Source: Roseococcus sp. SYP-B2431
GTDB taxonomy: Bacteria; Pseudomonadota; Alphaproteobacteria; Acetobacterales; Acetobacteraceae
Assembly: GCF_004336745.1 (NCBI RefSeq)
Contig: NZ_SJXD01000011.1
Coordinates: 62,001 to 126,000 of the forward strand
Direction: 5' to 3'
DNA: 64,000 nucleotides
Part shown: piece after piece, positions 1 through 64,000 of the stretch
Layout of the letters: each line of letters starts with the position of its first letter
Numbering within the stretch: the first letter of the stretch is position 1
The notes under the pieces: generated by a model
The model's database searches: none
Seen by the model: only the letters and a program-made list of their open reading frames with translations
Told to the model about the DNA's origin: nothing
Program-made: the position numbers and the translations under genes

Positions 1-698
1 GGCAGGGCGCAGGAGAAGGCCATGTCCTCCTCGCCGCGCTTCAGCGGCTGGCCGGAGCCCACGAAGATCTCGTTGGCCATGATGGCCGAGGTCGCGAAGA
101 GCTTGGCGCCGCGGATGGTGATGCCGGAGCTGTCCTCGTCGACGATTCGCGCGATCATGTCCTCCGCGCCCTCGCCCTGGTCGCCGAAGGCCTTGGAGCG
201 GTCGCCCTGCACGTTGTTGATGACGTAGGTGAGGAAGAGGTCGTTGGCGCGCGCGTGCTCGTACCAGTCTCGGAAGGCCTTGCCGCGCGCGGGGTCGTGG
301 CGGTCGAAAACCTCGGCGCCCATGTACTGCGCGGAGACAGAGGAGGCGACGTGGTCGGGCGAGCGGCCGAGGAAGCCGCAGGTGAGCTCGGCCCATTCCA
401 CCAGCGCCTTGCGGCGCTCCACCATCTCCCCGTAGCTCCTCGGATGCTGCCAGGCGCGGTTGACGCGCCGGCCGCCGCCGAGATCGAAGGTCATGCGCTC
501 GATATTCTCGGGGCGGGCCTGGTGGTCGTAGAGCATGGCGGCCGAGCCGATGGCGTTCCGGTAGGCCGGGTGGGCGGTGACATCGCCCACGAGCTTGCCG
601 TTGAGGTAGACGGCACGGCCGTCGCGGACGGCGCTCAGGTGCTGGGCCCCATCCTTGACGATGCAGTCCTGGACGGCCGGCGGGTTCGCGCTGCTCAT
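1..698 (-). CDS. 4-hydroxyphenylacetate 3-monooxygenase (HpaB-type) oxygenase component, partial
   Basis: This is the first 232 residues of a two-component flavin monooxygenase; the gene runs off the left edge. The translation has the HpaB N-terminal domain features: a region with MLYDHQARPE, then DLGGGRRVNRAW, a helix with CGFLGRSPDHV, a segment DLFLTYVINNVQGDR and the start of the middle domain (GAKLFATSAIMANEIFVG). The family uses FADH2 supplied by a reductase to hydroxylate phenols; some members are instead 4-hydroxybutyryl-CoA dehydratase-like. The ATG at 698 follows an AGGA about 9 nt upstream. A good promoter and a palindrome lie just upstream (747-775 and 721-744). The exact substrate cannot be read, because the C-terminal half is missing. 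Confidence 0.85.
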   Translation of the reverse strand, partial: MSSANPPAVQDCIVKDGAQHLSAVRDGRAVYLNGKLVGDVTAHPAYRNAIGSAAMLYDHQARPENIERMTFDLGGGRRVNRAWQHPRSYGEMVERRKALVEWAELTCGFLGRSPDHVASSVSAQYMGAEVFDRHDPARGKAFRDWYEHARANDLFLTYVINNVQGDRSKAFGDQGEGAEDMIARIVDEDSSGITIRGAKLFATSAIMANEIFVGSGQPLKRGEEDMAFSCAL

Positions 699-720
699 GG
701 AGATGTCCTTCCGAAGGGAG

Positions 721-744
721 ATGCGCGCAATCCGCTGCGCGCAT
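721..744. promoter_or_regulatory. Perfect 9-bp inverted repeat, candidate operator
   Basis: ATGCGCGCA at 721-729 and TGCGCGCAT at 736-744 form a perfect inverted repeat with a 6-nt spacer. It begins 3 nt downstream of the -10 box proposed for the HpaB-like gene, so it would cover the transcription start, a usual place for a repressor site. It could also be a stem at the end of the upstream receptor transcript, but no T-run follows. Confidence 0.45.
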
Positions 745-746
745 CT

Positions 747-775
747 CTAATACCTATCTTAAAAAGCTATTTCAA
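747..775 (-). promoter_or_regulatory. Sigma70-like promoter of the HpaB-like gene
   Basis: On the minus strand, TTGAAA (775-770) is followed after 17 nt by TATTAG (752-747), giving 5/6 and 4/6 matches to the consensus boxes. The spacer contains the 10-mer AAAAAGCTAT (761-770, plus strand), which recurs at 3427-3436 in front of the dehydrogenase gene. Confidence 0.5.
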
Positions 776-782
776 GACGCAT

Positions 783-1772
783 TCAATCGAGTCGGGCATT
801 GGCGAGCTGCACCATACGGCCCCAGCGCGGACGCTCGTCGGCGATCTTGCGCTTCAGGGCTTCCGGATCGGGAAGCAGCGGATTCGCGCCCGCGGTGCGG
901 ACACGCTGCTGGAAGTCCGGCTCGGAGAGGATGGCATGCATGGCGCCGGAAAGCTTCGTCACCGCGGCCTGCGGCATGCCGGCCGAGGCGAGCACGCCCG
1001 TCCAGACCGTCGCCTCCAGCTGCGGCATGCCGACCTCGGCCATGGTCGGCACCTCCGGCAGCGTCGGCCAGCGCGTGCCGCCGGTGACGGCCAGCGGCGC
1101 GAAGTCGCCCGAGCGGACATAGGCGCTGAGCGAGGCCACGTCGGTGATGGTGAAGCGCAGGTCGCCGCGCAGCATGGCCTGGGCCGTCTCGGCCGCGCCG
1201 CGGAAGGGCACGTGCAGGCCGTCCAGCCCGTTCTGCTCCATGAAGAGCGCGCCCAGCAGGTGGGGCGAGGTCGCGATGCCGTTGGAGCCATAGGGGATCG
1301 GCTCGCGCTGCGCCTTCGCCCAGGCGATGAACTCCGCCATGTTCCGCGCGGGCACGGCGCGCGAGGGAACGGCGGCGAGGTTGTAATACTCCCAGACCAG
1401 CCCGATCGGCGTGAAGTCGCGATCGAGGTCGTAGGGGATCGAGCGATAGACGAAGGGATTGCAGAGCAGCTGCGAGACCGTCGCCACGATCAGCGAATAG
1501 CCGGCCGGCTGCGATTTCGCCACGTTGTCGAGGCCGATGATGCCGTTGCTGCCCGAGCGATTCTCGACGGTGAAGGGCTGGCCCAGGCGTTCCTGCAGCT
1601 CGCGCGCCAGCAGCCGCGTGAGGATGTCCGAGGCGCCGCCGGGCGGGTTGGGGACCACGAACCGGACCGGGCGGTCAGGATAGTCCTGGGCACGGGCGAC
1701 GCTCAGCACGGCGGGGGCGGCGAGCAGCCCGCCCAGCAGGGCGCGGCGTGGGGCGATCAGGTCATGGGCCAT
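783..1772 (-). CDS. Bug-family tripartite tricarboxylate transporter receptor (TctC-like)
   Basis: This is a periplasmic solute-binding protein of about 329 residues. The N-terminus carries a twin-arginine-type signal (PRRALLGG followed by a hydrophobic stretch ending in ARAQ). The mature part starts with the family pattern YPDRPVRFVVPNPPGG and contains ENRSGSNG and the late PTLPEVPTMAEVG motif. Bug proteins bind carboxylates or aromatic acids, sometimes feeding TctAB permeases, often as orphans; no TctA or TctB gene lies in the window. An upstream ATG at 1853 would add 27 residues, but the start at 1772 has a GGAG 6 nt upstream and places the signal peptide correctly. It lies between the HpaB-like gene and the hydrolase on the same strand, so it probably binds the substrate of this cluster. 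Confidence 0.9.
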   Translation of the reverse strand: MAHDLIAPRRALLGGLLAAPAVLSVARAQDYPDRPVRFVVPNPPGGASDILTRLLARELQERLGQPFTVENRSGSNGIIGLDNVAKSQPAGYSLIVATVSQLLCNPFVYRSIPYDLDRDFTPIGLVWEYYNLAAVPSRAVPARNMAEFIAWAKAQREPIPYGSNGIATSPHLLGALFMEQNGLDGLHVPFRGAAETAQAMLRGDLRFTITDVASLSAYVRSGDFAPLAVTGGTRWPTLPEVPTMAEVGMPQLEATVWTGVLASAGMPQAAVTKLSGAMHAILSEPDFQQRVRTAGANPLLPDPEALKRKIADERPRWGRMVQLANARLD

Positions 1773-1890
1773 GGAAATCTCCGCTTGGGGATGGGTGCTG
1801 CGCCGGGCGTTCTTCTTGGAAAAATACCTATGTGACGAAGTGAAGCGGCGCAAGTCGAAATTGCGATACGGTCGTCCCCCCGGTTCCGCC

Positions 1891-2607
1891 TCAGCCGGCC
1901 GCGGCGCGAAGCGAGCGCCATTCGAGCAGGGCCGCCGTGACCGCCTCCGGCTGCTCGAGAGTGGAGAGGTGCCCGCAGACCGGGACGACGACGAGGCGCG
2001 AGCCCCGGATGCCCGCGGCCATCTCCTCTGCGTGCTCCCTCGGCGCCAGCCTGTCCTCGTCGCCGACCAGCACCAGCGTCGGGCAGGCGATGGCCTGGAG
2101 CGTCGGCCGCGAGTCGGGGCGGTTCATGTTGGCGGTCTGCTGGTTAATGTAGCCGGCGGGGCCGACATCCTCCGTCATGCCGCGATGCGTCGCGCGGAGT
2201 GCGTCATCCGTCTGGCGCGAGGGATGCACGTTGTTGGCGTAGTGCAGCGGCGGCAGCTCGGCAAAGCGGCCCTCGCGGGCCATCCGGATGCGCTCGGCAC
2301 GGATCTTCCCGCCGGGGCCGCCCGGCACCTCGGCGCGCGCGCTGGTGGAAAGCAGCGCCAGTCGAGTCACGCGCTCCGGGCAGCGGCGCAGGATCTCGAA
2401 GGCGATGAAGCCGCCCATGGAAAGGCCGGCCAGCGCGAAACGGTCCGGCGCCTCGGCGAGGATGAGGTCGGCCAGCCCCGCGATGCTGTCTGCGCCGCGA
2501 TGATCGGCCACCATCACCGGGCCGAGGCGCCACATCGCCGGGATCTGGTGACGGAACAGCGTCGCCGAGCAGTTGAGGCCGGGGATCAGCAGGGTGGGGA
2601 TGCTCAT
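1891..2607 (-). CDS. Alpha/beta hydrolase
   Basis: A 238-residue alpha/beta-hydrolase-fold enzyme, probably cytoplasmic because no signal peptide is visible. The nucleophile elbow GLSMGG puts Ser at residue 63. The acid is probably Asp183 or Asp185 in VGDEDRLAP, and the general base His213 in VCGHLSTLEQPEAV. The oxyanion region is the early LIPGLNCSATLF. This variant is often found as an ester, lactone or enol-lactone hydrolase in aromatic catabolism. The gene is 20 nt downstream of the dehydrogenase on the same strand, suggesting an operon. The specific substrate is unknown. Confidence 0.85.
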   Translation of the reverse strand: MSIPTLLIPGLNCSATLFRHQIPAMWRLGPVMVADHRGADSIAGLADLILAEAPDRFALAGLSMGGFIAFEILRRCPERVTRLALLSTSARAEVPGGPGGKIRAERIRMAREGRFAELPPLHYANNVHPSRQTDDALRATHRGMTEDVGPAGYINQQTANMNRPDSRPTLQAIACPTLVLVGDEDRLAPREHAEEMAAGIRGSRLVVVPVCGHLSTLEQPEAVTAALLEWRSLRAAAG

Positions 2608-2627
2608 GGCAGGCTCAATGGCCGATG

Positions 2628-3392
2628 TCAGTGGAAGGTGCGGCCACCGTCGACCGCCAGCGCGGTGCCGGTGACGAAGGCGGATTCCGGCGAGCTCATG
2701 AACAGCGCGGCTTGCGCGACCTCGAGCGCGGAGCCGTTGCGCTTCAGCGCATACTGGCTGCCGTCGCCGCTGCGCCCTTCGGTGAGCGGCGTCTCGACCA
2801 TCCCCGGGCAGACGCTGTTCACGCGGATTCGCGGCGCGAGTTCCTTCGCGAGCGAGCGCGTCAGGTTGATGAGCCCGCCCTTAGAGGCGGCATAGGCGTG
2901 GTTGGCCGGGCCGGCGGGCTGGAGGCCCTGGCCGGAGGCGATGTTCACGATGGTCGCCCAGGGCGCCTCGCGCAGCCAGGGCAGGGCGGCCTTCACGACC
3001 ATGTGCGGGCCGATGAGGTTGATGCCGATCACCTCGCGCCAGGCCTCCATGGACACGTCGGCGATCAGCCCCGGCCGCGAGACGCCGGCGGAGTTCACCA
3101 CGCCGTCGAGCCCGCCCAGCTCCCGCGCCACCTGCGCCACGGCGGCGTTCACCGAGGTCTCGTCCGACACGTCGCAGGGGAGGGGGATGCCGCCGGCCGC
3201 GCGCGCGCAGCGCCGCAGAGCCTCTTCCTGGCGGTCCAGCAGCGCGAGCGCGGCGCCCTCGGCCGCGAAGAGCTCGGCGATCTTCCAGCCGATGCCGGAG
3301 GCCGCGCCGGTCACGAGGATCCGGCGGCCGGCGAGCCGGCCGGAGGGGGGCTGCGGCCCGAAGCTGGGTGCGGCGGTGCTGGTATCGGCCAT
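2628..3392 (-). CDS. SDR family NAD(P)-dependent oxidoreductase
   Basis: A classical short-chain dehydrogenase of 254 residues. The nucleotide-binding motif TGAASGIG is at 28-35, the CDV motif at 73-75, NSAG at 100-103, the catalytic pair YAASK (Tyr167, Lys171) with the preceding Ser153, and the C-terminal VTGTALAVDGG. The acidic residue after the second strand (LLDR) suggests NAD rather than NADP, which is an inference. It is the first gene of the leftward unit with the hydrolase and is divergent from the ThDP enzyme. The 150-bp gap between them carries an inverted pair of GAGATAGCTT motifs. Confidence 0.9.
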   Translation of the reverse strand: MADTSTAAPSFGPQPPSGRLAGRRILVTGAASGIGWKIAELFAAEGAALALLDRQEEALRRCARAAGGIPLPCDVSDETSVNAAVAQVARELGGLDGVVNSAGVSRPGLIADVSMEAWREVIGINLIGPHMVVKAALPWLREAPWATIVNIASGQGLQPAGPANHAYAASKGGLINLTRSLAKELAPRIRVNSVCPGMVETPLTEGRSGDGSQYALKRNGSALEVAQAALFMSSPESAFVTGTALAVDGGRTFH

Positions 3393-3428
3393 GATGTCCT
3401 CTCGTCCGGTCTCATCATGATAGTCGAA

Positions 3429-3530
3429 AAAGCTATCTCGGAAAGTGTTTGGACGGCGGGTCGCGCGCTCCGGCCGCCGGACGGCGAGGGGCCGTCGGGA
3501 ATTTCGTATATTGAATGCAGAGATAGCTTG
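3429..3530. promoter_or_regulatory. Inverted GAGATAGCTT operator pair in a divergent promoter
   Basis: AAGCTATCTC at 3430-3439 and GAGATAGCTT at 3520-3529 are exact reverse complements, placed symmetrically in the gap between the dehydrogenase (leftward) and the ThDP enzyme (rightward). The left copy overlaps AAAAAGCTAT (3427-3436), which is also in the HpaB-like promoter. One site per divergent promoter suggests shared control by one regulator, which is not encoded nearby. Confidence 0.45.
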
Positions 3531-3543
3531 CTAAGAGAGCTAG

Positions 3544-5304
3544 ATGATGGAAGCTTCCGTCGCCGGCCGCTCCGGCCCATCCATGGAGACCGCAGACTTG
3601 GACCATTCCGTCCCTGCCGAAACCACCATCGTGGCCGAGAGCTACCTGAGGCTCCTGGCCTCGCGCGGCGTGAGGTACCTCTTCGGCAATGGCGGCACGG
3701 ACTTCGCGCCGATCATCGAGGCCTATGCCCGCGCCGGCGAGGGCGCGCCGGAGCTGCCGGTCCCTGTCATCGTCCCGCACGAGAACGTCGCCGTCGCCAT
3801 GGCCCATGGCTACCACATGGTAAGCGGCGAGCTGCCGGCCGTGATGGTGCATGTGGGCCTCGGCACGGCCAATTCGCTGAACGGCATCTACAACGCCTGC
3901 CGCTCGCAGATCCCCATGCTCTTCACCGCGGGCCGCACGCCCATCCTGGAGGAGGGAATGACCGGCGCGCGCACCAACCTCATCAACTGGGCGCAGGAGA
4001 TGTTCGACCAGGCCGGCATGCTGCGCGAGCTGGTGAAGTGGGACTACGAGCTGCGCCTGCCGCAGCAGGTCGAGATCGTGGTGGACCGCGCGGTGGCCCT
4101 GGCGCAGAGCGAGCCGCGCGGGCCGGTCTACCTGACGCTCCCGCGCGAGGTGCTGGCCATGCCGGCGGCGGGCGCGGAGCCGCTGCCGCGGACGCGCACG
4201 CAGCCGGCGGTGCCGCCCCGCGCCGACACCGCCGCGCTGGAGACGCTGGCCGCCTGGATCCGCGAGGCGAAGGCGCCGCTGATCATCACGGCCGAGCTGG
4301 GCCGCGACCCGGCCGAGGTGCCGGTCCTCGCCGCGCTGGCGGAGGCGGCCGCCATCCCGGTCGTGCAGAACCGCCCGCGCTACCTCGGCCTGCCCAGCTC
4401 GCATCCCATGGCCTGCGGCTTCGACCCCGGCGCCCTGCTGCCCGAGGCGGATCTCGTGATCGTCTCCGATTGCGACGTGCCCTGGATGCCGACGAAGACC
4501 TCGCCGAACCCGGCGGCGCGCATCGTCCATCTCGGCACCGACCCGCATTTCGCCCGCTATCCGGTGCGCGGCTTCCATGCGGACCTCGCGATCACCGGCG
4601 CCGCCGGCCCCGCGCTCGCCGCGCTGCACGGCCTCCTCGGCAGGCTCGAAGGCCCGGAGATCGACGCGCGCCGCGCGAAGGTGACGGCGCACCACCAGGC
4701 GCTGCTCGACCGCGCCGCCAAGGTCCGGGGCGAGGCAGAGGCCAAGTCGCCCATCTCCTTTGCCTGGGCCACCCATTGCATCGACCAGTCGATCGATGCC
4801 GACACCATCCTGGTGAACGAATATCCGCTGGTCCTCGACCAGCTGAGCTTCGAGACCCCGGGCAGCTTCTTCTCCTACAGCCCGGCCGGCGGCCTGGGCT
4901 GGGCGGTCGGCGCCGCGCTCGGCGCCAAGCTCGCGGCGCCGGAGAAGACGGTGATCGCGACGGTCGGCGATGGCGCCTATATGTTTTCCAACCCGACGCC
5001 CGCGCATTTCGTCAGTCGCGCGACCGACCTGCCGATCCTCACCATCGTCTTCAACAACTCGCTCTGGGGCGCCGTGCGCGGGGCGACGCTCAGCGTCTAT
5101 CCGGACGGGCATGCCTCGCGCGCCAACCGCATGCCGCTCGCCACCCTCGACCCCTCGCCGGATTACGAAAAGCTGGTCGAGGCGAGCGGCGGCTATGGCG
5201 AGAAGGTGACCGATCCGGCGGAGGTGCCGGCCGCGCTTCGGCGGGCGCTCCATGCCGTGCGCGTGGAGCGGCGGCAGGCGGTGCTGAATCTGATCGTGCG
5301 TTAG
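3544..5304 (+). CDS. Thiamine diphosphate-dependent enzyme (acetolactate synthase/benzoylformate decarboxylase-like)
   Basis: A 586-residue ThDP enzyme with the three-domain layout of acetohydroxyacid synthase and 2-oxoacid decarboxylases. The N-terminal pyrimidine-binding domain has the catalytic Glu80 (VPHENVAVAMAHGY). The C-terminal domain has the ThDP/Mg motif, starting with GDG near 474 and ending with NN near 502. A regulatory ACT subunit is absent, so a catabolic lyase or decarboxylase is more likely than branched-chain amino acid synthesis. It is divergent from the SDR-hydrolase unit and followed by two Bug receptors on the same strand. The start could also be Met14; the first ATG is preceded by a purine-rich AAGAGAG. 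Confidence 0.85.
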   Translation: MMEASVAGRSGPSMETADLDHSVPAETTIVAESYLRLLASRGVRYLFGNGGTDFAPIIEAYARAGEGAPELPVPVIVPHENVAVAMAHGYHMVSGELPAVMVHVGLGTANSLNGIYNACRSQIPMLFTAGRTPILEEGMTGARTNLINWAQEMFDQAGMLRELVKWDYELRLPQQVEIVVDRAVALAQSEPRGPVYLTLPREVLAMPAAGAEPLPRTRTQPAVPPRADTAALETLAAWIREAKAPLIITAELGRDPAEVPVLAALAEAAAIPVVQNRPRYLGLPSSHPMACGFDPGALLPEADLVIVSDCDVPWMPTKTSPNPAARIVHLGTDPHFARYPVRGFHADLAITGAAGPALAALHGLLGRLEGPEIDARRAKVTAHHQALLDRAAKVRGEAEAKSPISFAWATHCIDQSIDADTILVNEYPLVLDQLSFETPGSFFSYSPAGGLGWAVGAALGAKLAAPEKTVIATVGDGAYMFSNPTPAHFVSRATDLPILTIVFNNSLWGAVRGATLSVYPDGHASRANRMPLATLDPSPDYEKLVEASGGYGEKVTDPAEVPAALRRALHAVRVERRQAVLNLIVR

Positions 5305-5435
5305 CGCCGGGCCGCGTCGAAGGCGGCGTGGCCGGAGGCGTGAGTCAGTCTCGACGAGGGAACAGGGCTGCCGGAGAGCGGCTGGAAACCAGGCACCGGG
5401 CGTTTCCACGGCGTCCTTCGCCAATGGAGGTTCGG

Positions 5436-6416
5436 ATGAGAATGTCGCGGCGCGGCCTGCTGGCCGCTGCGCCGGCCATGGGAGCATGGCAGGCGAAGGC
5501 CCAGGAGGCCTGGCCCTCGCGGCCGGTGCGCATCGTCGTGCCCTTCGCCCCGGGCGGCGCGATCGACCTCGCCGGCCGCGTCATGGCCGATGCGCTGAGC
5601 AAGGCCTTCAACCAGGGCTTCGTCGTGGAGAATCGCGGTGGCGCGGGCGGCATCCCGGCCATGCAGAACGTCACCCGCGCGGCGGCCGACGGCTACACGC
5701 TCGCCGTCGCCTCGGGCGGGCCGCTGACGGTCTCGCCGACGCTGTTCCGCAACGCGGGCTTCGATCCCCTGGCCGAGATCGAGCCGGTCATCATCTTCGC
5801 CAATACTCCGATCGTGTTGGTCGCGCGCAAGGACCTGCCGGCCGGGAACCTCGCGGAACTGGCGGCGCTGTCCCGAGGCACGGCGGGCGGGCTCAGCATG
5901 GCGGGCGCGAGCCCGGGCGGCTCGGTGCCGCAGCTCGCGGCCGAGTTCCTGCAGGAGCGGCTCGGCGTGCGCTGGGTCAGCGTGCCCTATCGCGGCAGCC
6001 CGCCCGCGCTCGCCGACCTCACCGCCGGACGAGTGGACGTGATGGTGGACGCGGTGCCGGCGCCCGCGCCGCTGGTGCGGAGTGGGTCGATCAAGGCCTT
6101 CGCCGTGACCACCGCGCGCCGCGCGCACCAGCTGCCGGACGTACCGACCATGCAGGAGCTGGGTTATCCGGACTTCGACATCGGCTCCTGGATGGGACTG
6201 GCCGTCCGGCGCGGTACCCCGCAGGACATCGTCGCCGCGCTGCACCGCGCGCTGGCCGCCGCGCTCGAGACGCCCGAGGTGCGGCAGCGGCTGGAGAATG
6301 CCGGCGCCCTGCCCGAGGGCGGCCCGCCGGAGCGCATGACGCGGCTGATCGAGGCCGATATCCCGCGCTGGGCGCGGATCATCGAGGCGACAGGCCTCAA
6401 CCGGGAGAGATTGTGA
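5436..6416 (+). CDS. Bug-family tripartite tricarboxylate transporter receptor (TctC-like)
   Basis: A 326-residue periplasmic binding protein. The start at 5436 is chosen because GGAGG lies 5 nt upstream and a twin-arginine-like signal follows directly (SRRGLLAAAPAMG, cleavage after KAQ). Family motifs are WPSRPVRIVVPFAPGG, ENRGGAGG, SVPYRGSPPA and LPDVPTMQELGYP. Its stop codon overlaps the start of the next receptor by one base (TGATG), so the two paralogues are translationally coupled. The ligand is unknown, probably an organic acid of the neighbouring pathway. Confidence 0.9.
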   Translation: MRMSRRGLLAAAPAMGAWQAKAQEAWPSRPVRIVVPFAPGGAIDLAGRVMADALSKAFNQGFVVENRGGAGGIPAMQNVTRAAADGYTLAVASGGPLTVSPTLFRNAGFDPLAEIEPVIIFANTPIVLVARKDLPAGNLAELAALSRGTAGGLSMAGASPGGSVPQLAAEFLQERLGVRWVSVPYRGSPPALADLTAGRVDVMVDAVPAPAPLVRSGSIKAFAVTTARRAHQLPDVPTMQELGYPDFDIGSWMGLAVRRGTPQDIVAALHRALAAALETPEVRQRLENAGALPEGGPPERMTRLIEADIPRWARIIEATGLNRERL

Positions 6417-7390
6417 TGCGACTGCACCGCCGCGCGCTACTGGCCGCGCCGTTCCTGGCCGAGCCCGTTCTGGCGTCGACCGCCCAGGCGCGCATGCTCG
6501 ACCGCCCCGCGCGGCTGCTGGTGGGCTTCGCCCCCGGCGGCTCGGCGGACCTGGTCGGCCGGCTTCTCGCCGACCGGCTCCGCGACGTCTATGCGCCCCA
6601 GGTGATCGTGGAGAACCGCAGCGGGGCCGGCGGCCGCCTTGCGGTGGAGGTGGCGAAGTCCTCCGCGCCGGACGGCGGGACGGTGCTGCTCTCGCCGGCC
6701 GGGCAGTTCACCATCCTGCCGCACCTGTATCCAGGCCGGCTGCGCTACGAGGCGGCGGACTTCCTGCCGGTCACGCCCGTCTGCTTCTTCTCCTACGGCT
6801 TCGCCGTCGCGGCGAACCATCCGGCGCAGGATCTGGAGAGCTTTGCGCGCTGGGCGAAGTCGCGCCCGAGCGTGACCTTTGCGAGCCCCGCGGCGGGTTC
6901 GGTCGGGCACTTCATCGGGCTGCGGCTCGGCGAGGCGCTGGGGATCGACATGGTCCACGTCCCCTATCGCGGCACCGTGCCGGCGCTGAACGACCTCATG
7001 GCCGGGCAGATCGACGCGACGATCAGCGTGGTGGGCGAGGTGGCGGAGCTGCATCGAGCCGGGCGGGTGCGGATGCTGGCCTGCACCGCGGCGCAGCGCT
7101 CCCCGGGATTGCCCGCCCTGGCGACCTTCGCCGAGCTCGGCCAGCCGGGGCTGACGGAGGAGCAGTGGTTCGGGCTGTTCCTGCCCGCCGACGCGCCAGA
7201 TACCGCGGCCCGGGCCCTGTGGGAGGGGGCGGAAGCGGCGCTGCGCTCGCCCGCCGTCGCGCAGGTGCTGGCGTCGCAGGAATATCGGCCCGCCACGGAA
7301 GCGTCCGGCGCCTTCCGGGAACGGATCGCGACCGAGTTCCGCCGCTGGGAGCCGATCGTCGCCCGCTCCGGCTTCCGCGCGGAGGATTGA
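6416..7390 (+). CDS. Bug-family tripartite tricarboxylate transporter receptor (TctC-like), second of a coupled pair
   Basis: A 324-residue periplasmic binding protein, coupled to the previous receptor by a TGATG overlap. The signal region has the RR pair (HRRALLAAPFLAE). The mature protein shows RPARLLVGFAPGGSADL, ENRSGAGG and VPYRGTVPALNDLMAG, but the usual PTxxExG segment is changed to LATFAELGQPG. Tandem divergent receptors without TctAB suggest either different ligands for one distant permease or a sensing role. The gene ends 2 nt from the convergent lipoprotein gene. Confidence 0.88.
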   Translation: MRLHRRALLAAPFLAEPVLASTAQARMLDRPARLLVGFAPGGSADLVGRLLADRLRDVYAPQVIVENRSGAGGRLAVEVAKSSAPDGGTVLLSPAGQFTILPHLYPGRLRYEAADFLPVTPVCFFSYGFAVAANHPAQDLESFARWAKSRPSVTFASPAAGSVGHFIGLRLGEALGIDMVHVPYRGTVPALNDLMAGQIDATISVVGEVAELHRAGRVRMLACTAAQRSPGLPALATFAELGQPGLTEEQWFGLFLPADAPDTAARALWEGAEAALRSPAVAQVLASQEYRPATEASGAFRERIATEFRRWEPIVARSGFRAED

Positions 7391-7392
7391 GG

Positions 7393-7680
7393 CTACCTCG
7401 CCGCGCCGGAGGGCAGCCCGCGGCCGAACAGGCCGAGCCTCGTGCGGGTGCCGACGACCCGGCCCTCCTCGACATAGGCCATGGTCACCTCGTTCCGCTC
7501 CGGCCGGCCGGGGACCTCCCAGGCGGAGATGCCGCCGACCGGATCGGCGCCGGGCAGGGGCCTCGCGCCGCACTGCATGATCCGCGCGACGTCCATGTCG
7601 ACCGTCACCTCGCAGGGCTCGACCGCGCAGCCGCCCAGCCCCAACCCGGCCACCAGCAACGCCCATCGTCTCATCGCCAT
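7393..7680 (-). CDS. Small predicted lipoprotein, hypothetical
   Basis: A 95-residue protein with a short lipoprotein signal: charged start, hydrophobic stretch and lipobox LGGC with Cys18 (the true start may be Met3, MRRW). Two more cysteines (CEV, MQCG) could form a disulfide in the periplasm. I recognise no family. It is convergent with the upstream receptor, with only 2 nt between their stop codons. Confidence 0.6.
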   Translation of the reverse strand: MAMRRWALLVAGLGLGGCAVEPCEVTVDMDVARIMQCGARPLPGADPVGGISAWEVPGRPERNEVTMAYVEEGRVVGTRTRLGLFGRGLPSGAAR

Positions 7681-7864
7681 CCCCGCCCGCTCCGCTGCTC
7701 CCGCTCCGACGCCTAGGGGGATCCGGCCCCGGGTTCAATCTCCCGGGACGCGCCCGCGCGCGTCCGCCTTCGCGGTCAGGGCCGTCCGCCGGCATTTCAG
7801 GCGAAAATCCGCACGGGGTCGCAACCCTGCGCGCGGTCCGCCGTTTGTCGCGCCGGAGGGGTTG

Positions 7865-8080
7865 ATGGAACAGAATCTTTGGGACAGGTCGCGCGCGATC
7901 ATGTCGATGCTGCGGTCCGAAATCGAGCGTCGCTCGCGCGACGCCGCGGGCGATCGGGGCGCCGTCGCGAGGGCGGTTCTCAATGAGCTGACGCCGCCGG
8001 GATGGCGCTACCAGCTCTATCCGCCGACGGGGTCCGACGGGCCGGACTTCATGCTGATCCCGGCGGCCTTCGCCAGTTGA
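7865..8080 (+). CDS. Hypothetical 71-residue protein
   Basis: A short soluble protein (MEQNLWDRSRA...) with an arginine-rich helical first half and a proline-containing tail. A strong ribosome site (GGAGGGG) sits 3-9 nt before the ATG, which supports translation. No family recognised. Its stop abuts the stop of the convergent 78-residue gene, with no base between them. Confidence 0.55.
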   Translation: MEQNLWDRSRAIMSMLRSEIERRSRDAAGDRGAVARAVLNELTPPGWRYQLYPPTGSDGPDFMLIPAAFAS

Positions 8081-8317
8081 TCAGATCGCGTCCGTTCGCC
8101 ACTCCATGAACTCCGCCTCGGCGCATTCGGCCGGGTCGTCGTTCCGGAAGGCGGGATAGCCGCCGCGGGCGCAGGTCAGGGCGAAGGCGCGCAGCTCGGG
8201 ATCTGGCATCGGCGGCTCCATCTCCCCGGCGGACAGCTCGACGAGCCGCGTGACGTAGCGCTCGATCCAGGCCTGCGGGGAGAGGGTGCGGGAGATTGCC
8301 TCCATATGGGAATCCAT
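8081..8317 (-). CDS. Hypothetical 78-residue protein
   Basis: A small acidic protein (MDSHMEAISRTLS...) whose second half, with a single cysteine pair region (LTCARGGYPAFRNDDPAECAEAEFMEW), looks like the short acidic proteins common in high-GC alphaproteobacteria. The frame stays open further upstream to 8533, but the residues there are low-complexity translation of GC-rich DNA. The ATG at 8317 is preceded by AGGA. Function unknown. Confidence 0.5.
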   Translation of the reverse strand: MDSHMEAISRTLSPQAWIERYVTRLVELSAGEMEPPMPDPELRAFALTCARGGYPAFRNDDPAECAEAEFMEWRTDAI

Positions 8318-8559
8318 GCGGCGTTCCTGTTCTCCGGGCGGCACCTCCACCGCCGTCTCTGGCAAACGCCCGAACCGCATCGGGTTTGCACGAGCTGCCG
8401 ATTTTTGTGGCAGCATTGCTCCCACCTGCCCAGGAACTCGCACAGTCCGCGGTCTTCCAGATTGGCCCGATCGGCGCCGCTCGGCCCCGGCCCATGCTTT
8501 ACCCGGCTCGACAAGTCCCGTGTCGGCCCGCATCGTCGGGGCATCCTGGGAGGGACGAC

Positions 8560-9027
8560 ATGATTCACGAGCTTCGCATCTACCACTGCATCTCCGGCCG
8601 GCTGCCGAACCTGCTGCGCCGCTTCGAAACCATCACCCTCGATCTCTGGAAGAAGCACGGCATCCGGCAGGCGGGCTTCTGGACGGTCGCCATCGGTGAT
8701 TCGAACCAGGACCTCTACTACCTGCTGGAGTGGGAATCGCTGGCCGAGCGCGAGACGAAGTGGGCCGCCTTCCAGGCCGATCCGGAATGGATCGCCAAGC
8801 GTGCCGAGACCGAGAAGGATGGCGCCATCGTGGCGACCATCAGCAACCTGATCCTGCAGCCGACGAGCTTTTCCTCGGTGAAGTGGCGCCGTCCAACGGC
8901 TCCGGCACTCGGCCTGCCCCCTTCGTCGCCGGGGCAGCGCAAGGCTGGACGCCGGGCGGCGGAGAGCGTCGTGGGTTGGGCCGCTAAGCCGTCAGGAACT
9001 CGGCCAGCACGCCGATCGCCGCCATGA
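8560..9027 (+). CDS. NIPSNAP family protein with an unusual C-terminal extension
   Basis: The first 108 residues match the bacterial NIPSNAP fold, a dimeric ferredoxin-like alpha/beta barrel: MIHELRIYHC start, LLRRFETITLDLWKKHGI, GFWTVAIG, LYYLLEWES and a final LQPTSFSSVK. Bacterial members normally stop at about this point. Here the frame runs on for 47 arginine/proline-rich residues and overlaps the convergent M20 gene by 44 bp, so loss of the normal stop codon is likely. The start at 8560 follows GGGAGGGACGAC. The role is unknown; NIPSNAP proteins often accompany catabolic genes. Confidence 0.75.
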   Translation: MIHELRIYHCISGRLPNLLRRFETITLDLWKKHGIRQAGFWTVAIGDSNQDLYYLLEWESLAERETKWAAFQADPEWIAKRAETEKDGAIVATISNLILQPTSFSSVKWRRPTAPALGLPPSSPGQRKAGRRAAESVVGWAAKPSGTRPARRSPP

Positions 9028-10267
9028 GGTCTGGCGTGTCCATCGCCTCGTGCGGGTTGTGGCTGCCGTTCCGGTTGCGGACGAGCAGCATTCCCGTCGG
9101 CACGCCCGCCGCGGCGAAGTTATTGGCATCGTGGCTGCCGGGGCTGTTGAGCCGCGGGGCCTCGATGCCGCAGCGCCGGGCGGCGGCGGAGAAGCCCTTG
9201 ACGATGGCGGGATCCATCGGGCCGGGCGAGGCGGCGCTGCGCTCGCCCAATACGATTTCGACGTTGCGGCGCGCGGCGACCCTGGCGGCGATCTCGTCGA
9301 GCCGCTTCTCCAGCGCGGCGAGGTGCGCTGCGTCATAGGCGCGCAGGTCGAGGCTCAGCTCGAAGCCGCCGGAGACGGCGGTCAGGCTGTGCCGGGCGGC
9401 CGTCGTGTGGAAGCGGCCGATGGTGACGGCCATGGGGCGGCCTTCCGCCTCCTCCTCGAGCCAGAGGCGCTCCAGCGCCAGCGAGAGGTCGGCGCCCGCC
9501 AGCGCGGCGTCGCGGCGGAAGCGGTGGGGCAGGCCGGTATGCGCGTCCTCGCCCGTGATGCGGATGAAGGGGTGCCGCACATTGCCCGGGTTGGCGAGGC
9601 AGACGGCCACGGGCGCATTCGCCTCGACGAGCTGCGGCGCCTGTTCGATATGCACCTCGAGATAGGCGCCGAGGGAGCGCGGGTCGCGCAGCGGCGTGTT
9701 TTCGCGCAGGCGTGCGGAATGGCCGCCGCAGCGGTCGATGCTCTGCGCCAGGGTGAGGCCGCTGCGGGCATGCGGCAATTCGAGCGCGCCGGCGGGAAGC
9801 CGCGCCAGCAGGCTGCGGCTGCCGATCAGGCCCAGGCCGAACCACACCGCCTCCTCGCAGCGCAGCGCCAGCACCTCGATGTCGCGCTTCGGCGCCAGAC
9901 CCGCGGCCTGCAACGCGGCAACGGCGCCGATGCCGGCGATCACCCCCGCCGCGCCGTCGAAATTGCCCCCCTGGACCACGCTGTCGAGATGCGAGCCGAT
10001 CAGCACCGGCGGCGCGTCCCGGCCGGAATCCCAGCGCAGCGAGAGATTGGCCCCGGCGTCGATGGACGGCGTCATCCCCAGGGCGCGCCCCGCCTCGGCG
10101 ATCAGCGCCTGCGCCTCGTTCTCGCCGCGCCCATAGGCGTCGCGGGTGATGCCGGGCGGATCGGCGCCGATGGTGGCGACCCCGTCCAGCAGGCGCCGCA
10201 CCAGGGGTGCCTGCGCGGACACCGCATCGGAAAGCTTCAAGCCACGTCTCCCAACTGCCGGCGACAT
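8984..10267 (-). CDS. M20-family N-carbamoyl-amino-acid hydrolase/allantoate-type amidohydrolase
   Basis: A 427-residue Zn-dependent amidase of the hydantoinase/carbamoylase branch of M20. Metal ligands can be read: His93 (GSHLDSV), Asp104 (GGNFDGAAGV), Glu138/139 (RCEEAVWFG), His206 (EVHIEQAP) and a late His near 379 (SHDANNF). GRGENEAQAL and the dimerisation domain in the middle fit the family. Enzymes of this type release CO2 and NH3 from N-carbamoyl (ureido) acids. ATG at 10267 is used; a TTG at 10276 would add three residues. It is 63 nt downstream of the solute-binding protein and in line with the deiminase-like gene, which would supply a ureido substrate. Confidence 0.85.
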   Translation of the reverse strand: MSPAVGRRGLKLSDAVSAQAPLVRRLLDGVATIGADPPGITRDAYGRGENEAQALIAEAGRALGMTPSIDAGANLSLRWDSGRDAPPVLIGSHLDSVVQGGNFDGAAGVIAGIGAVAALQAAGLAPKRDIEVLALRCEEAVWFGLGLIGSRSLLARLPAGALELPHARSGLTLAQSIDRCGGHSARLRENTPLRDPRSLGAYLEVHIEQAPQLVEANAPVAVCLANPGNVRHPFIRITGEDAHTGLPHRFRRDAALAGADLSLALERLWLEEEAEGRPMAVTIGRFHTTAARHSLTAVSGGFELSLDLRAYDAAHLAALEKRLDEIAARVAARRNVEIVLGERSAASPGPMDPAIVKGFSAAARRCGIEAPRLNSPGSHDANNFAAAGVPTGMLLVRNRNGSHNPHEAMDTPDLMAAIGVLAEFLTA

Positions 10268-10330
10268 CCTCGCCAAGGCCGGGAGGGATGGACAGGGGGT
10301 GGCGCCGAAGATTCGACGCCACCCGGCCGG

Positions 10331-11938
10331 TCAGCGGACCTCGACGGTCACCAGATCCTGGAACCAGGACTGCGCCGAGACGAAGCCGTGCACGCGCCGG
10401 CTCATCGCGCGCGGGTTGGTGTCGTGCACGATGTAGAGCCAGGGCGCCCCGTCCACGAGCCGCTCATGCGCGCGGCGAATGGCCGGCGCGGCCTCCTCCG
10501 GCGTGCGCGCCCGCTCCACCTCGGCCATCGCCGTGTCGAAGGCCTCGTCGCGCCAATGCCCGGCATTGCTGCCGCGCGGCGACGAATTGGCGGAGAGGAA
10601 CCAGCGCGCCATCTGGAACGGATCGGAGGAGACGAGGCTGACATTGGAGGCATCCGCGCCCAGCCAGCCCGGCGCCGTCGGCTCGGCGCGCAGCGTGCCG
10701 AGCAGCACCGTCCACTCCACCACTTCGAAGTTGACCTGCACGCCGCAATTCTCGCGCAGGTTCTGCTGGATGGCCTCGTTCATCGGCAGCGGCTGCATCT
10801 GCCCCGAGCCGGAGCTGGAGATGCCGACCTTGATGCGCAGCGGGCGCTGGGCGTTGTAGCCCGCCTCGGCCAGCAGCGCCCGGCCCCGCGCGGCGTCCAG
10901 CCGGTAGCGGTTCTGCGGGCTGCCGAAGAGCGGGTTGCTCGCATTGTAGAAGCCGACCGCCGGCTCGGCGATGCCGCTGAGCATGCTGACCAGCCCGTCG
11001 CGGTCCAGGCAGTAGTTCAGCGCCTGGCGGACGCGGACATCGGCGGTCGGGCTGTCCGGCTTGCCGGCCGCCAGGATCCACGGCCAGACATGCGGGTAGG
11101 AGTTCGTGACCACGTTGAAGCCCGCCGAGCGCAGCGGCGCCAGCGCATCCGGCGGCGGCGCCTCGATCCAGTCCACCTGGCCCGAGCGCAGCGCGGCGAT
11201 GCGCGTGTTGGCATCGGGCACCGGCAGCAGGACCACGCGGTTCAGCCGCGGGCGGCGCGCCGTATCCCAGTAGTTGTCGTTGCGCGTGAGCTCGACCGAC
11301 TGGCGCGGCACGAAGCGCGTGATGCGGAAGGGGCCCGTGCCCGCCGGCGCGTTGCCGACGCGCGCCCAGTCGCGGCCGGCGGCCTCGAAGGCGCGCGGCG
11401 AGGAGAATAGGATATAGGGAACGACATAGGGAAAGTAGCTCAGCGGCCGCTCGCTGCTGATCTCGATCGTCATGTCGTCGATCTTGCGATAGCTCGCGAA
11501 GCCGGCCGTGCGCGGCCGCGTGAAGGCGGAGCCCTGCGGGTCGTAGTTCGGCGCATCCTGCCGGTAGAAGCGGTCAAGCCCCCAGATCGCGGCGTCGGCG
11601 TTCCAGGGCGTGCCGTCATGGAAGGTGACGCCGGCGCGCAGCTTGAAGCGCCACTTGGTCGGGTCCGCCGCATCCTGCTCCCAGGATTCCGCGAGGCCGG
11701 GCCGCACCCCGGCCAGCGCGTCGCTGCGCGAGAGATCCCAGAGCACGAGGGATTCGAAGATCGGATAGCCCAACCAGCGCAGGCCTTCATAGCCGTTGTT
11801 GGGCGCGCCGTTGGTCGTCGGCACGTCGGCCGCCGTCATGGCGATGCGCAGCGTCCCGGCCTCCTGGGCCTGGGCCGAGGCGCCGATGCCCGCGGTCAGC
11901 AGCAGCGCCGCCGCGAGCCGTTGAATCCTGATCCTCAT
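10331..11938 (-). CDS. ABC transporter substrate-binding protein, family 5 (DppA/OppA-like), orphan
   Basis: A 535-residue periplasmic binding protein with a Sec signal (RIQRLAAALLLTAGIGASAQAQ). Family 5 features are FESLVLWDL early, LAESWEQ, the hallmark KLRAGVTFHDGTPWNADA and the later VRQALNYCLDRDGLV. Such proteins bind peptides or other medium-sized cationic solutes. No permease or ATPase gene follows, so it must use a transporter elsewhere or act differently. It starts 14 nt after the deiminase-like gene, with AAGGGG ahead of the ATG, in the same operon. Confidence 0.88.
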   Translation of the reverse strand: MRIRIQRLAAALLLTAGIGASAQAQEAGTLRIAMTAADVPTTNGAPNNGYEGLRWLGYPIFESLVLWDLSRSDALAGVRPGLAESWEQDAADPTKWRFKLRAGVTFHDGTPWNADAAIWGLDRFYRQDAPNYDPQGSAFTRPRTAGFASYRKIDDMTIEISSERPLSYFPYVVPYILFSSPRAFEAAGRDWARVGNAPAGTGPFRITRFVPRQSVELTRNDNYWDTARRPRLNRVVLLPVPDANTRIAALRSGQVDWIEAPPPDALAPLRSAGFNVVTNSYPHVWPWILAAGKPDSPTADVRVRQALNYCLDRDGLVSMLSGIAEPAVGFYNASNPLFGSPQNRYRLDAARGRALLAEAGYNAQRPLRIKVGISSSGSGQMQPLPMNEAIQQNLRENCGVQVNFEVVEWTVLLGTLRAEPTAPGWLGADASNVSLVSSDPFQMARWFLSANSSPRGSNAGHWRDEAFDTAMAEVERARTPEEAAPAIRRAHERLVDGAPWLYIVHDTNPRAMSRRVHGFVSAQSWFQDLVTVEVR

Positions 11939-11952
11939 GTAGCTTCCCCTTC

Positions 11953-12957
11953 CTAAACGCGGTCGCGCAGCAGCGGCGCCGTGGAGCAGTGCAGCCCGCC
12001 GCCGCCGGCCCAGACCTTCCGGTAGTCGAGCCGCCGCACCCGGATGCCGAGCCGCTCCACCGCCTCGCAGGTGGCATCTGTGATGCCGGCCGACATGATC
12101 ACGCGATCGGGGGCGATGGCCAGGCAATTCCCCGCATCGGTCGGATCGTCGGCTTGCAGCTCGACCAGGCGGATGCCGAGCGCGCGAACCTCCTCGATGA
12201 AGCTGAAGGGCAGCAGGTTCTGGTTGATGATGGCGGCGTCCCGGCCGCACATCACGATTCCGCCATCGAGATGCAGCCGGTAGCCCGGGCACTGCACCCG
12301 AATGAGGCGAACGCCCATCGGGCGCAGCACCTCCTCGATCTGCGTGGCCGCCTGCGCGTTGCCCCGGCAGGAGAGGCCGATCGCGGCGGTCGTCGCGTTC
12401 AGCCAGACGAAGCTGCCCCCCTCCATCACCGCGTCGGCGTGCAACGTGCGCAGGATGGGCATGCCGAGGCGGGCGAGGGCGCGCGTGATCTCCAGCTCCT
12501 CGCCGCGGCGCACGCGCGGCCCCAGCCGGCAGACGATGGCGCCGCCCGGCACGGCGATCATGGCGTCGCGCGTGTAGATGGACTTCATGAGGTGCGGGCG
12601 CACCCCGTCCAGATAGGCGATCTCGACGCCCTCCTCGCGCAGGGCATCCGCGAAGTGGTCGTGCTGCTCCTGCATAGCGGCGAGATCGGGCGGCGCCTGG
12701 CCCATCCAGTACCAGCCGGTATCGGGGTCGCCGAAGCCACCGATGTCCAGCGGCCTGGAGGTGTCCACCGTGGCCATCTCGGCGCCCGGCCGATGCATCA
12801 GCACCTTGCGCAGGGTGCCCCAGTCGCTGTTGCAGCCCCACTCGCCGCCCCAGACCGAAAGCTGCTCGCCCGGATCCTCGAAGACCGGCAGCGGCTCCAT
12901 GGGGAAGCGCTGCATCATCGTCGCGAGCTTGAACTCGCCGGGGGACATCACGGCCAT
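11953..12957 (-). CDS. Arginine deiminase/amidinotransferase superfamily enzyme
   Basis: A 334-residue member of the guanidino-group-modifying superfamily. The catalytic set is complete: Asp131 in YTRDAM, Glu179 in EGGSFV, His229 with Asp231 in LHLDGG, and the nucleophile Cys324 in GGGGLHC near the C-terminus. Family members hydrolyse or transfer the amidino group of arginine-like substrates. GAGGTG 7 nt before the ATG at 12957 supports that start; an upstream ATG at 12990 is also in frame. It is the first gene of a leftward operon with a binding protein and a carbamoylase, and is divergent from a GntR regulator across a palindromic site. The substrate is unknown. Confidence 0.85.
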   Translation of the reverse strand: MAVMSPGEFKLATMMQRFPMEPLPVFEDPGEQLSVWGGEWGCNSDWGTLRKVLMHRPGAEMATVDTSRPLDIGGFGDPDTGWYWMGQAPPDLAAMQEQHDHFADALREEGVEIAYLDGVRPHLMKSIYTRDAMIAVPGGAIVCRLGPRVRRGEELEITRALARLGMPILRTLHADAVMEGGSFVWLNATTAAIGLSCRGNAQAATQIEEVLRPMGVRLIRVQCPGYRLHLDGGIVMCGRDAAIINQNLLPFSFIEEVRALGIRLVELQADDPTDAGNCLAIAPDRVIMSAGITDATCEAVERLGIRVRRLDYRKVWAGGGGLHCSTAPLLRDRV

Positions 12958-13004
12958 GACCGCACCTCGCATTCGCCGGGCCGTAGTCAAGCCGATCCCG
13001 ATCG

Positions 13005-13018
13005 ACCTGTCGACAGGT
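13005..13018. promoter_or_regulatory. Perfect 14-bp palindrome, probable GntR operator
   Basis: ACCTGTCGACAGGT is its own reverse complement and sits 41 nt before the GntR gene start, in the divergent gap with the deiminase-like operon. FadR-subfamily regulators commonly bind short palindromes of this size in their own promoter. Related CCTGTCGAC sequences occur at 14893-14906 and 15121-15130. Confidence 0.6.
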
Positions 13019-13058
13019 TTCCTTTGACGAACGCGGCCCGGATGGAGGATGAGGGGGC

Positions 13059-13766
13059 ATGGATGCCCTCCCGCCCAACCTTGCCGATCGCGCCGAGACG
13101 GAGATGCGCGCGCTGATCCTCGGCGGCGCGCTGAAGCCGGGCGAGCGCATCTTCGAGGCCGCCACGGCCAAGCGCATGGGCATCAGCCGCGCGCCCCTGC
13201 GCGAGGCGCTGCGGCGGCTGGAGGCGCAGGGGCTGGTGACGGCCGTGCCGGGGCAGGGGGTCTTCGTCCGCGCGTATACCCCCGAGGATGTGTGGCAGGT
13301 GGCCGAGCTGCGGCGCTGCCTGCAGCAATTCGCGGTGAGTGCGCTGGTCGCGCTGCCCGACGTCGCGCTGCCGGATCTGGCGGAGCGTCTCGCCGCGCTC
13401 GAGGCGCAATATGCCCGGGCCTTCGAGAATCGGAGCCCCGGCGCGCTGATCGAGGCGAATCTGGCCTTCCATGTCGGCCTTGTCCGGCTGGCCGGAAATG
13501 CGCGGCTGGCCGCCGCCTTCGAGCCGCTGGCGGCCGAGCTGCGGCTGATCCACAGCCTCAGCCAGTCGGAGCAGGATCCCGCCTTCCTGAATCCGCGGAC
13601 CTATTCGCCGCTGATCGGCCGGATCGTCGCGCGCGACGGCGCCGGCGCGGAGGCGGAGATCGCCCGGCTCATCCGCGGCTTCGCCTCCAAGGCCGCGATC
13701 GCGGCGGGCGAGTCGAACGGCGGCAGCTCCTCGCCGCGGAGAAAGGCCTCCAGCGAGCGGAGCTGA
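13059..13766 (+). CDS. GntR family transcriptional regulator (FadR/FCD type)
   Basis: A 235-residue repressor-type regulator. The winged helix is at about 5-70, with the GntR signature (GERIFEAATAKRMGISRAPL, then REALRRLEAQGLV and GQGVFV). The FCD effector domain (about 80-215) has an all-helical pattern, with metal-type histidines in NLAFHVGLV and LIHSL. Such regulators sense small organic acids. It probably represses itself and the divergent guanidino/ureido operon through the palindrome at 13005-13018. Its last 166 bp overlap the convergent monooxygenase gene antisense. Confidence 0.9.
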   Translation: MDALPPNLADRAETEMRALILGGALKPGERIFEAATAKRMGISRAPLREALRRLEAQGLVTAVPGQGVFVRAYTPEDVWQVAELRRCLQQFAVSALVALPDVALPDLAERLAALEAQYARAFENRSPGALIEANLAFHVGLVRLAGNARLAAAFEPLAAELRLIHSLSQSEQDPAFLNPRTYSPLIGRIVARDGAGAEAEIARLIRGFASKAAIAAGESNGGSSSPRRKASSERS

Positions 13767-15091
13767 GCGCCGGCTTCCGCGCGGAACAGGTCCCGCCCGA
13801 TCCCCCGCGCGAGGTGCGGCACGCCGCAGCGGAGGCCGGCGATGGCCGAGCCGGTGAGGCCCATGCTCGGCAGGGCGGCGTAGTTGAAGAGCCGGATGCG
13901 CGAGAGGCCGGGCAGGGCCCCCGGCTCGCGCTCCAGCAGCTCGAAATCCTCGCCGAGATAGGGCTGGGCCGCGAGCGAAGGCTCCTCCTCGCCGGGCGGC
14001 GCGCGGTCTCGCCAGAGAAGGGTGGCGGGCGCGATGGCGGCCAGCTCGGGGCGGAGCGGCAGCCCCCATTGGACCCCGGTCCCCAGGATGAGGAAGTCCG
14101 CCGCCAGCGCTTCGCCCGAGGTGAGTTCTGCTTGGATCTCCCCGTTCCAGCGCCATCGGGTGACGCCTCGTCCGGCCAGGACGGAAACGGTGTCCGAGGC
14201 TGCGACGGCCTCCAGCGTGGCCTCGGTCGGCGGCTGGCCGAACCGGTGGAAATGCCGGGCGAAGCGCCAGCGGGTCGCGTCGTCCAGCGAGCGGAAGAAG
14301 TGGAGAAAGCCGTCCTGCTCCATCCAGATGAAGGGATTGGCGCGCCGCAGCTCCGGGCGCCGGGCCAGCAGCCGGACGGAGACGGCGCCGGCGGCCTCGG
14401 CCGCGAGCGCGGCGTCGAAGGCGGAGGCGCCGGCGCCGAGGACCAGCACGCGCCTCCCGGCGAGCGCGGCGGGGTCGATCGGCTCGGCCGTGTCGGCATA
14501 GGCGGAACGGGGCAGGGCCGCCGCGACCTCGGGCGGGACGTGCCAGGCGCCGGCGCCATCCATGCCGTTGGCCAGCACGACGTGGCGCGCGCGGAACGGG
14601 CCCTGTCCGGTCTCGACCGTCACCCCTTCGGCATCCGGGCGCAGGCTCGTGACCTCGACGCCGTTCTGAACGCGCGCGCCGGTCATGCGGCGGTACCAGT
14701 CGAGATAGGCGGCCCAGTCCGGCGTGGGGATCCGCGTGGCGGACGCGAAGGCGGCGGCCCCATGGACGGCCTCGAACCAGGCGCGCGGCGTGAGGCTCGG
14801 GATTCCGAGGTCCGGGCCGGTCAGGTGCTTGTAGGTCCGCAGCGTCGGCATGCGCGCGAAGCTGCGCCACGGTCCCTCCAGGCCGGGTAGCGACCTGTCG
14901 ACAATTAGGATATTGGCGATGCCGAGCCGGCGAAGCGCGAAGGCGATGGACAGCCCCCCCTGACCGGCGCCGACAATCAGGACGTCCAGCACATCATCCT
15001 CGGCCGGGCGCCATGGCCGGGACTGCGGATCGAGCAGCGTCAGCTCCTCCCGCACTCTTCGTTCCAGGGCTGCCAGTGGTCCGCTCGTCAT
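13601..15091 (-). CDS. FAD-dependent NAD(P)-binding monooxygenase/oxidoreductase
   Basis: A 496-residue flavoprotein. After a short N-terminal helix comes the Rossmann FAD motif VLIVGAGQGGLSIAFALRRLG. A second dinucleotide site, RRVLVLGAGASAFDAALAAEAAGA, lies in the middle, and LILGTGVQWGL later. The W-R-S-F-ARMPTLRTYKHLTGPDLG segment is like that of flavin-containing and Baeyer-Villiger-type enzymes. The start at 15091 has GAGGAC upstream; the frame is open to 15196. The last ~40 residues, after PPFDSPAA, run antisense into the GntR gene and may be an extension caused by loss of an earlier stop. Substrate unknown. Confidence 0.8.
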   Translation of the reverse strand: MTSGPLAALERRVREELTLLDPQSRPWRPAEDDVLDVLIVGAGQGGLSIAFALRRLGIANILIVDRSLPGLEGPWRSFARMPTLRTYKHLTGPDLGIPSLTPRAWFEAVHGAAAFASATRIPTPDWAAYLDWYRRMTGARVQNGVEVTSLRPDAEGVTVETGQGPFRARHVVLANGMDGAGAWHVPPEVAAALPRSAYADTAEPIDPAALAGRRVLVLGAGASAFDAALAAEAAGAVSVRLLARRPELRRANPFIWMEQDGFLHFFRSLDDATRWRFARHFHRFGQPPTEATLEAVAASDTVSVLAGRGVTRWRWNGEIQAELTSGEALAADFLILGTGVQWGLPLRPELAAIAPATLLWRDRAPPGEEEPSLAAQPYLGEDFELLEREPGALPGLSRIRLFNYAALPSMGLTGSAIAGLRCGVPHLARGIGRDLFRAEAGAQLRSLEAFLRGEELPPFDSPAAIAALEAKPRMSRAISASAPAPSRATIRPISGE

Positions 15092-15225
15092 GTCCTCGAG
15101 TATCGAGGCAATGCCCTGTCCCTGTCGACCGAATAGCATCTGGCCGGGCGGCCGCCGGAGGCCGCACCTTGCCGCCCGGATGCTGCACCGCCACACTGGT
15201 GGCTCAGCCTTCCGGGAAGACGCCC

Positions 15226-16080
15226 ATGGACATCAACACCCCCGCCGCATTGTCGCCCGCCGCCTTGTCGAAGGAAGACGCGCTCGCCCTGCGCTACGGC
15301 GCCGACGCGATCCCCGCCGCCGGCCCCTGGAACGAGCACATCGCGCTGCTGCTCTCGCACCGTTCGGTGCGCGGCTACCGGCCCGACGCGCTGCCCGAGG
15401 GCACGCTGGAGACGCTGATCGCCGCGGCGCAATCGGCCGCCACCAGTTCCAATATGCAGACCTGGTCCGTCGTCTCGGTCAGCGATCCGGCGGTGAAGGC
15501 CGAATGCGCGCGCATCGCCGGCGGCCAGAAGCACATCGAGCAATGCCCGCTTTTCCTGGTCTTCCTCGCCGACCTCTCGCGCAACGAGCGGCTGGCCAGG
15601 GCCAACGGCGCCGAGCTCGAGGTGCTGCCCTATATCGAGACCTTCATGATCGGGGCGATCGACGCCGCCATGGCGGCCCAGAACGCCGTGGTGGCGGCGG
15701 AGGCGATCGGGCTTTCCACTGTCTATATCGGCGCGATGCGCAACGATCCGGCGCGCGTCGGCGAGCTGCTGGGCCTGCCGCAGGGCGTGGTCGGGGTCTT
15801 CGGTCTGTGCGTGGGCTATCCGGCGCCAGGCGTTACCAACGAGGTGAAGCCACGCCTCCCACAGGCTGCGATCCTGCACCACGGCACCTACGATCACGCG
15901 GAAGAGCCGGCGCATGTCGCCGCCTACGACGCGAAGCTTTCTGCCTTCTCCGGCCGCTTCGAGATGGCGCAGACCACCTGGAGCGGCCGCGTGCTGAACC
16001 GCATGGGCAAGCTCAGGGGCCTCGCCGGCCGCGAGAAGCTGAGCGGCGTGCTCAAGGCCATGGGCTTCCCGCTCCGGTAA
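15226..16080 (+). CDS. Nitroreductase family protein (NfsA-like NADPH-dependent FMN reductase)
   Basis: A 284-residue nitroreductase. FMN-binding features of the NfsA subgroup are HRSVRGYRPDALPEGTLE, AAQSAATSSNMQTWSVV, then IGAIDAAMAAQNAVVAAEAIGLSTVYIGAMRN and GVFGLCVGYP. The C-terminal extension (about 225-284) is typical of the NADPH-using NfsA branch. It is divergent from the flavin monooxygenase across 134 bp containing CCTGTCGACC. The family reduces nitroaromatics, quinones or flavins. A hairpin with GGGACG/CGTCCC arms (16089-16114) follows the stop. Confidence 0.85.
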   Translation: MDINTPAALSPAALSKEDALALRYGADAIPAAGPWNEHIALLLSHRSVRGYRPDALPEGTLETLIAAAQSAATSSNMQTWSVVSVSDPAVKAECARIAGGQKHIEQCPLFLVFLADLSRNERLARANGAELEVLPYIETFMIGAIDAAMAAQNAVVAAEAIGLSTVYIGAMRNDPARVGELLGLPQGVVGVFGLCVGYPAPGVTNEVKPRLPQAAILHHGTYDHAEEPAHVAAYDAKLSAFSGRFEMAQTTWSGRVLNRMGKLRGLAGREKLSGVLKAMGFPLR

Positions 16081-16088
16081 GGCGCGGC

Positions 16089-16114
16089 GGGACGTGCCGG
16101 CAATGGGCCGTCCC
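16089..16114 (+). terminator. Possible terminator hairpin after the nitroreductase gene
   Basis: GGGACG at 16089-16094 pairs with CGTCCC at 16109-16114, with a self-complementary TGCCGGCA in the loop. There is no T-run, so intrinsic termination is uncertain. Confidence 0.3.
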
Positions 16115-16288
16115 GTCCCGGTCATCCCCGGCGCCTGCGCCTGTTCACGCGCCGCCGACGATGTGTTTTGAGGCCGGGGGGAGGCGCTCGCCGCGGCTTC
16201 CGGCTATGCGGGCAACCAAGAACCATTCCTGGTGTTGAAAGTTGACCGCAATCTGCGTGCCTGAGGCGCGTTCGGGAAGGAGAGGTGC

Positions 16289-18142
16289 TTGTCCCCCGGG
16301 ATTTCGCGCAAATGGGTCGGCTGGACCTTCCTGGCGTTGCTGGCGTCTACCATCGAGCCGCTTCGCGCGCAGCCCGAGGGCGATCCCGCGCCCATGGCGA
16401 CCGACGCGCCAAACCTCCCCTACCGCGCCACCGTCAAGCCGACCGGGGACGACAATCTCGACCGCGTCCTGCGCCTGTCCTCGGGGCTGATCGCCCTGCA
16501 GGAGCGCGCGCCGACGGATGCCGAGGGGGTCGTCTCCCGGATCGGCGCCGAGGCCGAGAAGCTCCGCCCCGCTCTGGAGAGCGAGGGCTACTGGGCAGGC
16601 CAGGTGGAGGTGGTGGCGCCCGGCGTCGCCGAGAGGGGCGGCGCGCTCGACCCCGCCGCGCTGGCCGCCCAGCCCGCGCCGCTGGCGCTTGAGATCCGCG
16701 TGACGCCGGGCCCGCGCTACACCTTCCGCAATATCCAGACCCTGGGCGGTGGCCCGCCGGTGGCCGTCACCCCGGGCGCCCCGGCCCGCGCCGAGACGGT
16801 CATCGCCGCGCAGGAGGCCGCCTGGAACGCCATGCGCGAGGACGGCCGGCCGCTGGCCCGCATCGACCGCTCCGTCACCGTGGACCACGGCGCCCGCGCC
16901 ATGGACGTCACCTTCACCGAGCAGCCCGGGCCCCGCGCCGACTTCGCCATGCCCGAGGTCGCCGGCACTGAGCGCGTGGACCCCGAGGTGGTGCGCCGCG
17001 TCGCCGCCCTGCGCCTGGCCGAGCGCGGCTACCTGCCCGCCCGGCTCACCCAGGCGCGCGCCGACATCTCGGCGCTGGGGCCCTTCTCCCAGGTCCGGAT
17101 CGACCAGGCGACGGCGCTGGACGCGAATGGCCGGCTTCCCGTGACGGTCACCGTGCGCGAGCGCCCCTTCCGCGCCATCAGCGCCTCGGCCGGCTACGAG
17201 ACGAATTTCGGCGCGCGGCTCGGGCTCTCCTGGGAGCACAGGAACCTGCTCGGCGGCGCGGAGAACCTGCGCGTCGAGTTGGAGGGCAGCCGGATCGGCA
17301 GCGAGGCCGACCGCATGAATGCCCGGGCCGCCGTCATCTGGCGGCAGCCCCTGCCGCTCGGCTACGCCGGCACGGCCGTGGGCAGCCTCTCCTATGTGCG
17401 CGACCGGCTGGACAGCTACGACCGCGACGCCGCCATCTTCAGCCTGCTCTACGAGCGCCGGCTGAGCGATCGCTGGACCCTCTCCACGGGCCCGGTCGGC
17501 GAGGTGGGCCAGTCCGCGCCCTCGGGCGGCACGCTGGAATCCTACCAGATCGCCGGCTTCACCGGTCAGCTCCGCTACGACAGCACGGACAGCGCCCTGG
17601 ACCCGCGCCGCGGCATCCGCGCGCTGGCCAGCATCACGCCCTCCTACGCCTTCACCGAAAGCCAGGTCTTCGTGCCGCTGCGGATCTCGGGATCGACCTA
17701 TTTCGACCTGTCGGGCGGCGGGCGGACGATCCTGGCCCTGCGCGGCGCCTTCGGCAGCCTGCTGAACGCCACCGCCGGCACGGTGCCGCCGCCGCAGCGC
17801 TTCTATGCCGGTGGCGGCGGCTCGGTGCGCGGGTACGACTTCCAGTCCATCGGCCCTCGGGATGCGCGCGGCAGGCCCTCCGGCGGCGCGAGCCTGCTGG
17901 AGGGGTCGGTCGAGCTGCGGCAGCGCTTCGGCTCCTCCTACGGGGCGGTGGCCTTCGTCGATGCGGGCGCCGTCGGCACCAGCGCCGGCGCGCCGACCGA
18001 CGAGATCCGCGTCGGCGCCGGCGTGGGCGCGCGCTACTACACGCCGATCGGGCCGATCCGCGCGGACGTGGCCATCCCGCTGATCCGCCAGCAGGGCAGC
18101 GGGTCCTTCGGCTTCTATATCGGCATCGGGCACGCCTTCTGA
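16289..18142 (+). CDS. tamA: TamA, translocation and assembly module outer-membrane protein (Omp85 family)
   Basis: A 617-residue Omp85-type protein of the outer membrane. The signal peptide (GWTFLALLASTIEPLRAQ) is followed by POTRA domains (about 45-290, with ESEGYWAGQVEV and GPRYTFRNIQTLGGG) and a 16-strand barrel domain with the Omp85 loop-6 region GGGGSVRGYDFQSIGPRD. The last residue is Phe, the usual barrel assembly signal. The start appears to be TTG at 16289, since AAGGAGAGG sits just upstream and no in-frame ATG precedes the signal peptide. Its stop overlaps the start of tamB by one base. TamA and TamB together move lipids and proteins to the outer membrane. Confidence 0.92.
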   Translation: MSPGISRKWVGWTFLALLASTIEPLRAQPEGDPAPMATDAPNLPYRATVKPTGDDNLDRVLRLSSGLIALQERAPTDAEGVVSRIGAEAEKLRPALESEGYWAGQVEVVAPGVAERGGALDPAALAAQPAPLALEIRVTPGPRYTFRNIQTLGGGPPVAVTPGAPARAETVIAAQEAAWNAMREDGRPLARIDRSVTVDHGARAMDVTFTEQPGPRADFAMPEVAGTERVDPEVVRRVAALRLAERGYLPARLTQARADISALGPFSQVRIDQATALDANGRLPVTVTVRERPFRAISASAGYETNFGARLGLSWEHRNLLGGAENLRVELEGSRIGSEADRMNARAAVIWRQPLPLGYAGTAVGSLSYVRDRLDSYDRDAAIFSLLYERRLSDRWTLSTGPVGEVGQSAPSGGTLESYQIAGFTGQLRYDSTDSALDPRRGIRALASITPSYAFTESQVFVPLRISGSTYFDLSGGGRTILALRGAFGSLLNATAGTVPPPQRFYAGGGGSVRGYDFQSIGPRDARGRPSGGASLLEGSVELRQRFGSSYGAVAFVDAGAVGTSAGAPTDEIRVGAGVGARYYTPIGPIRADVAIPLIRQQGSGSFGFYIGIGHAF

Positions 18143-21100
18143 TGCGCTGGCTCGCGATCGCCCTCGGGATCCTGATCCTGATCCCCGTGCTGCTGATCGG
18201 CGCGCTGGCGACCCCCTTCGGGCTGAACGCCGCGGCCGGCCTGGCCATGCGATTCGTGCCGGGGCTGGAGCTGGAGGGCGTCTCCGGGCCGCTGCCCGGC
18301 CATCTCGCGGTCCGGCGCATCGCCATGCGCGACGCGGAGGGCCCCTGGCTGGAGATCGAGGAGGCGCGCATCGACCTCGCCTGGCGCGACCTTTTCGACC
18401 GCCGCGCGACGCTGACCGCGGTGCAGGCGCGCCGCATCGCCCTGCATCGCCTGCCGCCTTCCGATCCGAACGCGCCGCCGGCCGGGCCGACGCCGATCGC
18501 CATTCCGAGCCTGCCCCAGCTGCCGGTCGCCATCAGGATCGACGCCTTGCAGGTGGAGCGCATCGAGATCGCTGAGCCCGTGGCCGGGCAGGCGGCGGCA
18601 CTGTCGCTCAGCGGCTCGCTGTCGCTGGAGGGGCAGCGCCTGCAAACGGCGCTCACGGCGGCACGGCTGGATCGTCCCGGCCATGTCCTCGCCCATGTCA
18701 CTCTTCAGGACGAGGCGCTGACCGCCCAGGTCGAGGCCTCCGAGCCGCCGGGCGGGCTGGTCGCCGCGCTGGCGGGCCAGCCGGACGCACCCCTCGACGC
18801 CAGGATCGACCTCTCCGGCCCGCTCTCCGGCGCCGACTGGAAGCTCACGGCATCGCTGGGCGCCAGCAGCGCCGAGCTGGGCGGCCGCCTTTCCGTCGCG
18901 CCCGACGGCGCGACGACGCTGACCCTGGACGGCACGGTGATGCCCGGGCCCTTCGTGCCGGAGGCCCAGCGCGCGCTGGCCGACCGCGTCACGCCCAGCC
19001 TTTCGCTGCGCCGGGCGCCGGACAATGCGATCGCGATCGAGCGGCTGACCGTGGTCCTGCCGGCAGGCCGCGCCGAGGTCAGCGGCACGCTCAGCGGCTC
19101 GCAGGCGCTCGCCATGCGCTTCCGGGTCGATCCCGCGCCGCCCGAGACCTTCGCCGGCCTGCTGCCCGAGGGCACGGGCTGGGCCACGCTCGCGCTGGAG
19201 GGCGAGGTGGGCGGCACGGTCTCCGTGCCCGAGATTGATCTGCGCGTCTCCGGCACCGGCTTCAAAGGGGCAGGGGCGGTGGACGAGATGCTCGGCCAGG
19301 CCGTGACCCTCACCGCCACCGTGCGCGGCGAGAACAGGCTGGTCGACGCCACCCTCCAGGCCGATCGCATCCGCGCCACCGTGCGTGGCCCGGCCGCCTC
19401 GCCCTTCGACGTCGCCTTCGACCTGGAGGCGCGCGACCCTCCGCAGGTCCAGGGCACCGTCTCGGCCGAGGGCCGCCTCACCGGCACCGCCGAGGCGCCG
19501 CAGGTGCAGGCGCGCATCCGCACAGATCGCCTCGTGGCGGCCGGCCGGCTGGCGGAGGGCTTCGAGATCACGGCCCAGGCCAGCCTGCAGCAGGTGACGG
19601 CCTCCGCGACGGGCCGGCTCGACGGCAAGCCGCTGCGCCTCGACCTCGCCGCCGGCAAGGAGGGCGAGACGCTGCGCGTCAGCCGTCTCGAGGGGAGCTA
19701 TGCCGGCATCGCCTTCGACGGTCATGCGGCCGGCGCGCTGCCCACCGGCCCCTTCGACGGCGCGCTGCGCCTCGATGCGCCGGACCTCGCGCCCCTGGGC
19801 ATGGGCCTCGCGGGGCGGCTGACCGTGGACCTCCAGGCGCGCGCCATCCCGGGCGCCACCGGCATGGCCGCTCAGGGCATCGAGCTGCGGATCAACGGCG
19901 CAGGCGTCGGCGTGGGCGCGACCCGCGCCACGGCCCAGGTCGAGATGACCGGCACGCTGGCCGCGCTGAACTTCCGGCTGGGCGTGACCGCGCCGGCCTA
20001 TGGGCTCGATCTCGCCGGGAATCTCGGCCAGGAGGGCGCGCTCAACGTCATCACGCTGACGCGGCTGGAGGCCCGGGCGGCGCAGGATGCGCTGCGCCTC
20101 GCCGCGCCGGCGCGGATCCTGGTGACGGAGACGGGCGAGCTCACGCTGCAGCCGGCGCGGCTGACCAGCCGGCGCGGCGGCACCCTGGCGCTGAACGGGC
20201 GGCTCGCCGACGGCAACGTCACCGCGCGGGCGGACATCGCGAATGTCCCGCTGGCCCCGCTCAGCGGCGGCTTCGTGACCGGCACTGTCTCCGGCCAGGT
20301 GAACGCGGCGGGGCCCAGCGGCGCGCCGCAGGTGGACGCGAATATCCGCGTGGCCGGGCTGCGCGCGGCCGATCCCTCGATGGCCTCCATCCCGCCGGCC
20401 AATATCAATGCCACCGCCCGCATGCAGGGCCAGGCCTTCCGCGCCCAGGCGCAGGTGAATGCCGGGCCGGGCGTGCAGCTGAACATCGAGGCCGCGCAGT
20501 CGAGCGGGATCGGCCCCGCCGCGCCCTTCGAGGCCTCGGCGCGCGGCCGGCTCGATCTCGGACAGCTCGCGCGGCCCTTCCTGGCCGGCGGCGCCGACCG
20601 CTTCCAGGGCCGCGCCGCGATCGACCTGCGCGCCAGCGGCACGGCCGCCGAGCCGCAGCTGGCCGGCACCGTCGTGCTGTCCGACGGCCGCTACTCCAAC
20701 CCGATCTACGGCGTGCGGCTGGACGCGCTCTCGGCCCGGCTGGCGGCCCAGGGCCAGCGGCTGGTCATCTCCTCCTTCAGCGGCCGCACGGTCGGCGGCG
20801 GCACCATCTCGGCCCAGGGGTGGGTGGAGCCGATGGGCGCCGGCATCCCCGCCGAGATCCGCCTCACGGCCAACGACGCCCGCCCGGTCACCGGCGAGAC
20901 GGGCGACGCCACGATCGATGCCGACATCACCCTGCGCGGCCCGCTCACCGACGGCGGCAGCCTGGATGGCCGCGTCACCATCCAGCGCGCCGAGATCCGC
21001 ATCCCCGAGCAGCTCGGCGGGAGCGTCCCCAGCGTCGGGCCGGTGCGCGAGATCGGGCCGCTGCCGCCCGGCCGCCGCCCGCCCGCGCCGCCGCGCGCGG

Positions 21101-21837
21101 CGACGGCCGTAGCGCGCCCGTCCCTGCCCATGACGCTGAACCTCGTGATCGCCGCGCCGCGCGCGATTTTCATCCGCGGCCGCGGGCTGGAGGCTGAGCT
21201 GGGCGGCGAGATCACCATCGGCGGCACCGTCGCGGCGCCCGTCCCCTCGGGCGGGCTGCGCATGCGGCGCGGCACCTTCGACATGGTCGGCCGGCAGCTC
21301 CAGTTCACGCGGGGGGTCGTCGGCTTCGATGCGGGAACCTTCTCGCCCAGCCTGGACTTCCTCGCGACGGCGCGGAGCCGTTCCCACACGATCAGCCTGA
21401 CCGTGAAGGGAACCCCGGCCGCGCCGGAGATCAAGGTCACCGCCGATCCCGAACTGCCGCAGGACGAGGCCCTCGCCCGCCTGCTCTTCGACCGCGAGAC
21501 GAGCAAGCTGTCGCCCTTCGAGCTGGCCAGCATCGCTCAGGCGGTGGCGCAGCTCGCGGGCATCATGCCCGCCGGCTCCGGCGTGCTGGACCGGCTGCGG
21601 AGCGCGGCGGGGCTGGACCGGCTCGGCGTCGGCAGCGACGGCGGCCGGGGGGCCTCGCTGGAGGCGGGGCGGTATGTGGCGCCGGGCGTCTATGTCGGCG
21701 TGCGGCAGGGAACCAGCGGCGGCACGCCGGGCGTGGGCGTGCAGGTGGAGCTGACGCCGCGGCTGCGGCTGGACGCGCAGACCTCCACCGGGCCCGGCGG
21801 GGATCGGCTCGGCGTCACCTGGGAATACGAATACTGA
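18142..21837 (+). CDS. tamB: TamB, translocation and assembly module inner-membrane protein (DUF490)
   Basis: A 1231-residue protein with one N-terminal membrane anchor (LAIALGILILIPVLLIGALATPFG) and a long periplasmic beta-taco region with repeated AsmA-like segments. The conserved TamB C-terminal domain occupies about 880-1231: MRRGTFDMVGRQLQFTRGVVGFD, then PQDEALARLLFDRE and a final QVELTPRLRLDAQTSTG ending in EYEY. The length matches alphaproteobacterial TamB. It begins in the TGATG overlap with tamA, indicating coupling and a two-gene unit. Confidence 0.93.
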   Translation: MRWLAIALGILILIPVLLIGALATPFGLNAAAGLAMRFVPGLELEGVSGPLPGHLAVRRIAMRDAEGPWLEIEEARIDLAWRDLFDRRATLTAVQARRIALHRLPPSDPNAPPAGPTPIAIPSLPQLPVAIRIDALQVERIEIAEPVAGQAAALSLSGSLSLEGQRLQTALTAARLDRPGHVLAHVTLQDEALTAQVEASEPPGGLVAALAGQPDAPLDARIDLSGPLSGADWKLTASLGASSAELGGRLSVAPDGATTLTLDGTVMPGPFVPEAQRALADRVTPSLSLRRAPDNAIAIERLTVVLPAGRAEVSGTLSGSQALAMRFRVDPAPPETFAGLLPEGTGWATLALEGEVGGTVSVPEIDLRVSGTGFKGAGAVDEMLGQAVTLTATVRGENRLVDATLQADRIRATVRGPAASPFDVAFDLEARDPPQVQGTVSAEGRLTGTAEAPQVQARIRTDRLVAAGRLAEGFEITAQASLQQVTASATGRLDGKPLRLDLAAGKEGETLRVSRLEGSYAGIAFDGHAAGALPTGPFDGALRLDAPDLAPLGMGLAGRLTVDLQARAIPGATGMAAQGIELRINGAGVGVGATRATAQVEMTGTLAALNFRLGVTAPAYGLDLAGNLGQEGALNVITLTRLEARAAQDALRLAAPARILVTETGELTLQPARLTSRRGGTLALNGRLADGNVTARADIANVPLAPLSGGFVTGTVSGQVNAAGPSGAPQVDANIRVAGLRAADPSMASIPPANINATARMQGQAFRAQAQVNAGPGVQLNIEAAQSSGIGPAAPFEASARGRLDLGQLARPFLAGGADRFQGRAAIDLRASGTAAEPQLAGTVVLSDGRYSNPIYGVRLDALSARLAAQGQRLVISSFSGRTVGGGTISAQGWVEPMGAGIPAEIRLTANDARPVTGETGDATIDADITLRGPLTDGGSLDGRVTIQRAEIRIPEQLGGSVPSVGPVREIGPLPPGRRPPAPPRAATAVARPSLPMTLNLVIAAPRAIFIRGRGLEAELGGEITIGGTVAAPVPSGGLRMRRGTFDMVGRQLQFTRGVVGFDAGTFSPSLDFLATARSRSHTISLTVKGTPAAPEIKVTADPELPQDEALARLLFDRETSKLSPFELASIAQAVAQLAGIMPAGSGVLDRLRSAAGLDRLGVGSDGGRGASLEAGRYVAPGVYVGVRQGTSGGTPGVGVQVELTPRLRLDAQTSTGPGGDRLGVTWEYEY

Positions 21838-21929
21838 AAAGCGCGCGCTCATATGGCGCCGCCGCGAATTGCAATTGGTTCTCAATTGGGGCTATCTGCC
21901 GGTCCCGCCCCGGCCGAAGGACCAATCCC

Positions 21930-22355
21930 ATGTTTCGCGGCTTCCTCACCGCCCTCTTCCTGCTTGCGGGCGTCTCGCCCCTTGCCGCCCAGACCCCGTC
22001 GCCCCTCCGCATCGAGCTGAACCGCCTCGAGGCCCGCGAGGGCGCCTGCCGCGTCTGGATGGTGCTCAACAATGGCGGCGGTGGCGAGGCGCTCGACCCG
22101 TTGCGGCTCGACCTCGTGATCTTCGGCAAGGATGGCGTGGTCTCGCGCCGCCTGGCCGTCGATGCCGGGCCGCTGCCGGCGGGCCGCACCGTGGTGCGCC
22201 TCTTCGACCTCACCGGCCAGGGATGCGACACGGTCGGCAGCGTGCTGCTGAACGACATCCTCGCCTGCGGCAGCCAGGAGGCCGATGCGCGCAACGCCTG
22301 CGTGGGCCGGGCCGCGCTGGCCTCGCGCGTGAGCGGCGTGAACTTCGAGAAGTGA
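21930..22355 (+). CDS. Conserved hypothetical exported protein preceding exbB
   Basis: A 141-residue protein with a clear signal peptide (FRGFLTALFLLAGVSPLAAQ). The mature part is a small beta-rich domain (RIELNRLEAREGACRVWMVLNN, LRLDLVIFGKDGVV, GRTVVRLFDL) with four cysteines that could form disulfides. Proteins like this commonly precede exbB in alphaproteobacteria, but no function is established to my knowledge. It is 10 nt upstream of exbB and so probably part of that operon. Confidence 0.7.
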   Translation: MFRGFLTALFLLAGVSPLAAQTPSPLRIELNRLEAREGACRVWMVLNNGGGGEALDPLRLDLVIFGKDGVVSRRLAVDAGPLPAGRTVVRLFDLTGQGCDTVGSVLLNDILACGSQEADARNACVGRAALASRVSGVNFEK

Positions 22356-22365
22356 TCGCCGCCTG

Positions 22366-23031
22366 ATGAACCCGGTTCCGCACGACTTCTCGCCCCTCGG
22401 CCTGTTTCTCGCGGCCGATCCCGTCGTCAAGGCGGTGATGATCGGCCTGGCGCTGGCCTCCATCGCCTGCTGGGCGGTCATCATCGAGAAGAGCTTCGCC
22501 CTCGGCCGGCTTCGGCGCGAGGCGCGGGCGTTGGCCGGCGCCGCCGTGAACCCCTCGATCCTCCATGAGGGCGCGGCCGACCTCACCTCCGTCGCGCTGC
22601 GCGCCGGCCTGCCGGAATGGCGCCTCGGCCAGGGCTTGCAGGAGACGGACGGGGAATTCCGCGCGCGGCTCGACGGCGCCATGCGCAAGGCCGTGCTGAA
22701 ATCCGTGCGGCTGGCCGAGCCCGGGCTGCAGATCCTGGCGACCACCGGTTCCGTGGCGCCCTTCGTGGGGCTGTTCGGCACGGTCTGGGGCATCATGAAC
22801 AGCTTCACCGGCATCGCCGCCAGCAACGACACGAGCCTCGCCGTCGTGGCGCCGGGCATCGCCGAGGCGCTCTTCGCGACCGCGATCGGCCTCGTCGCCG
22901 CCATCCCCGCCGTGATGGCCTACAACCGCTTCGTCGGCGGGCTGACGGGCGCCCGGCAGGAAGCCATGAGCGCCGCCTCTGACCTAGCGCTGCGCCTGAG
23001 CCGCACGCCGCGCCAGCAACTGGCGGAGTAG
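22366..23031 (+). CDS. exbB: ExbB, TonB-system proton-channel subunit (MotA/TolQ/ExbB family)
   Basis: A 221-residue inner-membrane protein with three membrane segments: near 20-42 (VKAVMIGLALASIACWAVIIEK), 125-150 (GSVAPFVGLFGTVWGIMNSF) and 165-190 (GIAEALFATAIGLVAAIPAVMAYN). The GLFGTVWGIM and AEALFATAIGL motifs are the family signatures. With ExbD it uses the proton gradient to energise TonB. Exb rather than Tol is chosen because exbD and a tonB gene follow and no tolA, tolB or pal is nearby. Confidence 0.9.
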   Translation: MNPVPHDFSPLGLFLAADPVVKAVMIGLALASIACWAVIIEKSFALGRLRREARALAGAAVNPSILHEGAADLTSVALRAGLPEWRLGQGLQETDGEFRARLDGAMRKAVLKSVRLAEPGLQILATTGSVAPFVGLFGTVWGIMNSFTGIAASNDTSLAVVAPGIAEALFATAIGLVAAIPAVMAYNRFVGGLTGARQEAMSAASDLALRLSRTPRQQLAE

Positions 23032-23038
23032 CGCCGGC

Positions 23039-23500
23039 ATGGCGATGAGCACCTCCGGCCCTTCGGGCGACGACGACGAGGACAGCGCCGGCACGGCGAT
23101 GTCAGACATCAACGTCACGCCCTTCGTCGACGTGATGCTGGTGCTGCTCATCATCTTCATGGTCGCGGCCCCGATGATGATGGTGGGCGTGCCCGTGCAG
23201 CTCCCGCGCACCGCCGCCGCCCGGGTGTCGCAGACGGCACCCCCCGTGGTGGTCAGCGTCAACCGCGAGGGCCAGGTCTTCCTCCGCTCGGAACCAGTCG
23301 CCGAGGCCGATCTCACCGACCGCATCCGCGCCATGCGGGAGGCGGAGGCGAATGATGGGCCCGTCTATGTCCGCGGCGACCGAAGCGTCCCCTACGGCGA
23401 CGTGATGCGCGTCATGGGCAAGGTGACGGCCGCGGGCGTCGCGCGCGTCTCGCTCATCGCCGAGGCCGAGCCCGCCGGCCCCGCCGTGCAGGCCCGCTGA
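23039..23500 (+). CDS. exbD: ExbD, TonB-system proton-channel subunit
   Basis: A 153-residue protein with one membrane segment near 30-50. The key proton-carrying Asp lies in the family motif INVTPFVDVMLVLLIIFM. The periplasmic domain includes VQLPRTAAA, VYVRGDRSVPYGDVMRVMG and VSLIAEAE. The gene starts 7 nt after exbB and stops 3 nt before tonB, so the three are co-transcribed. Confidence 0.92.
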   Translation: MAMSTSGPSGDDDEDSAGTAMSDINVTPFVDVMLVLLIIFMVAAPMMMVGVPVQLPRTAAARVSQTAPPVVVSVNREGQVFLRSEPVAEADLTDRIRAMREAEANDGPVYVRGDRSVPYGDVMRVMGKVTAAGVARVSLIAEAEPAGPAVQAR

Positions 23501-23503
23501 CCC

Positions 23504-24562
23504 GTGCCCGATTTCTCGGCCCAGCACCTGCTGCCCGAGGAAGCGGTCCTGAGCCGTCCGACGGCCCATGCGCGCCGCTTCGCCCTGCCGACGGCGGCGG
23601 CGATCCTACTGCACGCGGCCGTGGTCGGCCCGATGGTGTGGTGGACGCAGTCCAAACCGCTGGAGCCGCAATCGAGCGAGATCGAGATCTCGCCCCTGGC
23701 GGAACCGGCGCCCTCGGAGGCTTCGGAGCCCACCGAGGTCACCGAGCAGACCCAGGCCGCGCAGCCGGAAGCCGCGCCGACGGAAGCGCCTCCCGAGGCC
23801 GCGCCGCCTCCGCCGCCGGACGCGGTCCAGCCCCCGCCGCCCGACGACACGCCCCCGCCGCCTCCCGAGGCCGTCCAGCCCCCGCCGCCGGACCAGGCGC
23901 CTCCACCCCCGCCGGACGCAGTCCAGCCGCCGCCTCCGCCCGAGGCCGCCGCGGAGCCTCCGCCGCCCGACATGCCCCCGCCCGAGCAGATCGCGCCGAC
24001 GCCGTTGATCGAGCCCCTGGCCGTCGAGCCGCCGGATTCCGAGGACGTCGTGCCGCCGCCACCGCCGGAGGACGCCGCCGAAACGCCCCCGCCTCCGCCG
24101 CCGCCCACGCAGGCCCCGCCGGACGAGACGGTGCGCGCCGTCGCGCCCCCTCCGCCGCCTCCGCCGCGTCCGCGGCCCGCCGCGCCGCCGCGCCCGGTGC
24201 CGCCGCAGGAGGCCCCGCCGGCCGCCGCCGCGCCCGCGCCCCCCGTCGTAGCCCCGGCCGCGCCGGCCCGGCCACCGGTGAGCTATGTGGGCCGGCTGAT
24301 GGCCGCGCTGGAGCGTCACAAGGATTATCCCCTCTCCGCGCGGATGCGCCGCGCCGAGGGCACCGTCGTGCTGCGCTTCGCCATGCGGCGCGACGGCTCG
24401 GTCGCCCATTGGCGGATCGAGCGCAGCTCAGGCCATGAGGATCTGGACATGGCGGTGGCGGCCATGATCCGCCGCGCCTCGCCGCTGCCCGCCCCGCCCG
24501 TGGAAATGCCGGGCGACCCGGTGGAGCTCGTGGTCCCGGTGCGCTTCACGCTGAGACCCTGA
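23504..24562 (+). CDS. tonB: TonB energy transducer
   Basis: A 352-residue protein with the three TonB parts: an N-terminal membrane anchor (about 24-43, including LHAAVVGPMVWW, with the important His in the segment), a very long proline-rich spacer (about 75-260) and the C-terminal TonB domain (about 265-350, with YPLSARMRRAEGTVVLRF and a late SGHEDLDMAVAAMIRRA). The start is GTG, 3 nt after exbD. The spacer is encoded by near-repetitive CCG/CCC codons. No TonB-dependent receptor is in the window, so it likely serves receptors elsewhere. Confidence 0.9.
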   Translation: MPDFSAQHLLPEEAVLSRPTAHARRFALPTAAAILLHAAVVGPMVWWTQSKPLEPQSSEIEISPLAEPAPSEASEPTEVTEQTQAAQPEAAPTEAPPEAAPPPPPDAVQPPPPDDTPPPPPEAVQPPPPDQAPPPPPDAVQPPPPPEAAAEPPPPDMPPPEQIAPTPLIEPLAVEPPDSEDVVPPPPPEDAAETPPPPPPPTQAPPDETVRAVAPPPPPPPRPRPAAPPRPVPPQEAPPAAAAPAPPVVAPAAPARPPVSYVGRLMAALERHKDYPLSARMRRAEGTVVLRFAMRRDGSVAHWRIERSSGHEDLDMAVAAMIRRASPLPAPPVEMPGDPVELVVPVRFTLRP

Positions 24563-24667
24563 CAGCAGGGCAACCCCGCCCGACATGGCGCGTTGCCCAT
24601 CCACCTCGCGGCTCGCGAGGCGGCGATGGGGTGACAGCCCGATCGGCATCAACAGCGGAGAAGCCTT

Positions 24668-24832
24668 ATGTCGCTCGGAACTATCCTGATCATCATCCTC
24701 ATCATCGCCCTGCTCGGCGGCTTCAGCGGCCGGTTCGGCGGCTACGGCTATGGCTTCGGCCATGGCGGCGTCGGCGTGCTGGGCGTCGTGCTGATCATCC
24801 TCATCGTGCTCATGGTGATGGGCCGGATCTGA
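24668..24832 (+). CDS. DUF3309-like small membrane protein
   Basis: A 54-residue hydrophobic protein with two membrane stretches (TILIIILIIALLGG and GVLGVVLIILIVLMVMG) around a glycine/aromatic loop (RFGGYGYGFGHGG). This matches the DUF3309 family of short proteins found in many proteobacteria, whose function is unknown. The ATG is preceded by GGAG at 8 nt spacing. It follows tonB by about 100 bp and is probably expressed separately. Confidence 0.65.
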   Translation: MSLGTILIIILIIALLGGFSGRFGGYGYGFGHGGVGVLGVVLIILIVLMVMGRI

Positions 24833-24920
24833 CCGGCTTCCGGCAAGAGCCTCGCCGCATCGCGGACGCCCCGCGCCGAAGCGCATGGGGTGGCCGCGGC
24901 ATCGGCGCGATGACCTGATC

Positions 24921-24959
24921 GTCCCCGCCGCGAGCCCGATTCCGGATCGCGGCGGGGAC
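24921..24959. terminator. Bidirectional terminator-like hairpin
   Basis: GTCCCCGCCGCGA (24921-24933) pairs perfectly with TCGCGGCGGGGAC (24947-24959), a 13-bp stem with a 13-nt loop. It lies between convergent genes (the DUF3309 protein and the GGDEF-EAL protein), the expected place for a shared terminator, although no T-run is present on either side. Confidence 0.55.
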
Positions 24960-25004
24960 GGCATGCCTCGCCGCCTGCATCTTCCCGGAGCCGGCGCCGG
25001 AGGG

Positions 25005-27170
25005 TCACCCCCGTGGCGGCGGCAGCTCTCTCGCGCGCCTCAGATACGCCTCGGCCGCCTCGGGCGTCAGCGGCTTCGCGACCAGGTAGCCCTGCATGAT
25101 GTCGCAGCCGTGCTCGGCCAGGTAGTCGCGCTGCGCCGCGGTCTCCACGCCCTCGGCGACCGTCTGCATGCCGAGGCCCTGCGCCAGCCCGATCACGGTG
25201 CGCGCGATCGGGTTCGGCACGCCCCCCGCACCGATGTCGCGCACGAAGCGCCGGTCGATCTTGAGCCGGTGGACCGACAGCCGGGTGAGGTGGGACAGCG
25301 AGGCATAGCCCGTGCCGAAATCGTCCAGCGCGATCGAGACGCCGAGCGCCTCCAGCTCCGCCAGCACCTGCGCGATGCGGACGGTGGCGCGATCGAGCAG
25401 CACCGTCTCCGTCACCTCGATCTCCAGGCAGGCGGGCTCGACGCCATGCGCGCGCAGCTTGCGGCGCACCAGCCCGGCGAAGTCCGGCATCAGCAGCTGC
25501 GAGGCCGCGACGTTCACCGAGACCCGGCCGGGATCCAGACCGCGCCCGCGCAGCCGGGTGACGGCTGAAAGCGCGAGATCCAGCACGCGCGACCCCAGCG
25601 GCACGATGAGCCCCGTCTCCTCCGCGACCGGGATGAACTCGGCGGGCGGGACCGGCGCCCCGCCGTCCGACCAGCGCGCCAGCGCCTCGAAGCCGACATG
25701 CGCGCCGTCGCCGAGACGGGTCTGGGGCTGCAGCGCGATCTCGACCCCGCCGGCCTCGATGGATTCGCGCAGGGCGGCCGCGAGATGGGCGCGGCGCGCC
25801 AGGACGGCCGTGATGGCGGGCTCGAAGAAGGCGGTGCCGCCGACGTCCTCGCGCTTGGCGTGGTAGAGCGCCGTGTCGGCGCAGCGGAACAGCCCGTCCG
25901 CATCCGCGGCATCGCCGGGGTAGAGCGCGACGCCCATGGAGAAGGAGGGCGAGAGCCGCGCCGCGTCCAGCTCATAGGGCCGCTCCAGCTCGCGCCGCAG
26001 CCGCCGGACGAAGGCGGCGGCCTGCGTCGCGCTGGCGATGCCGGGGAGCAGCAGCCCGAACTCGTCGCCGCTCAGGCGGGCGACGGTGTCCTCCGCGCGT
26101 AGGAAGTCGCGCAGCCGGACGGCCACCGCGCGCAGCAGGGCGTCGCCGCAGTCATGGCCGCGCGTGTCGTTGACGGCGCTGAAATGGTCGAGGTCGAAGA
26201 AGACGAGGCAGGCCGCGGGCCGGTCCTCCGCGCGGCGCGCGGCCACGAGGCCGCTCAGCCGCCGCTGCAGCAGCGCCCGGTTGCCGAGCCCGGTCAGCGG
26301 ATCCTCGCTGGCGCGGCGCTGCGCGGTCTCGGCCATCGTCTTCACGCGGGTGACGTCGGTGCCGATCGAGATGAAGGAGCCATTGGCGAAGCGCCGCGTG
26401 CGCTGCTGCAGCCAGCGCCCGTCCGGCAGCTTCAGCAGGCGGGAGGGCCCAGGCGTGCGATGCGCCGCGATCTGGTCGCGCAGCCATTCCTCGCGCGCGG
26501 CGGGGGAATCGCCGGCATCGGGATACTGGCCCTGCGCGAGGCCGGCGCGCAGCACCTCCTCCAGCCCTGCGCCGACGCCGACCAAGGGCGCCGTGCGGTC
26601 GAAGATGCGGGAGTGGGCGCGGTTGAAGTGCATCGCGCGCTCGTCCCGGTCATAGGCGACGACGGAGTTGGGCAGCGCGTCCAGCACCTCGTGCAGCAGC
26701 GTCTCCGCGGCGGTGCGGCGCGCGAATTCCAGCCCTATCGCGGCGTCCATGTCCCGCCGCGCGGTGATGTCCTCGAAGGTGCCGACGAGGCGCACGGGGC
26801 GGCCGTCCTGCCGCACGGCGCGTCCCCAGACGCGCACCCAGCGCCGGCGGCCGCGCGCCGTGACGAAGGGCACCTCGCGGTCCCAGGGCTGCCCCTCGGC
26901 CATGGCCTGGGCGACGGCCGCGGCGATCTCGTCGCGCGATTCCGGCGGGTAGAAGCCCAGGGCCTCGTCCACGTCGCGTTCGCCCTCGTCCGCCAATTCG
27001 TGGATCCGGTGGGTCACCTGGCTCCAGCGCACCTTCCGCGTGGCGATGTCCACCTGCCAGGTGCCGATGCCGGCCATGGCCAACGCGTCGGCGAGGGGAT
27101 CGTCCTCCATCGGCGCCAGGCGCCGGGACGGGGAGGGCGCGGGCCGGCTGTCCTGCATGGTGTTAGCCAT
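25005..27170 (-). CDS. PAS-GGDEF-EAL cyclic-di-GMP signalling protein
   Basis: A 721-residue cytoplasmic protein. Two PAS domains (about 25-140, with a PAC-like RRWVRVWGRAV, and 150-280) are followed by a GGDEF domain (about 285-450) and an EAL domain (about 460-715). The active-site loop reads SGDEF, a conservative form of GGDEF, so cyclase activity is possible. EAL residues are intact: FEALARW, the Asn of VSVNVAASQ, EIEVTE, DDFGTGYASL and AEGVET, which favours an active phosphodiesterase. It overlaps the upstream kinase gene by 8 nt (ATGGCTAA) and is probably the output partner of that kinase and its binding protein. Confidence 0.9.
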   Translation of the reverse strand: MANTMQDSRPAPSPSRRLAPMEDDPLADALAMAGIGTWQVDIATRKVRWSQVTHRIHELADEGERDVDEALGFYPPESRDEIAAAVAQAMAEGQPWDREVPFVTARGRRRWVRVWGRAVRQDGRPVRLVGTFEDITARRDMDAAIGLEFARRTAAETLLHEVLDALPNSVVAYDRDERAMHFNRAHSRIFDRTAPLVGVGAGLEEVLRAGLAQGQYPDAGDSPAAREEWLRDQIAAHRTPGPSRLLKLPDGRWLQQRTRRFANGSFISIGTDVTRVKTMAETAQRRASEDPLTGLGNRALLQRRLSGLVAARRAEDRPAACLVFFDLDHFSAVNDTRGHDCGDALLRAVAVRLRDFLRAEDTVARLSGDEFGLLLPGIASATQAAAFVRRLRRELERPYELDAARLSPSFSMGVALYPGDAADADGLFRCADTALYHAKREDVGGTAFFEPAITAVLARRAHLAAALRESIEAGGVEIALQPQTRLGDGAHVGFEALARWSDGGAPVPPAEFIPVAEETGLIVPLGSRVLDLALSAVTRLRGRGLDPGRVSVNVAASQLLMPDFAGLVRRKLRAHGVEPACLEIEVTETVLLDRATVRIAQVLAELEALGVSIALDDFGTGYASLSHLTRLSVHRLKIDRRFVRDIGAGGVPNPIARTVIGLAQGLGMQTVAEGVETAAQRDYLAEHGCDIMQGYLVAKPLTPEAAEAYLRRARELPPPRG

Positions 27171-30138
27171 GGTGCATCGCGGGCTGCGGCTCCGTCATCG
27201 GCGGGCCGCCGCGCGGGATCAGCGCGTCGAGATGAGGTTCCAGCGCCGTCGCGGCGCCGCGCCAGGCCTGCAGCGGCGCGTCGAGGCTCAGGCCCTTGCG
27301 CGCGGCGGCCTCCAGCGTGGCGGTCGCCTCCGCCAGCGGCACGGCTCCCAGCGCGCGCAAGGGGCCGAGCAGGCGATGCGTGGCGGCGGCCACCTCCGTC
27401 GCGATCGGCGACGCGGCGGGAAGCTGGCGCAGACCGTCGCGGGCCTCCCGGGCGAGCTCGGCGATGATGCGGCCCGCATCCGCGCCCAGCTCGGCGCGGA
27501 GCCGGTCCAGCGACGCGGCGGGAAGCGGCGAGCCCTCGTCGCCCTCGTGCCGCCGCCGTGCGATCTCGGCGACCGCGGTCAGCATCTCGGCGCGGTTGAT
27601 CGGCTTGGCGAGGTGGGCGTCCATGCCGGCCGCGCGGCAGGCCTCCACCTGGTCGGTCATGGCCGAGGCCGTGAGCGCGATGATCGGCACGCGCCGCGCT
27701 TCCCCGGGCAGCAGGCGGATGCGGCGTGCCGCCTCCAGCCCATCCATCACGGGCATCTGCACGTCCATCAGCACGGCGTCGAAGGTGTGGGCCTCGACGG
27801 CCGTCAGCGCCTCGCCGCCGTCGGCGGCCAGCGTCACCTGGTGGCCGGCCTGCTCCAGCATGACCCGCGCCAGCGTCCGGTTCACCGCGATGTCGTCCAC
27901 CACGAGCAGGCGCAGCGGCCGGTCCCCATCCTCCGCCGGAGGAGCCGCCGCCGCCGGCAGCGGCGGCGACGGCATGGCCGGGGGCGCCGGGGTCTTCTCC
28001 ACGGCGGGCAGCGGCACCTCGGCCCAGAACATGGCGCCCTGCGCCGCCCCTGGCCCTCCGCCGTCGCCCACGCCGATCCGGCCGCTCATCGCCGCCACGA
28101 GCTGCGCCGAGATCGCGAGGCCGAGGCCGGTCCCGGTGCCATTGTCGGAGCCGGCCTGGAGCTGGCTGAAATCGCGGAACAGCCGCTCGCGCTGCTCGGG
28201 CGGGACGCCGGGGCCCGAATCCTCCACCTCGAAGCGCACGATCCCGGGACTCGGCGTCGCACGCAGCCGCAGCGCCACGCGGCCCCCTTGCGGGCTGAAC
28301 TTCACGGCGTTGGAGAGCAGGTTGATCAGCACCTGCCGGAGCCGCATCGCATCCACCGAGACAGTGGCCGGCAGCGAAGCCTCCATGTCGAGCGCGATGG
28401 CGATGCGCTTGCGCTCCACCTCGGGCATCACGAGGGCGATGCAGGCCTCCGCCAGCGGCCGCAGCGCCGTGGGCGTCGGCCGCAGCTCGAGCTTGCCGGC
28501 CTCCGCCTTGGTGAGGTCCAGCAGCGTGTTCACCACGTCGCGCAGATGAGCCGCGGCATCGTGCATGAGGCGCAGCCGGTCCCGGGATTCGCCCTGGATG
28601 TTCTGGTCCTGCAGCACGATCTGCGCGTAGCCGAGCACGGCGTTCAGCGGCGTGCGGAGCTCGTGCGACATGCGGGCGAGGAACATGCCGCGCGCCACCG
28701 TGGCCTTCTCCGCCTCGTCGCGCGCCGCGGCGAGCTGCGTCATGGCTGCCTTGAGCGCCGTGATGTCGGTGCGGATGCCCACGGTGCCGCCGTCGGGCAT
28801 GACGCGCTCCGTGATCAGGATCCAGCGCCCGCCCGGCAGCAGCCGCTCGACGATGAGGCCGCCGGCGCGCCGCTGCTCCTGCAGCTCGCGGATGAAGCTG
28901 TCGATGTCGCCCTTGAGCTGCGGGTACTGGCCGCGCCGCGCCCCCTCGCGGACGATGTCCTCGAAGCGCGCCCCTTCCTCGATGAAGGGAGCGGACAGCT
29001 CGTACATCTCGCGGTAGCTCTGGTTGGAGACGATCAGGCGGTCCTCGGCGTCGAACATCACGAAGCCGTCGGACATGCTGTTCAGCGCGCTCTCCAGCCG
29101 CAGGCGCCAGCGCAGGCGCTCCGTTTCCACCCGGCTGCGCTGCGTGACCCAGACCAGCAGCGAGATCATCAGCGCGACCAGCACCAGCGTCAGCACGACG
29201 GAGAAGAGCGCCGCGCGATCGCGATCGTCGCGCCAGTCTGCCAGCACGGGATCGAGGTCCATCTCGGCGACGATGCGGATATGTGGGTAGATCGTGGGAC
29301 GGGTGGCGACGATCACCTCGCGCCCATCCAGCCGCGACGGCCGGATCGTGGCCGGGCCGGGCTCCGCGGGATCGGCGATGCGCTGGCCCAGCAGGGCGTT
29401 GTCCTGCGGGGAGGAGGCGAGGAGGGTTCCGTCCGCGCGCTCGATCCACACGCGCAGACCCGGAGCCTCGCCGCCGGCGTTGAGCAGCGTGGCTAGGCTG
29501 GACAGGGTCACCTCCGCGACCCCATGCACCGTGCCGAAGCTCGCCAGCTGCAGCGTGCGGGTGAAGAAGAGCGAGAACTCGGCGGTCGCCGGGTTCAGGG
29601 CGGGGCCGCCGATCGCGAGGCCGCCGGCATAAAGCCCCGCCTCCTGGAAGTTCGGCCCGAGCGGCACGGGCAGCGAGCGCCGGCGCGAGGCCGGCAGCGC
29701 GGCGGCGATCGGCTGCCCGTCGGGGCCGACCAGCAGCAGGTCGCGGAAGGCGAAGTTCTGCGTGTTGATCTGGCGCAGCGCGGCATTCACGCCCGCGATG
29801 TTCCTCGTCTGCTCGCCGGTGAGCGGCGCGAGGAGGAGCGGCAGGCCGAGCATCGTCGCGTCCACCTGCACGAGAGCCCGGTTCACGGCTCCCTCGACGG
29901 AGCGGCCGATGCGCTCGGCCAGGCCGGTCGCGGCCGTGATCGCCGTGTCGCGCCCCTTGGTGACGAACTGGGAGACGGCCAGCACCTGGGCGATCAGGAG
30001 GACGCTCATGCCGAGAACGATGGAAAGGCGGATCCGGCGTGCCGAGCTCGGCAGCGCCGCCGTCGTCGCGCGCGGATCCTCCGGGACGGCCGGCCGCCCC
30101 GGAGCCATGGCCCCAGCGCTGGACGGGCGCGCGCTCAT
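27163..30138 (-). CDS. Hybrid sensor histidine kinase with receiver and Hpt-like domains
   Basis: A 991-residue membrane kinase. Order: membrane segment (about 37-57), a periplasmic Cache-like sensor of about 270 residues, a second membrane segment (about 312-335), PAS (about 345-470), HisKA with the phospho-His in MSHELRTPLNAVLGY, the ATPase domain (NLLSNAVKFSP, DSGPGVPPEQ, GTGLGLAIS), a receiver domain (VVDDIAVNRTLA, phospho-Asp in LMDVQMPVMDG) and a C-terminal Hpt-like helical domain with THRLLGPLRALGA. The final His could pass phosphate to another receiver. It overlaps the preceding binding-protein gene by 4 nt and the next gene by 8 nt, so the three form a tight sensory operon. Confidence 0.92.
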   Translation of the reverse strand: MSARPSSAGAMAPGRPAVPEDPRATTAALPSSARRIRLSIVLGMSVLLIAQVLAVSQFVTKGRDTAITAATGLAERIGRSVEGAVNRALVQVDATMLGLPLLLAPLTGEQTRNIAGVNAALRQINTQNFAFRDLLLVGPDGQPIAAALPASRRRSLPVPLGPNFQEAGLYAGGLAIGGPALNPATAEFSLFFTRTLQLASFGTVHGVAEVTLSSLATLLNAGGEAPGLRVWIERADGTLLASSPQDNALLGQRIADPAEPGPATIRPSRLDGREVIVATRPTIYPHIRIVAEMDLDPVLADWRDDRDRAALFSVVLTLVLVALMISLLVWVTQRSRVETERLRWRLRLESALNSMSDGFVMFDAEDRLIVSNQSYREMYELSAPFIEEGARFEDIVREGARRGQYPQLKGDIDSFIRELQEQRRAGGLIVERLLPGGRWILITERVMPDGGTVGIRTDITALKAAMTQLAAARDEAEKATVARGMFLARMSHELRTPLNAVLGYAQIVLQDQNIQGESRDRLRLMHDAAAHLRDVVNTLLDLTKAEAGKLELRPTPTALRPLAEACIALVMPEVERKRIAIALDMEASLPATVSVDAMRLRQVLINLLSNAVKFSPQGGRVALRLRATPSPGIVRFEVEDSGPGVPPEQRERLFRDFSQLQAGSDNGTGTGLGLAISAQLVAAMSGRIGVGDGGGPGAAQGAMFWAEVPLPAVEKTPAPPAMPSPPLPAAAAPPAEDGDRPLRLLVVDDIAVNRTLARVMLEQAGHQVTLAADGGEALTAVEAHTFDAVLMDVQMPVMDGLEAARRIRLLPGEARRVPIIALTASAMTDQVEACRAAGMDAHLAKPINRAEMLTAVAEIARRRHEGDEGSPLPAASLDRLRAELGADAGRIIAELAREARDGLRQLPAASPIATEVAAATHRLLGPLRALGAVPLAEATATLEAAARKGLSLDAPLQAWRGAATALEPHLDALIPRGGPPMTEPQPAMHHG

Positions 30139-31307
30139 GGGCGGGCCGGGATGCCGACCGAGCTGGCGAGGCTTTCGTTCCAGGCATCCGCGCAGGCCGG
30201 CCCGCAGCGTTCGATCCAGTTCGGCAGGACCACGTCGCGCAGCAGAACCCTGCGCCGCCGTTCATCCTCCTCGCTGACGGGGACGACCTGCATCCTTCCC
30301 GGCCGGCCGGCGGCGCAGGAGGGCTGGCCGGAGTTGCAGGCGAAGCCTTCCTCCGTCTCGCGCTCGGCCGCGGCCCAGATCTCGGACTCGAGCTCCGCGA
30401 GGCCCTGGCGCAGAATCTGGCGCAGGTCGGCCGGCAGCGCGTTCCAGCTGGGCCGGTGGGCGCCGAAGACGCTGAGCCCCCAGGTCAGGGCCATGCGGTG
30501 GACATGGGCCGTGACCTCCGACAGGCCTATGGCATTGCCGGACAGCGAGCCGGTGATCGCGCATTCCGCCTGGCCGTTCCGCACGGCGCTCACGGTCTCG
30601 GCGAAAGGCATGACGACCGAGATGGCGCCGAGGGCGGTGACGATGTCGGCCTGGCCCACGGAAGAGGTCCGGATGCGGCGGCCGCCGAGGTCGGAGAGGC
30701 TCGTGAAGGCGCGGGTGCAGAACAGCACCTGGGCCGGATAGGCGTAGATGGCCAGAACCTCCATGTCGTAGTTGTCGGCCAGGTTGCGCACGACGCGCGG
30801 GCGATAGGCCTGCATGTTCTCGCGCAGCCGTGCCATGTCCGGGTTCAGGACGGGCAGGTCCCCGCCCGCGAGCTCGGGCTCGTCCGCGGCGGTGGTGGCA
30901 AGGAGAAAGGTGCCGAAGGGCACCACGCCGAGGCGCATGAGGTGCAGCATCTCGGCAGGGCGAATGCCGCTGCGGTCGGAGGGCTCGATATCGGCCGTCA
31001 TCCGGCCCTGGGTGATCTGGGGCAGCCGCTGCTGCCAGAAGGGCGCCTCGTACCGTAGAAACTGGCTCACGCCCGCGAGGCCGCCGATGACCTTGATCCG
31101 GATGGGCTCGGATGGGGCCGGACGTCCTTGGACGGCCGGAGGCGAGGGCTGCGCCTGGGCGCCGGCCGCGAGAAGCCATCCGCCGAGCAACGCGCCGAAG
31201 CACGCCGCCAGCAGGGCCCGGCCGGCAGCCTGCGCTCCGCCGAGGTTCCGCGACGGGCCGGTGCCCTTGAGGTCAGCGGCCGCCGGGCGTCGAAACTGCA
31301 TGCTCAT
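30135..31307 (-). CDS. TRAP-type solute-binding protein (DctP-like), probable periplasmic sensor partner
   Basis: A 390-residue exported protein. A signal region (LLAACFGALLGGWLLAAGAQAQ) precedes a DctP-like fold with IRIKVIGG..., RSGIRPAEMLHLMRLGVVPFGTFLL, VLFCTRAFTSLSDLGGRRIRTSSVGQADIVTALGA and AECAITGSLSGNAIGL. A cysteine-containing C-terminal extension (CNSGQPSC, CGPAC) is unusual. There are no dctQ or dctM membrane genes. Instead it overlaps the hybrid kinase start by 4 nt (ATGA), so it more likely presents a ligand to the kinase than feeds a transporter; that role is inferred from context. Confidence 0.85.
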   Translation of the reverse strand: MSMQFRRPAAADLKGTGPSRNLGGAQAAGRALLAACFGALLGGWLLAAGAQAQPSPPAVQGRPAPSEPIRIKVIGGLAGVSQFLRYEAPFWQQRLPQITQGRMTADIEPSDRSGIRPAEMLHLMRLGVVPFGTFLLATTAADEPELAGGDLPVLNPDMARLRENMQAYRPRVVRNLADNYDMEVLAIYAYPAQVLFCTRAFTSLSDLGGRRIRTSSVGQADIVTALGAISVVMPFAETVSAVRNGQAECAITGSLSGNAIGLSEVTAHVHRMALTWGLSVFGAHRPSWNALPADLRQILRQGLAELESEIWAAAERETEEGFACNSGQPSCAAGRPGRMQVVPVSEEDERRRRVLLRDVVLPNWIERCGPACADAWNESLASSVGIPARP

Positions 31308-31340
31308 CTCGCTATGGTTGAGCGAAGGCTCGGGAAATCA

Positions 31341-31928
31341 CTAGGAGATTGTATCTTCCGGTTCCGGCTCGCGGTAGCGCCTATGCCCCGGCAGGTTGTA
31401 GAGTTTTGTTGCGGAAGATGCCCGTGCATGCGCGAAGCCGCGGTCTTGCAGCGCCGTGTTCGCCTCGCTCCGATCCGTGGAGGGCCGTCCGAATTCGTCC
31501 GAAGGAGGCCGCGGCCTTCCCGCCACACCCTGACCGGCCTGGGCCGCGAGGACCGCCAGCACGTTCAGCATAGCCTCACGCAGGCCCGATTCGCGGATCC
31601 GGGCCAGGTGCCCGAAGGCGGCGCAGGCGTCGGCGAAGATAGGATCGTCCGGGCCGGGGCTGCCGCTGTCGGCACCGGGATGAAGGTTCATCAGCAGCGC
31701 CGCGGGCGCCACGTCCAGCACCGCGGCAAAGCGCAGCAGCCGCCCGATCGAGAGGCGGGTGAGCCCGGTCTCGTACTTCTCGACCTGCTGGGGCGAGACA
31801 CCTAGGCCGGCTGCCACGATCCGCCGCGAGATCCGTCGCGCCTCGCGGATCTGTCGCAGCCGGACCCCCAGCGCGAGGTCGGCCGCGTCGGCGCTGACGG
31901 GAGGCTCGCGAAGCTTCTTGGCGGTCAT
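31341..31928 (-). CDS. XRE family (helix-turn-helix) transcriptional regulator
   Basis: A 195-residue regulator with an XRE-type HTH at about 19-75 (LGVRLRQIREARRISRRIVA, GVSPQQVEKYETG, then LLRFAAVLDV). A helical linker follows, and the C-terminal tail of about 70 residues has no recognised fold. AAAGGAG upstream supports ATG at 31928; the frame is open back to 32075. It lies 33 nt upstream of the DctP-like gene on the same strand and may control that signalling operon. The C-terminus is polar and may be disordered. Confidence 0.8.
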   Translation of the reverse strand: MTAKKLREPPVSADAADLALGVRLRQIREARRISRRIVAAGLGVSPQQVEKYETGLTRLSIGRLLRFAAVLDVAPAALLMNLHPGADSGSPGPDDPIFADACAAFGHLARIRESGLREAMLNVLAVLAAQAGQGVAGRPRPPSDEFGRPSTDRSEANTALQDRGFAHARASSATKLYNLPGHRRYREPEPEDTIS

Positions 31929-32501
31929 GGCCGGAACTCCTTTCCTCTTCGACCCCGGGCAACGGCGTCGGGCGGCGCGGTCCGTCCTGTCGACCGCCGG
32001 AGAGCTTCCGGGCGCCGGGGAGGGCCTACCGTTTTTCGTATGTGAAGGAATGAAATGCCCGCAAAGGTTGTGCAAAGGGGGATATGTCGGATTTTGTGGA
32101 GGGTCCGGAATGACCCTGCTGGGGAATCTTCATTGCTAAGAATTCCAGTTGGTTATGGGATTCTTTTGCAGTCCGGATTGCGTTTTCGGTATTCGGTTTA
32201 ACCGCCCGAGCAAATTTTTTGCGTTCCGCACGACTGTGGCCTGGGATGTTACGTTACAACCGTAGGCAGTCGAATGCTTGTTGACTTCAAAGCATGCCAA
32301 GTTAACCTATCGCGTAAGCGTGAAGTCGACAAAGATCTTCCTATGCGCAGGAATACAACCTATGCGAGCAGCCCGCCGGCAGAATTTCTGCATGTGCGTG
32401 TCGCCAGTCGGCAACCGCATGCGCTGCTCCGCACCGGGAACGAGAGGGGGATGGCGTGTGACCGGGAATGAGGTCGACGGGGCCCGCGAGGATATGCGGC
32501 C
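31929..32501. other. 573-bp intergenic region, AT-richer than its surroundings
   Basis: The gap between the divergent XRE regulator and the second histidine kinase is the most AT-rich stretch in the window. Several short hairpins are visible, such as GGGTC/GACCC (32101-32116) and a GGAATCTT/AAGAATTCC arm pair with one bulged base (32123-32146). CCTGTCGACC occurs at 31986-31995. A weak promoter, TTGACT (32281-32286), 16 nt, TAACCT (32303-32308), points toward the kinase. The short open frames at 32274-32505 have no ribosome site or family features, so I do not call them genes. Confidence 0.45.
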
Positions 32502-34658
32502 ATGATGGCTGCGGTCTTCCGGCGCGGCCCGCGGCTGACGGACAGGGCCGCCACCTATCTCGTGCTGCTTGGGCTCTTCGTCCTCTGCTCCGGCATCGCG
32601 GTGGCCATGGCCTGGCGCGCCCTCGCGTCCAGCGACCGGCTGGCCCTCGAGCGGGTGGATGCCCTGGCGCGCGTCGCCCAGGCGGGCGCCTCGATCCAGG
32701 CTGAGAGCGCCCTGGCGGCGGTCCTGGATTTCCAGGCGCTGGCGCAGTCCCTGCTCGTCTCCCGCACACGCCGGCTGGCCGTGCCGAGCGCGACGCTCGA
32801 CAGCCATTTGCGGGAGATGTTGCCGAGCCGTCCCGAATTCACCGATCTCATGCTCTTCGACGCGGCCGGCGCGCCGGTCTGGTCCGCCGGCGCCGCCGCC
32901 GGATCGCAGGCCCGCGGCACCGTGACCGCCTGTTGGGACCATCTCGGCGGCCCGGACGGCATCCAGATCGGCCGGCCGCGCCGTGCGGCGCCGCTGCAGC
33001 AGCCCGTCATCTGTCTCCGCCGCGCGCTCTGGAGCCCGGCGGGCGAGCTGGCCGGATACGCCGCGGTCGTCTTCGACGCCGAGCAGCTCTCGATGCGGCT
33101 GCGGGAGGCCCAGGGCGAAAACCCCGGCGTCACCACGCTCCTCCGCGGCGACGGGGCCATCCTCGCCCGCAGCGAGAATCCGCGCCTGCATGTCGGAGCG
33201 GTCTTCCCGCCAAGGGCCATGGAAGCGATGCAGGAGCCGCAGGGGCTTCGCCGCGGCCTCAGCCCGATCGACAGCCGGCCCCTGCATTCCGCCTGGCGCC
33301 GCATCCCGGGGACGCCCATGGTCGTCACGGTCGGAATCGACCCGGCGCCCCAGGTCGCCCAGGCCGCGAAGCGGCAGCGGATGGTGCTCTGGACGCTCGC
33401 GGTCGGCTTGGCCGCCATGATGGCCGCCTTCGCCGCCGCGGCCGTCGTCCTGGACCGCCGCGTTCGCTCGGCCGAGCGCAGCCGCGTCCAGGAAAGCCTG
33501 GAGCGCGACGAGGCCGAGCACACCCGCCTGCTCCTGACCTTCGACCCCCAGCCGAGCGCGACCTATCGCGGCACTGTCGATGCCGAGGGCTGGTTCTACG
33601 ATCACGAGGTCGGCCCGGAGATGCCCCGGATCACCGGCGGGCCGGACCTGCCCGTCATGCCCGGCGGTCCCGCGGCCCGGCGCGCCTTCTTCCGGCGGGT
33701 GGCGGAGTTCGGCGAGCATGTCCGCGAGTACCGCCTGCGCATGCCGGACGGCTCGGGGCTCTGGATCCGCGAGCGCTGCCGGGTGGCGACCCAGCTCTCG
33801 TCCACCGAGGCCGAGGTGGTCGGCGTCGTGACCGATATCGAGGAGGAGCGGCAGATGAGGGCCCAGACCGAGGCCGGCGCCCGCCTCACCGTGCTCGGGC
33901 AGATGGCGGCGAGCATCGCGCACGAGATCAGCCAGCCGCTTTCGGCCATCTCCATCGCGGCCGAGATCAGCCTCGCGCATCTGGAAGAGCCGGGCGACCT
34001 CTCGAAGGCGCAGCGCTACATCGAGAACATCCTCCGGCAGGTGGAGCGGATGCGTGACATCGCCAGCCACCTGCGCACCTTCTCCCGGACCGACGACGGG
34101 CCGCTCGACGACATCCCGCTCGAGGCGGTGGTCCGCGGCGCGCTGGAGGTGGCGGGCGCCTCGCTGCGCAAGGACGGGGTGGTGGTGGAGGTTCCCGATC
34201 TTCGGGACCTGCCGCCCGTGCAGGGGCGGCTCATCCCGCTGGAGCAGGTGCTGGTCAATCTTCTCGTCAATGCGCGGGACGCGATGGCCCACCTGCCGGC
34301 CGGACAGCGCATCGTGACCATCTCCGTCGAGCGGCCGCGCGGCGCCGACTGGCTGTCGATCTTCGTCCGCGACCAGGGGCACGGCCTGCCGGAGGGCATC
34401 GTCCAGCACGCCTTCGAGCCCTTCTTCACCACCAAGCCGCCGGGCCAGGGCACCGGCCTCGGCCTCTCGATCGCCTATGGAACGATCCTGGCCTTCGGCG
34501 GCGAGATCACGCTCGGCAACCGGCCGGGCGGCGGCGCCGAGGTGGCCATCCGCCTGCGGCTCGCCGCTCCGGCCGAGACCGCGCCGCCCGAGCCCGAGAT
34601 ACAGGCTCCGCCCGCGCCTATTGCCCGAAGCCGAGCCGAACTGAGGCCTATCGGATGA
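32502..34658 (+). CDS. Membrane sensor histidine kinase with PAS domain
   Basis: A 718-residue kinase. Membrane segments near 19-40 and 300-326 flank a periplasmic sensor of about 260 residues (Cache-like: SRPEFTDLMLFDAAGAPVW, SIDSRPLHSAWRRIPGTPMVV). A PAS domain (about 345-450) is followed by HisKA with the phospho-His in SIAHEISQPLSAISIAAE, and the ATPase domain (NLLVNARDAM, RDQGHGLPEG, FEPFFTTKP, GTGLGLSIAYG). The HisKA sequence resembles the NtrB/DctB group. Its last 4 nt overlap the response-regulator gene, the likely cognate partner. The stimulus is unknown. Confidence 0.9.
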   Translation: MMAAVFRRGPRLTDRAATYLVLLGLFVLCSGIAVAMAWRALASSDRLALERVDALARVAQAGASIQAESALAAVLDFQALAQSLLVSRTRRLAVPSATLDSHLREMLPSRPEFTDLMLFDAAGAPVWSAGAAAGSQARGTVTACWDHLGGPDGIQIGRPRRAAPLQQPVICLRRALWSPAGELAGYAAVVFDAEQLSMRLREAQGENPGVTTLLRGDGAILARSENPRLHVGAVFPPRAMEAMQEPQGLRRGLSPIDSRPLHSAWRRIPGTPMVVTVGIDPAPQVAQAAKRQRMVLWTLAVGLAAMMAAFAAAAVVLDRRVRSAERSRVQESLERDEAEHTRLLLTFDPQPSATYRGTVDAEGWFYDHEVGPEMPRITGGPDLPVMPGGPAARRAFFRRVAEFGEHVREYRLRMPDGSGLWIRERCRVATQLSSTEAEVVGVVTDIEEERQMRAQTEAGARLTVLGQMAASIAHEISQPLSAISIAAEISLAHLEEPGDLSKAQRYIENILRQVERMRDIASHLRTFSRTDDGPLDDIPLEAVVRGALEVAGASLRKDGVVVEVPDLRDLPPVQGRLIPLEQVLVNLLVNARDAMAHLPAGQRIVTISVERPRGADWLSIFVRDQGHGLPEGIVQHAFEPFFTTKPPGQGTGLGLSIAYGTILAFGGEITLGNRPGGGAEVAIRLRLAAPAETAPPEPEIQAPPAPIARSRAELRPIG

Positions 34659-35368
34659 TGAACATGATGACCTCCAGCCCTCCTCGCATCCTCGTCGTCG
34701 ACGACGATCCGGACTTCGCCCAACTGCTCGGCGACTATCTCGGCCTGCACGGCTGCACGGTCCAGGCCGCGCAGGACGAGCCGCAACTGCAATCCGCCGT
34801 CACGACCTTCGCGCCCGACCTGGTGCTGCTCGACCAGCGGCTGGGCCATGTCTCCGGCACGGACGTTCTGCGCGGGCTCCGCGCCGTCTCCGATGTGCCC
34901 TGCATCATCGTCACCGGCGCTTCCGAGACGATGGACCGCATCGTCAACCTCGAGATCGGCGCGGATGACGAGATGGAGAAGACCATCACGCCGCGCGAGA
35001 TGCTGGCTCGCATCCGTTCCGTCCTGCGCCGCCGCCGCCGCGAGGGCGACGCCCCGGCCGTCGAGCCCGCGCGGCCGAGCTGGCATCTCGACACCGAGCG
35101 GCGGGTGCTGAGGCAGCCGGGCGGCGCGGTCTGCGCGCTGACCAATGCGGAGTTCGAGACGCTGCAGATGCTGCATGCGGCGAAGGGAAATCCCGTCAGC
35201 CGGGCCGAGCTGTGCCGGCAGGTCTTCGGCCGGCCCTTCCGCGTCGGCGACCGCGCCGTGGACACGATCGTGAAGAACCTGCGGCGCAAGATCGAGCCGG
35301 AGGCGAGCGACTTCGTCGCCATCCAGGCGGTGCGGACCTTCGGCTACGTGTTCGTCGGCTTTCCGTAA
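34655..35368 (+). CDS. OmpR-type response regulator with an atypical receiver
   Basis: A 237-residue regulator: receiver at about 10-125 and a winged-helix DNA-binding domain at about 140-235 (LTNAEFETLQMLHAAKGNPVSR, VDTIVKNLRRKIEP, VRTFGYVF). Acidic pocket Asp16-18, phospho-Asp60 (LLDQRLGHVSG), Thr87 and Lys109 are present. After beta-5 the usual GADDYLxKPF reads GADDEMEKTI, losing the Tyr and Pro of the output face, so partner recognition may differ. ATGA overlap with the kinase gene. A stem (35374-35395) follows the stop. Confidence 0.9.
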   Translation: MMNMMTSSPPRILVVDDDPDFAQLLGDYLGLHGCTVQAAQDEPQLQSAVTTFAPDLVLLDQRLGHVSGTDVLRGLRAVSDVPCIIVTGASETMDRIVNLEIGADDEMEKTITPREMLARIRSVLRRRRREGDAPAVEPARPSWHLDTERRVLRQPGGAVCALTNAEFETLQMLHAAKGNPVSRAELCRQVFGRPFRVGDRAVDTIVKNLRRKIEPEASDFVAIQAVRTFGYVFVGFP

Positions 35369-35373
35369 CGGAT

Positions 35374-35395
35374 TCCGTGCCCTTGTCCGCACGGA
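35374..35395 (+). terminator. Terminator-like hairpin after the response regulator
   Basis: TCCGTGC (35374-35380) and GCACGGA (35389-35395) form a 7-bp stem with an 8-nt loop, 5 nt after the stop codon. It lacks a T-run, so termination here is plausible but not certain. It separates the two-component pair from the riboswitch operon. Confidence 0.4.
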
Positions 35396-35539
35396 TCGGT
35401 TGACGATACGGTCCTGCCCGCAAGCCTCCATGACGTGGGGCCCTTGGGGGAAACATCATGCGCTCCGTCGCGCGCCAGCCGCCGTCCGTGCCCGCCCGTC
35501 CCGATGGCGCCTTGCCTCTTCCGGCCGGGGACGATATCG

Positions 35540-35740
35540 ACGGCCCCGGATGGTCCCGCGCAAGCGGGTCAAAAGGGAATGCCGTGAGTTCCTCGGAACA
35601 AGTCGGCAGCTGCCCCCGCAACTGTCAGCGGCGAGACGCTGGCCCTTCCGCCGTGCGCGATGCGCGGCGGGCCACTGCGGCGAAAGCCGCGGGAAGGCCG
35701 GGCCTGCATCGACGACCCGCGAGCCAGGAGACCTGCCATC
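35540..35740 (+). ncRNA. Cobalamin riboswitch
   Basis: The leader has the ordered conserved blocks of the AdoCbl-type cobalamin riboswitch: the paired GGTCCCGC/GCGGGTC arm with AAAAGGGAAT (35551-35580), GCAGCTGCCCCCGCAACTGT (35605-35624), GCCACTG (35671-35677) with GGGAAGGCCGGGCC later, and the B12-box GAGCCAGGAGACCTGCC (35721-35737). It ends about 50 nt before the start of the binding-protein gene. No terminator with a T-run lies between, so control is probably by hiding the ribosome site AAGGAG at 35779-35784. In the known class, cobalamin binding turns expression off. The downstream genes are an ABC transporter and a core MetE. Confidence 0.95.
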
Positions 35741-35789
35741 CGAACGACCCATCACGACCAGGCGGGGTGCCCTGGGCAAGGAGAATGAG

Positions 35790-36776
35790 ATGACCGATCA
35801 CGCCGCCTCACGGCCTGGCTTCGCTTTGTCGCGCCGCGCGCTGGCCGCAGGAGTTGCCGGCGCAGGCCTGGCAAAGCCGGCGCTGGCCCAGGCCCGCCCC
35901 CGCCTTCGCGTCGGCGTGCCGACCAAGGCCTATTGGCCGACCATCATCGCCACCGCGGCCGAGCAGCAGAAATTCTTCGAAAAGGAAGGTCTTGCCGTCG
36001 AGACCACCATCTACCGCGGCGGCGCGGAGTGCTTCGAGGCGCTGGCCGCCGGCGCGGCGGACCTGATCCTCGATCCGCCCTCGCTCGTCGCGGCCGGCAT
36101 CAGGCGCGGCTTCGGCTCCAAGCTCGTGACCTCCGGCGCGCTCGCCTATTTCGGCTGGCATCTGATGGTGCGGACGGATTCGCCCATCCGCGAGGTCTCG
36201 GAACTCGCGGGCAAGAAGCTCGGCATCACCTCGCGCGGCTCGGGCTCGGACCTGCTGGCGCAATGGACCGAGGTGGACCGCCGGGTCACGACCAACCGCG
36301 TGCCGGTGGGCGGCGGCGGGCTCGTGCCGAACCTGCGCTCGCGCAACATCGACGCCGCGGTGATCTACTCGCCGCTGAGCTTCCAGCTCCTGCGGGCCAA
36401 CCAGGCGCGCAGCCTCATCGATTTCGGCACGGCGATCCCGCAGCACACCACCGCCGGCTGGATCGCCAGCGACCGCATCATCCGCGACACGCCCCAGGCC
36501 GTGCAGGGCGGCGTGAACGCGATCTATGGCGGCCTGGGCTGGCTGCGCGCGAATCGCGGCCCGGCGGTCGAGCTCATCTCCACCAACAACGAGATCCCGC
36601 CCGAGATCGCGACGATCGAGTACCAGGAGACCATCCTCAAGCTCTCGGTCGACGGCGTGATCGAGCAGGCGCAGGTGGCCTATTCGCTCGAGCTCGCGCG
36701 CATGATCGGCATGACCGACCTGGCCCCGGTCGAGGAGGTCTTCACGACGCGCTTCCGCCCGGTTCCGACCCGCTGA
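35790..36776 (+). CDS. ABC transporter substrate-binding protein, SsuA/TauA/NMT1-like
   Basis: A 328-residue periplasmic protein of the NitT/TauT class. A twin-arginine-type signal (LSRRALAAGVAGAGLAKPALAQA) precedes RLRVGVPTKAYWPTIIATAAEQQKFFEKEGLAVE, the family's N-terminal lobe, with AGAADLILDPPSLVAAGIRRG and REVSELAGKKLGITSRGSGSD. The start has AAGGAG 6 nt upstream. It is the first gene under the cobalamin riboswitch and overlaps the permease by one base (TGATG). Family members bind sulfonates, thiamine precursors, nitrate or aromatic acids. The riboswitch suggests a ligand linked to methionine or cobalamin metabolism, not proven. Confidence 0.88.
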   Translation: MTDHAASRPGFALSRRALAAGVAGAGLAKPALAQARPRLRVGVPTKAYWPTIIATAAEQQKFFEKEGLAVETTIYRGGAECFEALAAGAADLILDPPSLVAAGIRRGFGSKLVTSGALAYFGWHLMVRTDSPIREVSELAGKKLGITSRGSGSDLLAQWTEVDRRVTTNRVPVGGGGLVPNLRSRNIDAAVIYSPLSFQLLRANQARSLIDFGTAIPQHTTAGWIASDRIIRDTPQAVQGGVNAIYGGLGWLRANRGPAVELISTNNEIPPEIATIEYQETILKLSVDGVIEQAQVAYSLELARMIGMTDLAPVEEVFTTRFRPVPTR

Positions 36777-37528
36777 TGTCACGCGCGTCCATGCTGGCGG
36801 CGCGGCTGCTGCTGCTGGCGCTGGCGCTCGGACTCTGGGAGGCGCTGCCGCGGCTCGGCTGGGTGGACGATGAGATCCTGCCGCCGTTCAGCGCCGTCTT
36901 CGTCACGGCGCTGCAGCTGCTGCAGCGCCCGGCGATCCATGGCGATCTCGTGACCACCGGGCTGCAGCTCGGCGCGGCGCTGATCATCTCCGTGCCGACG
37001 GGCGTCCTGCTTGGCATCCTGCTGGCGGAGAACAAGCGGCTCGCCCAGGTCTGCGAGCCGCTGCTCTACTTCCTCTTCAGCGTGCCGAAGTCGATCTTCC
37101 TGCCGCTCTTCATCCTCACCCTCGGCATCAGCTTCTGGCAGAAGGTCGCCTTCGGCTGCTTCTCGACCATTCTCATCGTGCTGATGAGCGCGACCGCCGC
37201 CGTGCGCTCGGTGCGCGAGGAGCATGTGCTGACGGCGCGCTCCTACGGCGCGACCCGCGCGCAGATCACGCGCCACGTCTACCTGCCGAGCATGCTGCCG
37301 GTGCTGCTCGAGGCGCTGCGGCTGGCCGTGATCTTCTCCACCACCGCCGTGGTCCTGGCGGAGATGTACGCCTCGCGCAGCGGCATCGGCCAGCAGATCG
37401 CGAGCTGGGGCGAAAGCTTCATGATGCGCCAGCTCTTCGCCGGCGTGTTGATCGTCTCGGTGACGGCGATCGTGATCAACGAGTTCATCCGATGGATCGA
37501 GAACCGATGCAGCCACTGGCGCAGCTAG
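36776..37528 (+). CDS. ABC transporter permease (SsuC/TauC-like)
   Basis: A 250-residue inner-membrane protein with about six membrane helices. The BPD-transport EAA-like loop is VREEHVLTARSYGATRAQITRHVYLP. Start and end helices (AARLLLLALALGLWEALPRL and FAGVLIVSVTAIVINEFIRWIE) are clear. It is coupled to the binding protein by a TGATG overlap. Directly after the stop codon begins the first copy of the two-hairpin repeat (37529-37632), before the ATPase gene. Confidence 0.9.
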   Translation: MSRASMLAARLLLLALALGLWEALPRLGWVDDEILPPFSAVFVTALQLLQRPAIHGDLVTTGLQLGAALIISVPTGVLLGILLAENKRLAQVCEPLLYFLFSVPKSIFLPLFILTLGISFWQKVAFGCFSTILIVLMSATAAVRSVREEHVLTARSYGATRAQITRHVYLPSMLPVLLEALRLAVIFSTTAVVLAEMYASRSGIGQQIASWGESFMMRQLFAGVLIVSVTAIVINEFIRWIENRCSHWRS

Positions 37529-37632
37529 AGCGTGATGACTTGAGGCCGCTCCGGCCGAAAAGTCTGAATCACGCTCTCGGCAAAATCTCAGAGCGCGGAT
37601 TGTGAGCGGATGCGAATGAAGCAAGCTCTGAG
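37529..37632 (+). repeat. Two-hairpin structured repeat, copy 1
   Basis: Hairpin 1: AGCGTGAT (37529-37536) pairs with ATCACGCT (37568-37575), GACTT (37537-37541) with AAGTC (37560-37564), leaving TGA bulged on the 3' side. The apex is GGCCG-CTC-CGGCC. After CGGCAAA (37578-37584), hairpin 2 pairs CTCAGAGC (37587-37594) with GCTCTGAG (37625-37632) around GTGAGCGGATGCGAA. A second copy at 61154-61258 keeps the single-stranded parts while its stem bases change in matching pairs. The element sits between two genes of the riboswitch operon. Confidence 0.75.
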
Positions 37633-37657
37633 CGAGCGGGCGGTGACGGAGCGGCCG

Positions 37658-38428
37658 ATGATCGAGGTCATCGGCCTCGGCCACACCTATGAATCGCGCG
37701 GCGTCGCCTCGCGCGCGCTGGAGGACATCGCGCTGACGGTGCAGGCCGGGCGCTTCACCGTGATCGTGGGGCCGAGCGGCTGCGGCAAGTCCTCGCTGCT
37801 CATGATGATGGCGGGGCTGCGCCGGCAGACCGAGGGCACCATCCTCGTGGACGGCAGGCCCATGCTGGATCCGGACCCGGACCGCGTGGGCGTCGTCTTC
37901 CAGGACGCGAACCTCTTCCCCTGGCTGAGCGCGATCGACAACGTGGCCTTCCCGCTCATGCTGCGCGGCCTGGGCAGGTCCGAGCGGCTTGACCGGGCCT
38001 CCGCGATGCTGGAGCTCGTGGGCCTCGGCCATGCCGGCGCGCGCTACCCCTCCGAGCTCTCGGGCGGCATGAAGCAGCGCGTCTCCATCGCGCGCGGCCT
38101 CGTGCAGGACCCGCCGGTGCTGCTGATGGACGAGCCCTTCGCCGCGCTGGACGAGCAGACCCGCATGACGATGGGCGAGGAACTGCTGCGCATCTGGTCC
38201 CAGACCTCCAAGACGGTGGTCTTCGTCACGCACAGCCTGAGCGAGGCCGTCTACCTGGCCGACGAGGTCCTGGTCATGTCGGCCCATCCCGGCCGCATCA
38301 TCGACCGCATCGAGGTGGAGCTGCCGCGGCCGCGCACCTACGAGATGATGGCCACCGCCACCTTCGGCCAGCTGCGCGACCGCATCTGGCGGCAGATCCG
38401 GAGCCCCCAGCCCGGAAATCCCGCGTGA
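37658..38428 (+). CDS. ABC transporter ATP-binding protein (SsuB/TauB-like)
   Basis: A 256-residue ATPase. Walker A GPSGCGKSSLL, Q-loop VVFQDANLFPW, signature LSGGMKQRVSIARGL, Walker B VLLMDEPFAALD and the H-loop VFVTHSLSEA are all intact, with the D-loop sequence typical of the nitrate/sulfonate/taurine group. The ATG at 37658 has GGAG 7 nt upstream; in-frame ATG codons at 37610 and 37616 fall in the repeat element and are unlikely starts. The stop overlaps the second permease start (GTGA). Confidence 0.92.
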   Translation: MIEVIGLGHTYESRGVASRALEDIALTVQAGRFTVIVGPSGCGKSSLLMMMAGLRRQTEGTILVDGRPMLDPDPDRVGVVFQDANLFPWLSAIDNVAFPLMLRGLGRSERLDRASAMLELVGLGHAGARYPSELSGGMKQRVSIARGLVQDPPVLLMDEPFAALDEQTRMTMGEELLRIWSQTSKTVVFVTHSLSEAVYLADEVLVMSAHPGRIIDRIEVELPRPRTYEMMATATFGQLRDRIWRQIRSPQPGNPA

Positions 38429-39195
38429 GCCCTTCCGCCATCCGCTGGCTGATCGGCGGAATCCTGCTGGTGCTGTGGGAGGTGCTGCCGCGCGCGGGGC
38501 TGGTGCCGCAGCTCTTCCTGCCGGCGCTCAGCCAGACCATCGCTGTCGCAATCGCCGACTGGCGCATCTTCGCCGAGGCCCTGGCGGTGACGCTCAGCGA
38601 GGCGGCGGTCGCGCTCGTCTTCGCCTGCGGGGGCGGCATCCTGGCCGGGGCGTTGCTGGGGAGCGTCGCGCGGCTGCGCGGGCTGCTGCTGCCGGTCGTC
38701 TCCAGCCTCTATGCGGTGCCGCTGGTGGTGCTCTATCCGGTCTTCACCGCCTGGTTCGGCATCGGCGCGCAGTCGAAGATCGCCTTCGCCTCCCTCTACG
38801 GCTTCTTCCCGACGCTCCTCGGCACGGCCGCCGGCATCCAGACGATCGACGCGCAGCTGCTGGTGACCGCGCGCAGCATGGGCGCGACCCTGTCCCAGCG
38901 CCTGCGGCACGTCGTGCTGCCCGCCGCCATCCCCACCGTCATCGCCAGCCTGCGACTCGGCGGCGCGCTGGTCATCGTGGGCGTGGTGGTCTCCGAGATG
39001 CTGACCTCCTCGGCCGGCATCGGCTATCTCATCACCTCCTACCGCACGGTGCTGGACAGCCCGCGCGTCTATGTCGGCATCCTGCTCGTGCTGCTGCTCG
39101 GCGTCCTGCTGGACCTCGGGATGCGCCTGCTGGAGCATGCCGCCACCCGTCATCGCCCCTCGGCCGTACCGCGCCGCGCGGCGCCCGCCATCTGA
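38425..39195 (+). CDS. ABC transporter permease, second subunit
   Basis: A 256-residue membrane protein with about six helices and the permease loop (ARSMGATLSQRLRHVVLPAAIP). It starts with GTG in a 4-nt overlap with the ATPase gene. It is only distantly similar to the first permease, so the transporter is probably a heterodimer, which is less common in the SsuABC/TauABC class, where one permease gene is usual. Followed after 21 nt by the core methionine synthase. Confidence 0.9.
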   Translation: MSPSAIRWLIGGILLVLWEVLPRAGLVPQLFLPALSQTIAVAIADWRIFAEALAVTLSEAAVALVFACGGGILAGALLGSVARLRGLLLPVVSSLYAVPLVVLYPVFTAWFGIGAQSKIAFASLYGFFPTLLGTAAGIQTIDAQLLVTARSMGATLSQRLRHVVLPAAIPTVIASLRLGGALVIVGVVVSEMLTSSAGIGYLITSYRTVLDSPRVYVGILLVLLLGVLLDLGMRLLEHAATRHRPSAVPRRAAPAI

Positions 39196-39216
39196 CCACC
39201 GATAGGACCGCATCCC

Positions 39217-40251
39217 ATGGCCGACACCCTTCCGCTCCTGCCCACGACCGTGGTGGGGAGCTATCCGCAGCCGGCCTGGCTGGTGGACCAGGAGGCGCTG
39301 CGCCAGCGGCTCGTGCCCCGCGTCCGCGCGCCCGAGATCTGGCGCGTGCCTGAGGAGCGGCTGCACGCCGCGCAGGACGACGCCACCCTGCTCGCCATGC
39401 GCGACATGGAGCGCGCCGGCATCGACATCATCACCGACGGCGAGATCCGGCGGGAGAGCTACTCCAACCACTTCGCGAATTCGCTTGAGGGCATCGACGC
39501 GGCCAATCCGGGCGAGGTCATCGGCCGCACCGGCAAGCCGACGCTCGTTCCCCGCGTCGTCGGCCGCGTGAAGCGCGCGCATGCCGTCGAGGTGGAGGAC
39601 ATCAGGTTCGCGCGCGCGAACACCGACCGGCAGCTCAAGATCACGCTGCCCGGCGCCTTCACCATGACGCGGCAGGCGAAGAACGAGTTCTACAAGGACG
39701 AGGCCGACCTCGCGATGGACTACGCGGCCGCGCTCAACGAGGAGATCCTGGAGCTCAAGGCCGCCGGCGTGGACGTGATCCAGCTCGACGAGCCCTGGAT
39801 GCAGGCCTTCCCCGAGGAGGCGCGCCGCTTCGCCGTTGCCGCCATCAACCGCGCGCTGAAGGACGTCCCCGGCACCACCATCGTGCACATGTGCTTCGGC
39901 TATGCGGCCATGGTGGACGGCAAGCCGAGCGGCTACTCCTTCCTGCCGGAGCTCTCGGAGACCATCGCGCAGCAGGTCTCCATCGAGGCGGCCCAGCCCA
40001 ATCTCGACCTGGGCGTGCTGCGGGAGCTGAACAAGACCGTGCTGGTCGGCGTGCTCGACCTCAGCTCGCCCGAGGTGGAGACGCCGGAGATCGTCGCCGA
40101 GCGGCTGCGGCGGGCGTTGAAGGTGCTGCCGGCCGAGCGCATCGTGGCCGCGCCGGATTGCGGGATGAAGTATCTCCCGCGTGAGCGCGCCTTCGGGAAG
40201 CTCAAGGCGATGGCCGAAGGGGCCGCGATCGTGCGACGGGAAATCCAGTAG
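39217..40251 (+). CDS. Core MetE: cobalamin-independent methionine synthase lacking the N-terminal domain
   Basis: A 344-residue single-domain enzyme corresponding to the C-terminal catalytic half of MetE. Zinc ligands are complete: His224 and Cys226 (VHMCFGY), Glu257 (SIEAAQP) and Cys315 (APDCGMKY). The homocysteine-binding LDEPW is at 190-194 and GSYP at 14-17. Full MetE (about 750 residues) needs its N-terminal half for polyglutamyl folate, so short forms are thought to use another methyl donor (Mes-type synthases) or to be alkyl transferases. Position under a B12 riboswitch with a transporter fits a B12-saving methionine route. It is followed by a hairpin (40262-40280). Which methyl donor is used is unknown. 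Confidence 0.85.
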   Translation: MADTLPLLPTTVVGSYPQPAWLVDQEALRQRLVPRVRAPEIWRVPEERLHAAQDDATLLAMRDMERAGIDIITDGEIRRESYSNHFANSLEGIDAANPGEVIGRTGKPTLVPRVVGRVKRAHAVEVEDIRFARANTDRQLKITLPGAFTMTRQAKNEFYKDEADLAMDYAAALNEEILELKAAGVDVIQLDEPWMQAFPEEARRFAVAAINRALKDVPGTTIVHMCFGYAAMVDGKPSGYSFLPELSETIAQQVSIEAAQPNLDLGVLRELNKTVLVGVLDLSSPEVETPEIVAERLRRALKVLPAERIVAAPDCGMKYLPRERAFGKLKAMAEGAAIVRREIQ

Positions 40252-40261
40252 AGGGACCGGG

Positions 40262-40280
40262 CGAGGGGCCTTGCCCCTCG
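40262..40280 (+). terminator. Terminator-like hairpin after core MetE
   Basis: CGAGGGGC (40262-40269) and GCCCCTCG (40273-40280) form a perfect 8-bp stem with a CTT loop, 10 nt after the stop codon. No T-run follows. It probably marks the end of the riboswitch operon or its partial attenuation. Confidence 0.5.
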
Positions 40281-40348
40281 ACCGTGGCAGCGATCGCCGG
40301 CGCATGTCGTGGTATCCGCGATGGGGGCGGTGCCGCCCCAGGGGCGAG

Positions 40349-40876
40349 ATGAGCTTGAGCACGACCGTCGGACCAAGCTTGCACCCCCATGCCGCGCGGC
40401 TGCTGATCCTTCACCACTCGCGCACCGGCGGCACGGCAGCCATGGCGGAGGCCGCCTGCGAGGCCGCCGCGTCCGAGTCGGAGACGCGGCTGCTGAAGGC
40501 GGAGGAGGCCGGCCCCGACGATCTGCTCGCGGCCCAGGGCTATATCTTCGCGGCGCCGGAAAACCTGGGCTCCCTCTCCGGCCCGATGAAGGACCTCTTC
40601 GACCGCTGCTACTACCCGCTGCTCGACTGCATCCAGGGGCGGGCCTTCGCGCTGATGGTCTGCGCCGGCACGGATGGGCAGGGCGCCATCCGCCAGATGC
40701 GCCGCATCGCCACGGGCTGGCGCCTGCGCGAGGTGGCCGAGCCCGTGCTCGTCCTCACCGGCGCGCAGACGCCGGGGGTCATCCTCGCGCCCAAGCGCCT
40801 CTCCGACGCGCAGCTCGCACCCTGCCGCGACCTCGGCGCCGCCATGGCGGCCGGCCTGGCGCTCGGCATCTTCTGA
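40349..40876 (+). CDS. Flavodoxin-like NAD(P)H-dependent oxidoreductase
   Basis: A 175-residue flavodoxin-fold protein. The FMN phosphate loop is HHSRTGGTAAMAEAA; the AAPENLGSLSGPMKDLFDR segment and the GRAFALMVCAGTDGQGAIRQM strand-loop follow the WrbA/NADPH-FMN-reductase plan. Length is near the family norm. The start at 40349 is preceded by AGGGG. It lies about 100 nt after core metE and its hairpin; if co-transcribed, a flavodoxin could serve as the reductant for a methyl-transfer system, but that is speculation. Confidence 0.7.
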   Translation: MSLSTTVGPSLHPHAARLLILHHSRTGGTAAMAEAACEAAASESETRLLKAEEAGPDDLLAAQGYIFAAPENLGSLSGPMKDLFDRCYYPLLDCIQGRAFALMVCAGTDGQGAIRQMRRIATGWRLREVAEPVLVLTGAQTPGVILAPKRLSDAQLAPCRDLGAAMAAGLALGIF

Positions 40877-40947
40877 AGATCGCCGTCTTGCCGGATCGCG
40901 CCGCGGCGCGGAGAGTTCCGCGGCCAACAACCGTGGAAACGTCCCTC

Positions 40948-41544
40948 ATGAAGCTCTCCTTCTCCGGCGCCAGCCCCTACGTGCGGAAGGCCATGGCCTG
41001 CGCGATCCTCCGCGGCATCGACGGGCAGCTCTCCGACCTGGGCCTCAAGACGGCGGATGCCGGCCTCGCCGCCCTGAACCCGCTGGGGAAGATCCCCACC
41101 CTCGTCACGGCCGAGGGCGTGGCGCTCTACGACAGCCCGGTGATCTGCGAGTATCTCGACAGCATCGGCTTCGCGCCGAAGCTCTTCCCGGAAGCCGGAC
41201 CCGCGCGCTGGAAGGCACTGCAGCTCCAGGCGCTCGGCGACGGCATCATGGATGCCAGCCAGCCCCGCCGCCGCGAGATCGCGCTGCCGCAGGATGACGG
41301 CCGCAAGGAGTATATCGCGACCCAGCGCGGCAAGGTCGAGCGGGCGCTGGACAAGCTGGAGGCCGAGGCCGGCCAGTTCGGCTCGCTGACGACGATCGGC
41401 GAGATCACCGTCGCCTGCGCGCTCGGCTATCTCGACTTCCGCTACGCGAACGAGCCCTGGCGCGCGGGGCGCCCGAAACTCGAGGCCTGGTACGCCAAGG
41501 TCCTGGCCATGCCCGCGCTGGCGCGGACCATGCCTGTCGCCTGA
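40948..41544 (+). CDS. Glutathione S-transferase family protein
   Basis: A 198-residue GST. The N-terminal thioredoxin-like domain (1-78) starts with KLSFSGASPYVRKAMACAI, with a Ser rather than Cys in the active-site turn, and has the cis-Pro motif GKIPTLV and the glutathione-binding YDSPVICEYLD. The helical C-terminal domain follows (81-198). A GTG at 40933 would add five residues. It may detoxify an electrophile or isomerise an intermediate; the role here is unknown. Confidence 0.85.
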   Translation: MKLSFSGASPYVRKAMACAILRGIDGQLSDLGLKTADAGLAALNPLGKIPTLVTAEGVALYDSPVICEYLDSIGFAPKLFPEAGPARWKALQLQALGDGIMDASQPRRREIALPQDDGRKEYIATQRGKVERALDKLEAEAGQFGSLTTIGEITVACALGYLDFRYANEPWRAGRPKLEAWYAKVLAMPALARTMPVA

Positions 41545-41620
41545 ATGTCATCGTCGCGATGATTGAGTGGGCGCGGACTCGCCCGTAAGGATGAGCCCTC
41601 CAGAAGCAGGGGTGCCCCCG

Positions 41621-42172
41621 ATGAGCGATCCGCGGCTCGCCCAAATCGCCGAGCTGATCGAGCTCAAGGCGGGCGGGCAGTATGGCCTGGCCGAGATCAA
41701 CCAGCGCCAGCACGCGCTGCAATCGGCCTGGCTGGCCGAGCGGCAGGGCTGCCCCGAGAGCCTGATCGCGGCGGCGCTGCTGCACGACATCGGCCACATG
41801 GTCCACGACCTCGGCGACAATCCCGCCGAGGACGGGGTGGACGACAGGCATGAGGAGCTCGGCCACGCCTTCCTCGCCTCCATGTTCGGCCCGGAGGTGA
41901 CGGAGCCCGTCCGGCTGCACGTCGCCGCCAAGCGCTATCTCTGCGCGGTGGAGCCGGACTACTTCGCCCGGCTTTCCCGGGATTCGGTCCAGAGCCTGAG
42001 CCTCCAGGGCGGACCGATGTCGCCCGGCGAGATCGCGGAATTCGAGGCGGTGCCGCAGCACCGGGAGGCGGTGCAGCTCCGCCGCTTCGACGAGCAGGCG
42101 AAGGTGAAGGGGCTGGAGACGCCGCCCGCCTCGCACTTCATGCGGTATGTGGAGCGGGTGATCCTGAAGTAG
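41621..42172 (+). CDS. HD-domain diiron oxygenase, PhnZ-like
   Basis: A 183-residue HD-domain protein. Beyond HD (His55-Asp56 in LLHDIGHM) it keeps the diiron and substrate residues of the PhnZ/TmpB group: Tyr21 and Glu25, His31 (HALQSA), His77, His100, Lys104 and Asp157 (RRFDEQ). PhnZ cleaves the C-P bond of hydroxyphosphonates using O2. No partner phosphonate hydroxylase gene lies here, so either a partner is elsewhere or the substrate differs. ATG at 41621 is used; ATGs at 41567 and 41591 are also in frame. It ends in a shared convergent gap with a hairpin at 42207-42225. Confidence 0.8.
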   Translation: MSDPRLAQIAELIELKAGGQYGLAEINQRQHALQSAWLAERQGCPESLIAAALLHDIGHMVHDLGDNPAEDGVDDRHEELGHAFLASMFGPEVTEPVRLHVAAKRYLCAVEPDYFARLSRDSVQSLSLQGGPMSPGEIAEFEAVPQHREAVQLRRFDEQAKVKGLETPPASHFMRYVERVILK

Positions 42173-42206
42173 CTGGCGCCCTCCGGCCCGGCCCCGGGCA
42201 CGGCCT

Positions 42207-42225
42207 CCGGCCGCCTTGCGGCCGG
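42207..42225. terminator. Terminator-like hairpin between convergent genes
   Basis: CCGGCCGC (42207-42214), loop CTT, GCGGCCGG (42218-42225): a perfect 8-bp stem between the HD oxygenase and the Bug receptor, which converge. It has the same CTT loop as the hairpin after core MetE. No T-run. Confidence 0.5.
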
Positions 42226-42244
42226 GTGCGGCGCCCGCCTGGAA

Positions 42245-43222
42245 CTATTCCTTCTCGATCCCCGCGATCCGAACCACCTCGCTCCACCGGCGCCGCTCGC
42301 TGGCCAGGATGCGCTCCATGTCCTCGACCGTGCCGCCGACGGGCTCCGAGCCCCAGGACAGCAGGCGCTCCGTCACCTCCGGCGTCTTCACGATGCGGTC
42401 GATCTCGGCGGCCAGCCGCTGTCGCACCGCCATGGGCGTGCCGGCCGGCGCGCCATAGCCCATCCAGGCCTCGGCCTCGTAGCCCGCGATGCCGACCTCC
42501 TGCAGGGTCGGCACGTCGGGCAGCAGGCGGAAGCGCTGGCGGCCGCCCACGGCCAGCGGCTTGAGCGTGCCGGCGCGGAAATCCTCCAGGAAGGCGGGTG
42601 CCTGCTCGATGACGAGCTGCACGCGGCCGGCCAGCAGGTCCGTCCGCGCGGGCGTGCCCCCGCGATACTGCACCATCTCCATCGGCACGCCGCCGGCCAG
42701 CGCGCGGAACAGCTCGACCGTCAGGCGGGAGGCCATGCCGGAGGTCGCGAAGTTGATGCTGTTCGGCTGGGCCCGCGCCCGCGCGATCAGCTCCTGCACC
42801 GAATTGATGCCGAGCGAGGTGGGCACCGCCATCACATAGGGCACGGAGGCGACCATGCAGACGCCGCAGAGGTCGCGCTCGGGGTCATAGGGGAGCGACT
42901 TGTAGACGTAGCCGTTCACGACCATCGGGCCCGGGCTGCCGCCGAGCAGCGTGTAGCCGTCCGCCGGCGCCTTCGCGACGGCGTCGGCGCCCAGCATGCC
43001 GAAGGCGCCGCCCCGATTCTCCACGACCACCTGTTGGCCGAGCGGCCCGCCCAGCCGCTCGGCGACGAGGCGCGTCATCAGGTCGGTCGTGCCGCCGGCG
43101 GCGAAGGGCACAATCACGCGGATCGGGCGGGCGGGCCAGGCCTGCGCGGCCGCCGGGCCGGCCAGGGCCGGGGCGGCGAGGGTGCCGAGGAGGGCGCGGC
43201 GCGGCAGCATCGGAAGGGTCAT
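42245..43222 (-). CDS. Bug-family tripartite tricarboxylate transporter receptor (TctC-like)
   Basis: A 325-residue periplasmic binding protein with a signal peptide (LPRRALLGTLAAPALAGPAAAQ) and family motifs WPARPIRVIVPFAAGG, ENRGGAFG, VQYRGGTPARTDLLAG and LPDVPTLQEVG. Two cysteines in LCGVCM are unusual for the family. It is the fourth orphan receptor in the window. Upstream on the same strand lies the remnant of a LysR gene, possibly its former regulator. Confidence 0.9.
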   Translation of the reverse strand: MTLPMLPRRALLGTLAAPALAGPAAAQAWPARPIRVIVPFAAGGTTDLMTRLVAERLGGPLGQQVVVENRGGAFGMLGADAVAKAPADGYTLLGGSPGPMVVNGYVYKSLPYDPERDLCGVCMVASVPYVMAVPTSLGINSVQELIARARAQPNSINFATSGMASRLTVELFRALAGGVPMEMVQYRGGTPARTDLLAGRVQLVIEQAPAFLEDFRAGTLKPLAVGGRQRFRLLPDVPTLQEVGIAGYEAEAWMGYGAPAGTPMAVRQRLAAEIDRIVKTPEVTERLLSWGSEPVGGTVEDMERILASERRRWSEVVRIAGIEKE

Positions 43223-43255
43223 GTCTCGTCTCTCACAGGATGGCTGACGCTAGCA

Positions 43256-43598
43256 GGGGAAGCTATTCGTTCAAGTCTTGTGCTGGCCGCTGCCGCGCGT
43301 TCGAGGATCATTGCCGCCAGCAGCCTCGCGCTGGGCGAGGGGCGGCGGCCCACCACATACAGCGCGACCTCGGAATCCTCGATCGCCGGCAGGCCGGCCT
43401 CGGGCAGATGGCGTGCAGCTCGTCCCCGAGATTGCCCTCCGAGAGCAGCGCCACCCCGAAGCCGGCCGCCACGGCCGCGCGCATGCCCCCGATGCTGGCG
43501 CTGGTGAAGGCGGCGCGCCAGGCGATGCCCGCACGGTCCATCCCCTCCAGCGCCTGGGACCGGAAGACGCTTCGCCAGGGATGGAGCACCAGCGGCAA
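43256..43598 (-). pseudogene. LysR-type regulator remnant (C-terminal part, frameshifted)
   Basis: One frame encodes a piece of the LysR effector domain: PLVLHPWRSVF, GIAWRAAFTSASIGGMRAAVAAGFGVALLSEGNLGDELHAI. The family sequence then continues in another frame (LPEAGLPAIEDSEVALYVVG, then RRPSPSARLLAAMILERA), so there is a one-base shift near 43408. Nothing before residue PLVL is present: an in-frame stop lies about 24 nt upstream and the DNA-binding domain is missing. The gene is therefore both truncated and frameshifted, most likely inactive. A sequencing error would explain the shift but not the missing half. Confidence 0.75.
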
Positions 43599-43649
43599 GG
43601 GCCTATGAGGCGGCGGTCATGCTCTGCCGCCGCCTCGGTCTCGACGGCG

Positions 43650-45008
43650 CTACTTCGCCATAGCCTCCGTCCCCGCCGGCACGAAGAAGCGGTTTTCGGG
43701 CCGCGCGAGGCCGAGATTCTCGCGCAGCGTGCGGCCCTCGTATTCGGTGCGGAAGAGCCCGCGCTTCTGCAGGATCGGGATCACGAGCTGCGTGAAGCGC
43801 TCCATGCCGGTCGGCACCACGGGGGCGGCGATCATGAAGCCGTCGCAGGCCTTGCCGCGGTACCAGGCCTCCAGCTTGTCGGCGACCTGGACCGGATCGC
43901 CCCGGAAGATGTTGCCGGCCATCTGCGGCAGGACCGTCTTGTAGGTCTCGCGCACCGTCAGCCCCTTGGCGCGGGCCATCGCCACGATCGAGTGGCCGAT
44001 GGCCGTGGGCCCGATATGCTCGCCTGACAGCTCCGGCATGGGCCCGTCGAGCGGGTAGTCGGCCATGCGCACGCCGACCATCTTCGACAGGTAGTCGAGG
44101 CCGACGGGGACCGGGACCAGCTCCTCCAGCTCCTGCAGGATGCGCTCGGCCTCCGCCTCGGTCTCGCCGACGACGATGGTGGTCCCGGCCAGGATCTTCA
44201 TCTCGTCGGGCCGGCGGCCGTATTTCGCCATCCGGCCCTTCAGGTCGGCGTAGAGCTTCTGCGCGTTCTCGATCGTGCCCTCGATGGCGAAGACGCAATC
44301 GGCGGTCGAGGCCGAGAGCTCCTTGCCCGCATCCGACTGCCCGGCCGAGAAGATCAGGGGATGCCCTTGCGGCGGCCGGGGCGCGTTGAGCGGGCCGGCG
44401 ACCCGGAAGTGCTTGCCCTTGTGGTTGAGCGCATGGACCTTCTTCGGATCGAGGTATTTTCCCGAGGCCTTGTCCTGCGGGAAGGCGTCGTCCGCCCAGG
44501 AATCCCACAGCCCCTTCACGATCTCCGCGAACTCGCCCGCGCGCTCGTAGCGGTCGGCGCGCGCCACGTGCTCGTCATGCGAGAAATTCAGCGCGTCGCC
44601 CGGATTAGAGGTGGTGACGAGGTTCCAGCCCGCGCGGCCCTTGCTGAGATGGTCCAGCGAGGCGAAGCGGCGGGCCACGCCAAAGGGCTCGTCATAAGTC
44701 GTGGTGGCGGTGGCCACGAGGCCGATATGCCGCGTCACCATGGAAAGGGCGGAGAGCAGCGTCACCGGCTCGAAGATGCCGGGGCGATCGGAGGGGGCGG
44801 TGGCGGCGAAGAGGTCCGGCTTGTCCAGGTTCCGCACGCCGTTGCCGTCGGCCAGGAAAAGCAGGTCCATCTTGCCCGCCTCGGCGATCTGCGCGAGGCG
44901 GACGGCGTTCTCCAGATTGGCGGCGGGCTTGTCCCAGGCAGTCGGGTGTCGCCATTCGCCGACATGGCTTCCCTGGGCATTGGCATTGGCGGCGAGGATC
45001 ATGGGCAT
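43650..45008 (-). CDS. LLM-class flavin-dependent monooxygenase, NtaA/SnaA/DszA-type
   Basis: A 452-residue luciferase-like enzyme that uses FMNH2 from a separate reductase. NtaA/DszA features are the early HVGEWRHPTAWDKP, GKMDLLFLADG, FEPVTLLSALSMVTRHIGLVATATTTYDEPFGVARRFASLDHLSKGRAGWN, VTTSNPGDALNFSHDEH, the HKGKHFRVAGPLNAPRPPQGHPLIFSAGQS core, and GMERFTQLVIPILQKRGLFRTEYEG near the end. Substrates in this group include nitrilotriacetate, EDTA and organosulfur compounds. Start at 45008 avoids the upstream low-complexity extension. No flavin reductase lies next to it. Confidence 0.9.
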   Translation of the reverse strand: MPMILAANANAQGSHVGEWRHPTAWDKPAANLENAVRLAQIAEAGKMDLLFLADGNGVRNLDKPDLFAATAPSDRPGIFEPVTLLSALSMVTRHIGLVATATTTYDEPFGVARRFASLDHLSKGRAGWNLVTTSNPGDALNFSHDEHVARADRYERAGEFAEIVKGLWDSWADDAFPQDKASGKYLDPKKVHALNHKGKHFRVAGPLNAPRPPQGHPLIFSAGQSDAGKELSASTADCVFAIEGTIENAQKLYADLKGRMAKYGRRPDEMKILAGTTIVVGETEAEAERILQELEELVPVPVGLDYLSKMVGVRMADYPLDGPMPELSGEHIGPTAIGHSIVAMARAKGLTVRETYKTVLPQMAGNIFRGDPVQVADKLEAWYRGKACDGFMIAAPVVPTGMERFTQLVIPILQKRGLFRTEYEGRTLRENLGLARPENRFFVPAGTEAMAK

Positions 45009-45194
45009 GGCGAGGCATCCGGAAAGCTTGTGGGGATAGCATCGTCGCGAACCGGAAGCCGATGCAAGGGCCGGCCCGGATGGACGGCACATGAAAACCT
45101 CGCCGCCTCCGGGCGTTCAACCCCGGAATCCGGTTGGCAGGAGCCGCCCGGATGCCCATTCTCCGTGACCGAATCCACGCCACGGCCATAGCGA

Positions 45195-45252
45195 AGAGGC
45201 GGCCATCGCGAGAGGCGGCCATACTGTAGAGACTGGACCGAGAGAGACTGGA
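45195..45252 (+). repeat. Two short direct repeats before the EEP hydrolase gene
   Basis: AGAGGCGGCCAT occurs at 45195-45206 and 45211-45222 (16-nt period), and AGAGACTGGA at 45228-45237 and 45243-45252 (15-nt period), running up to the start codon at 45252. They may be slipped-strand duplications or tandem binding sites in the leader. Confidence 0.4.
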
Positions 45253-46118
45253 TGACCGCTCCGCCCCGTTCGCCCCGAACCGGCTTCCCCATCGAGGTCC
45301 ACGGCGCCCTTCGCCAGCTCCAGGGGGCGCTGGCGCGGCGGCGCGGCACCGTGAACCATCACCCGGCCGAGGCCCGGCCGGAGGGCTGCGTGATCGCCGC
45401 CTCCTACAACGTCCACAAATGCGTGGGCGTGGACAAGCGCTTTGATCCCAACCGCATCATCGGCGTCATCGCCGAGCTGAACGCCGACATCCTGGCCCTG
45501 CAGGAGGCCGATCGCCGCTTCGGCCAGCGCACCGGCCTGCTCGACGCCGCCTCGCTGGAGAAGCGCACCGGCCTTACCGTGCTGCCGGTGGCCGACACGC
45601 CGGGCGGCCATGGCTGGCACGGCAACGCCCTGCTGGTCCGCGAGGGCCGGCTGCTGCGCCTGCGCCGGATCGACCTCCCCGGCGCCGAGCCGCGCGGCGC
45701 CCTGATCGCCGAGCTCAAGCTGCCGGCCGGGCGCATCCGGGTGATCGCGACGCATCTCGGCCTCATGCGGCGCCACCGGGCCATGCAGGCCGCGACGCTG
45801 CTGGCCGCCATCGCCGAGGGCGATGCCCGGGCCCATACGCCCATGCCCACGCTCCTGATGGGCGACCTCAACGAATGGCGGCCGGGCGTGCCCTCCTCCC
45901 TGGTCGCGCTGGAGGAGGCCTTCGGCCCCCTGGTCGGCGGCGCTCCGAGCTTCCCGTCCCGGCTGCCCTTCCTGGCGCTGGACCGCATCCTGGGGACGCA
46001 GGGGATCGTCTCGGCGGTGGAGGCGCACAGCACGCCGCTCGCGCGGCTGGCCTCCGACCACCTGCCGCTGAAGGCGCGCCTGGATCTTTCTGCCGCTCAG
46101 CTCGCCACGGCGGCCTGA
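45252..46118 (+). CDS. Endonuclease/exonuclease/phosphatase (EEP) family hydrolase
   Basis: A 288-residue EEP-fold enzyme. Catalytic motifs are ASYNVHKCVG (Asn), LALQEAD (metal-binding Glu), ATHLGLM (His), MGDLNEW (Asp and Asn) and the final SDHLPLKARL (Asp-His). No signal peptide is seen. The family cleaves phosphodiester or phosphate-ester bonds in nucleic acids, lipids or small molecules; similar alphaproteobacterial genes often accompany cardiolipin synthase-like genes, which are not seen here. Substrate unknown. Confidence 0.85.
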   Translation: MTAPPRSPRTGFPIEVHGALRQLQGALARRRGTVNHHPAEARPEGCVIAASYNVHKCVGVDKRFDPNRIIGVIAELNADILALQEADRRFGQRTGLLDAASLEKRTGLTVLPVADTPGGHGWHGNALLVREGRLLRLRRIDLPGAEPRGALIAELKLPAGRIRVIATHLGLMRRHRAMQAATLLAAIAEGDARAHTPMPTLLMGDLNEWRPGVPSSLVALEEAFGPLVGGAPSFPSRLPFLALDRILGTQGIVSAVEAHSTPLARLASDHLPLKARLDLSAAQLATAA

Positions 46119-46139
46119 GCGGCCCTCGACCGCGCGGGC

Positions 46140-47003
46140 TCAGCTGGCCGGCTCGAACCTTCCTTCGAGACCCGACCGGTCGGCCAGGGCGATGCTCTGC
46201 GAGAAGGCCTCGCGGCGGGCGATGTTGGTCGCCGCCAGGCTGCGCAGCCGGTCGGCCGCCGCCGAGCCGCTCGACACCCGCACCTGGGGGATCACGGTGA
46301 AGGCCGAGCTCGACGCATAGCCCCGCGCCTGCGGGCCGGAATCGGCGAAGGAGAAGCCGTTGGGTCCCGGCCGGAGCGTCGCCTGGGCCCCGGCGGGCAG
46401 CCGAGCCACGATCGGGGAGACGGCGTCTGGCCGCAGCCGCAGCACGATGGGTGCCGAGACCACCGCCCGCGGCAGGGCGCCCGCGCCGGCGCGGGCGGCC
46501 GCGACCGCCGCCCGGGTGCCGGGCGAGACCCGCTCGACCGCCGCCTCGATTCGCGCGCTCCGCGCCGCGAGGCTGTCGCGGATCTGCCCGCCCTGGGCCA
46601 CATCGCGGCGGAGCCGGCCTTCGGCCGTCGCGAGACGGCGCGGCGCCTCGGCAGGCGGGATCGTGCCGGATTCGGCATCGGCCCGGATCAGGCGCACCTC
46701 GGTCCACCGGCAGTAGAGCAGGGCGTCGAAGGCGATCTGCAGCCGTTCGAGCGCAACGTTCTCGCGCGCCAGCTCGGCCTCCAGCTCCTCCTGGCTGGGC
46801 GGGGCCGCGCGCCGCGGCGGCTCGCCGAAGAGGTCGCCGGCCGAGACGAAGACCACCACCTGCGGCCCGCAGGGGTCGCCCGGATCGGCGGCGAGCGGCG
46901 AGGAGCGGAGGGAGCCGGGCGGGGCGGGCGGCACGCAGGCGGCGAGCAGCCCCAGCCCTCCGGCAAGGGCGGCGGCCCGGAACGTCTGGACGGCGAACGA
47001 CAT
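46140..47003 (-). CDS. Predicted lipoprotein, hypothetical, coiled-coil with SH3-like C-terminal region
   Basis: A 287-residue lipoprotein: signal and lipobox LLAAC (Cys23). The middle (about 70-165) is a charged helical region likely to form a coiled coil (QEELEAELARENVALERLQIA). The C-terminal part (RLRPDAVSPIVARLPAGAQATL, then SSAFTVIPQVRV) resembles a bacterial SH3-like fold. I recognise no named family. It lies opposite the heme-sensor and kinase genes and near the T6SS locus; a role in the cell envelope is a guess. Confidence 0.6.
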   Translation of the reverse strand: MSFAVQTFRAAALAGGLGLLAACVPPAPPGSLRSSPLAADPGDPCGPQVVVFVSAGDLFGEPPRRAAPPSQEELEAELARENVALERLQIAFDALLYCRWTEVRLIRADAESGTIPPAEAPRRLATAEGRLRRDVAQGGQIRDSLAARSARIEAAVERVSPGTRAAVAAARAGAGALPRAVVSAPIVLRLRPDAVSPIVARLPAGAQATLRPGPNGFSFADSGPQARGYASSSAFTVIPQVRVSSGSAAADRLRSLAATNIARREAFSQSIALADRSGLEGRFEPAS

Positions 47004-47199
47004 GGCGGAACCTCACCCTTTTGCGAAAGGACGCTAGCCCATCCTCGGCCGGATTCCGAGCCGGTACCTGTTCCCCAAGGAACGGCGGGCGATCTTCCCA
47101 TGCGGCACGGCGGCAACGCCCCGCCCACGCATCGCGCCACGGGGGAACTAGAGGTTTTCCCTGGCTTGCATGGATCGCGGAGAAGGACATGATCCCGCC

Positions 47200-48075
47200 A
47201 TGGGGATTCGCACGAAGTTCAATCTCGGCCTGCTGGCGGTCTTCGCCCTCGCCTTCGCCACCGCCTGGGTCTTCCTGGACCGGCAATTCGTCGCGACGGC
47301 CCGCAACGAGGTGCTGCAGAACGCGCGCATCATGCTGAGCGCCGCCAACGCCGTGCGGGAATACACCGTGCGCGACGTCGTACCGATCGTCACGCGCAAC
47401 AATCCCGGCTGGATCGCCCCGCTGACCGTGCCATCCTATGCCGCGCAGACGAACCTCCGCACCATTCGCGGCGAGCATCCCGACTACACCTACAAGGAAG
47501 CGGCGCTGAACCCGACCAACCTGAACGACCGCGCGCTCGACTGGGAGGCGGACTTCATCAACACCTTCCGGAACACGCCCGGCCTGACCGAGATGATCGG
47601 CGAGCGCGAGACGCCGACCGGCCGCGTGCTGACCCTGTCGCGGCCCATCACCATCCGCGACGAGGCCTGCCTCACCTGCCATTCCACGCCGGAGGCCGCG
47701 CCGCCGCGGATGATCCAGGTCTACGGCACCGCCAACGGCTTCGGCTGGCGGATGAACGAGACCATCGGCGCCCAGCTCGTCTCCGTGCCGATGAACCTCG
47801 CCCTCGGCAATGCCCGTCGGAACCTGCACAGCGCCATGGCCATCCTCTTCGGCACCTTCCTCAGCATGATGGTCGTGCTCAACGCGCTGCTGCACATGGT
47901 CGTGATCCGGCCCGTCACGCGCATGTCCCGCGCGGCGACGGCCGTCAGCCTGGGCCAGGCCGGCGAGGGGGACAGCTTCGAGTCGACCGGCAAGGACGAG
48001 ATTTCCGAGCTTGGCCGGGCCTTCACCCGCATGCGGCGCAGCCTCGACCAGGCCGTGAAGATGCTGGGCGACTGA
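47200..48075 (+). CDS. DUF3365 (Tll0287-like) c-type heme membrane sensor with HAMP domain
   Basis: A 291-residue membrane protein. The first helix (FNLGLLAVFALAFATAWVFL) is followed by a periplasmic Tll0287-like domain with the heme-attachment motif CLTCH at 157-161, a second helix (about 212-232) and a HAMP-like end (RPVTRMSRAATAVSLGQ). It lacks any kinase or other output domain. Tll0287-type domains bind c-type heme and may sense redox state. An upstream ATG at 47170 would add ten residues. The gene stops 4 nt before the first Ser/Thr kinase gene, suggesting that the kinase is its output. Confidence 0.85.
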   Translation: MGIRTKFNLGLLAVFALAFATAWVFLDRQFVATARNEVLQNARIMLSAANAVREYTVRDVVPIVTRNNPGWIAPLTVPSYAAQTNLRTIRGEHPDYTYKEAALNPTNLNDRALDWEADFINTFRNTPGLTEMIGERETPTGRVLTLSRPITIRDEACLTCHSTPEAAPPRMIQVYGTANGFGWRMNETIGAQLVSVPMNLALGNARRNLHSAMAILFGTFLSMMVVLNALLHMVVIRPVTRMSRAATAVSLGQAGEGDSFESTGKDEISELGRAFTRMRRSLDQAVKMLGD

Positions 48076-48079
48076 GCGC

Positions 48080-49468
<1,389 letters not shown>

Positions 49469-49555
49469 CGCGGCCTCCCGGAAGGCCGAGTTTCCCTGCT
49501 GGCAAGCCGCGCCATCGCCTGTAGTCTGCGCGGCAACCGGGAGGTGGCGGGGTTC

Positions 49556-51667
49556 ATGGCGGAGCAGGTCGGCAAGTACGAGATACGCGGTCGCCTCGGC
49601 GCCGGAGCGATGGGCACCGTGATGGACGCCTTCGACGTCGTGATCGAGCGCCGCGCCGCCCTGAAGGTGATCCCCCGGCCCGCCGCCGGCGATATCGAAG
49701 GGCAGGAATCCCTGGCCCGCTTCAAGCGCGAGGCCCAGGCCGCGGGCCGGCTGAACCATCCGAATATCGTCGCGGTCTACGACTACGGCGAGGATCACGA
49801 GAATGCCTGGATCGCCATGGAGCTGGTCGAGGGCGGCACGCTGAAGCAGGTGCTCGACCGCGGCGAGCGCTTCGCGCTGCCCGAGATCGGGCGGGTGATG
49901 GAGCAGATCCTCGCCGGGCTGGACTACAGCCACAAGCGCGGCGTGGTGCACCGGGACATCAAGCCGGCCAATATTATGCTGACCTCGGACGGCACGGTGA
50001 AGATCGCCGATTTCGGCATCGCGCGCATCGAGAACTCCTCGATGACGCAGGTGGGCACGGTGATGGGCACGCCCTCCTACATGGCGCCCGAGCAGCTGCG
50101 CGGCGAGCCGGTGGATTCGCGGGCCGATATCTGGGCCTCGGGCGTGCTGCTCTATCAGCTGCTGACCGGCGAGAAGCCCTTCGAGGGCGGCTTTTCCGCC
50201 GTGCAGCACAAGGCGATCCACACCGAGCCGACGCCGCCCTCGACGCTCTCCGTGACGGCGCCGCGCGGCTTCGACGCGGTGGTGGCGAAGGCGATGGCCA
50301 AGCGTCCCGAGGACCGCTTCGCCTCCGCGGCGGATTTCGCGGCGGCGATCCGCGGCGCGCTCTCCGCGCCGGCCGCCGCCGCGCCCCTGCCCATGGCCGA
50401 TTCCGACGCCACGGTCGTCTCCGGCACGATGCGGCCCGCTGCGCCGCCGCCGGTGGCGGCCGCCGCGCCGCCCCCCCCGAAGGCGAAGAGCGGCCCGCCC
50501 GTGGTGCTCATCGGCGGCGGCGTCGCGGCCGTGCTGGTGGCCGGCGCTGCAGCCTTCATGTTCCTCGGCAACGGCACGGGCCCCGCGCCCTCGCCAACGC
50601 CCGCGCCCACCACGATCACCCTGGCGCCGACGGCTGGGCCTTCCACCGACACGCCGGCGCCGTCGATGCCCTCCGCACCTGTCGCGGCGCCACCCTCCGC
50701 GCCCGCCCCGCGCCCGGCCGACGTCGCGGTGCTGCAAGCGGCGCCCGCCGCGCCCAGCCCGGCCGCGCCGCCGCCAGCGCCCCTGGTGCCGACCCCGGTT
50801 CCCGTCGCCCCCGCGCCCGCGCCCGCCCGCCCCACGCCGGTGACACCCGCGCCCGTGGCGCCCACGCCCGCGACACCCACGCCGGCTCTCGTCCCGGCCA
50901 CGCCCGGCCCATCGCCGTCGGCCACCGTCTCGACGGGCACCTTCCCCTCGGCGCCGCTGCCCCCGGCGGAGCGGCCGACGCCGCCCCAGCAATTGGCCCT
51001 CGCGCCCCGCCCGGCGCTCGACTTCCGCGCCGCCGCCCGCGCGGCCGCCGCCGCGCCGGCCTGCGGCCTGATCGCCGCTTCCGCGACGGACGACGCCCTG
51101 ACCCTGGAAGGCGTGCTGCGCCGCGGCGAGGACGGGACGCTGCGCCGGGCGCTGGCCGCGCGCGACATCCCGCTGGCCTCCGCCCGCCTCGCGGTCCAGG
51201 GCTTCGACGGGCCCTACTGCCCCGCGACGGATGTGCTGCGGCCCTATCTCGCCACGCCGGATGCGGGGCCGCACGTCCGCCCGGTGGGCAACCTGCCGCT
51301 GGTCAATGGCCAGCTCCTGCGCTTCGACGTCACCATGCCGGACTGGGCGGGCAACCTCTACGTCGCCTATTTCATGAGCTCGGGCGAGGTCGCGCATCTG
51401 GTGCCCTCGGCCCCGCATCCGGGCAATGCCACGGTGCGGCTGGGCGAGCCTCGCGCCGGCTTCCCGGGCTGGGAGGTCAGCGAGCCCTTCGGCACGGACC
51501 TGCTGGTGGCGATGGTCAGCGAGGGGCCGCTCTTCCCCGTGCTGCGCCCCGAGGTGGAGAAGCAGGAGGCCTACCTGGCGGCGCTGGCGGAGGCACTCCG
51601 CAACGCGCGCGGGCAGAACCGCCGCGTGCAGATCCGCCCCTTCGTCATCGAGACGGCGGCGCGCTGA
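49556..51667 (+). CDS. Transmembrane Ser/Thr protein kinase with C-terminal DUF4384-like domain (PpkA-like)
   Basis: A 703-residue kinase. The kinase domain (about 7-270) is complete: GAGAMGTV, Lys37 (AALKVI), HRDIKPANI at 132-140, DFGIAR, APEQLRGE. One membrane helix (about 313-335) is followed by a long Pro/Ala/Thr linker and a periplasmic beta-rich domain (about 575-690: LRFDVTMPDWAGNLYVAYF, EVAHLVPS, PFGTDLLVAMVS) that looks like DUF4384. Kinases of this layout (PpkA/ImpN) regulate T6SS by phosphorylating FHA proteins. Start ATG at 49556 rather than GTG 49544. It is next to the imp-type locus and convergent with it. Confidence 0.9.
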   Translation: MAEQVGKYEIRGRLGAGAMGTVMDAFDVVIERRAALKVIPRPAAGDIEGQESLARFKREAQAAGRLNHPNIVAVYDYGEDHENAWIAMELVEGGTLKQVLDRGERFALPEIGRVMEQILAGLDYSHKRGVVHRDIKPANIMLTSDGTVKIADFGIARIENSSMTQVGTVMGTPSYMAPEQLRGEPVDSRADIWASGVLLYQLLTGEKPFEGGFSAVQHKAIHTEPTPPSTLSVTAPRGFDAVVAKAMAKRPEDRFASAADFAAAIRGALSAPAAAAPLPMADSDATVVSGTMRPAAPPPVAAAAPPPPKAKSGPPVVLIGGGVAAVLVAGAAAFMFLGNGTGPAPSPTPAPTTITLAPTAGPSTDTPAPSMPSAPVAAPPSAPAPRPADVAVLQAAPAAPSPAAPPPAPLVPTPVPVAPAPAPARPTPVTPAPVAPTPATPTPALVPATPGPSPSATVSTGTFPSAPLPPAERPTPPQQLALAPRPALDFRAAARAAAAAPACGLIAASATDDALTLEGVLRRGEDGTLRRALAARDIPLASARLAVQGFDGPYCPATDVLRPYLATPDAGPHVRPVGNLPLVNGQLLRFDVTMPDWAGNLYVAYFMSSGEVAHLVPSAPHPGNATVRLGEPRAGFPGWEVSEPFGTDLLVAMVSEGPLFPVLRPEVEKQEAYLAALAEALRNARGQNRRVQIRPFVIETAAR

Positions 51668-51722
51668 GCGATACGCACGCCCTCAAGGCCCGGGCGGCGT
51701 CGTGGCCGTCCTGCGCGGGCCC

Positions 51723-52736
51723 TCACGGCTCCTCCGGCGCGCCCGACCGCAACATCGCCCGAATCCGGTCGGCCTGCTCGTCCGACCAGCCCAGGTCGCG
51801 CGCCGGGTCGAAGAAGCGCCGGTCCGGCGTGTAGAGGAGATAGGCCATGGCCTCGTTGGCCATCATCTCCTCCGGCCTCGTGTCGTAGCCCTCGGCGCCG
51901 AGGAAGCGGCGCACCGCGGCGCGCTCCGCCTCCGAGAAGCCGCGCTCCCAGACGCGCATCACATGCGCCGCGAAGAAGGGGAGGGTGAAGAACTGCCCGT
52001 GCCCCAACTCGTGCCGCAGGATGGCGCCGCGCATCGCGGCGTCGACATGCGGACCGAGCGCCGGAAGGGTGAGGATCGCCGCGTCGCGGGAGCGGTCGAC
52101 CCGACGCGCCAGCTCCACCTGCTCGCGGACCCAGAGCTCCAGAGGGTTGAGGGGCACGCCGTCGCGCTCGGCCCATTCGAAGAAGCGCGCGAGGTCCGAG
52201 GCGCGGTAATTGTGCCCGAAATACCAGTTGGCGGCCGTGCGGCCGTCGGCGGCGATGGCGCCCGCGAGCGCCTCGTCGCCCAGCACGCGGTCGCGCGGGG
52301 TGCGCGCCTTCTCGAGGAGCGCCGCCATGCGGTTCATGGCGCGGCCCTGCAGCTCCAGATTCGGGAAGTCGAGCACCCAGACCAGCGGATTGGGGGCCCA
52401 GCGCAGGGCCAGGGGCTCGACGGCCCGGTTCGCCAGGATCTCCTCGGTGGAAAGCGCGGGCGGCCCCTCGGGAACCGGCGGCGGCTCGGCCGGACGGCGG
52501 ATGGGTGGAGGCTCGACCGGCGCGGCCGGGCCGCTCAGCCACCACCAGACGCCGCCGCCGGCGGCTGCGAGCGCCGCGGCGCCCGCGCCGATCCCGGTCC
52601 AAAGGCCCAGCAGGCTCCGCCGGCCATGGGAAGGGCGCGCGGAGCTGGGGGGCAAGGCGGCGGCGCGGCGCGCGGAGGGCAGCGCGCGGTCCATGGCGGC
52701 CGCCCGTGGCAGACGTACGGTGTCGTCCTCGTTCAT
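51723..52736 (-). CDS. Membrane-anchored protein with HExxH zinc-peptidase motif, hypothetical
   Basis: A 337-residue protein. A short cytoplasmic N-terminus begins MNEDDTVRLPR, in which Thr6 sits in a TVRL context like known kinase/FHA target sites. A membrane helix lies at about 42-66 and a proline-rich stretch follows. The periplasmic domain has HELGH at 242-246, and ANEAMAY supplies a possible third zinc ligand, Glu295. This is a gluzincin-like arrangement, but I cannot assign a peptidase family. It is the last gene of the T6SS-linked minus-strand series, convergent with the two kinases. It could be a peptidoglycan-, protein- or effector-processing enzyme; the enzymatic role is inferred from the motif only. 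Confidence 0.65.
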   Translation of the reverse strand: MNEDDTVRLPRAAAMDRALPSARRAAALPPSSARPSHGRRSLLGLWTGIGAGAAALAAAGGGVWWWLSGPAAPVEPPPIRRPAEPPPVPEGPPALSTEEILANRAVEPLALRWAPNPLVWVLDFPNLELQGRAMNRMAALLEKARTPRDRVLGDEALAGAIAADGRTAANWYFGHNYRASDLARFFEWAERDGVPLNPLELWVREQVELARRVDRSRDAAILTLPALGPHVDAAMRGAILRHELGHGQFFTLPFFAAHVMRVWERGFSEAERAAVRRFLGAEGYDTRPEEMMANEAMAYLLYTPDRRFFDPARDLGWSDEQADRIRAMLRSGAPEEP

Positions 52737-52806
52737 GCCGTGTCCTCGTGCCCCGCTTCGTGGGGCCAGTCGGTGAGGCGGCGCCCGCGCGGACGCCGCG
52801 CGCGGC

Positions 52807-53481
52807 TCAGCCGCCCATGTTCACCACCTGGACGCGCCGGTTCCGCGATTCCGGGGACTGGTCGGGCGTCGGCACCAGCAGCTGGCTCTCGCCCATGCCG
52901 ACGGCCACGAGGCGGTCGGGCACCACGCTGAACTGCGCGCGCAGGAACTCGGCCACGGCCTCGGCGCGGCGCTGCGAGAGCGACATGTTCATGTCGGCGT
53001 CGCCCACCGTGTCGGTGTGGCCCTCGATGCGGAAGCGGTAGGGCGCGAGCTCGGGGGAGCTCAGCGCGCGGCCGAGCGAGGCGAGCGAGGCCTTGGCCTG
53101 CGGCGTCAGCGTGGCCGAGCCGGTGGCGAAGTTCACCGTGATGGAGACGGCCGCGACGCCGGCCGGCGCGGTGGTCTGCGGCATGGGGGCCGGCGGCGGC
53201 CGGTTCACCGCGACGCCGGGCGGCTTCGGATCGGTCGCGCGCCCAGCCGGCGCCTGCGGCATCGCGGGGGTCAGCGTGGGCGGCGGCGCGGTGACGGTGC
53301 CCGTGTCGCTGCCGGGCATGCGGATTCCGCGCGTCTGGTTCTCCGTCGGGCGCAGGCGCTCGATGAGCTGGCGGGCGGCGGGATCGTTCTGGGCGAGCGC
53401 GGTGCCGGCGAAGGGCAGGGCCGTCGCGCCGATCAGCGCGCCGGTGGCGTAGAGGGCGGCGTAACGGATTGCTCTCGACAT
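52807..53481 (-). CDS. OmpA family protein
   Basis: A 224-residue exported protein. The signal peptide (about 1-30, ending TALAQ) is followed by a proline-rich linker and a C-terminal OmpA domain (about 110-222) with VNFATGSATLTPQAKASL, the peptidoglycan-binding IEGHTDTVGDADMNMSLSQRRAEAV, and the terminal SRNRRVQVV. It is a soluble periplasmic or lipid-free anchor type, as it lacks both a lipobox and a barrel. Such proteins attach cell-envelope machines to peptidoglycan, and TagL-like OmpA proteins occur in T6SS loci. It lies between the methyltransferases and the HExxH gene. Confidence 0.88.
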   Translation of the reverse strand: MSRAIRYAALYATGALIGATALPFAGTALAQNDPAARQLIERLRPTENQTRGIRMPGSDTGTVTAPPPTLTPAMPQAPAGRATDPKPPGVAVNRPPPAPMPQTTAPAGVAAVSITVNFATGSATLTPQAKASLASLGRALSSPELAPYRFRIEGHTDTVGDADMNMSLSQRRAEAVAEFLRAQFSVVPDRLVAVGMGESQLLVPTPDQSPESRNRRVQVVNMGG

Positions 53482-53625
53482 GGTGTGCCTCTCCTGGGTG
53501 GGCCGCCATTCGGCGAGCGGCCCTGAATGCGACCTGTGCCCACAGAACCAGCGGAACGTGGCGAAGTCATGGGAAAAATTGTCGCATGGGCCGCGTCCGG
53601 ACGGAATGGCCGGACGCGGCGCGTC

Positions 53626-55107
53626 TCAAAGGATTCCGAAGCGTTGCCAGACCGGGATCCGCTCGTCCCAGCGCTCCGCGATGATCGCGGCCGCGCGCTC
53701 CTGGCCCTCGGGGCTCAGCCCCGGCTGGAGGCGGCGGGCCAGCGCCATCGGATCCTCCGGATCGGCGCCCTCCAGCAGCGCCGCGGCCAAGGCCAGGTCG
53801 AGCGCGGTGGCCGGCAGCCCGCCGGCCGCGACCGGCGAGGCGAGCGCGAAGTGGCCGGTGCCCTCGCCGGTCGGCGCGTGGAGGGCGGCGGCGGCCAGGT
53901 TGAAGCGGGTCGCGGCCGGCGCCCGCTCCGGCGGGCGGTAGACGGGCAGCACCAGCTCGGTCCCGGTCAGCAGCGCCAGCACTTCGCCCGGATGGAGGGC
54001 CTCCGCGACGCGGGCGCGCAGGGCGCCGAGCGGTTGCGGGCCCTCGGCGAGCCCGGCGGCGATCGCGTCCCAGGCCGGCTGCGGCAGGGCCGCCTTGCCG
54101 GTGCCGGTGGCGAGGACGGGGCTCTCCTCCGGGATGGGCGCGCAGGCGGCGATCACCACCGCATCCAACGCCTCCAGCGGGTCGGTGCGGCGTCCGCCGC
54201 GGATGAATACATCGGCGCGGAAGCTGCGCGGCAGGCAGAGGTCCTTCAGGAACTCGCGCGGCGGGCCCTCGGGCAGCGTGGCCATCGCCTCGAGCTGCGG
54301 CGCATCGCAGACCAGTCCGGGCACGGCCTCGAAGAGGTTGCTGCTGCCGACGAAGTCCAGCTTGGCGGGCCCCAGCGCGGCGCAGAGATCCTCGAAGAAG
54401 ACCGGGCGCCAATGCGTGGTCAGGAACTCATGCGCGACGAAGGCGGGCTCCATCACCGGCGGATCGGCCAGCAGGCGCTTGAGCATCGGCGTCTCGCGCA
54501 GCGGCAGGTGCCCCGCCATGCCGCGCAGGCGCTCCAGGGCCATGGCGGCGGCCGCCTCGGCTTGGCCGGGATGGGCGCCCACGGGGCCGGCGAGGTGGCG
54601 CAGCAGGCGCTGCAGGGCGAGGTCGGCGCCGGCGGCCGGCAGGGCATTGTAGCCGAGATAGGCCAGGCCGCCCGGCTTCAGGCGCCGCGCCAGCAGCCGC
54701 ACGATCCCCTCGCGCACCTCGTCCGACACCCAGGACCAGACGCCGTGGACCATGACGACGTCGAGCGGCGGGATGCGGTCCAGCCCGGCCTCGTCCAGGG
54801 CCGCGAGGTCGGCTTCCAGGAAGAGCGCGTTGCCGAGGCCGGCGCGGCCGGCCGTCTGCGTCGCCTCGGCGATATGGACCGGGTTGTGGTCGAGCCCGAC
54901 CACCGTCCAGTCGGGATTGGCGGCGGCCAGCGTATTGGCTGCATAGCCGCGCCCGCAGCCGATGTCGGCCACGGTCATGCGCGGGCGGGGCTGCCAGTCG
55001 ACGCCGGCGGCGGCGCAGACCATGGCCATGTGCGCGGGGGTCTGCGCGGCCTGGAAGGCGACGCCGTAGGTGCTGCCGGCGACGTAGCCGTGGGACCAGT
55101 CTGCCAT
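53626..55107 (-). CDS. Class I SAM-dependent methyltransferase with methyltransferase regulatory domain, second of a tandem pair
   Basis: A 493-residue methyltransferase. The SAM-binding motif ADIGCGRGYAANTLAAANP is at about 47-65 of a Rossmann domain (about 1-200), with LDHNP and PPLDVVMVHGVWSW following. The middle region (about 215-300, with HEFLTTHWRPVFFEDLC) matches the methyltransferase regulatory domain, and the C-terminal third is an alpha/beta region of unknown function. The start ATG is 2 nt after the stop of its paralogue. The target is unknown; protein or carbohydrate substrates have been suggested for related genes. Confidence 0.88.
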   Translation of the reverse strand: MADWSHGYVAGSTYGVAFQAAQTPAHMAMVCAAAGVDWQPRPRMTVADIGCGRGYAANTLAAANPDWTVVGLDHNPVHIAEATQTAGRAGLGNALFLEADLAALDEAGLDRIPPLDVVMVHGVWSWVSDEVREGIVRLLARRLKPGGLAYLGYNALPAAGADLALQRLLRHLAGPVGAHPGQAEAAAAMALERLRGMAGHLPLRETPMLKRLLADPPVMEPAFVAHEFLTTHWRPVFFEDLCAALGPAKLDFVGSSNLFEAVPGLVCDAPQLEAMATLPEGPPREFLKDLCLPRSFRADVFIRGGRRTDPLEALDAVVIAACAPIPEESPVLATGTGKAALPQPAWDAIAAGLAEGPQPLGALRARVAEALHPGEVLALLTGTELVLPVYRPPERAPAATRFNLAAAALHAPTGEGTGHFALASPVAAGGLPATALDLALAAALLEGADPEDPMALARRLQPGLSPEGQERAAAIIAERWDERIPVWQRFGIL

Positions 55108-55109
55108 CG

Positions 55110-56597
55110 TCAGATGATCCCGAAGCGCCGCCAGATGGCCGGGCGCTCACTGAGCAGCTCCTCGACCATGCCCTTGGCGGCCTCCAGGGCCTCGCCGGAG
55201 ATGTCGGGCAGGATGCGCGTGGCGATGGTCTCCGCATCGGGCCATTCGGGGCCGGAATCCCCGATCTGGCAGGCGACGGCAAGCTCCATCCAGGTGCAGG
55301 CCAGCCCGGCCGCCGTGACGGGCGAGGCCATGGCATATTGCCCGCCGCGCCGCCCCTCGCGCCAATAGGTCTCGGCGACGGCGCGGTTGAAGCGCTGCGT
55401 GGCCTCGCTCGGCCCCACGTCGCGCAGCACGGGGAGAACGAAGCCGGCCCCGGCGAGCACGGTCAGCAGCTCGGCGGCGTTGGGGTTGCGGTCCGGGGTG
55501 AGGCTCCGCAGGCGCCCGAGGCTCTGCGGCGCCTCGCGCAGCGCGGCGGCGATCGGCTCCCAGAGATCCGGGCCGAGCTCCGCCGAGCCCACCGGCACGC
55601 CGATGCTGGGGCTCTTCTCGGGCAGGGTCTTGCAGGCGCCCAGCACCAGGCGGTCCAGCGCGACGGCGGGGTCGGTGCGGCGCAGCCCCCGCACGAAGAC
55701 GTCGCGCCGGAAGGGGCGCTGCAGCACGAGATCCTTCATGAACTCCCGCGCCGGGCCCATGGGGAGGGTCTCGTAGATCGCGCGCTGTTCGGGCGAGAAG
55801 ATCAGGTCGGGCACATTCTCGTGGAAGCCGGCGCTGCCCACGTAATCGAGCTTGGCAGGGGCGAGGTCGGCGCAGAGATCCTCGAAGAAGACCGGGCGCC
55901 AATGGGCGGTCAGGAACTCGTGGGCGAGGTAGGAGGCGTCCAGCTCTGTCTCGTCCTCCGCGATGCGCTTCAGCATGCCCGTGGGCAGCAGGTTGGCGGG
56001 CTTGGAGGCGTGCAGGGCGCGGATCGTCGGAATGACGGCCCGCGCCTTCTCCGGCGAGGAGCCCAGGGGCTGGAGGGCGGTCAGGTGCCGGAACAGCCGT
56101 TGCAGGGCCATGTCGCCGCCGAAGCCGGGCAGGGCGTTGTAGCCGACGTAGCAGAGGCCACCCGGCTTCAGCCGCCGCGCCAGCAGCCGCACGATGCCGG
56201 CGCGCACAGGGTCGGACACCCAGGTCCAGACGCCGTGCAGGCTGACCACGTCCAGCTCGGGGATCTGGTCGATCTCGGCATCGGTCATCTCGGCGAGGTC
56301 GGCCTCGACGAAGGTCGCGTTGTCGATTCGCGCCTTCTCTGCCAGCGCAGCGGCCTCGGCGATATGGGCCGGGTTGTAGTCGAGGCCGAGCACCGTCCAG
56401 CCGGGATTGGCGGCGGCCAGCGTGTTGACCGTGTAGCCGCGGCCGCAGCCGATGTCGGCGACGTTCATGCGCGCGGTGGGCTGCCAGTCGACGCCCATCA
56501 TGGCGCAGATCAGTGCCAGGTTCCCCGGCGCCTGCGCGGCCTGATAGGCGAAGGTATAGGGGCTGTCGGCGACATAGCCATGGGCCCAGGAGGTCAT
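55110..56597 (-). CDS. Class I SAM-dependent methyltransferase with methyltransferase regulatory domain, first of a tandem pair
   Basis: A 495-residue paralogue of the following gene, colinear over its full length: MTSWAHGYVADSPYTFAYQAAQAPGN, ADIGCGRGYTVNTLAAANPGW, LDYNPAHIAEAA, VSLHGVWTWVSDPVR, HEFLTAHWRPVFFEDLC and a C-terminal region ending EERPAIWRRFGII-like. The two sequences are clearly diverged but share conserved blocks, so the duplication is not recent. AAGGAAACC precedes the ATG. It follows tssG by 105 nt on the same strand, so it appears attached to the T6SS locus. Confidence 0.88.
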   Translation of the reverse strand: MTSWAHGYVADSPYTFAYQAAQAPGNLALICAMMGVDWQPTARMNVADIGCGRGYTVNTLAAANPGWTVLGLDYNPAHIAEAAALAEKARIDNATFVEADLAEMTDAEIDQIPELDVVSLHGVWTWVSDPVRAGIVRLLARRLKPGGLCYVGYNALPGFGGDMALQRLFRHLTALQPLGSSPEKARAVIPTIRALHASKPANLLPTGMLKRIAEDETELDASYLAHEFLTAHWRPVFFEDLCADLAPAKLDYVGSAGFHENVPDLIFSPEQRAIYETLPMGPAREFMKDLVLQRPFRRDVFVRGLRRTDPAVALDRLVLGACKTLPEKSPSIGVPVGSAELGPDLWEPIAAALREAPQSLGRLRSLTPDRNPNAAELLTVLAGAGFVLPVLRDVGPSEATQRFNRAVAETYWREGRRGGQYAMASPVTAAGLACTWMELAVACQIGDSGPEWPDAETIATRILPDISGEALEAAKGMVEELLSERPAIWRRFGII

Positions 56598-56702
56598 GCC
56601 GGTTTCCTTAAGCGATCGATGCCGCGCCGCGCGCGGAGGGAGACGACGAAGTCAAGCCCGCGGAGCGGGCGCCCGGCGCCTGAGGGCAGACAATGACGGG
56701 CG

Positions 56703-57851
56703 TCATATTCCACTCGGCCGGAGGTAGGCGTCCCGGGCGGGCGCACGGCGGGGCTTGGAGGCGCCCATCCAGGAGGTGAGGCCCAGGCGCCCGCCGTCGC
56801 TGCCTGTGCCGGCGCGGGTGGCGGGCACGGCATCGGCGGCGAGGATGGGATTCAGCACGAAATCCTGCTCCGGCCCGACGAAGAGCCGCGTCAGCCCGCA
56901 GATCTGCTCGAAGAGCGGCTGGCCCGGCAGCAGCCGCGCGAAGGACTCCGCGTCCAGCGGCCCGAGCCGGATGATGAAGCGGGCCTGCGGATCCCAGACC
57001 TGCGCGCCGACAGCCGCGTCCACGCCGAGGCGGCCGTGCACGACGCCGACGCGTGACTGCTCGGTGACCGGCAGGCGCAGCCATCCGCCGGCGAACTCCA
57101 CGATCTCGACCTCGGCGCCGGCCTCCTCGGCGAGCATGGCGCGCAGGCGCTCGGCGCTGCGGGTGCGCGCGGCGAGATGGCCGGCATGGTAGCGCAGGCT
57201 TTCCGCCGGCACCGCGAGCCGGCCGGAGAGGCCCGGCGTGCCCATACCGATCGCCGCGTCCAGCGCGCGCCGGGCCGGGCCGGAATCGCGGGCGGGCCGG
57301 TACTTGGCGCCGGCGCGGACCCACATGCCGGTGAAGCGGCGGGCCAGCATGTCGAGGAAGGCGTGCAGGGCGCGGCTGCGGTTGCGGAGCTCGGCGCCCG
57401 TCGTGGAGGTGTAGTGCCGCGGCAGCGTGCCGCCCGGTCCGATGAGCCCGAAGAGCGGTGAGGTGAGGGCGCCGGTCTTCGGATCGGCCGCCGTCACTTC
57501 GGCGAGCGGCAGGCCGAGCCGCGCGACGCTGGCGAAGGGCAGGTCCACCGCATCGCGCTCCCGGGCGATGACGAAGGCGGCCTGGTCGAGGTCGAAGCGC
57601 TCGGGATGGGCGGCGAGGGTGGCCATGGGGCTCGGCGCCGGCGCGCCGGGGGCCACGGGCAGCGCCTCGGCGGGCTGCTCCAGGATCGCGGCCTCGGCCG
57701 GGGCGATGGTGACGACCGGCTGCTCCGGCGGTGCCACAGGGGGCGAAGCGGCAGGGGGTGGAGGGGCAGCGGCCGGCGCGGTCGCGGCGGGCGACCGCCG
57801 CACGATCATCGTGGCTTCCGGATCGTCCTCGCTTTCTGCCTGGGAGCTCAC
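56703..57851 (-). CDS. tssG: TssG, T6SS baseplate subunit (ImpH/VasB)
   Basis: A 382-residue baseplate wedge protein with the TssG plan: an N-terminal proline-rich region of about 75 residues (an unusual extension), then ERFDLDQAAFVIARE, PFASVARLGLPLAEV, PLFGLIGPGGTLPRHYT, FLDMLARRF and the conserved GHLAARTRSAERLRAML. It starts with GTG in a GTGA overlap with the tssF stop; an ATG at 57806 is an alternative. It forms the TssEFGK baseplate with tssF and tssE. Confidence 0.88.
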   Translation of the reverse strand: MSSQAESEDDPEATMIVRRSPAATAPAAAPPPPAASPPVAPPEQPVVTIAPAEAAILEQPAEALPVAPGAPAPSPMATLAAHPERFDLDQAAFVIARERDAVDLPFASVARLGLPLAEVTAADPKTGALTSPLFGLIGPGGTLPRHYTSTTGAELRNRSRALHAFLDMLARRFTGMWVRAGAKYRPARDSGPARRALDAAIGMGTPGLSGRLAVPAESLRYHAGHLAARTRSAERLRAMLAEEAGAEVEIVEFAGGWLRLPVTEQSRVGVVHGRLGVDAAVGAQVWDPQARFIIRLGPLDAESFARLLPGQPLFEQICGLTRLFVGPEQDFVLNPILAADAVPATRAGTGSDGGRLGLTSWMGASKPRRAPARDAYLRPSGI

Positions 57852-59677
57852 AGCAGCACGCGCGTCCCGCTGCGCGGGGCCCAATTCGCCACGGGCGTCC
57901 CACGGCCGCGCAGATAGGCGCGCGTGCGGACAAAGCCGTTCACCGAGACCTGCAAGGCCAGGAAGCGCTCCAGCACCGCGCCCAGCAGATAGAGCCCCCC
58001 CGAGTTCCACGCCTGTGCCTCGAAGGTCAGCGAGACCTCGAGGCCGCGCACGAAGACGCCGGGGCGCTGGCCGGGGATGCGGGCCACGCCCGGACCCGAA
58101 TTCACCGCCACCAGCGCCGCGATCGCCGTGCGCGTCTCCGGCGTGTCGCGCAGGTCGTGCAGGCGCAGCATCTCGCGCAGCGCGACTGCGGCGCTCTCGC
58201 CGCCCATCACGCCGAGATGGTTGAGCGCGAGATGCGAGACCAGCCGCCAGGCGCCGCGCTCGCCGAGCCGCGGCCGCAGCGTCGAGGTCGGCGCCGAGAG
58301 GCATTCCGCGGCCGCGGCGGGACAGCTCGGCTCGGCGATGCGCAGCCGCGGCTGGCCGCCGCCGAAGGGCAGCAGCTCCGGCAGGTCGCGGTTGCAGCAG
58401 GTGGCGTTGACGGTGAGCACGCCGTCGGCCGGCGCGTCGGGATCGAAGTTGAGGTCGCGCAGCATGAGCCGCGTCTCCGTGCCGGTCAGCGAGGCGGGCG
58501 CGGGACCGCGCATCGCGATCCACTGCATCGGCGCGGCGTCCTCCTCGGCGGAGCCGTCGCGCGCCAGCCGCTGGAAGGGCAGCACCATGCGGCGGGCGCC
58601 ATCGGGCCGGCTCTCGCGCACCTCGTCGATGCTGTGGATCTCCAGCGCCGCGGGGCGCCGCGCGTCGGGGATCACCAGCCAGTCGGACTGCGTGCCGTCC
58701 ATCGGGATGGGCTCGCAGCGCTGCGGGAACAGGTTCACCGCAGGCGTGCAGTGCAGCGCCAGCGTGTCGTTGCCGATGGTGCGCTCCAGCTCGGGCGCGG
58801 CGCGGTTGAGGTAGACGAAGATCTCCAGCTTGTTGCCGTGCTGGAGCATGGTCCGCGCCTCCAGCCCGTCGATCTCCAGGTAGAGGAACTTCTCGGGGTG
58901 GGCGAAGTACTCGGTGAGCAGCCGGTGGCCGTCGAAGGCGCGGCGGGGCCAGGGCAGGGCGGCCTGCTCGCGCTCGAAGCCGAAGGGGCGGATCTTCTCC
59001 GGGCCGATGAGGGTGGGGGAGGGATCGCCCGGCCCGTCGGCCAGCGCGATGCCGACGCAGGCGGTGGCCAGCAGCTCGTGCAGGCCGGCGGCCACCTGCG
59101 GCGCGCCGCGCAGGTGCAGCCGCAGCGTGTCCAGCCCCGTCTCGGCGAAGTTGAGGTCGGGCACCTGGGTGCGCAGCGTGATGCGCAGGCAGGCGGAGGC
59201 GCCCGGCGCGCGCGGATTGGCCGGCGCCGCGAGCGGCAGGCCCATGAGCCGCACGGCCTCGATCACGACGGGCCAGAGCGTGACCTCGTGGCAGGTGACG
59301 TAGCGCAGCGGCTCGCCGCGCACCGCCTCGGTTTCCAGCGGCGTGCCGCGGACGGCGACGGCGGGTCCGCGCGCCTCGGCCTTGGGCTGCAGGCGCACCG
59401 TGGTCATGCTCGGCACCGGCGCGAGCAGATGCGGCGAGAGCAGCTCCAGCAGGGCATCGGTGATCTCGGGCAGCTCATCCTCGAGGCGCTGCTGCACGCG
59501 GCCGCCGAGGAAGGCCACGCCCTCCAGCAGGCGGTCCACATGTGGGTCGTCCACCGTGCCGTCGGAGGTGACGCGCAGGCGCCCTGCCACCTTGGGATAG
59601 GCCTCGGCGAACTCACCCGCGAGGCGGCGCAGCGCTGCCAGCTCGCGGTTGTAGAAGGGGAGGAGGCTTTCGCTCAT
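57848..59677 (-). CDS. tssF: TssF, T6SS baseplate subunit (ImpG/VasA)
   Basis: A 609-residue protein matching TssF over its length: LLPFYNRELAALRRLAGEFAEAYPKVAGRL at the start, DPHVDRLLEGVAFLGGRVQQRLEDELPEITDALLELLSPHLLAP, PAVNLFPQRCEPIPMDGTQ in the middle, and GARRMVLPFQ and LNHLGVMGG near the C-terminus. TssF is the large wedge component of the baseplate. It is preceded by a 109-bp gap after tssE, with no clear promoter, and overlaps tssG by 4 nt. Confidence 0.92.
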   Translation of the reverse strand: MSESLLPFYNRELAALRRLAGEFAEAYPKVAGRLRVTSDGTVDDPHVDRLLEGVAFLGGRVQQRLEDELPEITDALLELLSPHLLAPVPSMTTVRLQPKAEARGPAVAVRGTPLETEAVRGEPLRYVTCHEVTLWPVVIEAVRLMGLPLAAPANPRAPGASACLRITLRTQVPDLNFAETGLDTLRLHLRGAPQVAAGLHELLATACVGIALADGPGDPSPTLIGPEKIRPFGFEREQAALPWPRRAFDGHRLLTEYFAHPEKFLYLEIDGLEARTMLQHGNKLEIFVYLNRAAPELERTIGNDTLALHCTPAVNLFPQRCEPIPMDGTQSDWLVIPDARRPAALEIHSIDEVRESRPDGARRMVLPFQRLARDGSAEEDAAPMQWIAMRGPAPASLTGTETRLMLRDLNFDPDAPADGVLTVNATCCNRDLPELLPFGGGQPRLRIAEPSCPAAAAECLSAPTSTLRPRLGERGAWRLVSHLALNHLGVMGGESAAVALREMLRLHDLRDTPETRTAIAALVAVNSGPGVARIPGQRPGVFVRGLEVSLTFEAQAWNSGGLYLLGAVLERFLALQVSVNGFVRTRAYLRGRGTPVANWAPRSGTRVLL

Positions 59678-59786
59678 TTCGCCGTCCCGCCCCGGAGCGA
59701 AGCGGAGGGATCGGCGGGCCGGCCAGCAAAGCCGATGGCGCGCAGTGGTGTGAGCATGGAATGAAGGAGGTACGGCATGCGTGCCA

Positions 59787-60299
59787 TCAGCCGCGCTCGG
59801 TCACGATGACTTCGTGGGAGACAGCCTCGATCACCGTCTCGAAGCTGATCGGCTCCGGGATGGGATCGGTGCGCAGCACGGCGTCCACCTTGAGGCGCAG
59901 CGTGCGGTCCAGCTCGTTGCCCGACTCGCGCAGCTGCACGCGCACCGAGAGCAGCCGCGGCTCGAAGCGGCGGATGATGCGCTCCACCTCCAGCGCCAGC
60001 CCCTCGCGCCGCTCGGGCAGCGCATAGGCGCCCGAGGTCGCGTCCGGGATGCCGTAGCCGAGCGGCGAGAGGGCCAGCTCCGGCCCGTTCGCCGGCAGCG
60101 GCCAGCGCCGGCGTCGCGCGTTGAGCAAAGCCTCCAGGTCGCGGCGAACGGCGGCGCGCAGCGTGTCCAGCGCCTCCGCGGGCGTGGGCAGCTTCTCCTC
60201 CTTCGTGCCGGGATCGGGATCCAGCAGACGGTCGAGCAAGGGCAGCCGGACGCGCTGCGTCGGCCGCGTGCCGGAACTGCGCTCGCTTGATCCGCTCAC
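59787..60299 (-). CDS. tssE: TssE, T6SS gp25-like baseplate subunit (ImpF)
   Basis: A 170-residue protein of the gp25/lysozyme-like family: the TQRVRLPLLDRLLD entry helix, VRRDLEALLNARRRRWPLP with the conserved LN-R-R core, LSPLGYGIPD, then IRRFEPRLLSVRVQL and a final beta strand. The start appears to be GTG at 60299, because no in-frame ATG precedes the conserved region. It lies 33 nt after tagJ. It caps the baseplate hub end of the sheath. Confidence 0.9.
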   Translation of the reverse strand: MSGSSERSSGTRPTQRVRLPLLDRLLDPDPGTKEEKLPTPAEALDTLRAAVRRDLEALLNARRRRWPLPANGPELALSPLGYGIPDATSGAYALPERREGLALEVERIIRRFEPRLLSVRVQLRESGNELDRTLRLKVDAVLRTDPIPEPISFETVIEAVSHEVIVTERG

Positions 60300-60332
60300 A
60301 GGGGGCCGCTCATCCCGCTCATGTCATTCCCT

Positions 60333-61133
60333 TCAGGGCGCGAATCGGATGGCGGCGAGATCGGAGAGCGCGATCGCCTCCTCGCCGATCAGGAAGAGCC
60401 GCTGGCCGCGGCCGCGCACGGGGCCGGCGCCCTCGGTCCATTCGGTGACGCGGCCGAGCTTCACGGCGTCGGGCTGGCCGGCCGGCGCGGCATAGGTGGT
60501 GGGCATGTAGACCACGCCTTCCGTGCCGTCCTTCAGCTCGATGGTGGTCCGGCGCCAGGCGAGGTCGCGCGGGCGGCGCGGGGCGTCGAAGTCGAGCGCG
60601 ACCAGGCGTTCCACCGGCACCAGAATGTGCTCGCCATTGGTGGTCAGCACCTCGACCATGGGGGCCAGCAGATCGTCGGCGTCGCGGAAGTCGTCGAACT
60701 GGATGGTCGTGCCGTCGGCCAGATCGGCCTGGCCGGAGATCTTGGGGCGGGATTCCTCGGCGGCATTGGCTTCGGCCAGCGCTTCCTCGACCGCGCCGGA
60801 GCGCGCGAGGACCGAGGCGCGGATGACGGCGGACTGCGCGTCCGTCGCATCGTCGGCGGAGAACTTCGGCGCGCGCGCCTCGTTCCAGACCTGCTGCCGC
60901 ACGACCTCGGCGCGGAGCAGCTTGCGGAACTCCATCACCGCAGGCGAGGGCTCGTCGAGCACCGCCGCGTCGAGCATGCGGTCCGCGCGCTCCGCGTCGC
61001 CCGCGAAGAGCATGAGCTCGGCGAGCAGCCAGCGCGCCCCCGAATCGCGGGGCGCGGCCTTCACCGCCGCCTGCGCGGCCGCGACCGCCGCCGTCAGATC
61101 GCCCGCCTTGAATGCCTCGCCCGCAGTGGCCAT
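60333..61133 (-). CDS. tagJ: TagJ, T6SS accessory protein (ImpE)
   Basis: A 266-residue protein of the ImpE/TagJ family, with the N-terminal TPR-like helical part (AFKAGDLTAAVAAAQAAVKAAPRDSGARWLLAELMLFAGD) and C-terminal domain (FDDFRDADDLLAPMVEVLTTNGEHILVPVERL, YMPTTYAAPAG, LGRVTEWTE). In systems that have it, TagJ interacts with the sheath subunit TssB and helps disassembly. The frame is open upstream through the repeat element to an ATG at 61223, but the ATG at 61133 agrees with the family start. The preceding 120 bp hold the second two-hairpin repeat. Confidence 0.9.
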   Translation of the reverse strand: MATAGEAFKAGDLTAAVAAAQAAVKAAPRDSGARWLLAELMLFAGDAERADRMLDAAVLDEPSPAVMEFRKLLRAEVVRQQVWNEARAPKFSADDATDAQSAVIRASVLARSGAVEEALAEANAAEESRPKISGQADLADGTTIQFDDFRDADDLLAPMVEVLTTNGEHILVPVERLVALDFDAPRRPRDLAWRRTTIELKDGTEGVVYMPTTYAAPAGQPDAVKLGRVTEWTEGAGPVRGRGQRLFLIGEEAIALSDLAAIRFAP

Positions 61134-61153
61134 GAATCCGTTTTCCTTCCTAA

Positions 61154-61258
61154 AGCGGGATGACCGCAGGCGCGAAGGCGCCGGAGGTCTGAATCCCGCG
61201 GCAAAGCGAATGCCTTGGACCATCGTGAGTGAGCGAATGCGAACTCATCATGGTCTAA
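61154..61258 (+). repeat. Two-hairpin structured repeat, copy 2
   Basis: Hairpin 1: AGCGGGA (61154-61160, with T61161) pairs with ATCCCGC (61193-61199), GACC (61162-61165) with GGTC (61186-61189), again leaving TGA (61190-61192) bulged; the apex is GGCGC-GAAG-GCGCC. After CGGCAAA (61199-61205), hairpin 2 pairs TTGGACCAT (61215-61223) with ATGGTCTAA (61250-61258) around GTGAGTGAGCGAATGCGAACTC. Relative to copy 1, stem positions change together (T-A to G-C in arm 1, TT/AA to CC/GG-like), while CGGCAAA, the TGA bulge and the GCGRATGCGAA loop stay. It lies between impD and tagJ and overlaps the impD stop codon. Confidence 0.75.
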
Positions 61259-62781
61259 GCCGCGCGCGGCGCGGCGAGATCGGTGACGAGCCGGAAGGAG
61301 GCGCCGACCTCGTCCAGCTGATAATGCGGCTGCAGATGAATGGTGCAGCCATAGGAGCCCGGCCGCCCCGGCCGGTCCCGCACCTCGACCCGTGCGTCGC
61401 GCAGCGGGTATTTGGCCGCCGCCTCGCCGCTGCCGGCGAGGCCGGTGACGTGCTTGTTCAGCCATTGCTGCAGGCGCAGCTCCACCTCGTCGGCGCCGAG
61501 GAAGCTGCCCACCATGTCGCGGCCCATCAGCTTCACGATATGCGCGAAGCGCGAGACGCAGAGCACGCTGTTGAGCTGGGCCGAGATGCGCTGGTTGGCA
61601 TCCGCCACCTGCGACGTCATCTTCGGCGGCCTGTGCAGGCTCGGCACCGCGCCGAAGGAGCCCTCGGGCAGGGAGTCGAGGCCGCAGAAGGCGACCATGC
61701 CGCCATCGGCCGCCTCGCGCTCCTGGTCGTCGGTGAGCGCGACCTCCAGCGGCGGGCGCGGCGGCGGACCGGGCGGATCGGCGCGGAAGCGCTCGTGCGG
61801 CAGCGTCTCGACGATGCCGCCCGTGGCCTCCCAGCCCGGCTCCGCGCCGCGGATCTCGGCAGGCCAGCGATAGCGCGCGAAGGCACGGGCCGCGACGGAG
61901 GCGAGCGCATAGACCGGCGTGGTCCAGACGCGCTGCGATGGGGCGCCCGCCTCCTCGCGGTAGCGGAAGCGGTCGGCGCGGCTGCCGTCGTCGCGCCAGG
62001 CCGGACGGCCGAGCGTGCGCGGCAGGACGAGCGCGAGGAAGCGCGTGTCGTCGCGGGTGGCGAGGCTGCGCCAGCGCGTGCGCTCCGGCGCGCGCAGGAT
62101 CTCGGCCAGCGAGGTGGTGGTGGCGAGGTCATGCCAGGAATCCAGCCCGAGCAGGGCGGGCGAGGCCGGCATCACGATCGGGCAGAAGGCCGCGGCGGCG
62201 ACGGCGGCAAGCTGGTCGAGCACGCGCACATCGTCGACCGGATGGCCGGCTGCGGGGCCGGGACGGATCTCGAAATCGGCGGCCAGCATGCCGTAGGGCT
62301 CGCCGCCGGGCGTGCCGAACTCATCCTCGTAGATCAGCCGGAAGAGCACGGACTGGTCGAATTCGGCGGCCCGCTCCAGGTCGCGCGCCAGCTCCTGCCA
62401 ACGCGCCGTGAGCAGGCGGACCTTCACCAGCCGGTCCTGCACGAAGCCCTCGACGAGCCAGTGCAGCCCGCGCCAGGACCCCTCCATCCGCGTCAGCCGG
62501 GGATGGTGCAGGACGGCATCGAGCTGGCGGGAGATGGCGGCGTCCAGCGCCGCGATATCGCGGTCCAGCGCCTCCTCGAGGATGGCCTTGCGGCTCTTCC
62601 CCGAGGCGGCGATGGCGCGCAGGCGGTCCCGACCCATCCAGCTGCGCAGGATGGCTCCGGGATCGCGCTCCATGAGGAAGCCGGCCATCTCGGCCGCCGG
62701 CGAGCCAGCCGAGAAGTGGCGCCCCGAAAGGGCCACTTCCCGAAGTCCTGTATCGGGCGAGATGGCGCCAAGCCCCGCCAT
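61255..62781 (-). CDS. impD: ImpD, second TssC-like T6SS sheath large-subunit homologue
   Basis: A 508-residue TssC-family protein: the LDRDIAALDAAISRQLDAVLHHPRLTRMEGSWRGL region, [68 protein letters not shown] and YPLRDARVEVRDRPGRPGSYGC. It keeps the sheath fold features but adds insertions (such as EREAADGGMVAFCGLDSLPEG) and an N-terminal AEMAGFLMERDPGAIL. Positioned after tssC and before tagJ, exactly where impD lies in imp-type loci. A second sheath-like protein is characteristic of these systems; its function is less clear than that of TssC. Confidence 0.88.
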   Translation of the reverse strand: MAGLGAISPDTGLREVALSGRHFSAGSPAAEMAGFLMERDPGAILRSWMGRDRLRAIAASGKSRKAILEEALDRDIAALDAAISRQLDAVLHHPRLTRMEGSWRGLHWLVEGFVQDRLVKVRLLTARWQELARDLERAAEFDQSVLFRLIYEDEFGTPGGEPYGMLAADFEIRPGPAAGHPVDDVRVLDQLAAVAAAAFCPIVMPASPALLGLDSWHDLATTTSLAEILRAPERTRWRSLATRDDTRFLALVLPRTLGRPAWRDDGSRADRFRYREEAGAPSQRVWTTPVYALASVAARAFARYRWPAEIRGAEPGWEATGGIVETLPHERFRADPPGPPPRPPLEVALTDDQEREAADGGMVAFCGLDSLPEGSFGAVPSLHRPPKMTSQVADANQRISAQLNSVLCVSRFAHIVKLMGRDMVGSFLGADEVELRLQQWLNKHVTGLAGSGEAAAKYPLRDARVEVRDRPGRPGSYGCTIHLQPHYQLDEVGASFRLVTDLAAPRAA

Positions 62782-62803
62782 GTCTCGCCCCCTTCCCCGC
62801 GGA

Positions 62804-64000
<1,197 letters not shown>

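Follow-up and report, generated by a model that had tools for sequence, protein, structure and literature searches.

The available part of PMC7857596 names the solved structure 3RPD a MesD protein and treats as open where core methionine synthases obtain their methyl group. Betaine and S-methylmethionine feed homocysteine methyltransferases (available parts of PMC7857596, PMC12366255 and PMC12478193), and the control of isozymes of B12-dependent enzymes by cobalamin riboswitches is a named class in the available part of PMC3766115. A literature search yielded no description of a riboswitch, an importer and a core MetE in one arrangement. In the window, the whole analysed stretch of 64,000 nucleotides from Roseococcus sp. 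SYP-B2431, a cobalamin riboswitch precedes five genes on the forward strand, in the order binding protein, permease, ATPase, permease and core MetE (Table 1). Pfam matches confirmed this gene content, which an earlier sequence-only reading had given. Our tentative interpretation, with a probability of roughly 0.4, is that the operon provides a B12-repressed backup homocysteine methyltransferase for MetH, which draws on a methyl donor taken up by the importer. The riboswitch, its layout, the operon, the intact active site and the recurring order of importer and core MetE are apparent from sequence comparison.

Table 1 Features of the riboswitch-headed operon and of the gene downstream; the start codons of all genes are our choice
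Feature	Position	Strand	Size	Remarks
Cobalamin riboswitch aptamer	35534-35754	+		RF00174, 106 bits, E 1.6e-25
L5 loop CCCCGC	35614-35619	+		kissing-loop partner of L13, complementary to 35762-35767
P13 hairpin CCAGG-CGGGGTGC-CCTGG	35758-35775	+		expression platform, from sequence
Ribosome binding site AAGGAG	35778-35783	+		immediately 3' of P13, from sequence
Substrate-binding protein	35790-36776	+	328 aa	NMT1/SsuA/Thi5 type, Pfam NMT1
ABC permease 1	36776-37528	+	250 aa	BPD_transp_1, Pfam
ABC ATPase	37610-38428	+	272 aa	Pfam
ABC permease 2	38425-39195	+	256 aa	BPD_transp_1, Pfam
Core MetE	39217-40251	+	344 aa	PF01717 as sole domain, 140.7 bits; uncharacterised family beside MesD
FMN_red-like gene	40349-40876	+		NADPH-dependent FMN reductase family PF03358, 32 bits

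Core MetE and its importer

The zinc ligands (H224, C226, E257 and C315) and the homocysteine residues (S15, E76 and D191) of core MetE were all present, in agreement with the intact zinc site that had been noticed in this single-domain protein. These seven catalytic positions were kept in all 133 distinct relatives and in 61 of 61 family rows, the latter not picked by sequence pattern. The structural model (mean pLDDT 88.9) had 3RPD as top match (TM 0.88). With its catalytic domain alone and the conserved residues, the protein has the build of a core methionine synthase, and methionine formation is predicted; at 344 aa and lacking the N-terminal folate domain PF08267, it is not a full MetE. 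Homocysteine would be the methyl acceptor. A flavodoxin-like gene downstream had been suggested as a participant. This FMN-reductase-like gene had no relative in 60 orthologue loci (best tblastn E 0.35); nothing therefore ties it to the operon, it was rejected as an operon member, and it is probably not part of the system.

The order of binding protein, permease, ATPase, permease and MetE was present at nine other loci, three within the family Acetobacteraceae (among 60 other family loci) and six outside it (five among 80 named loci and a sixth truncated at a contig end). None of the six was a copy of a family locus, and the order was found across other genera and orders. Since it recurs in this way, the link of core MetE to a dedicated importer, proposed earlier from this single operon, is considered real. 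The type of importer varies: at the majority of the 60 family loci, core MetE has different neighbours. Counted over 20 loci each, with related loci counted together, ABC permeases accounted for 12 of 135 neighbour proteins versus 3 of 121 control proteins (one-sided p 0.025) and ABC ATPases for 12 of 135 versus 4 of 121 (p 0.055), a modest enrichment. Tripartite-tricarboxylate (TctC) binding proteins were rejected as partners with 9 of 135 neighbour and 9 of 121 control proteins. A search with the binding protein at E 1e-75 retrieved only the window's own genome among 385 genomes of the class; at E 1e-60 eight of 397 family genomes were retrieved, four of them (its own included) at 68 % or more.

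Genes for intradiol dioxygenases, fumarylacetoacetate hydrolases (FAH), polysaccharide-deacetylase-like proteins and dehydrogenases lie near some relatives, thus another reaction is conceivable. At two loci (L174 and L176) ABC transporter, deacetylase, FAH and core MetE genes form a single run, and in Pantoea a relative of the binding protein (40 %) lies together with ring-hydroxylating-oxygenase and VanB-type genes. The core MetE family might accordingly consist of catabolic demethylases or alkyl transferases for imported aromatic or heterocyclic compounds, with methionine a by-product at most and the B12 link a recent regulatory accident in this genome. The presence of MetH in 63 of 66 genomes would suit this interpretation and indicates that core MetE is rarely the sole methionine synthase. 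We regard catabolic demethylation as less likely than the backup role: the homocysteine and zinc residues are invariant, the window operon contains none of the dioxygenase, FAH, deacetylase or dehydrogenase genes, and neighbour counts at equal distance, with copies removed, were not significant. Within 5 kb, 18 of 128 loci had a dioxygenase gene, as had one of the 20 controls (one-sided p 0.23); a gene for a deacetylase or FAH occurred at 13 of 128 loci and at none of the 20 controls (p 0.14). A count of ring-cleavage genes within 8 kb (33 of 140 versus 1 of 20, p 0.04) was unfair, as the controls extend only about 6 kb from their midpoint and copies of family loci made up 12 of the 80 named loci. 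Aromatic ring-cleavage genes were dropped as steady partners on the 5-kb count and remain a hint.

Relation to MesD and the importer's ligand

The identity of core MetE to MesD-type proteins was 36-40 %, with 36 % to 3RPD in the fold match and 38 % to a MesX-linked Agrobacterium protein. In the available part of PMC7857596, about 55 % or more identity to a characterised MesD serves as the threshold for MesD. The NF006589 profile gave 257.3 bits, under its cut-off of 392. MesX (DUF1852) was matched in none of 66 genomes and in both MesD-type control genomes. Identity below 55 % and the lack of MesX matches among the 66 genomes led us to reject an assignment to MesD. A phylogenetic test against the known Mes families had been called for earlier; by identity and MesX the protein stands apart from MesD, a comparison restricted to MesD.

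The model of the binding protein (mean pLDDT 76) matched SsuA, Thi5, TauA and PqqT structures; the fold search thus returned many importer types and indicated no single ligand. With a MesD as nearest solved relative and a binding-protein fold like SsuA and TauA, the operon could encode a B12-independent methionine synthase that obtains an internal methyl donor via a further partner, as MesD does with MesX, while a sulfur or homocysteine precursor, e.g., a sulfonate, enters through the importer. This is distinctly improbable given the MesX result, the operon has no monooxygenase gene, and the 76 bits of the binding protein on SsuA_fam (TIGR01728, the aliphatic-sulfonate subfamily) are below the cut-off of 163.5.

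The riboswitch and its leader

The cobalamin riboswitch named in the sequence-only reading was verified by a match over the full RF00174 model (positions 1-189), far above the gathering score of 31.5. It ends 35 nt before the binding-protein gene. The labels L5, L13 and P13 follow published cobalamin riboswitch structures. The L5/L13 pair covaries to CCCAGC/GCTGGG in seven metE leaders, a compensatory change, and the layout of hairpin, ribosome binding site and ATG is common to the window leader and M-type metE leaders. Plentiful cobalamin would bind the leader RNA and allow the L5-L13 kissing loop to form, upon which the P13 hairpin would block the adjacent ribosome binding site; at B12 scarcity the operon would be translated. 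Expression at low B12, implied earlier from the riboswitch, is consistent with this layout, which would be able to block translation, and repression by B12 is to be expected in the cell. In a tree, the window riboswitch fell into a group that holds 15 of the 21 metE leaders sampled (support of the split 96). From this grouping and the shared layout it follows that a leader of the metE type now heads the core MetE operon, which suggests that a metE riboswitch leader was reused for a different operon.

A search of related genomes for the same order with a riboswitch had been proposed; a riboswitch was seen with the window's own operon only. Near 67 other near-full-length core MetE matches in 64 genomes, compared on the same contig under stricter filters and with some contigs ending close by, none was nearer than about 15 kb, and none preceded the six other importer-core MetE loci with a visible leader region. 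A B12-box scan of 84 loci, allowing up to two substitutions, gave scattered matches; ten of these loci were rescanned with Rfam, and a riboswitch was present only at one (L111), on the opposite strand. An arrival of the riboswitch by rearrangement, without a regulatory role, would agree with its restriction to one genome and with a further riboswitch of this type that heads another operon there; aptamer, kissing loop and ribosome-site spacing are all intact, and we hold this to be very improbable. That the riboswitch governs uptake of a precursor related to B12 or cobalt, with core MetE as a passenger, is hardly credible: many transporters for B12, its precursors and cobalt are under cobalamin riboswitches (PMC3766115, available part) and the genome's two other riboswitches, by our reading, precede cob and B12-uptake genes, but the same importer is joined to core MetE at loci lacking a riboswitch and the window leader is of the metE type.

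A proposed B12-repressed backup for MetH

The genome encodes one PF01717 protein and one MetH activation domain, and no match to PF08267, i.e., to a full MetE, was obtained. A full MetE or MetH that sufficed had been named as an objection; MetH is present, a full MetE was not found, and therefore a B12-repressed backup makes sense. Within the family, full MetE occurred in 22 of the 66 genomes; in 21 of these, a cobalamin riboswitch lay just upstream of metE, no more than about 350 nt from its start. As a candidate isozyme beside MetH, core MetE lies downstream of the riboswitch and is predicted to be independent of B12. By our reading, the genome also carries genes for B12 synthesis and uptake, thus scarcity would need another cause, e.g., a lack of cobalt.

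In the proposed backup route, the importer would take up a methylated compound, and core MetE, a zinc enzyme without the folate domain, would transfer a methyl group from this compound or its product to homocysteine, forming methionine. The ligand of the importer would then name the methyl donor or precursor for core MetE. Should B12 control the formation of methionine from an imported methyl compound, the B12 requirement and methionine prototrophy predicted for such bacteria would change. A wider interpretation appears doubtful: the proteins may represent a further folate-free methionine synthase family of aerobic bacteria beside MesA-MesD, independent of MesX and supplied with methyl groups by the compounds of a dedicated importer. 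In this genome, capture of a metE leader would then have turned the enzyme into a B12-repressed replacement of MetE.

Comparison with known systems

With MesD/MesX (Price et al. 2021, PMC7857596, available part) the window protein has the single-domain MetE fold and the zinc and homocysteine residues in common. It differs in its identity (36-40 %, against 55 % or more for MesD in that source), in the missing MesX match among 66 genomes, in its link to an importer and in a motif, which reads DGE-x-RRESYSN-x-F in the window family and DGEQTRQHF in MesD. The importer has the binding protein, permease and ATPase families of the NMT1/Ssu/Tau/Thi-type ABC importers, but two permease genes and a core MetE in the operon, and its binding protein scores under the aliphatic-sulfonate subfamily cut-off. 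Betaine- and S-methylmethionine-type homocysteine methyltransferases likewise rely on a methylated nutrient as methyl supplier, as proposed for the window enzyme, which has PF01717 in place of their homocysteine domain pfam02574 (PMC12478193, available part). The riboswitch-controlled full metE of the family shares riboswitch family, leader type, layout and the logic of acting beside MetH with the window operon; its leaders precede full MetE, whereas the window riboswitch precedes an ABC importer and a core MetE.

Riboswitch, leader and operon

A full-length cobalamin riboswitch (106 bits) was the sole above-threshold Rfam match within the window, and a five-gene operon begins 35 bases past it on the same strand. 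In gene order, the operon encodes a binding protein of the NMT1/SsuA type, permease 1, an ATPase, permease 2 and the core MetE, a protein of 344 residues for which the MetE catalytic domain was the only domain match. An FMN-reductase-like gene follows 97 bases downstream. Cobalamin riboswitches can act through a kissing-loop switch, translation being blocked once B12 is bound. The GCGGGG of the leader hairpin region is the exact complement of the CCCCGC of the aptamer; the first base of GCGGGG doubles as the last stem base of the hairpin. Both loop segments presented a paired change (CCCAGC/GCTGGG) in seven metE leaders (two near-identical in sequence) from related genomes, and the CCCCGC/GCGGGG pair was kept by most other leaders, with an imperfect fit in genomes G183 and G186. 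Judged from its sequence, the leader in the window is probably a kissing-loop switch with translation off when B12 is bound.

Features in the window around the riboswitch and the operon
Feature	Position	Strand	Remark
Cobalamin riboswitch	35534-35754	+
Aptamer loop segment CCCCGC	35614-35619	+
Leader hairpin	35758-35775	+	beyond aptamer
Loop segment GCGGGG	35762-35767	+	in hairpin region
AAGGAG		+	two bases past leader hairpin
Two-codon ATG AGA TGA	from 35785	+
Binding-protein ATG	35790	+
Strong hairpin without T-run	37527-37577		opens 81-nt gap between permease 1 and ATPase
Bug-type binding protein (reading of sequence), luciferase-like monooxygenase	42245-45008	-	downstream of operon
Gene starts presumably resembling type VI secretion components	53626-63991	-

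The binding-protein ATG lies 52 nt past the B12 box, versus 51-55 nt for the first ATG in the metE leader group in which the riboswitch falls (M-type; seven translated of 15). In these seven leaders the first ATG starts a short ORF of 18-34 codons ahead of metE; in the seven leaders with CCCAGC, what follows appears to be the ATG of metE itself. Such ORFs, 18-34 codons long, separate the riboswitch from metE at loci L207, L208, L219, L243, L244, L245 and L246, in five with a stop overlapping the metE start, and are possibly coupled leader peptides. The hairpin behind permease 1 had a z of -3.9 as DNA, with 0 of 200 shuffles equally stable, and may process or stabilise the transcript.

Origin of the riboswitch

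The alignment covered 46 riboswitches, three from the host genome (that of the window and two more) and 43 from related genomes; in all, 21 head a full metE. The window riboswitch and one of its two companions in the host grouped with G059_y and 15 metE leaders (split support 96); the other 6 metE leaders and 22 other riboswitches fell outside. These 22 others lie, where genes were called, ahead of cob or TonB-receptor genes and a few unlike these. Full MetE was present in 22 of 66 family genomes, and coordinate comparison placed a riboswitch immediately upstream in 21 of these 22 (exception G230). At Neoroseomonas terrae L111 (4187-9041) riboswitch, metE and metF diverge from a Bug-core MetE pair, about 1.2 kb separating riboswitch and core MetE, which shows one way a metE leader could come upon a core metE. 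The second metE-type riboswitch of the host (L097 7492-7723, C23:438492-438723) precedes, by our reading of the translations, a methyltransferase-like gene, a TonB receptor and BtuFCD-like genes; a similar gene pair in G044 (L099 12275-14099) had no riboswitch upstream in the riboswitch search.

Across the 64 genomes, a search with stricter filters placed no riboswitch within about 15 kb of any other core MetE match on the same contig; 8 of the 60 fetched loci have less than 3.5 kb upstream. The leader region is visible in six of nine other importer-core MetE loci (L036, L039, L043, L176, L182, L183), none with a riboswitch; at L133, L174 and L167 the sequence stops at or before the leader. 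The riboswitch link to core MetE is not conserved.

The core MetE family and methionine genes of the host

Some core MetE match was found in 195 of 249 family genomes. Near-full-length matches at ≥59 % identity numbered 68 across 64 genomes, counted from the listed rows with two fragments excluded, and 60 of the 67 besides that of the window were fetched as loci. A second group at about 40 % identity includes the MesX-linked MesD; full MetE reaches about 30 %. A tree of 83 rows set the family (support 86) apart from five MesD-type rows (support 99), the program flagging the meeting long branches. The nearest relative lies in G168, downstream of a LysR-type gene and an ABC importer of another kind. 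The core MetE proteins of L101 (G238:C90) and L102 (G094:C564), at 37-39 % identity, cluster with MesD, and MesX had no match in either genome despite this position. The 145 aligned rows, 12 of them same-genome copies, gave 133 distinct rows, and S15, E76, D191, H224, C226, E257, C315 and the motif DGE-x-RRESYSN-x-F were kept in all 133; 80 named rows had been picked by patterns including DGE and PDCGMKY, and conservation was equally complete in the 61 family rows picked without such patterns. The AlphaFold model (mean pLDDT 88.9) matched 3RPD best (TM 0.88).

The host genome (4.7 Mb, 31 contigs, 99 % complete) encodes a single PF01717 protein, the core MetE of the operon, and one MetH activation domain, inside a 1171-residue frame. 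PF08267 and MesX had no matches there, the same MesX search being positive in both control genomes with MesD-type proteins. Around the other two riboswitches of the host, the genes read as ones for synthesis and uptake of B12.

The importer

Of 60 family loci, 3 have the same four importer genes ahead of core MetE, and the complete five-gene order recurred in 5 of 80 named loci; a further named locus presented ATPase, permease and core MetE at a contig end. This count is a lower bound, since 16 of the 80 had less than 3.5 kb upstream. The six named loci, none duplicating a family locus, belong to Reyranella, Bradyrhizobium, Hyphomicrobiaceae, an alphaproteobacterium, a proteobacterium of unstated class and a betaproteobacterium; their proteins are 48-80 % identical to those of the window. 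Two carry a deacetylase-like and an FAH gene ahead of core MetE. In Bradyrhizobium hereditatis (L176 4029-4756) permease 1 is split across two frames. Overall, the binding protein is rare across class and family, ABC enrichment near core MetE versus control loci is modest, and Liv, dipeptide, ModABC-like, MalK-type and TRAP importers also adjoin relatives. In the 14-kb stretch of L263 (G710) a related importer occurs and core MetE is absent; 3658-9333 reads as consecutive isochorismatase-, importer-, deacetylase- and FAH-like genes.

Proposed function

Sequence supports the regulatory half of the mechanism well, and gene order supports the transport half. The leader would open when B12 is lacking. 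The intact homocysteine and zinc site, the lack of a folate domain and of MesX, and a leader opening without B12 point to a B12- and folate-independent homocysteine methyltransferase using another donor, of which the recurring importer would be the natural supplier. Core MetE may instead be a catabolic demethylase: intradiol dioxygenase, FAH and deacetylase-like genes occur near some relatives and hint at a part for imported ring compounds, but in a fair count they are not significantly more frequent there than at control loci. An ordinary riboswitch stands at the head of an unusual operon. Literature searches gave no description of a stand-in composed of an importer and an uncharacterised core MetE; the putative methyltransferase operon would join an already known class, the B12-riboswitch-controlled stand-in for a B12-dependent enzyme.
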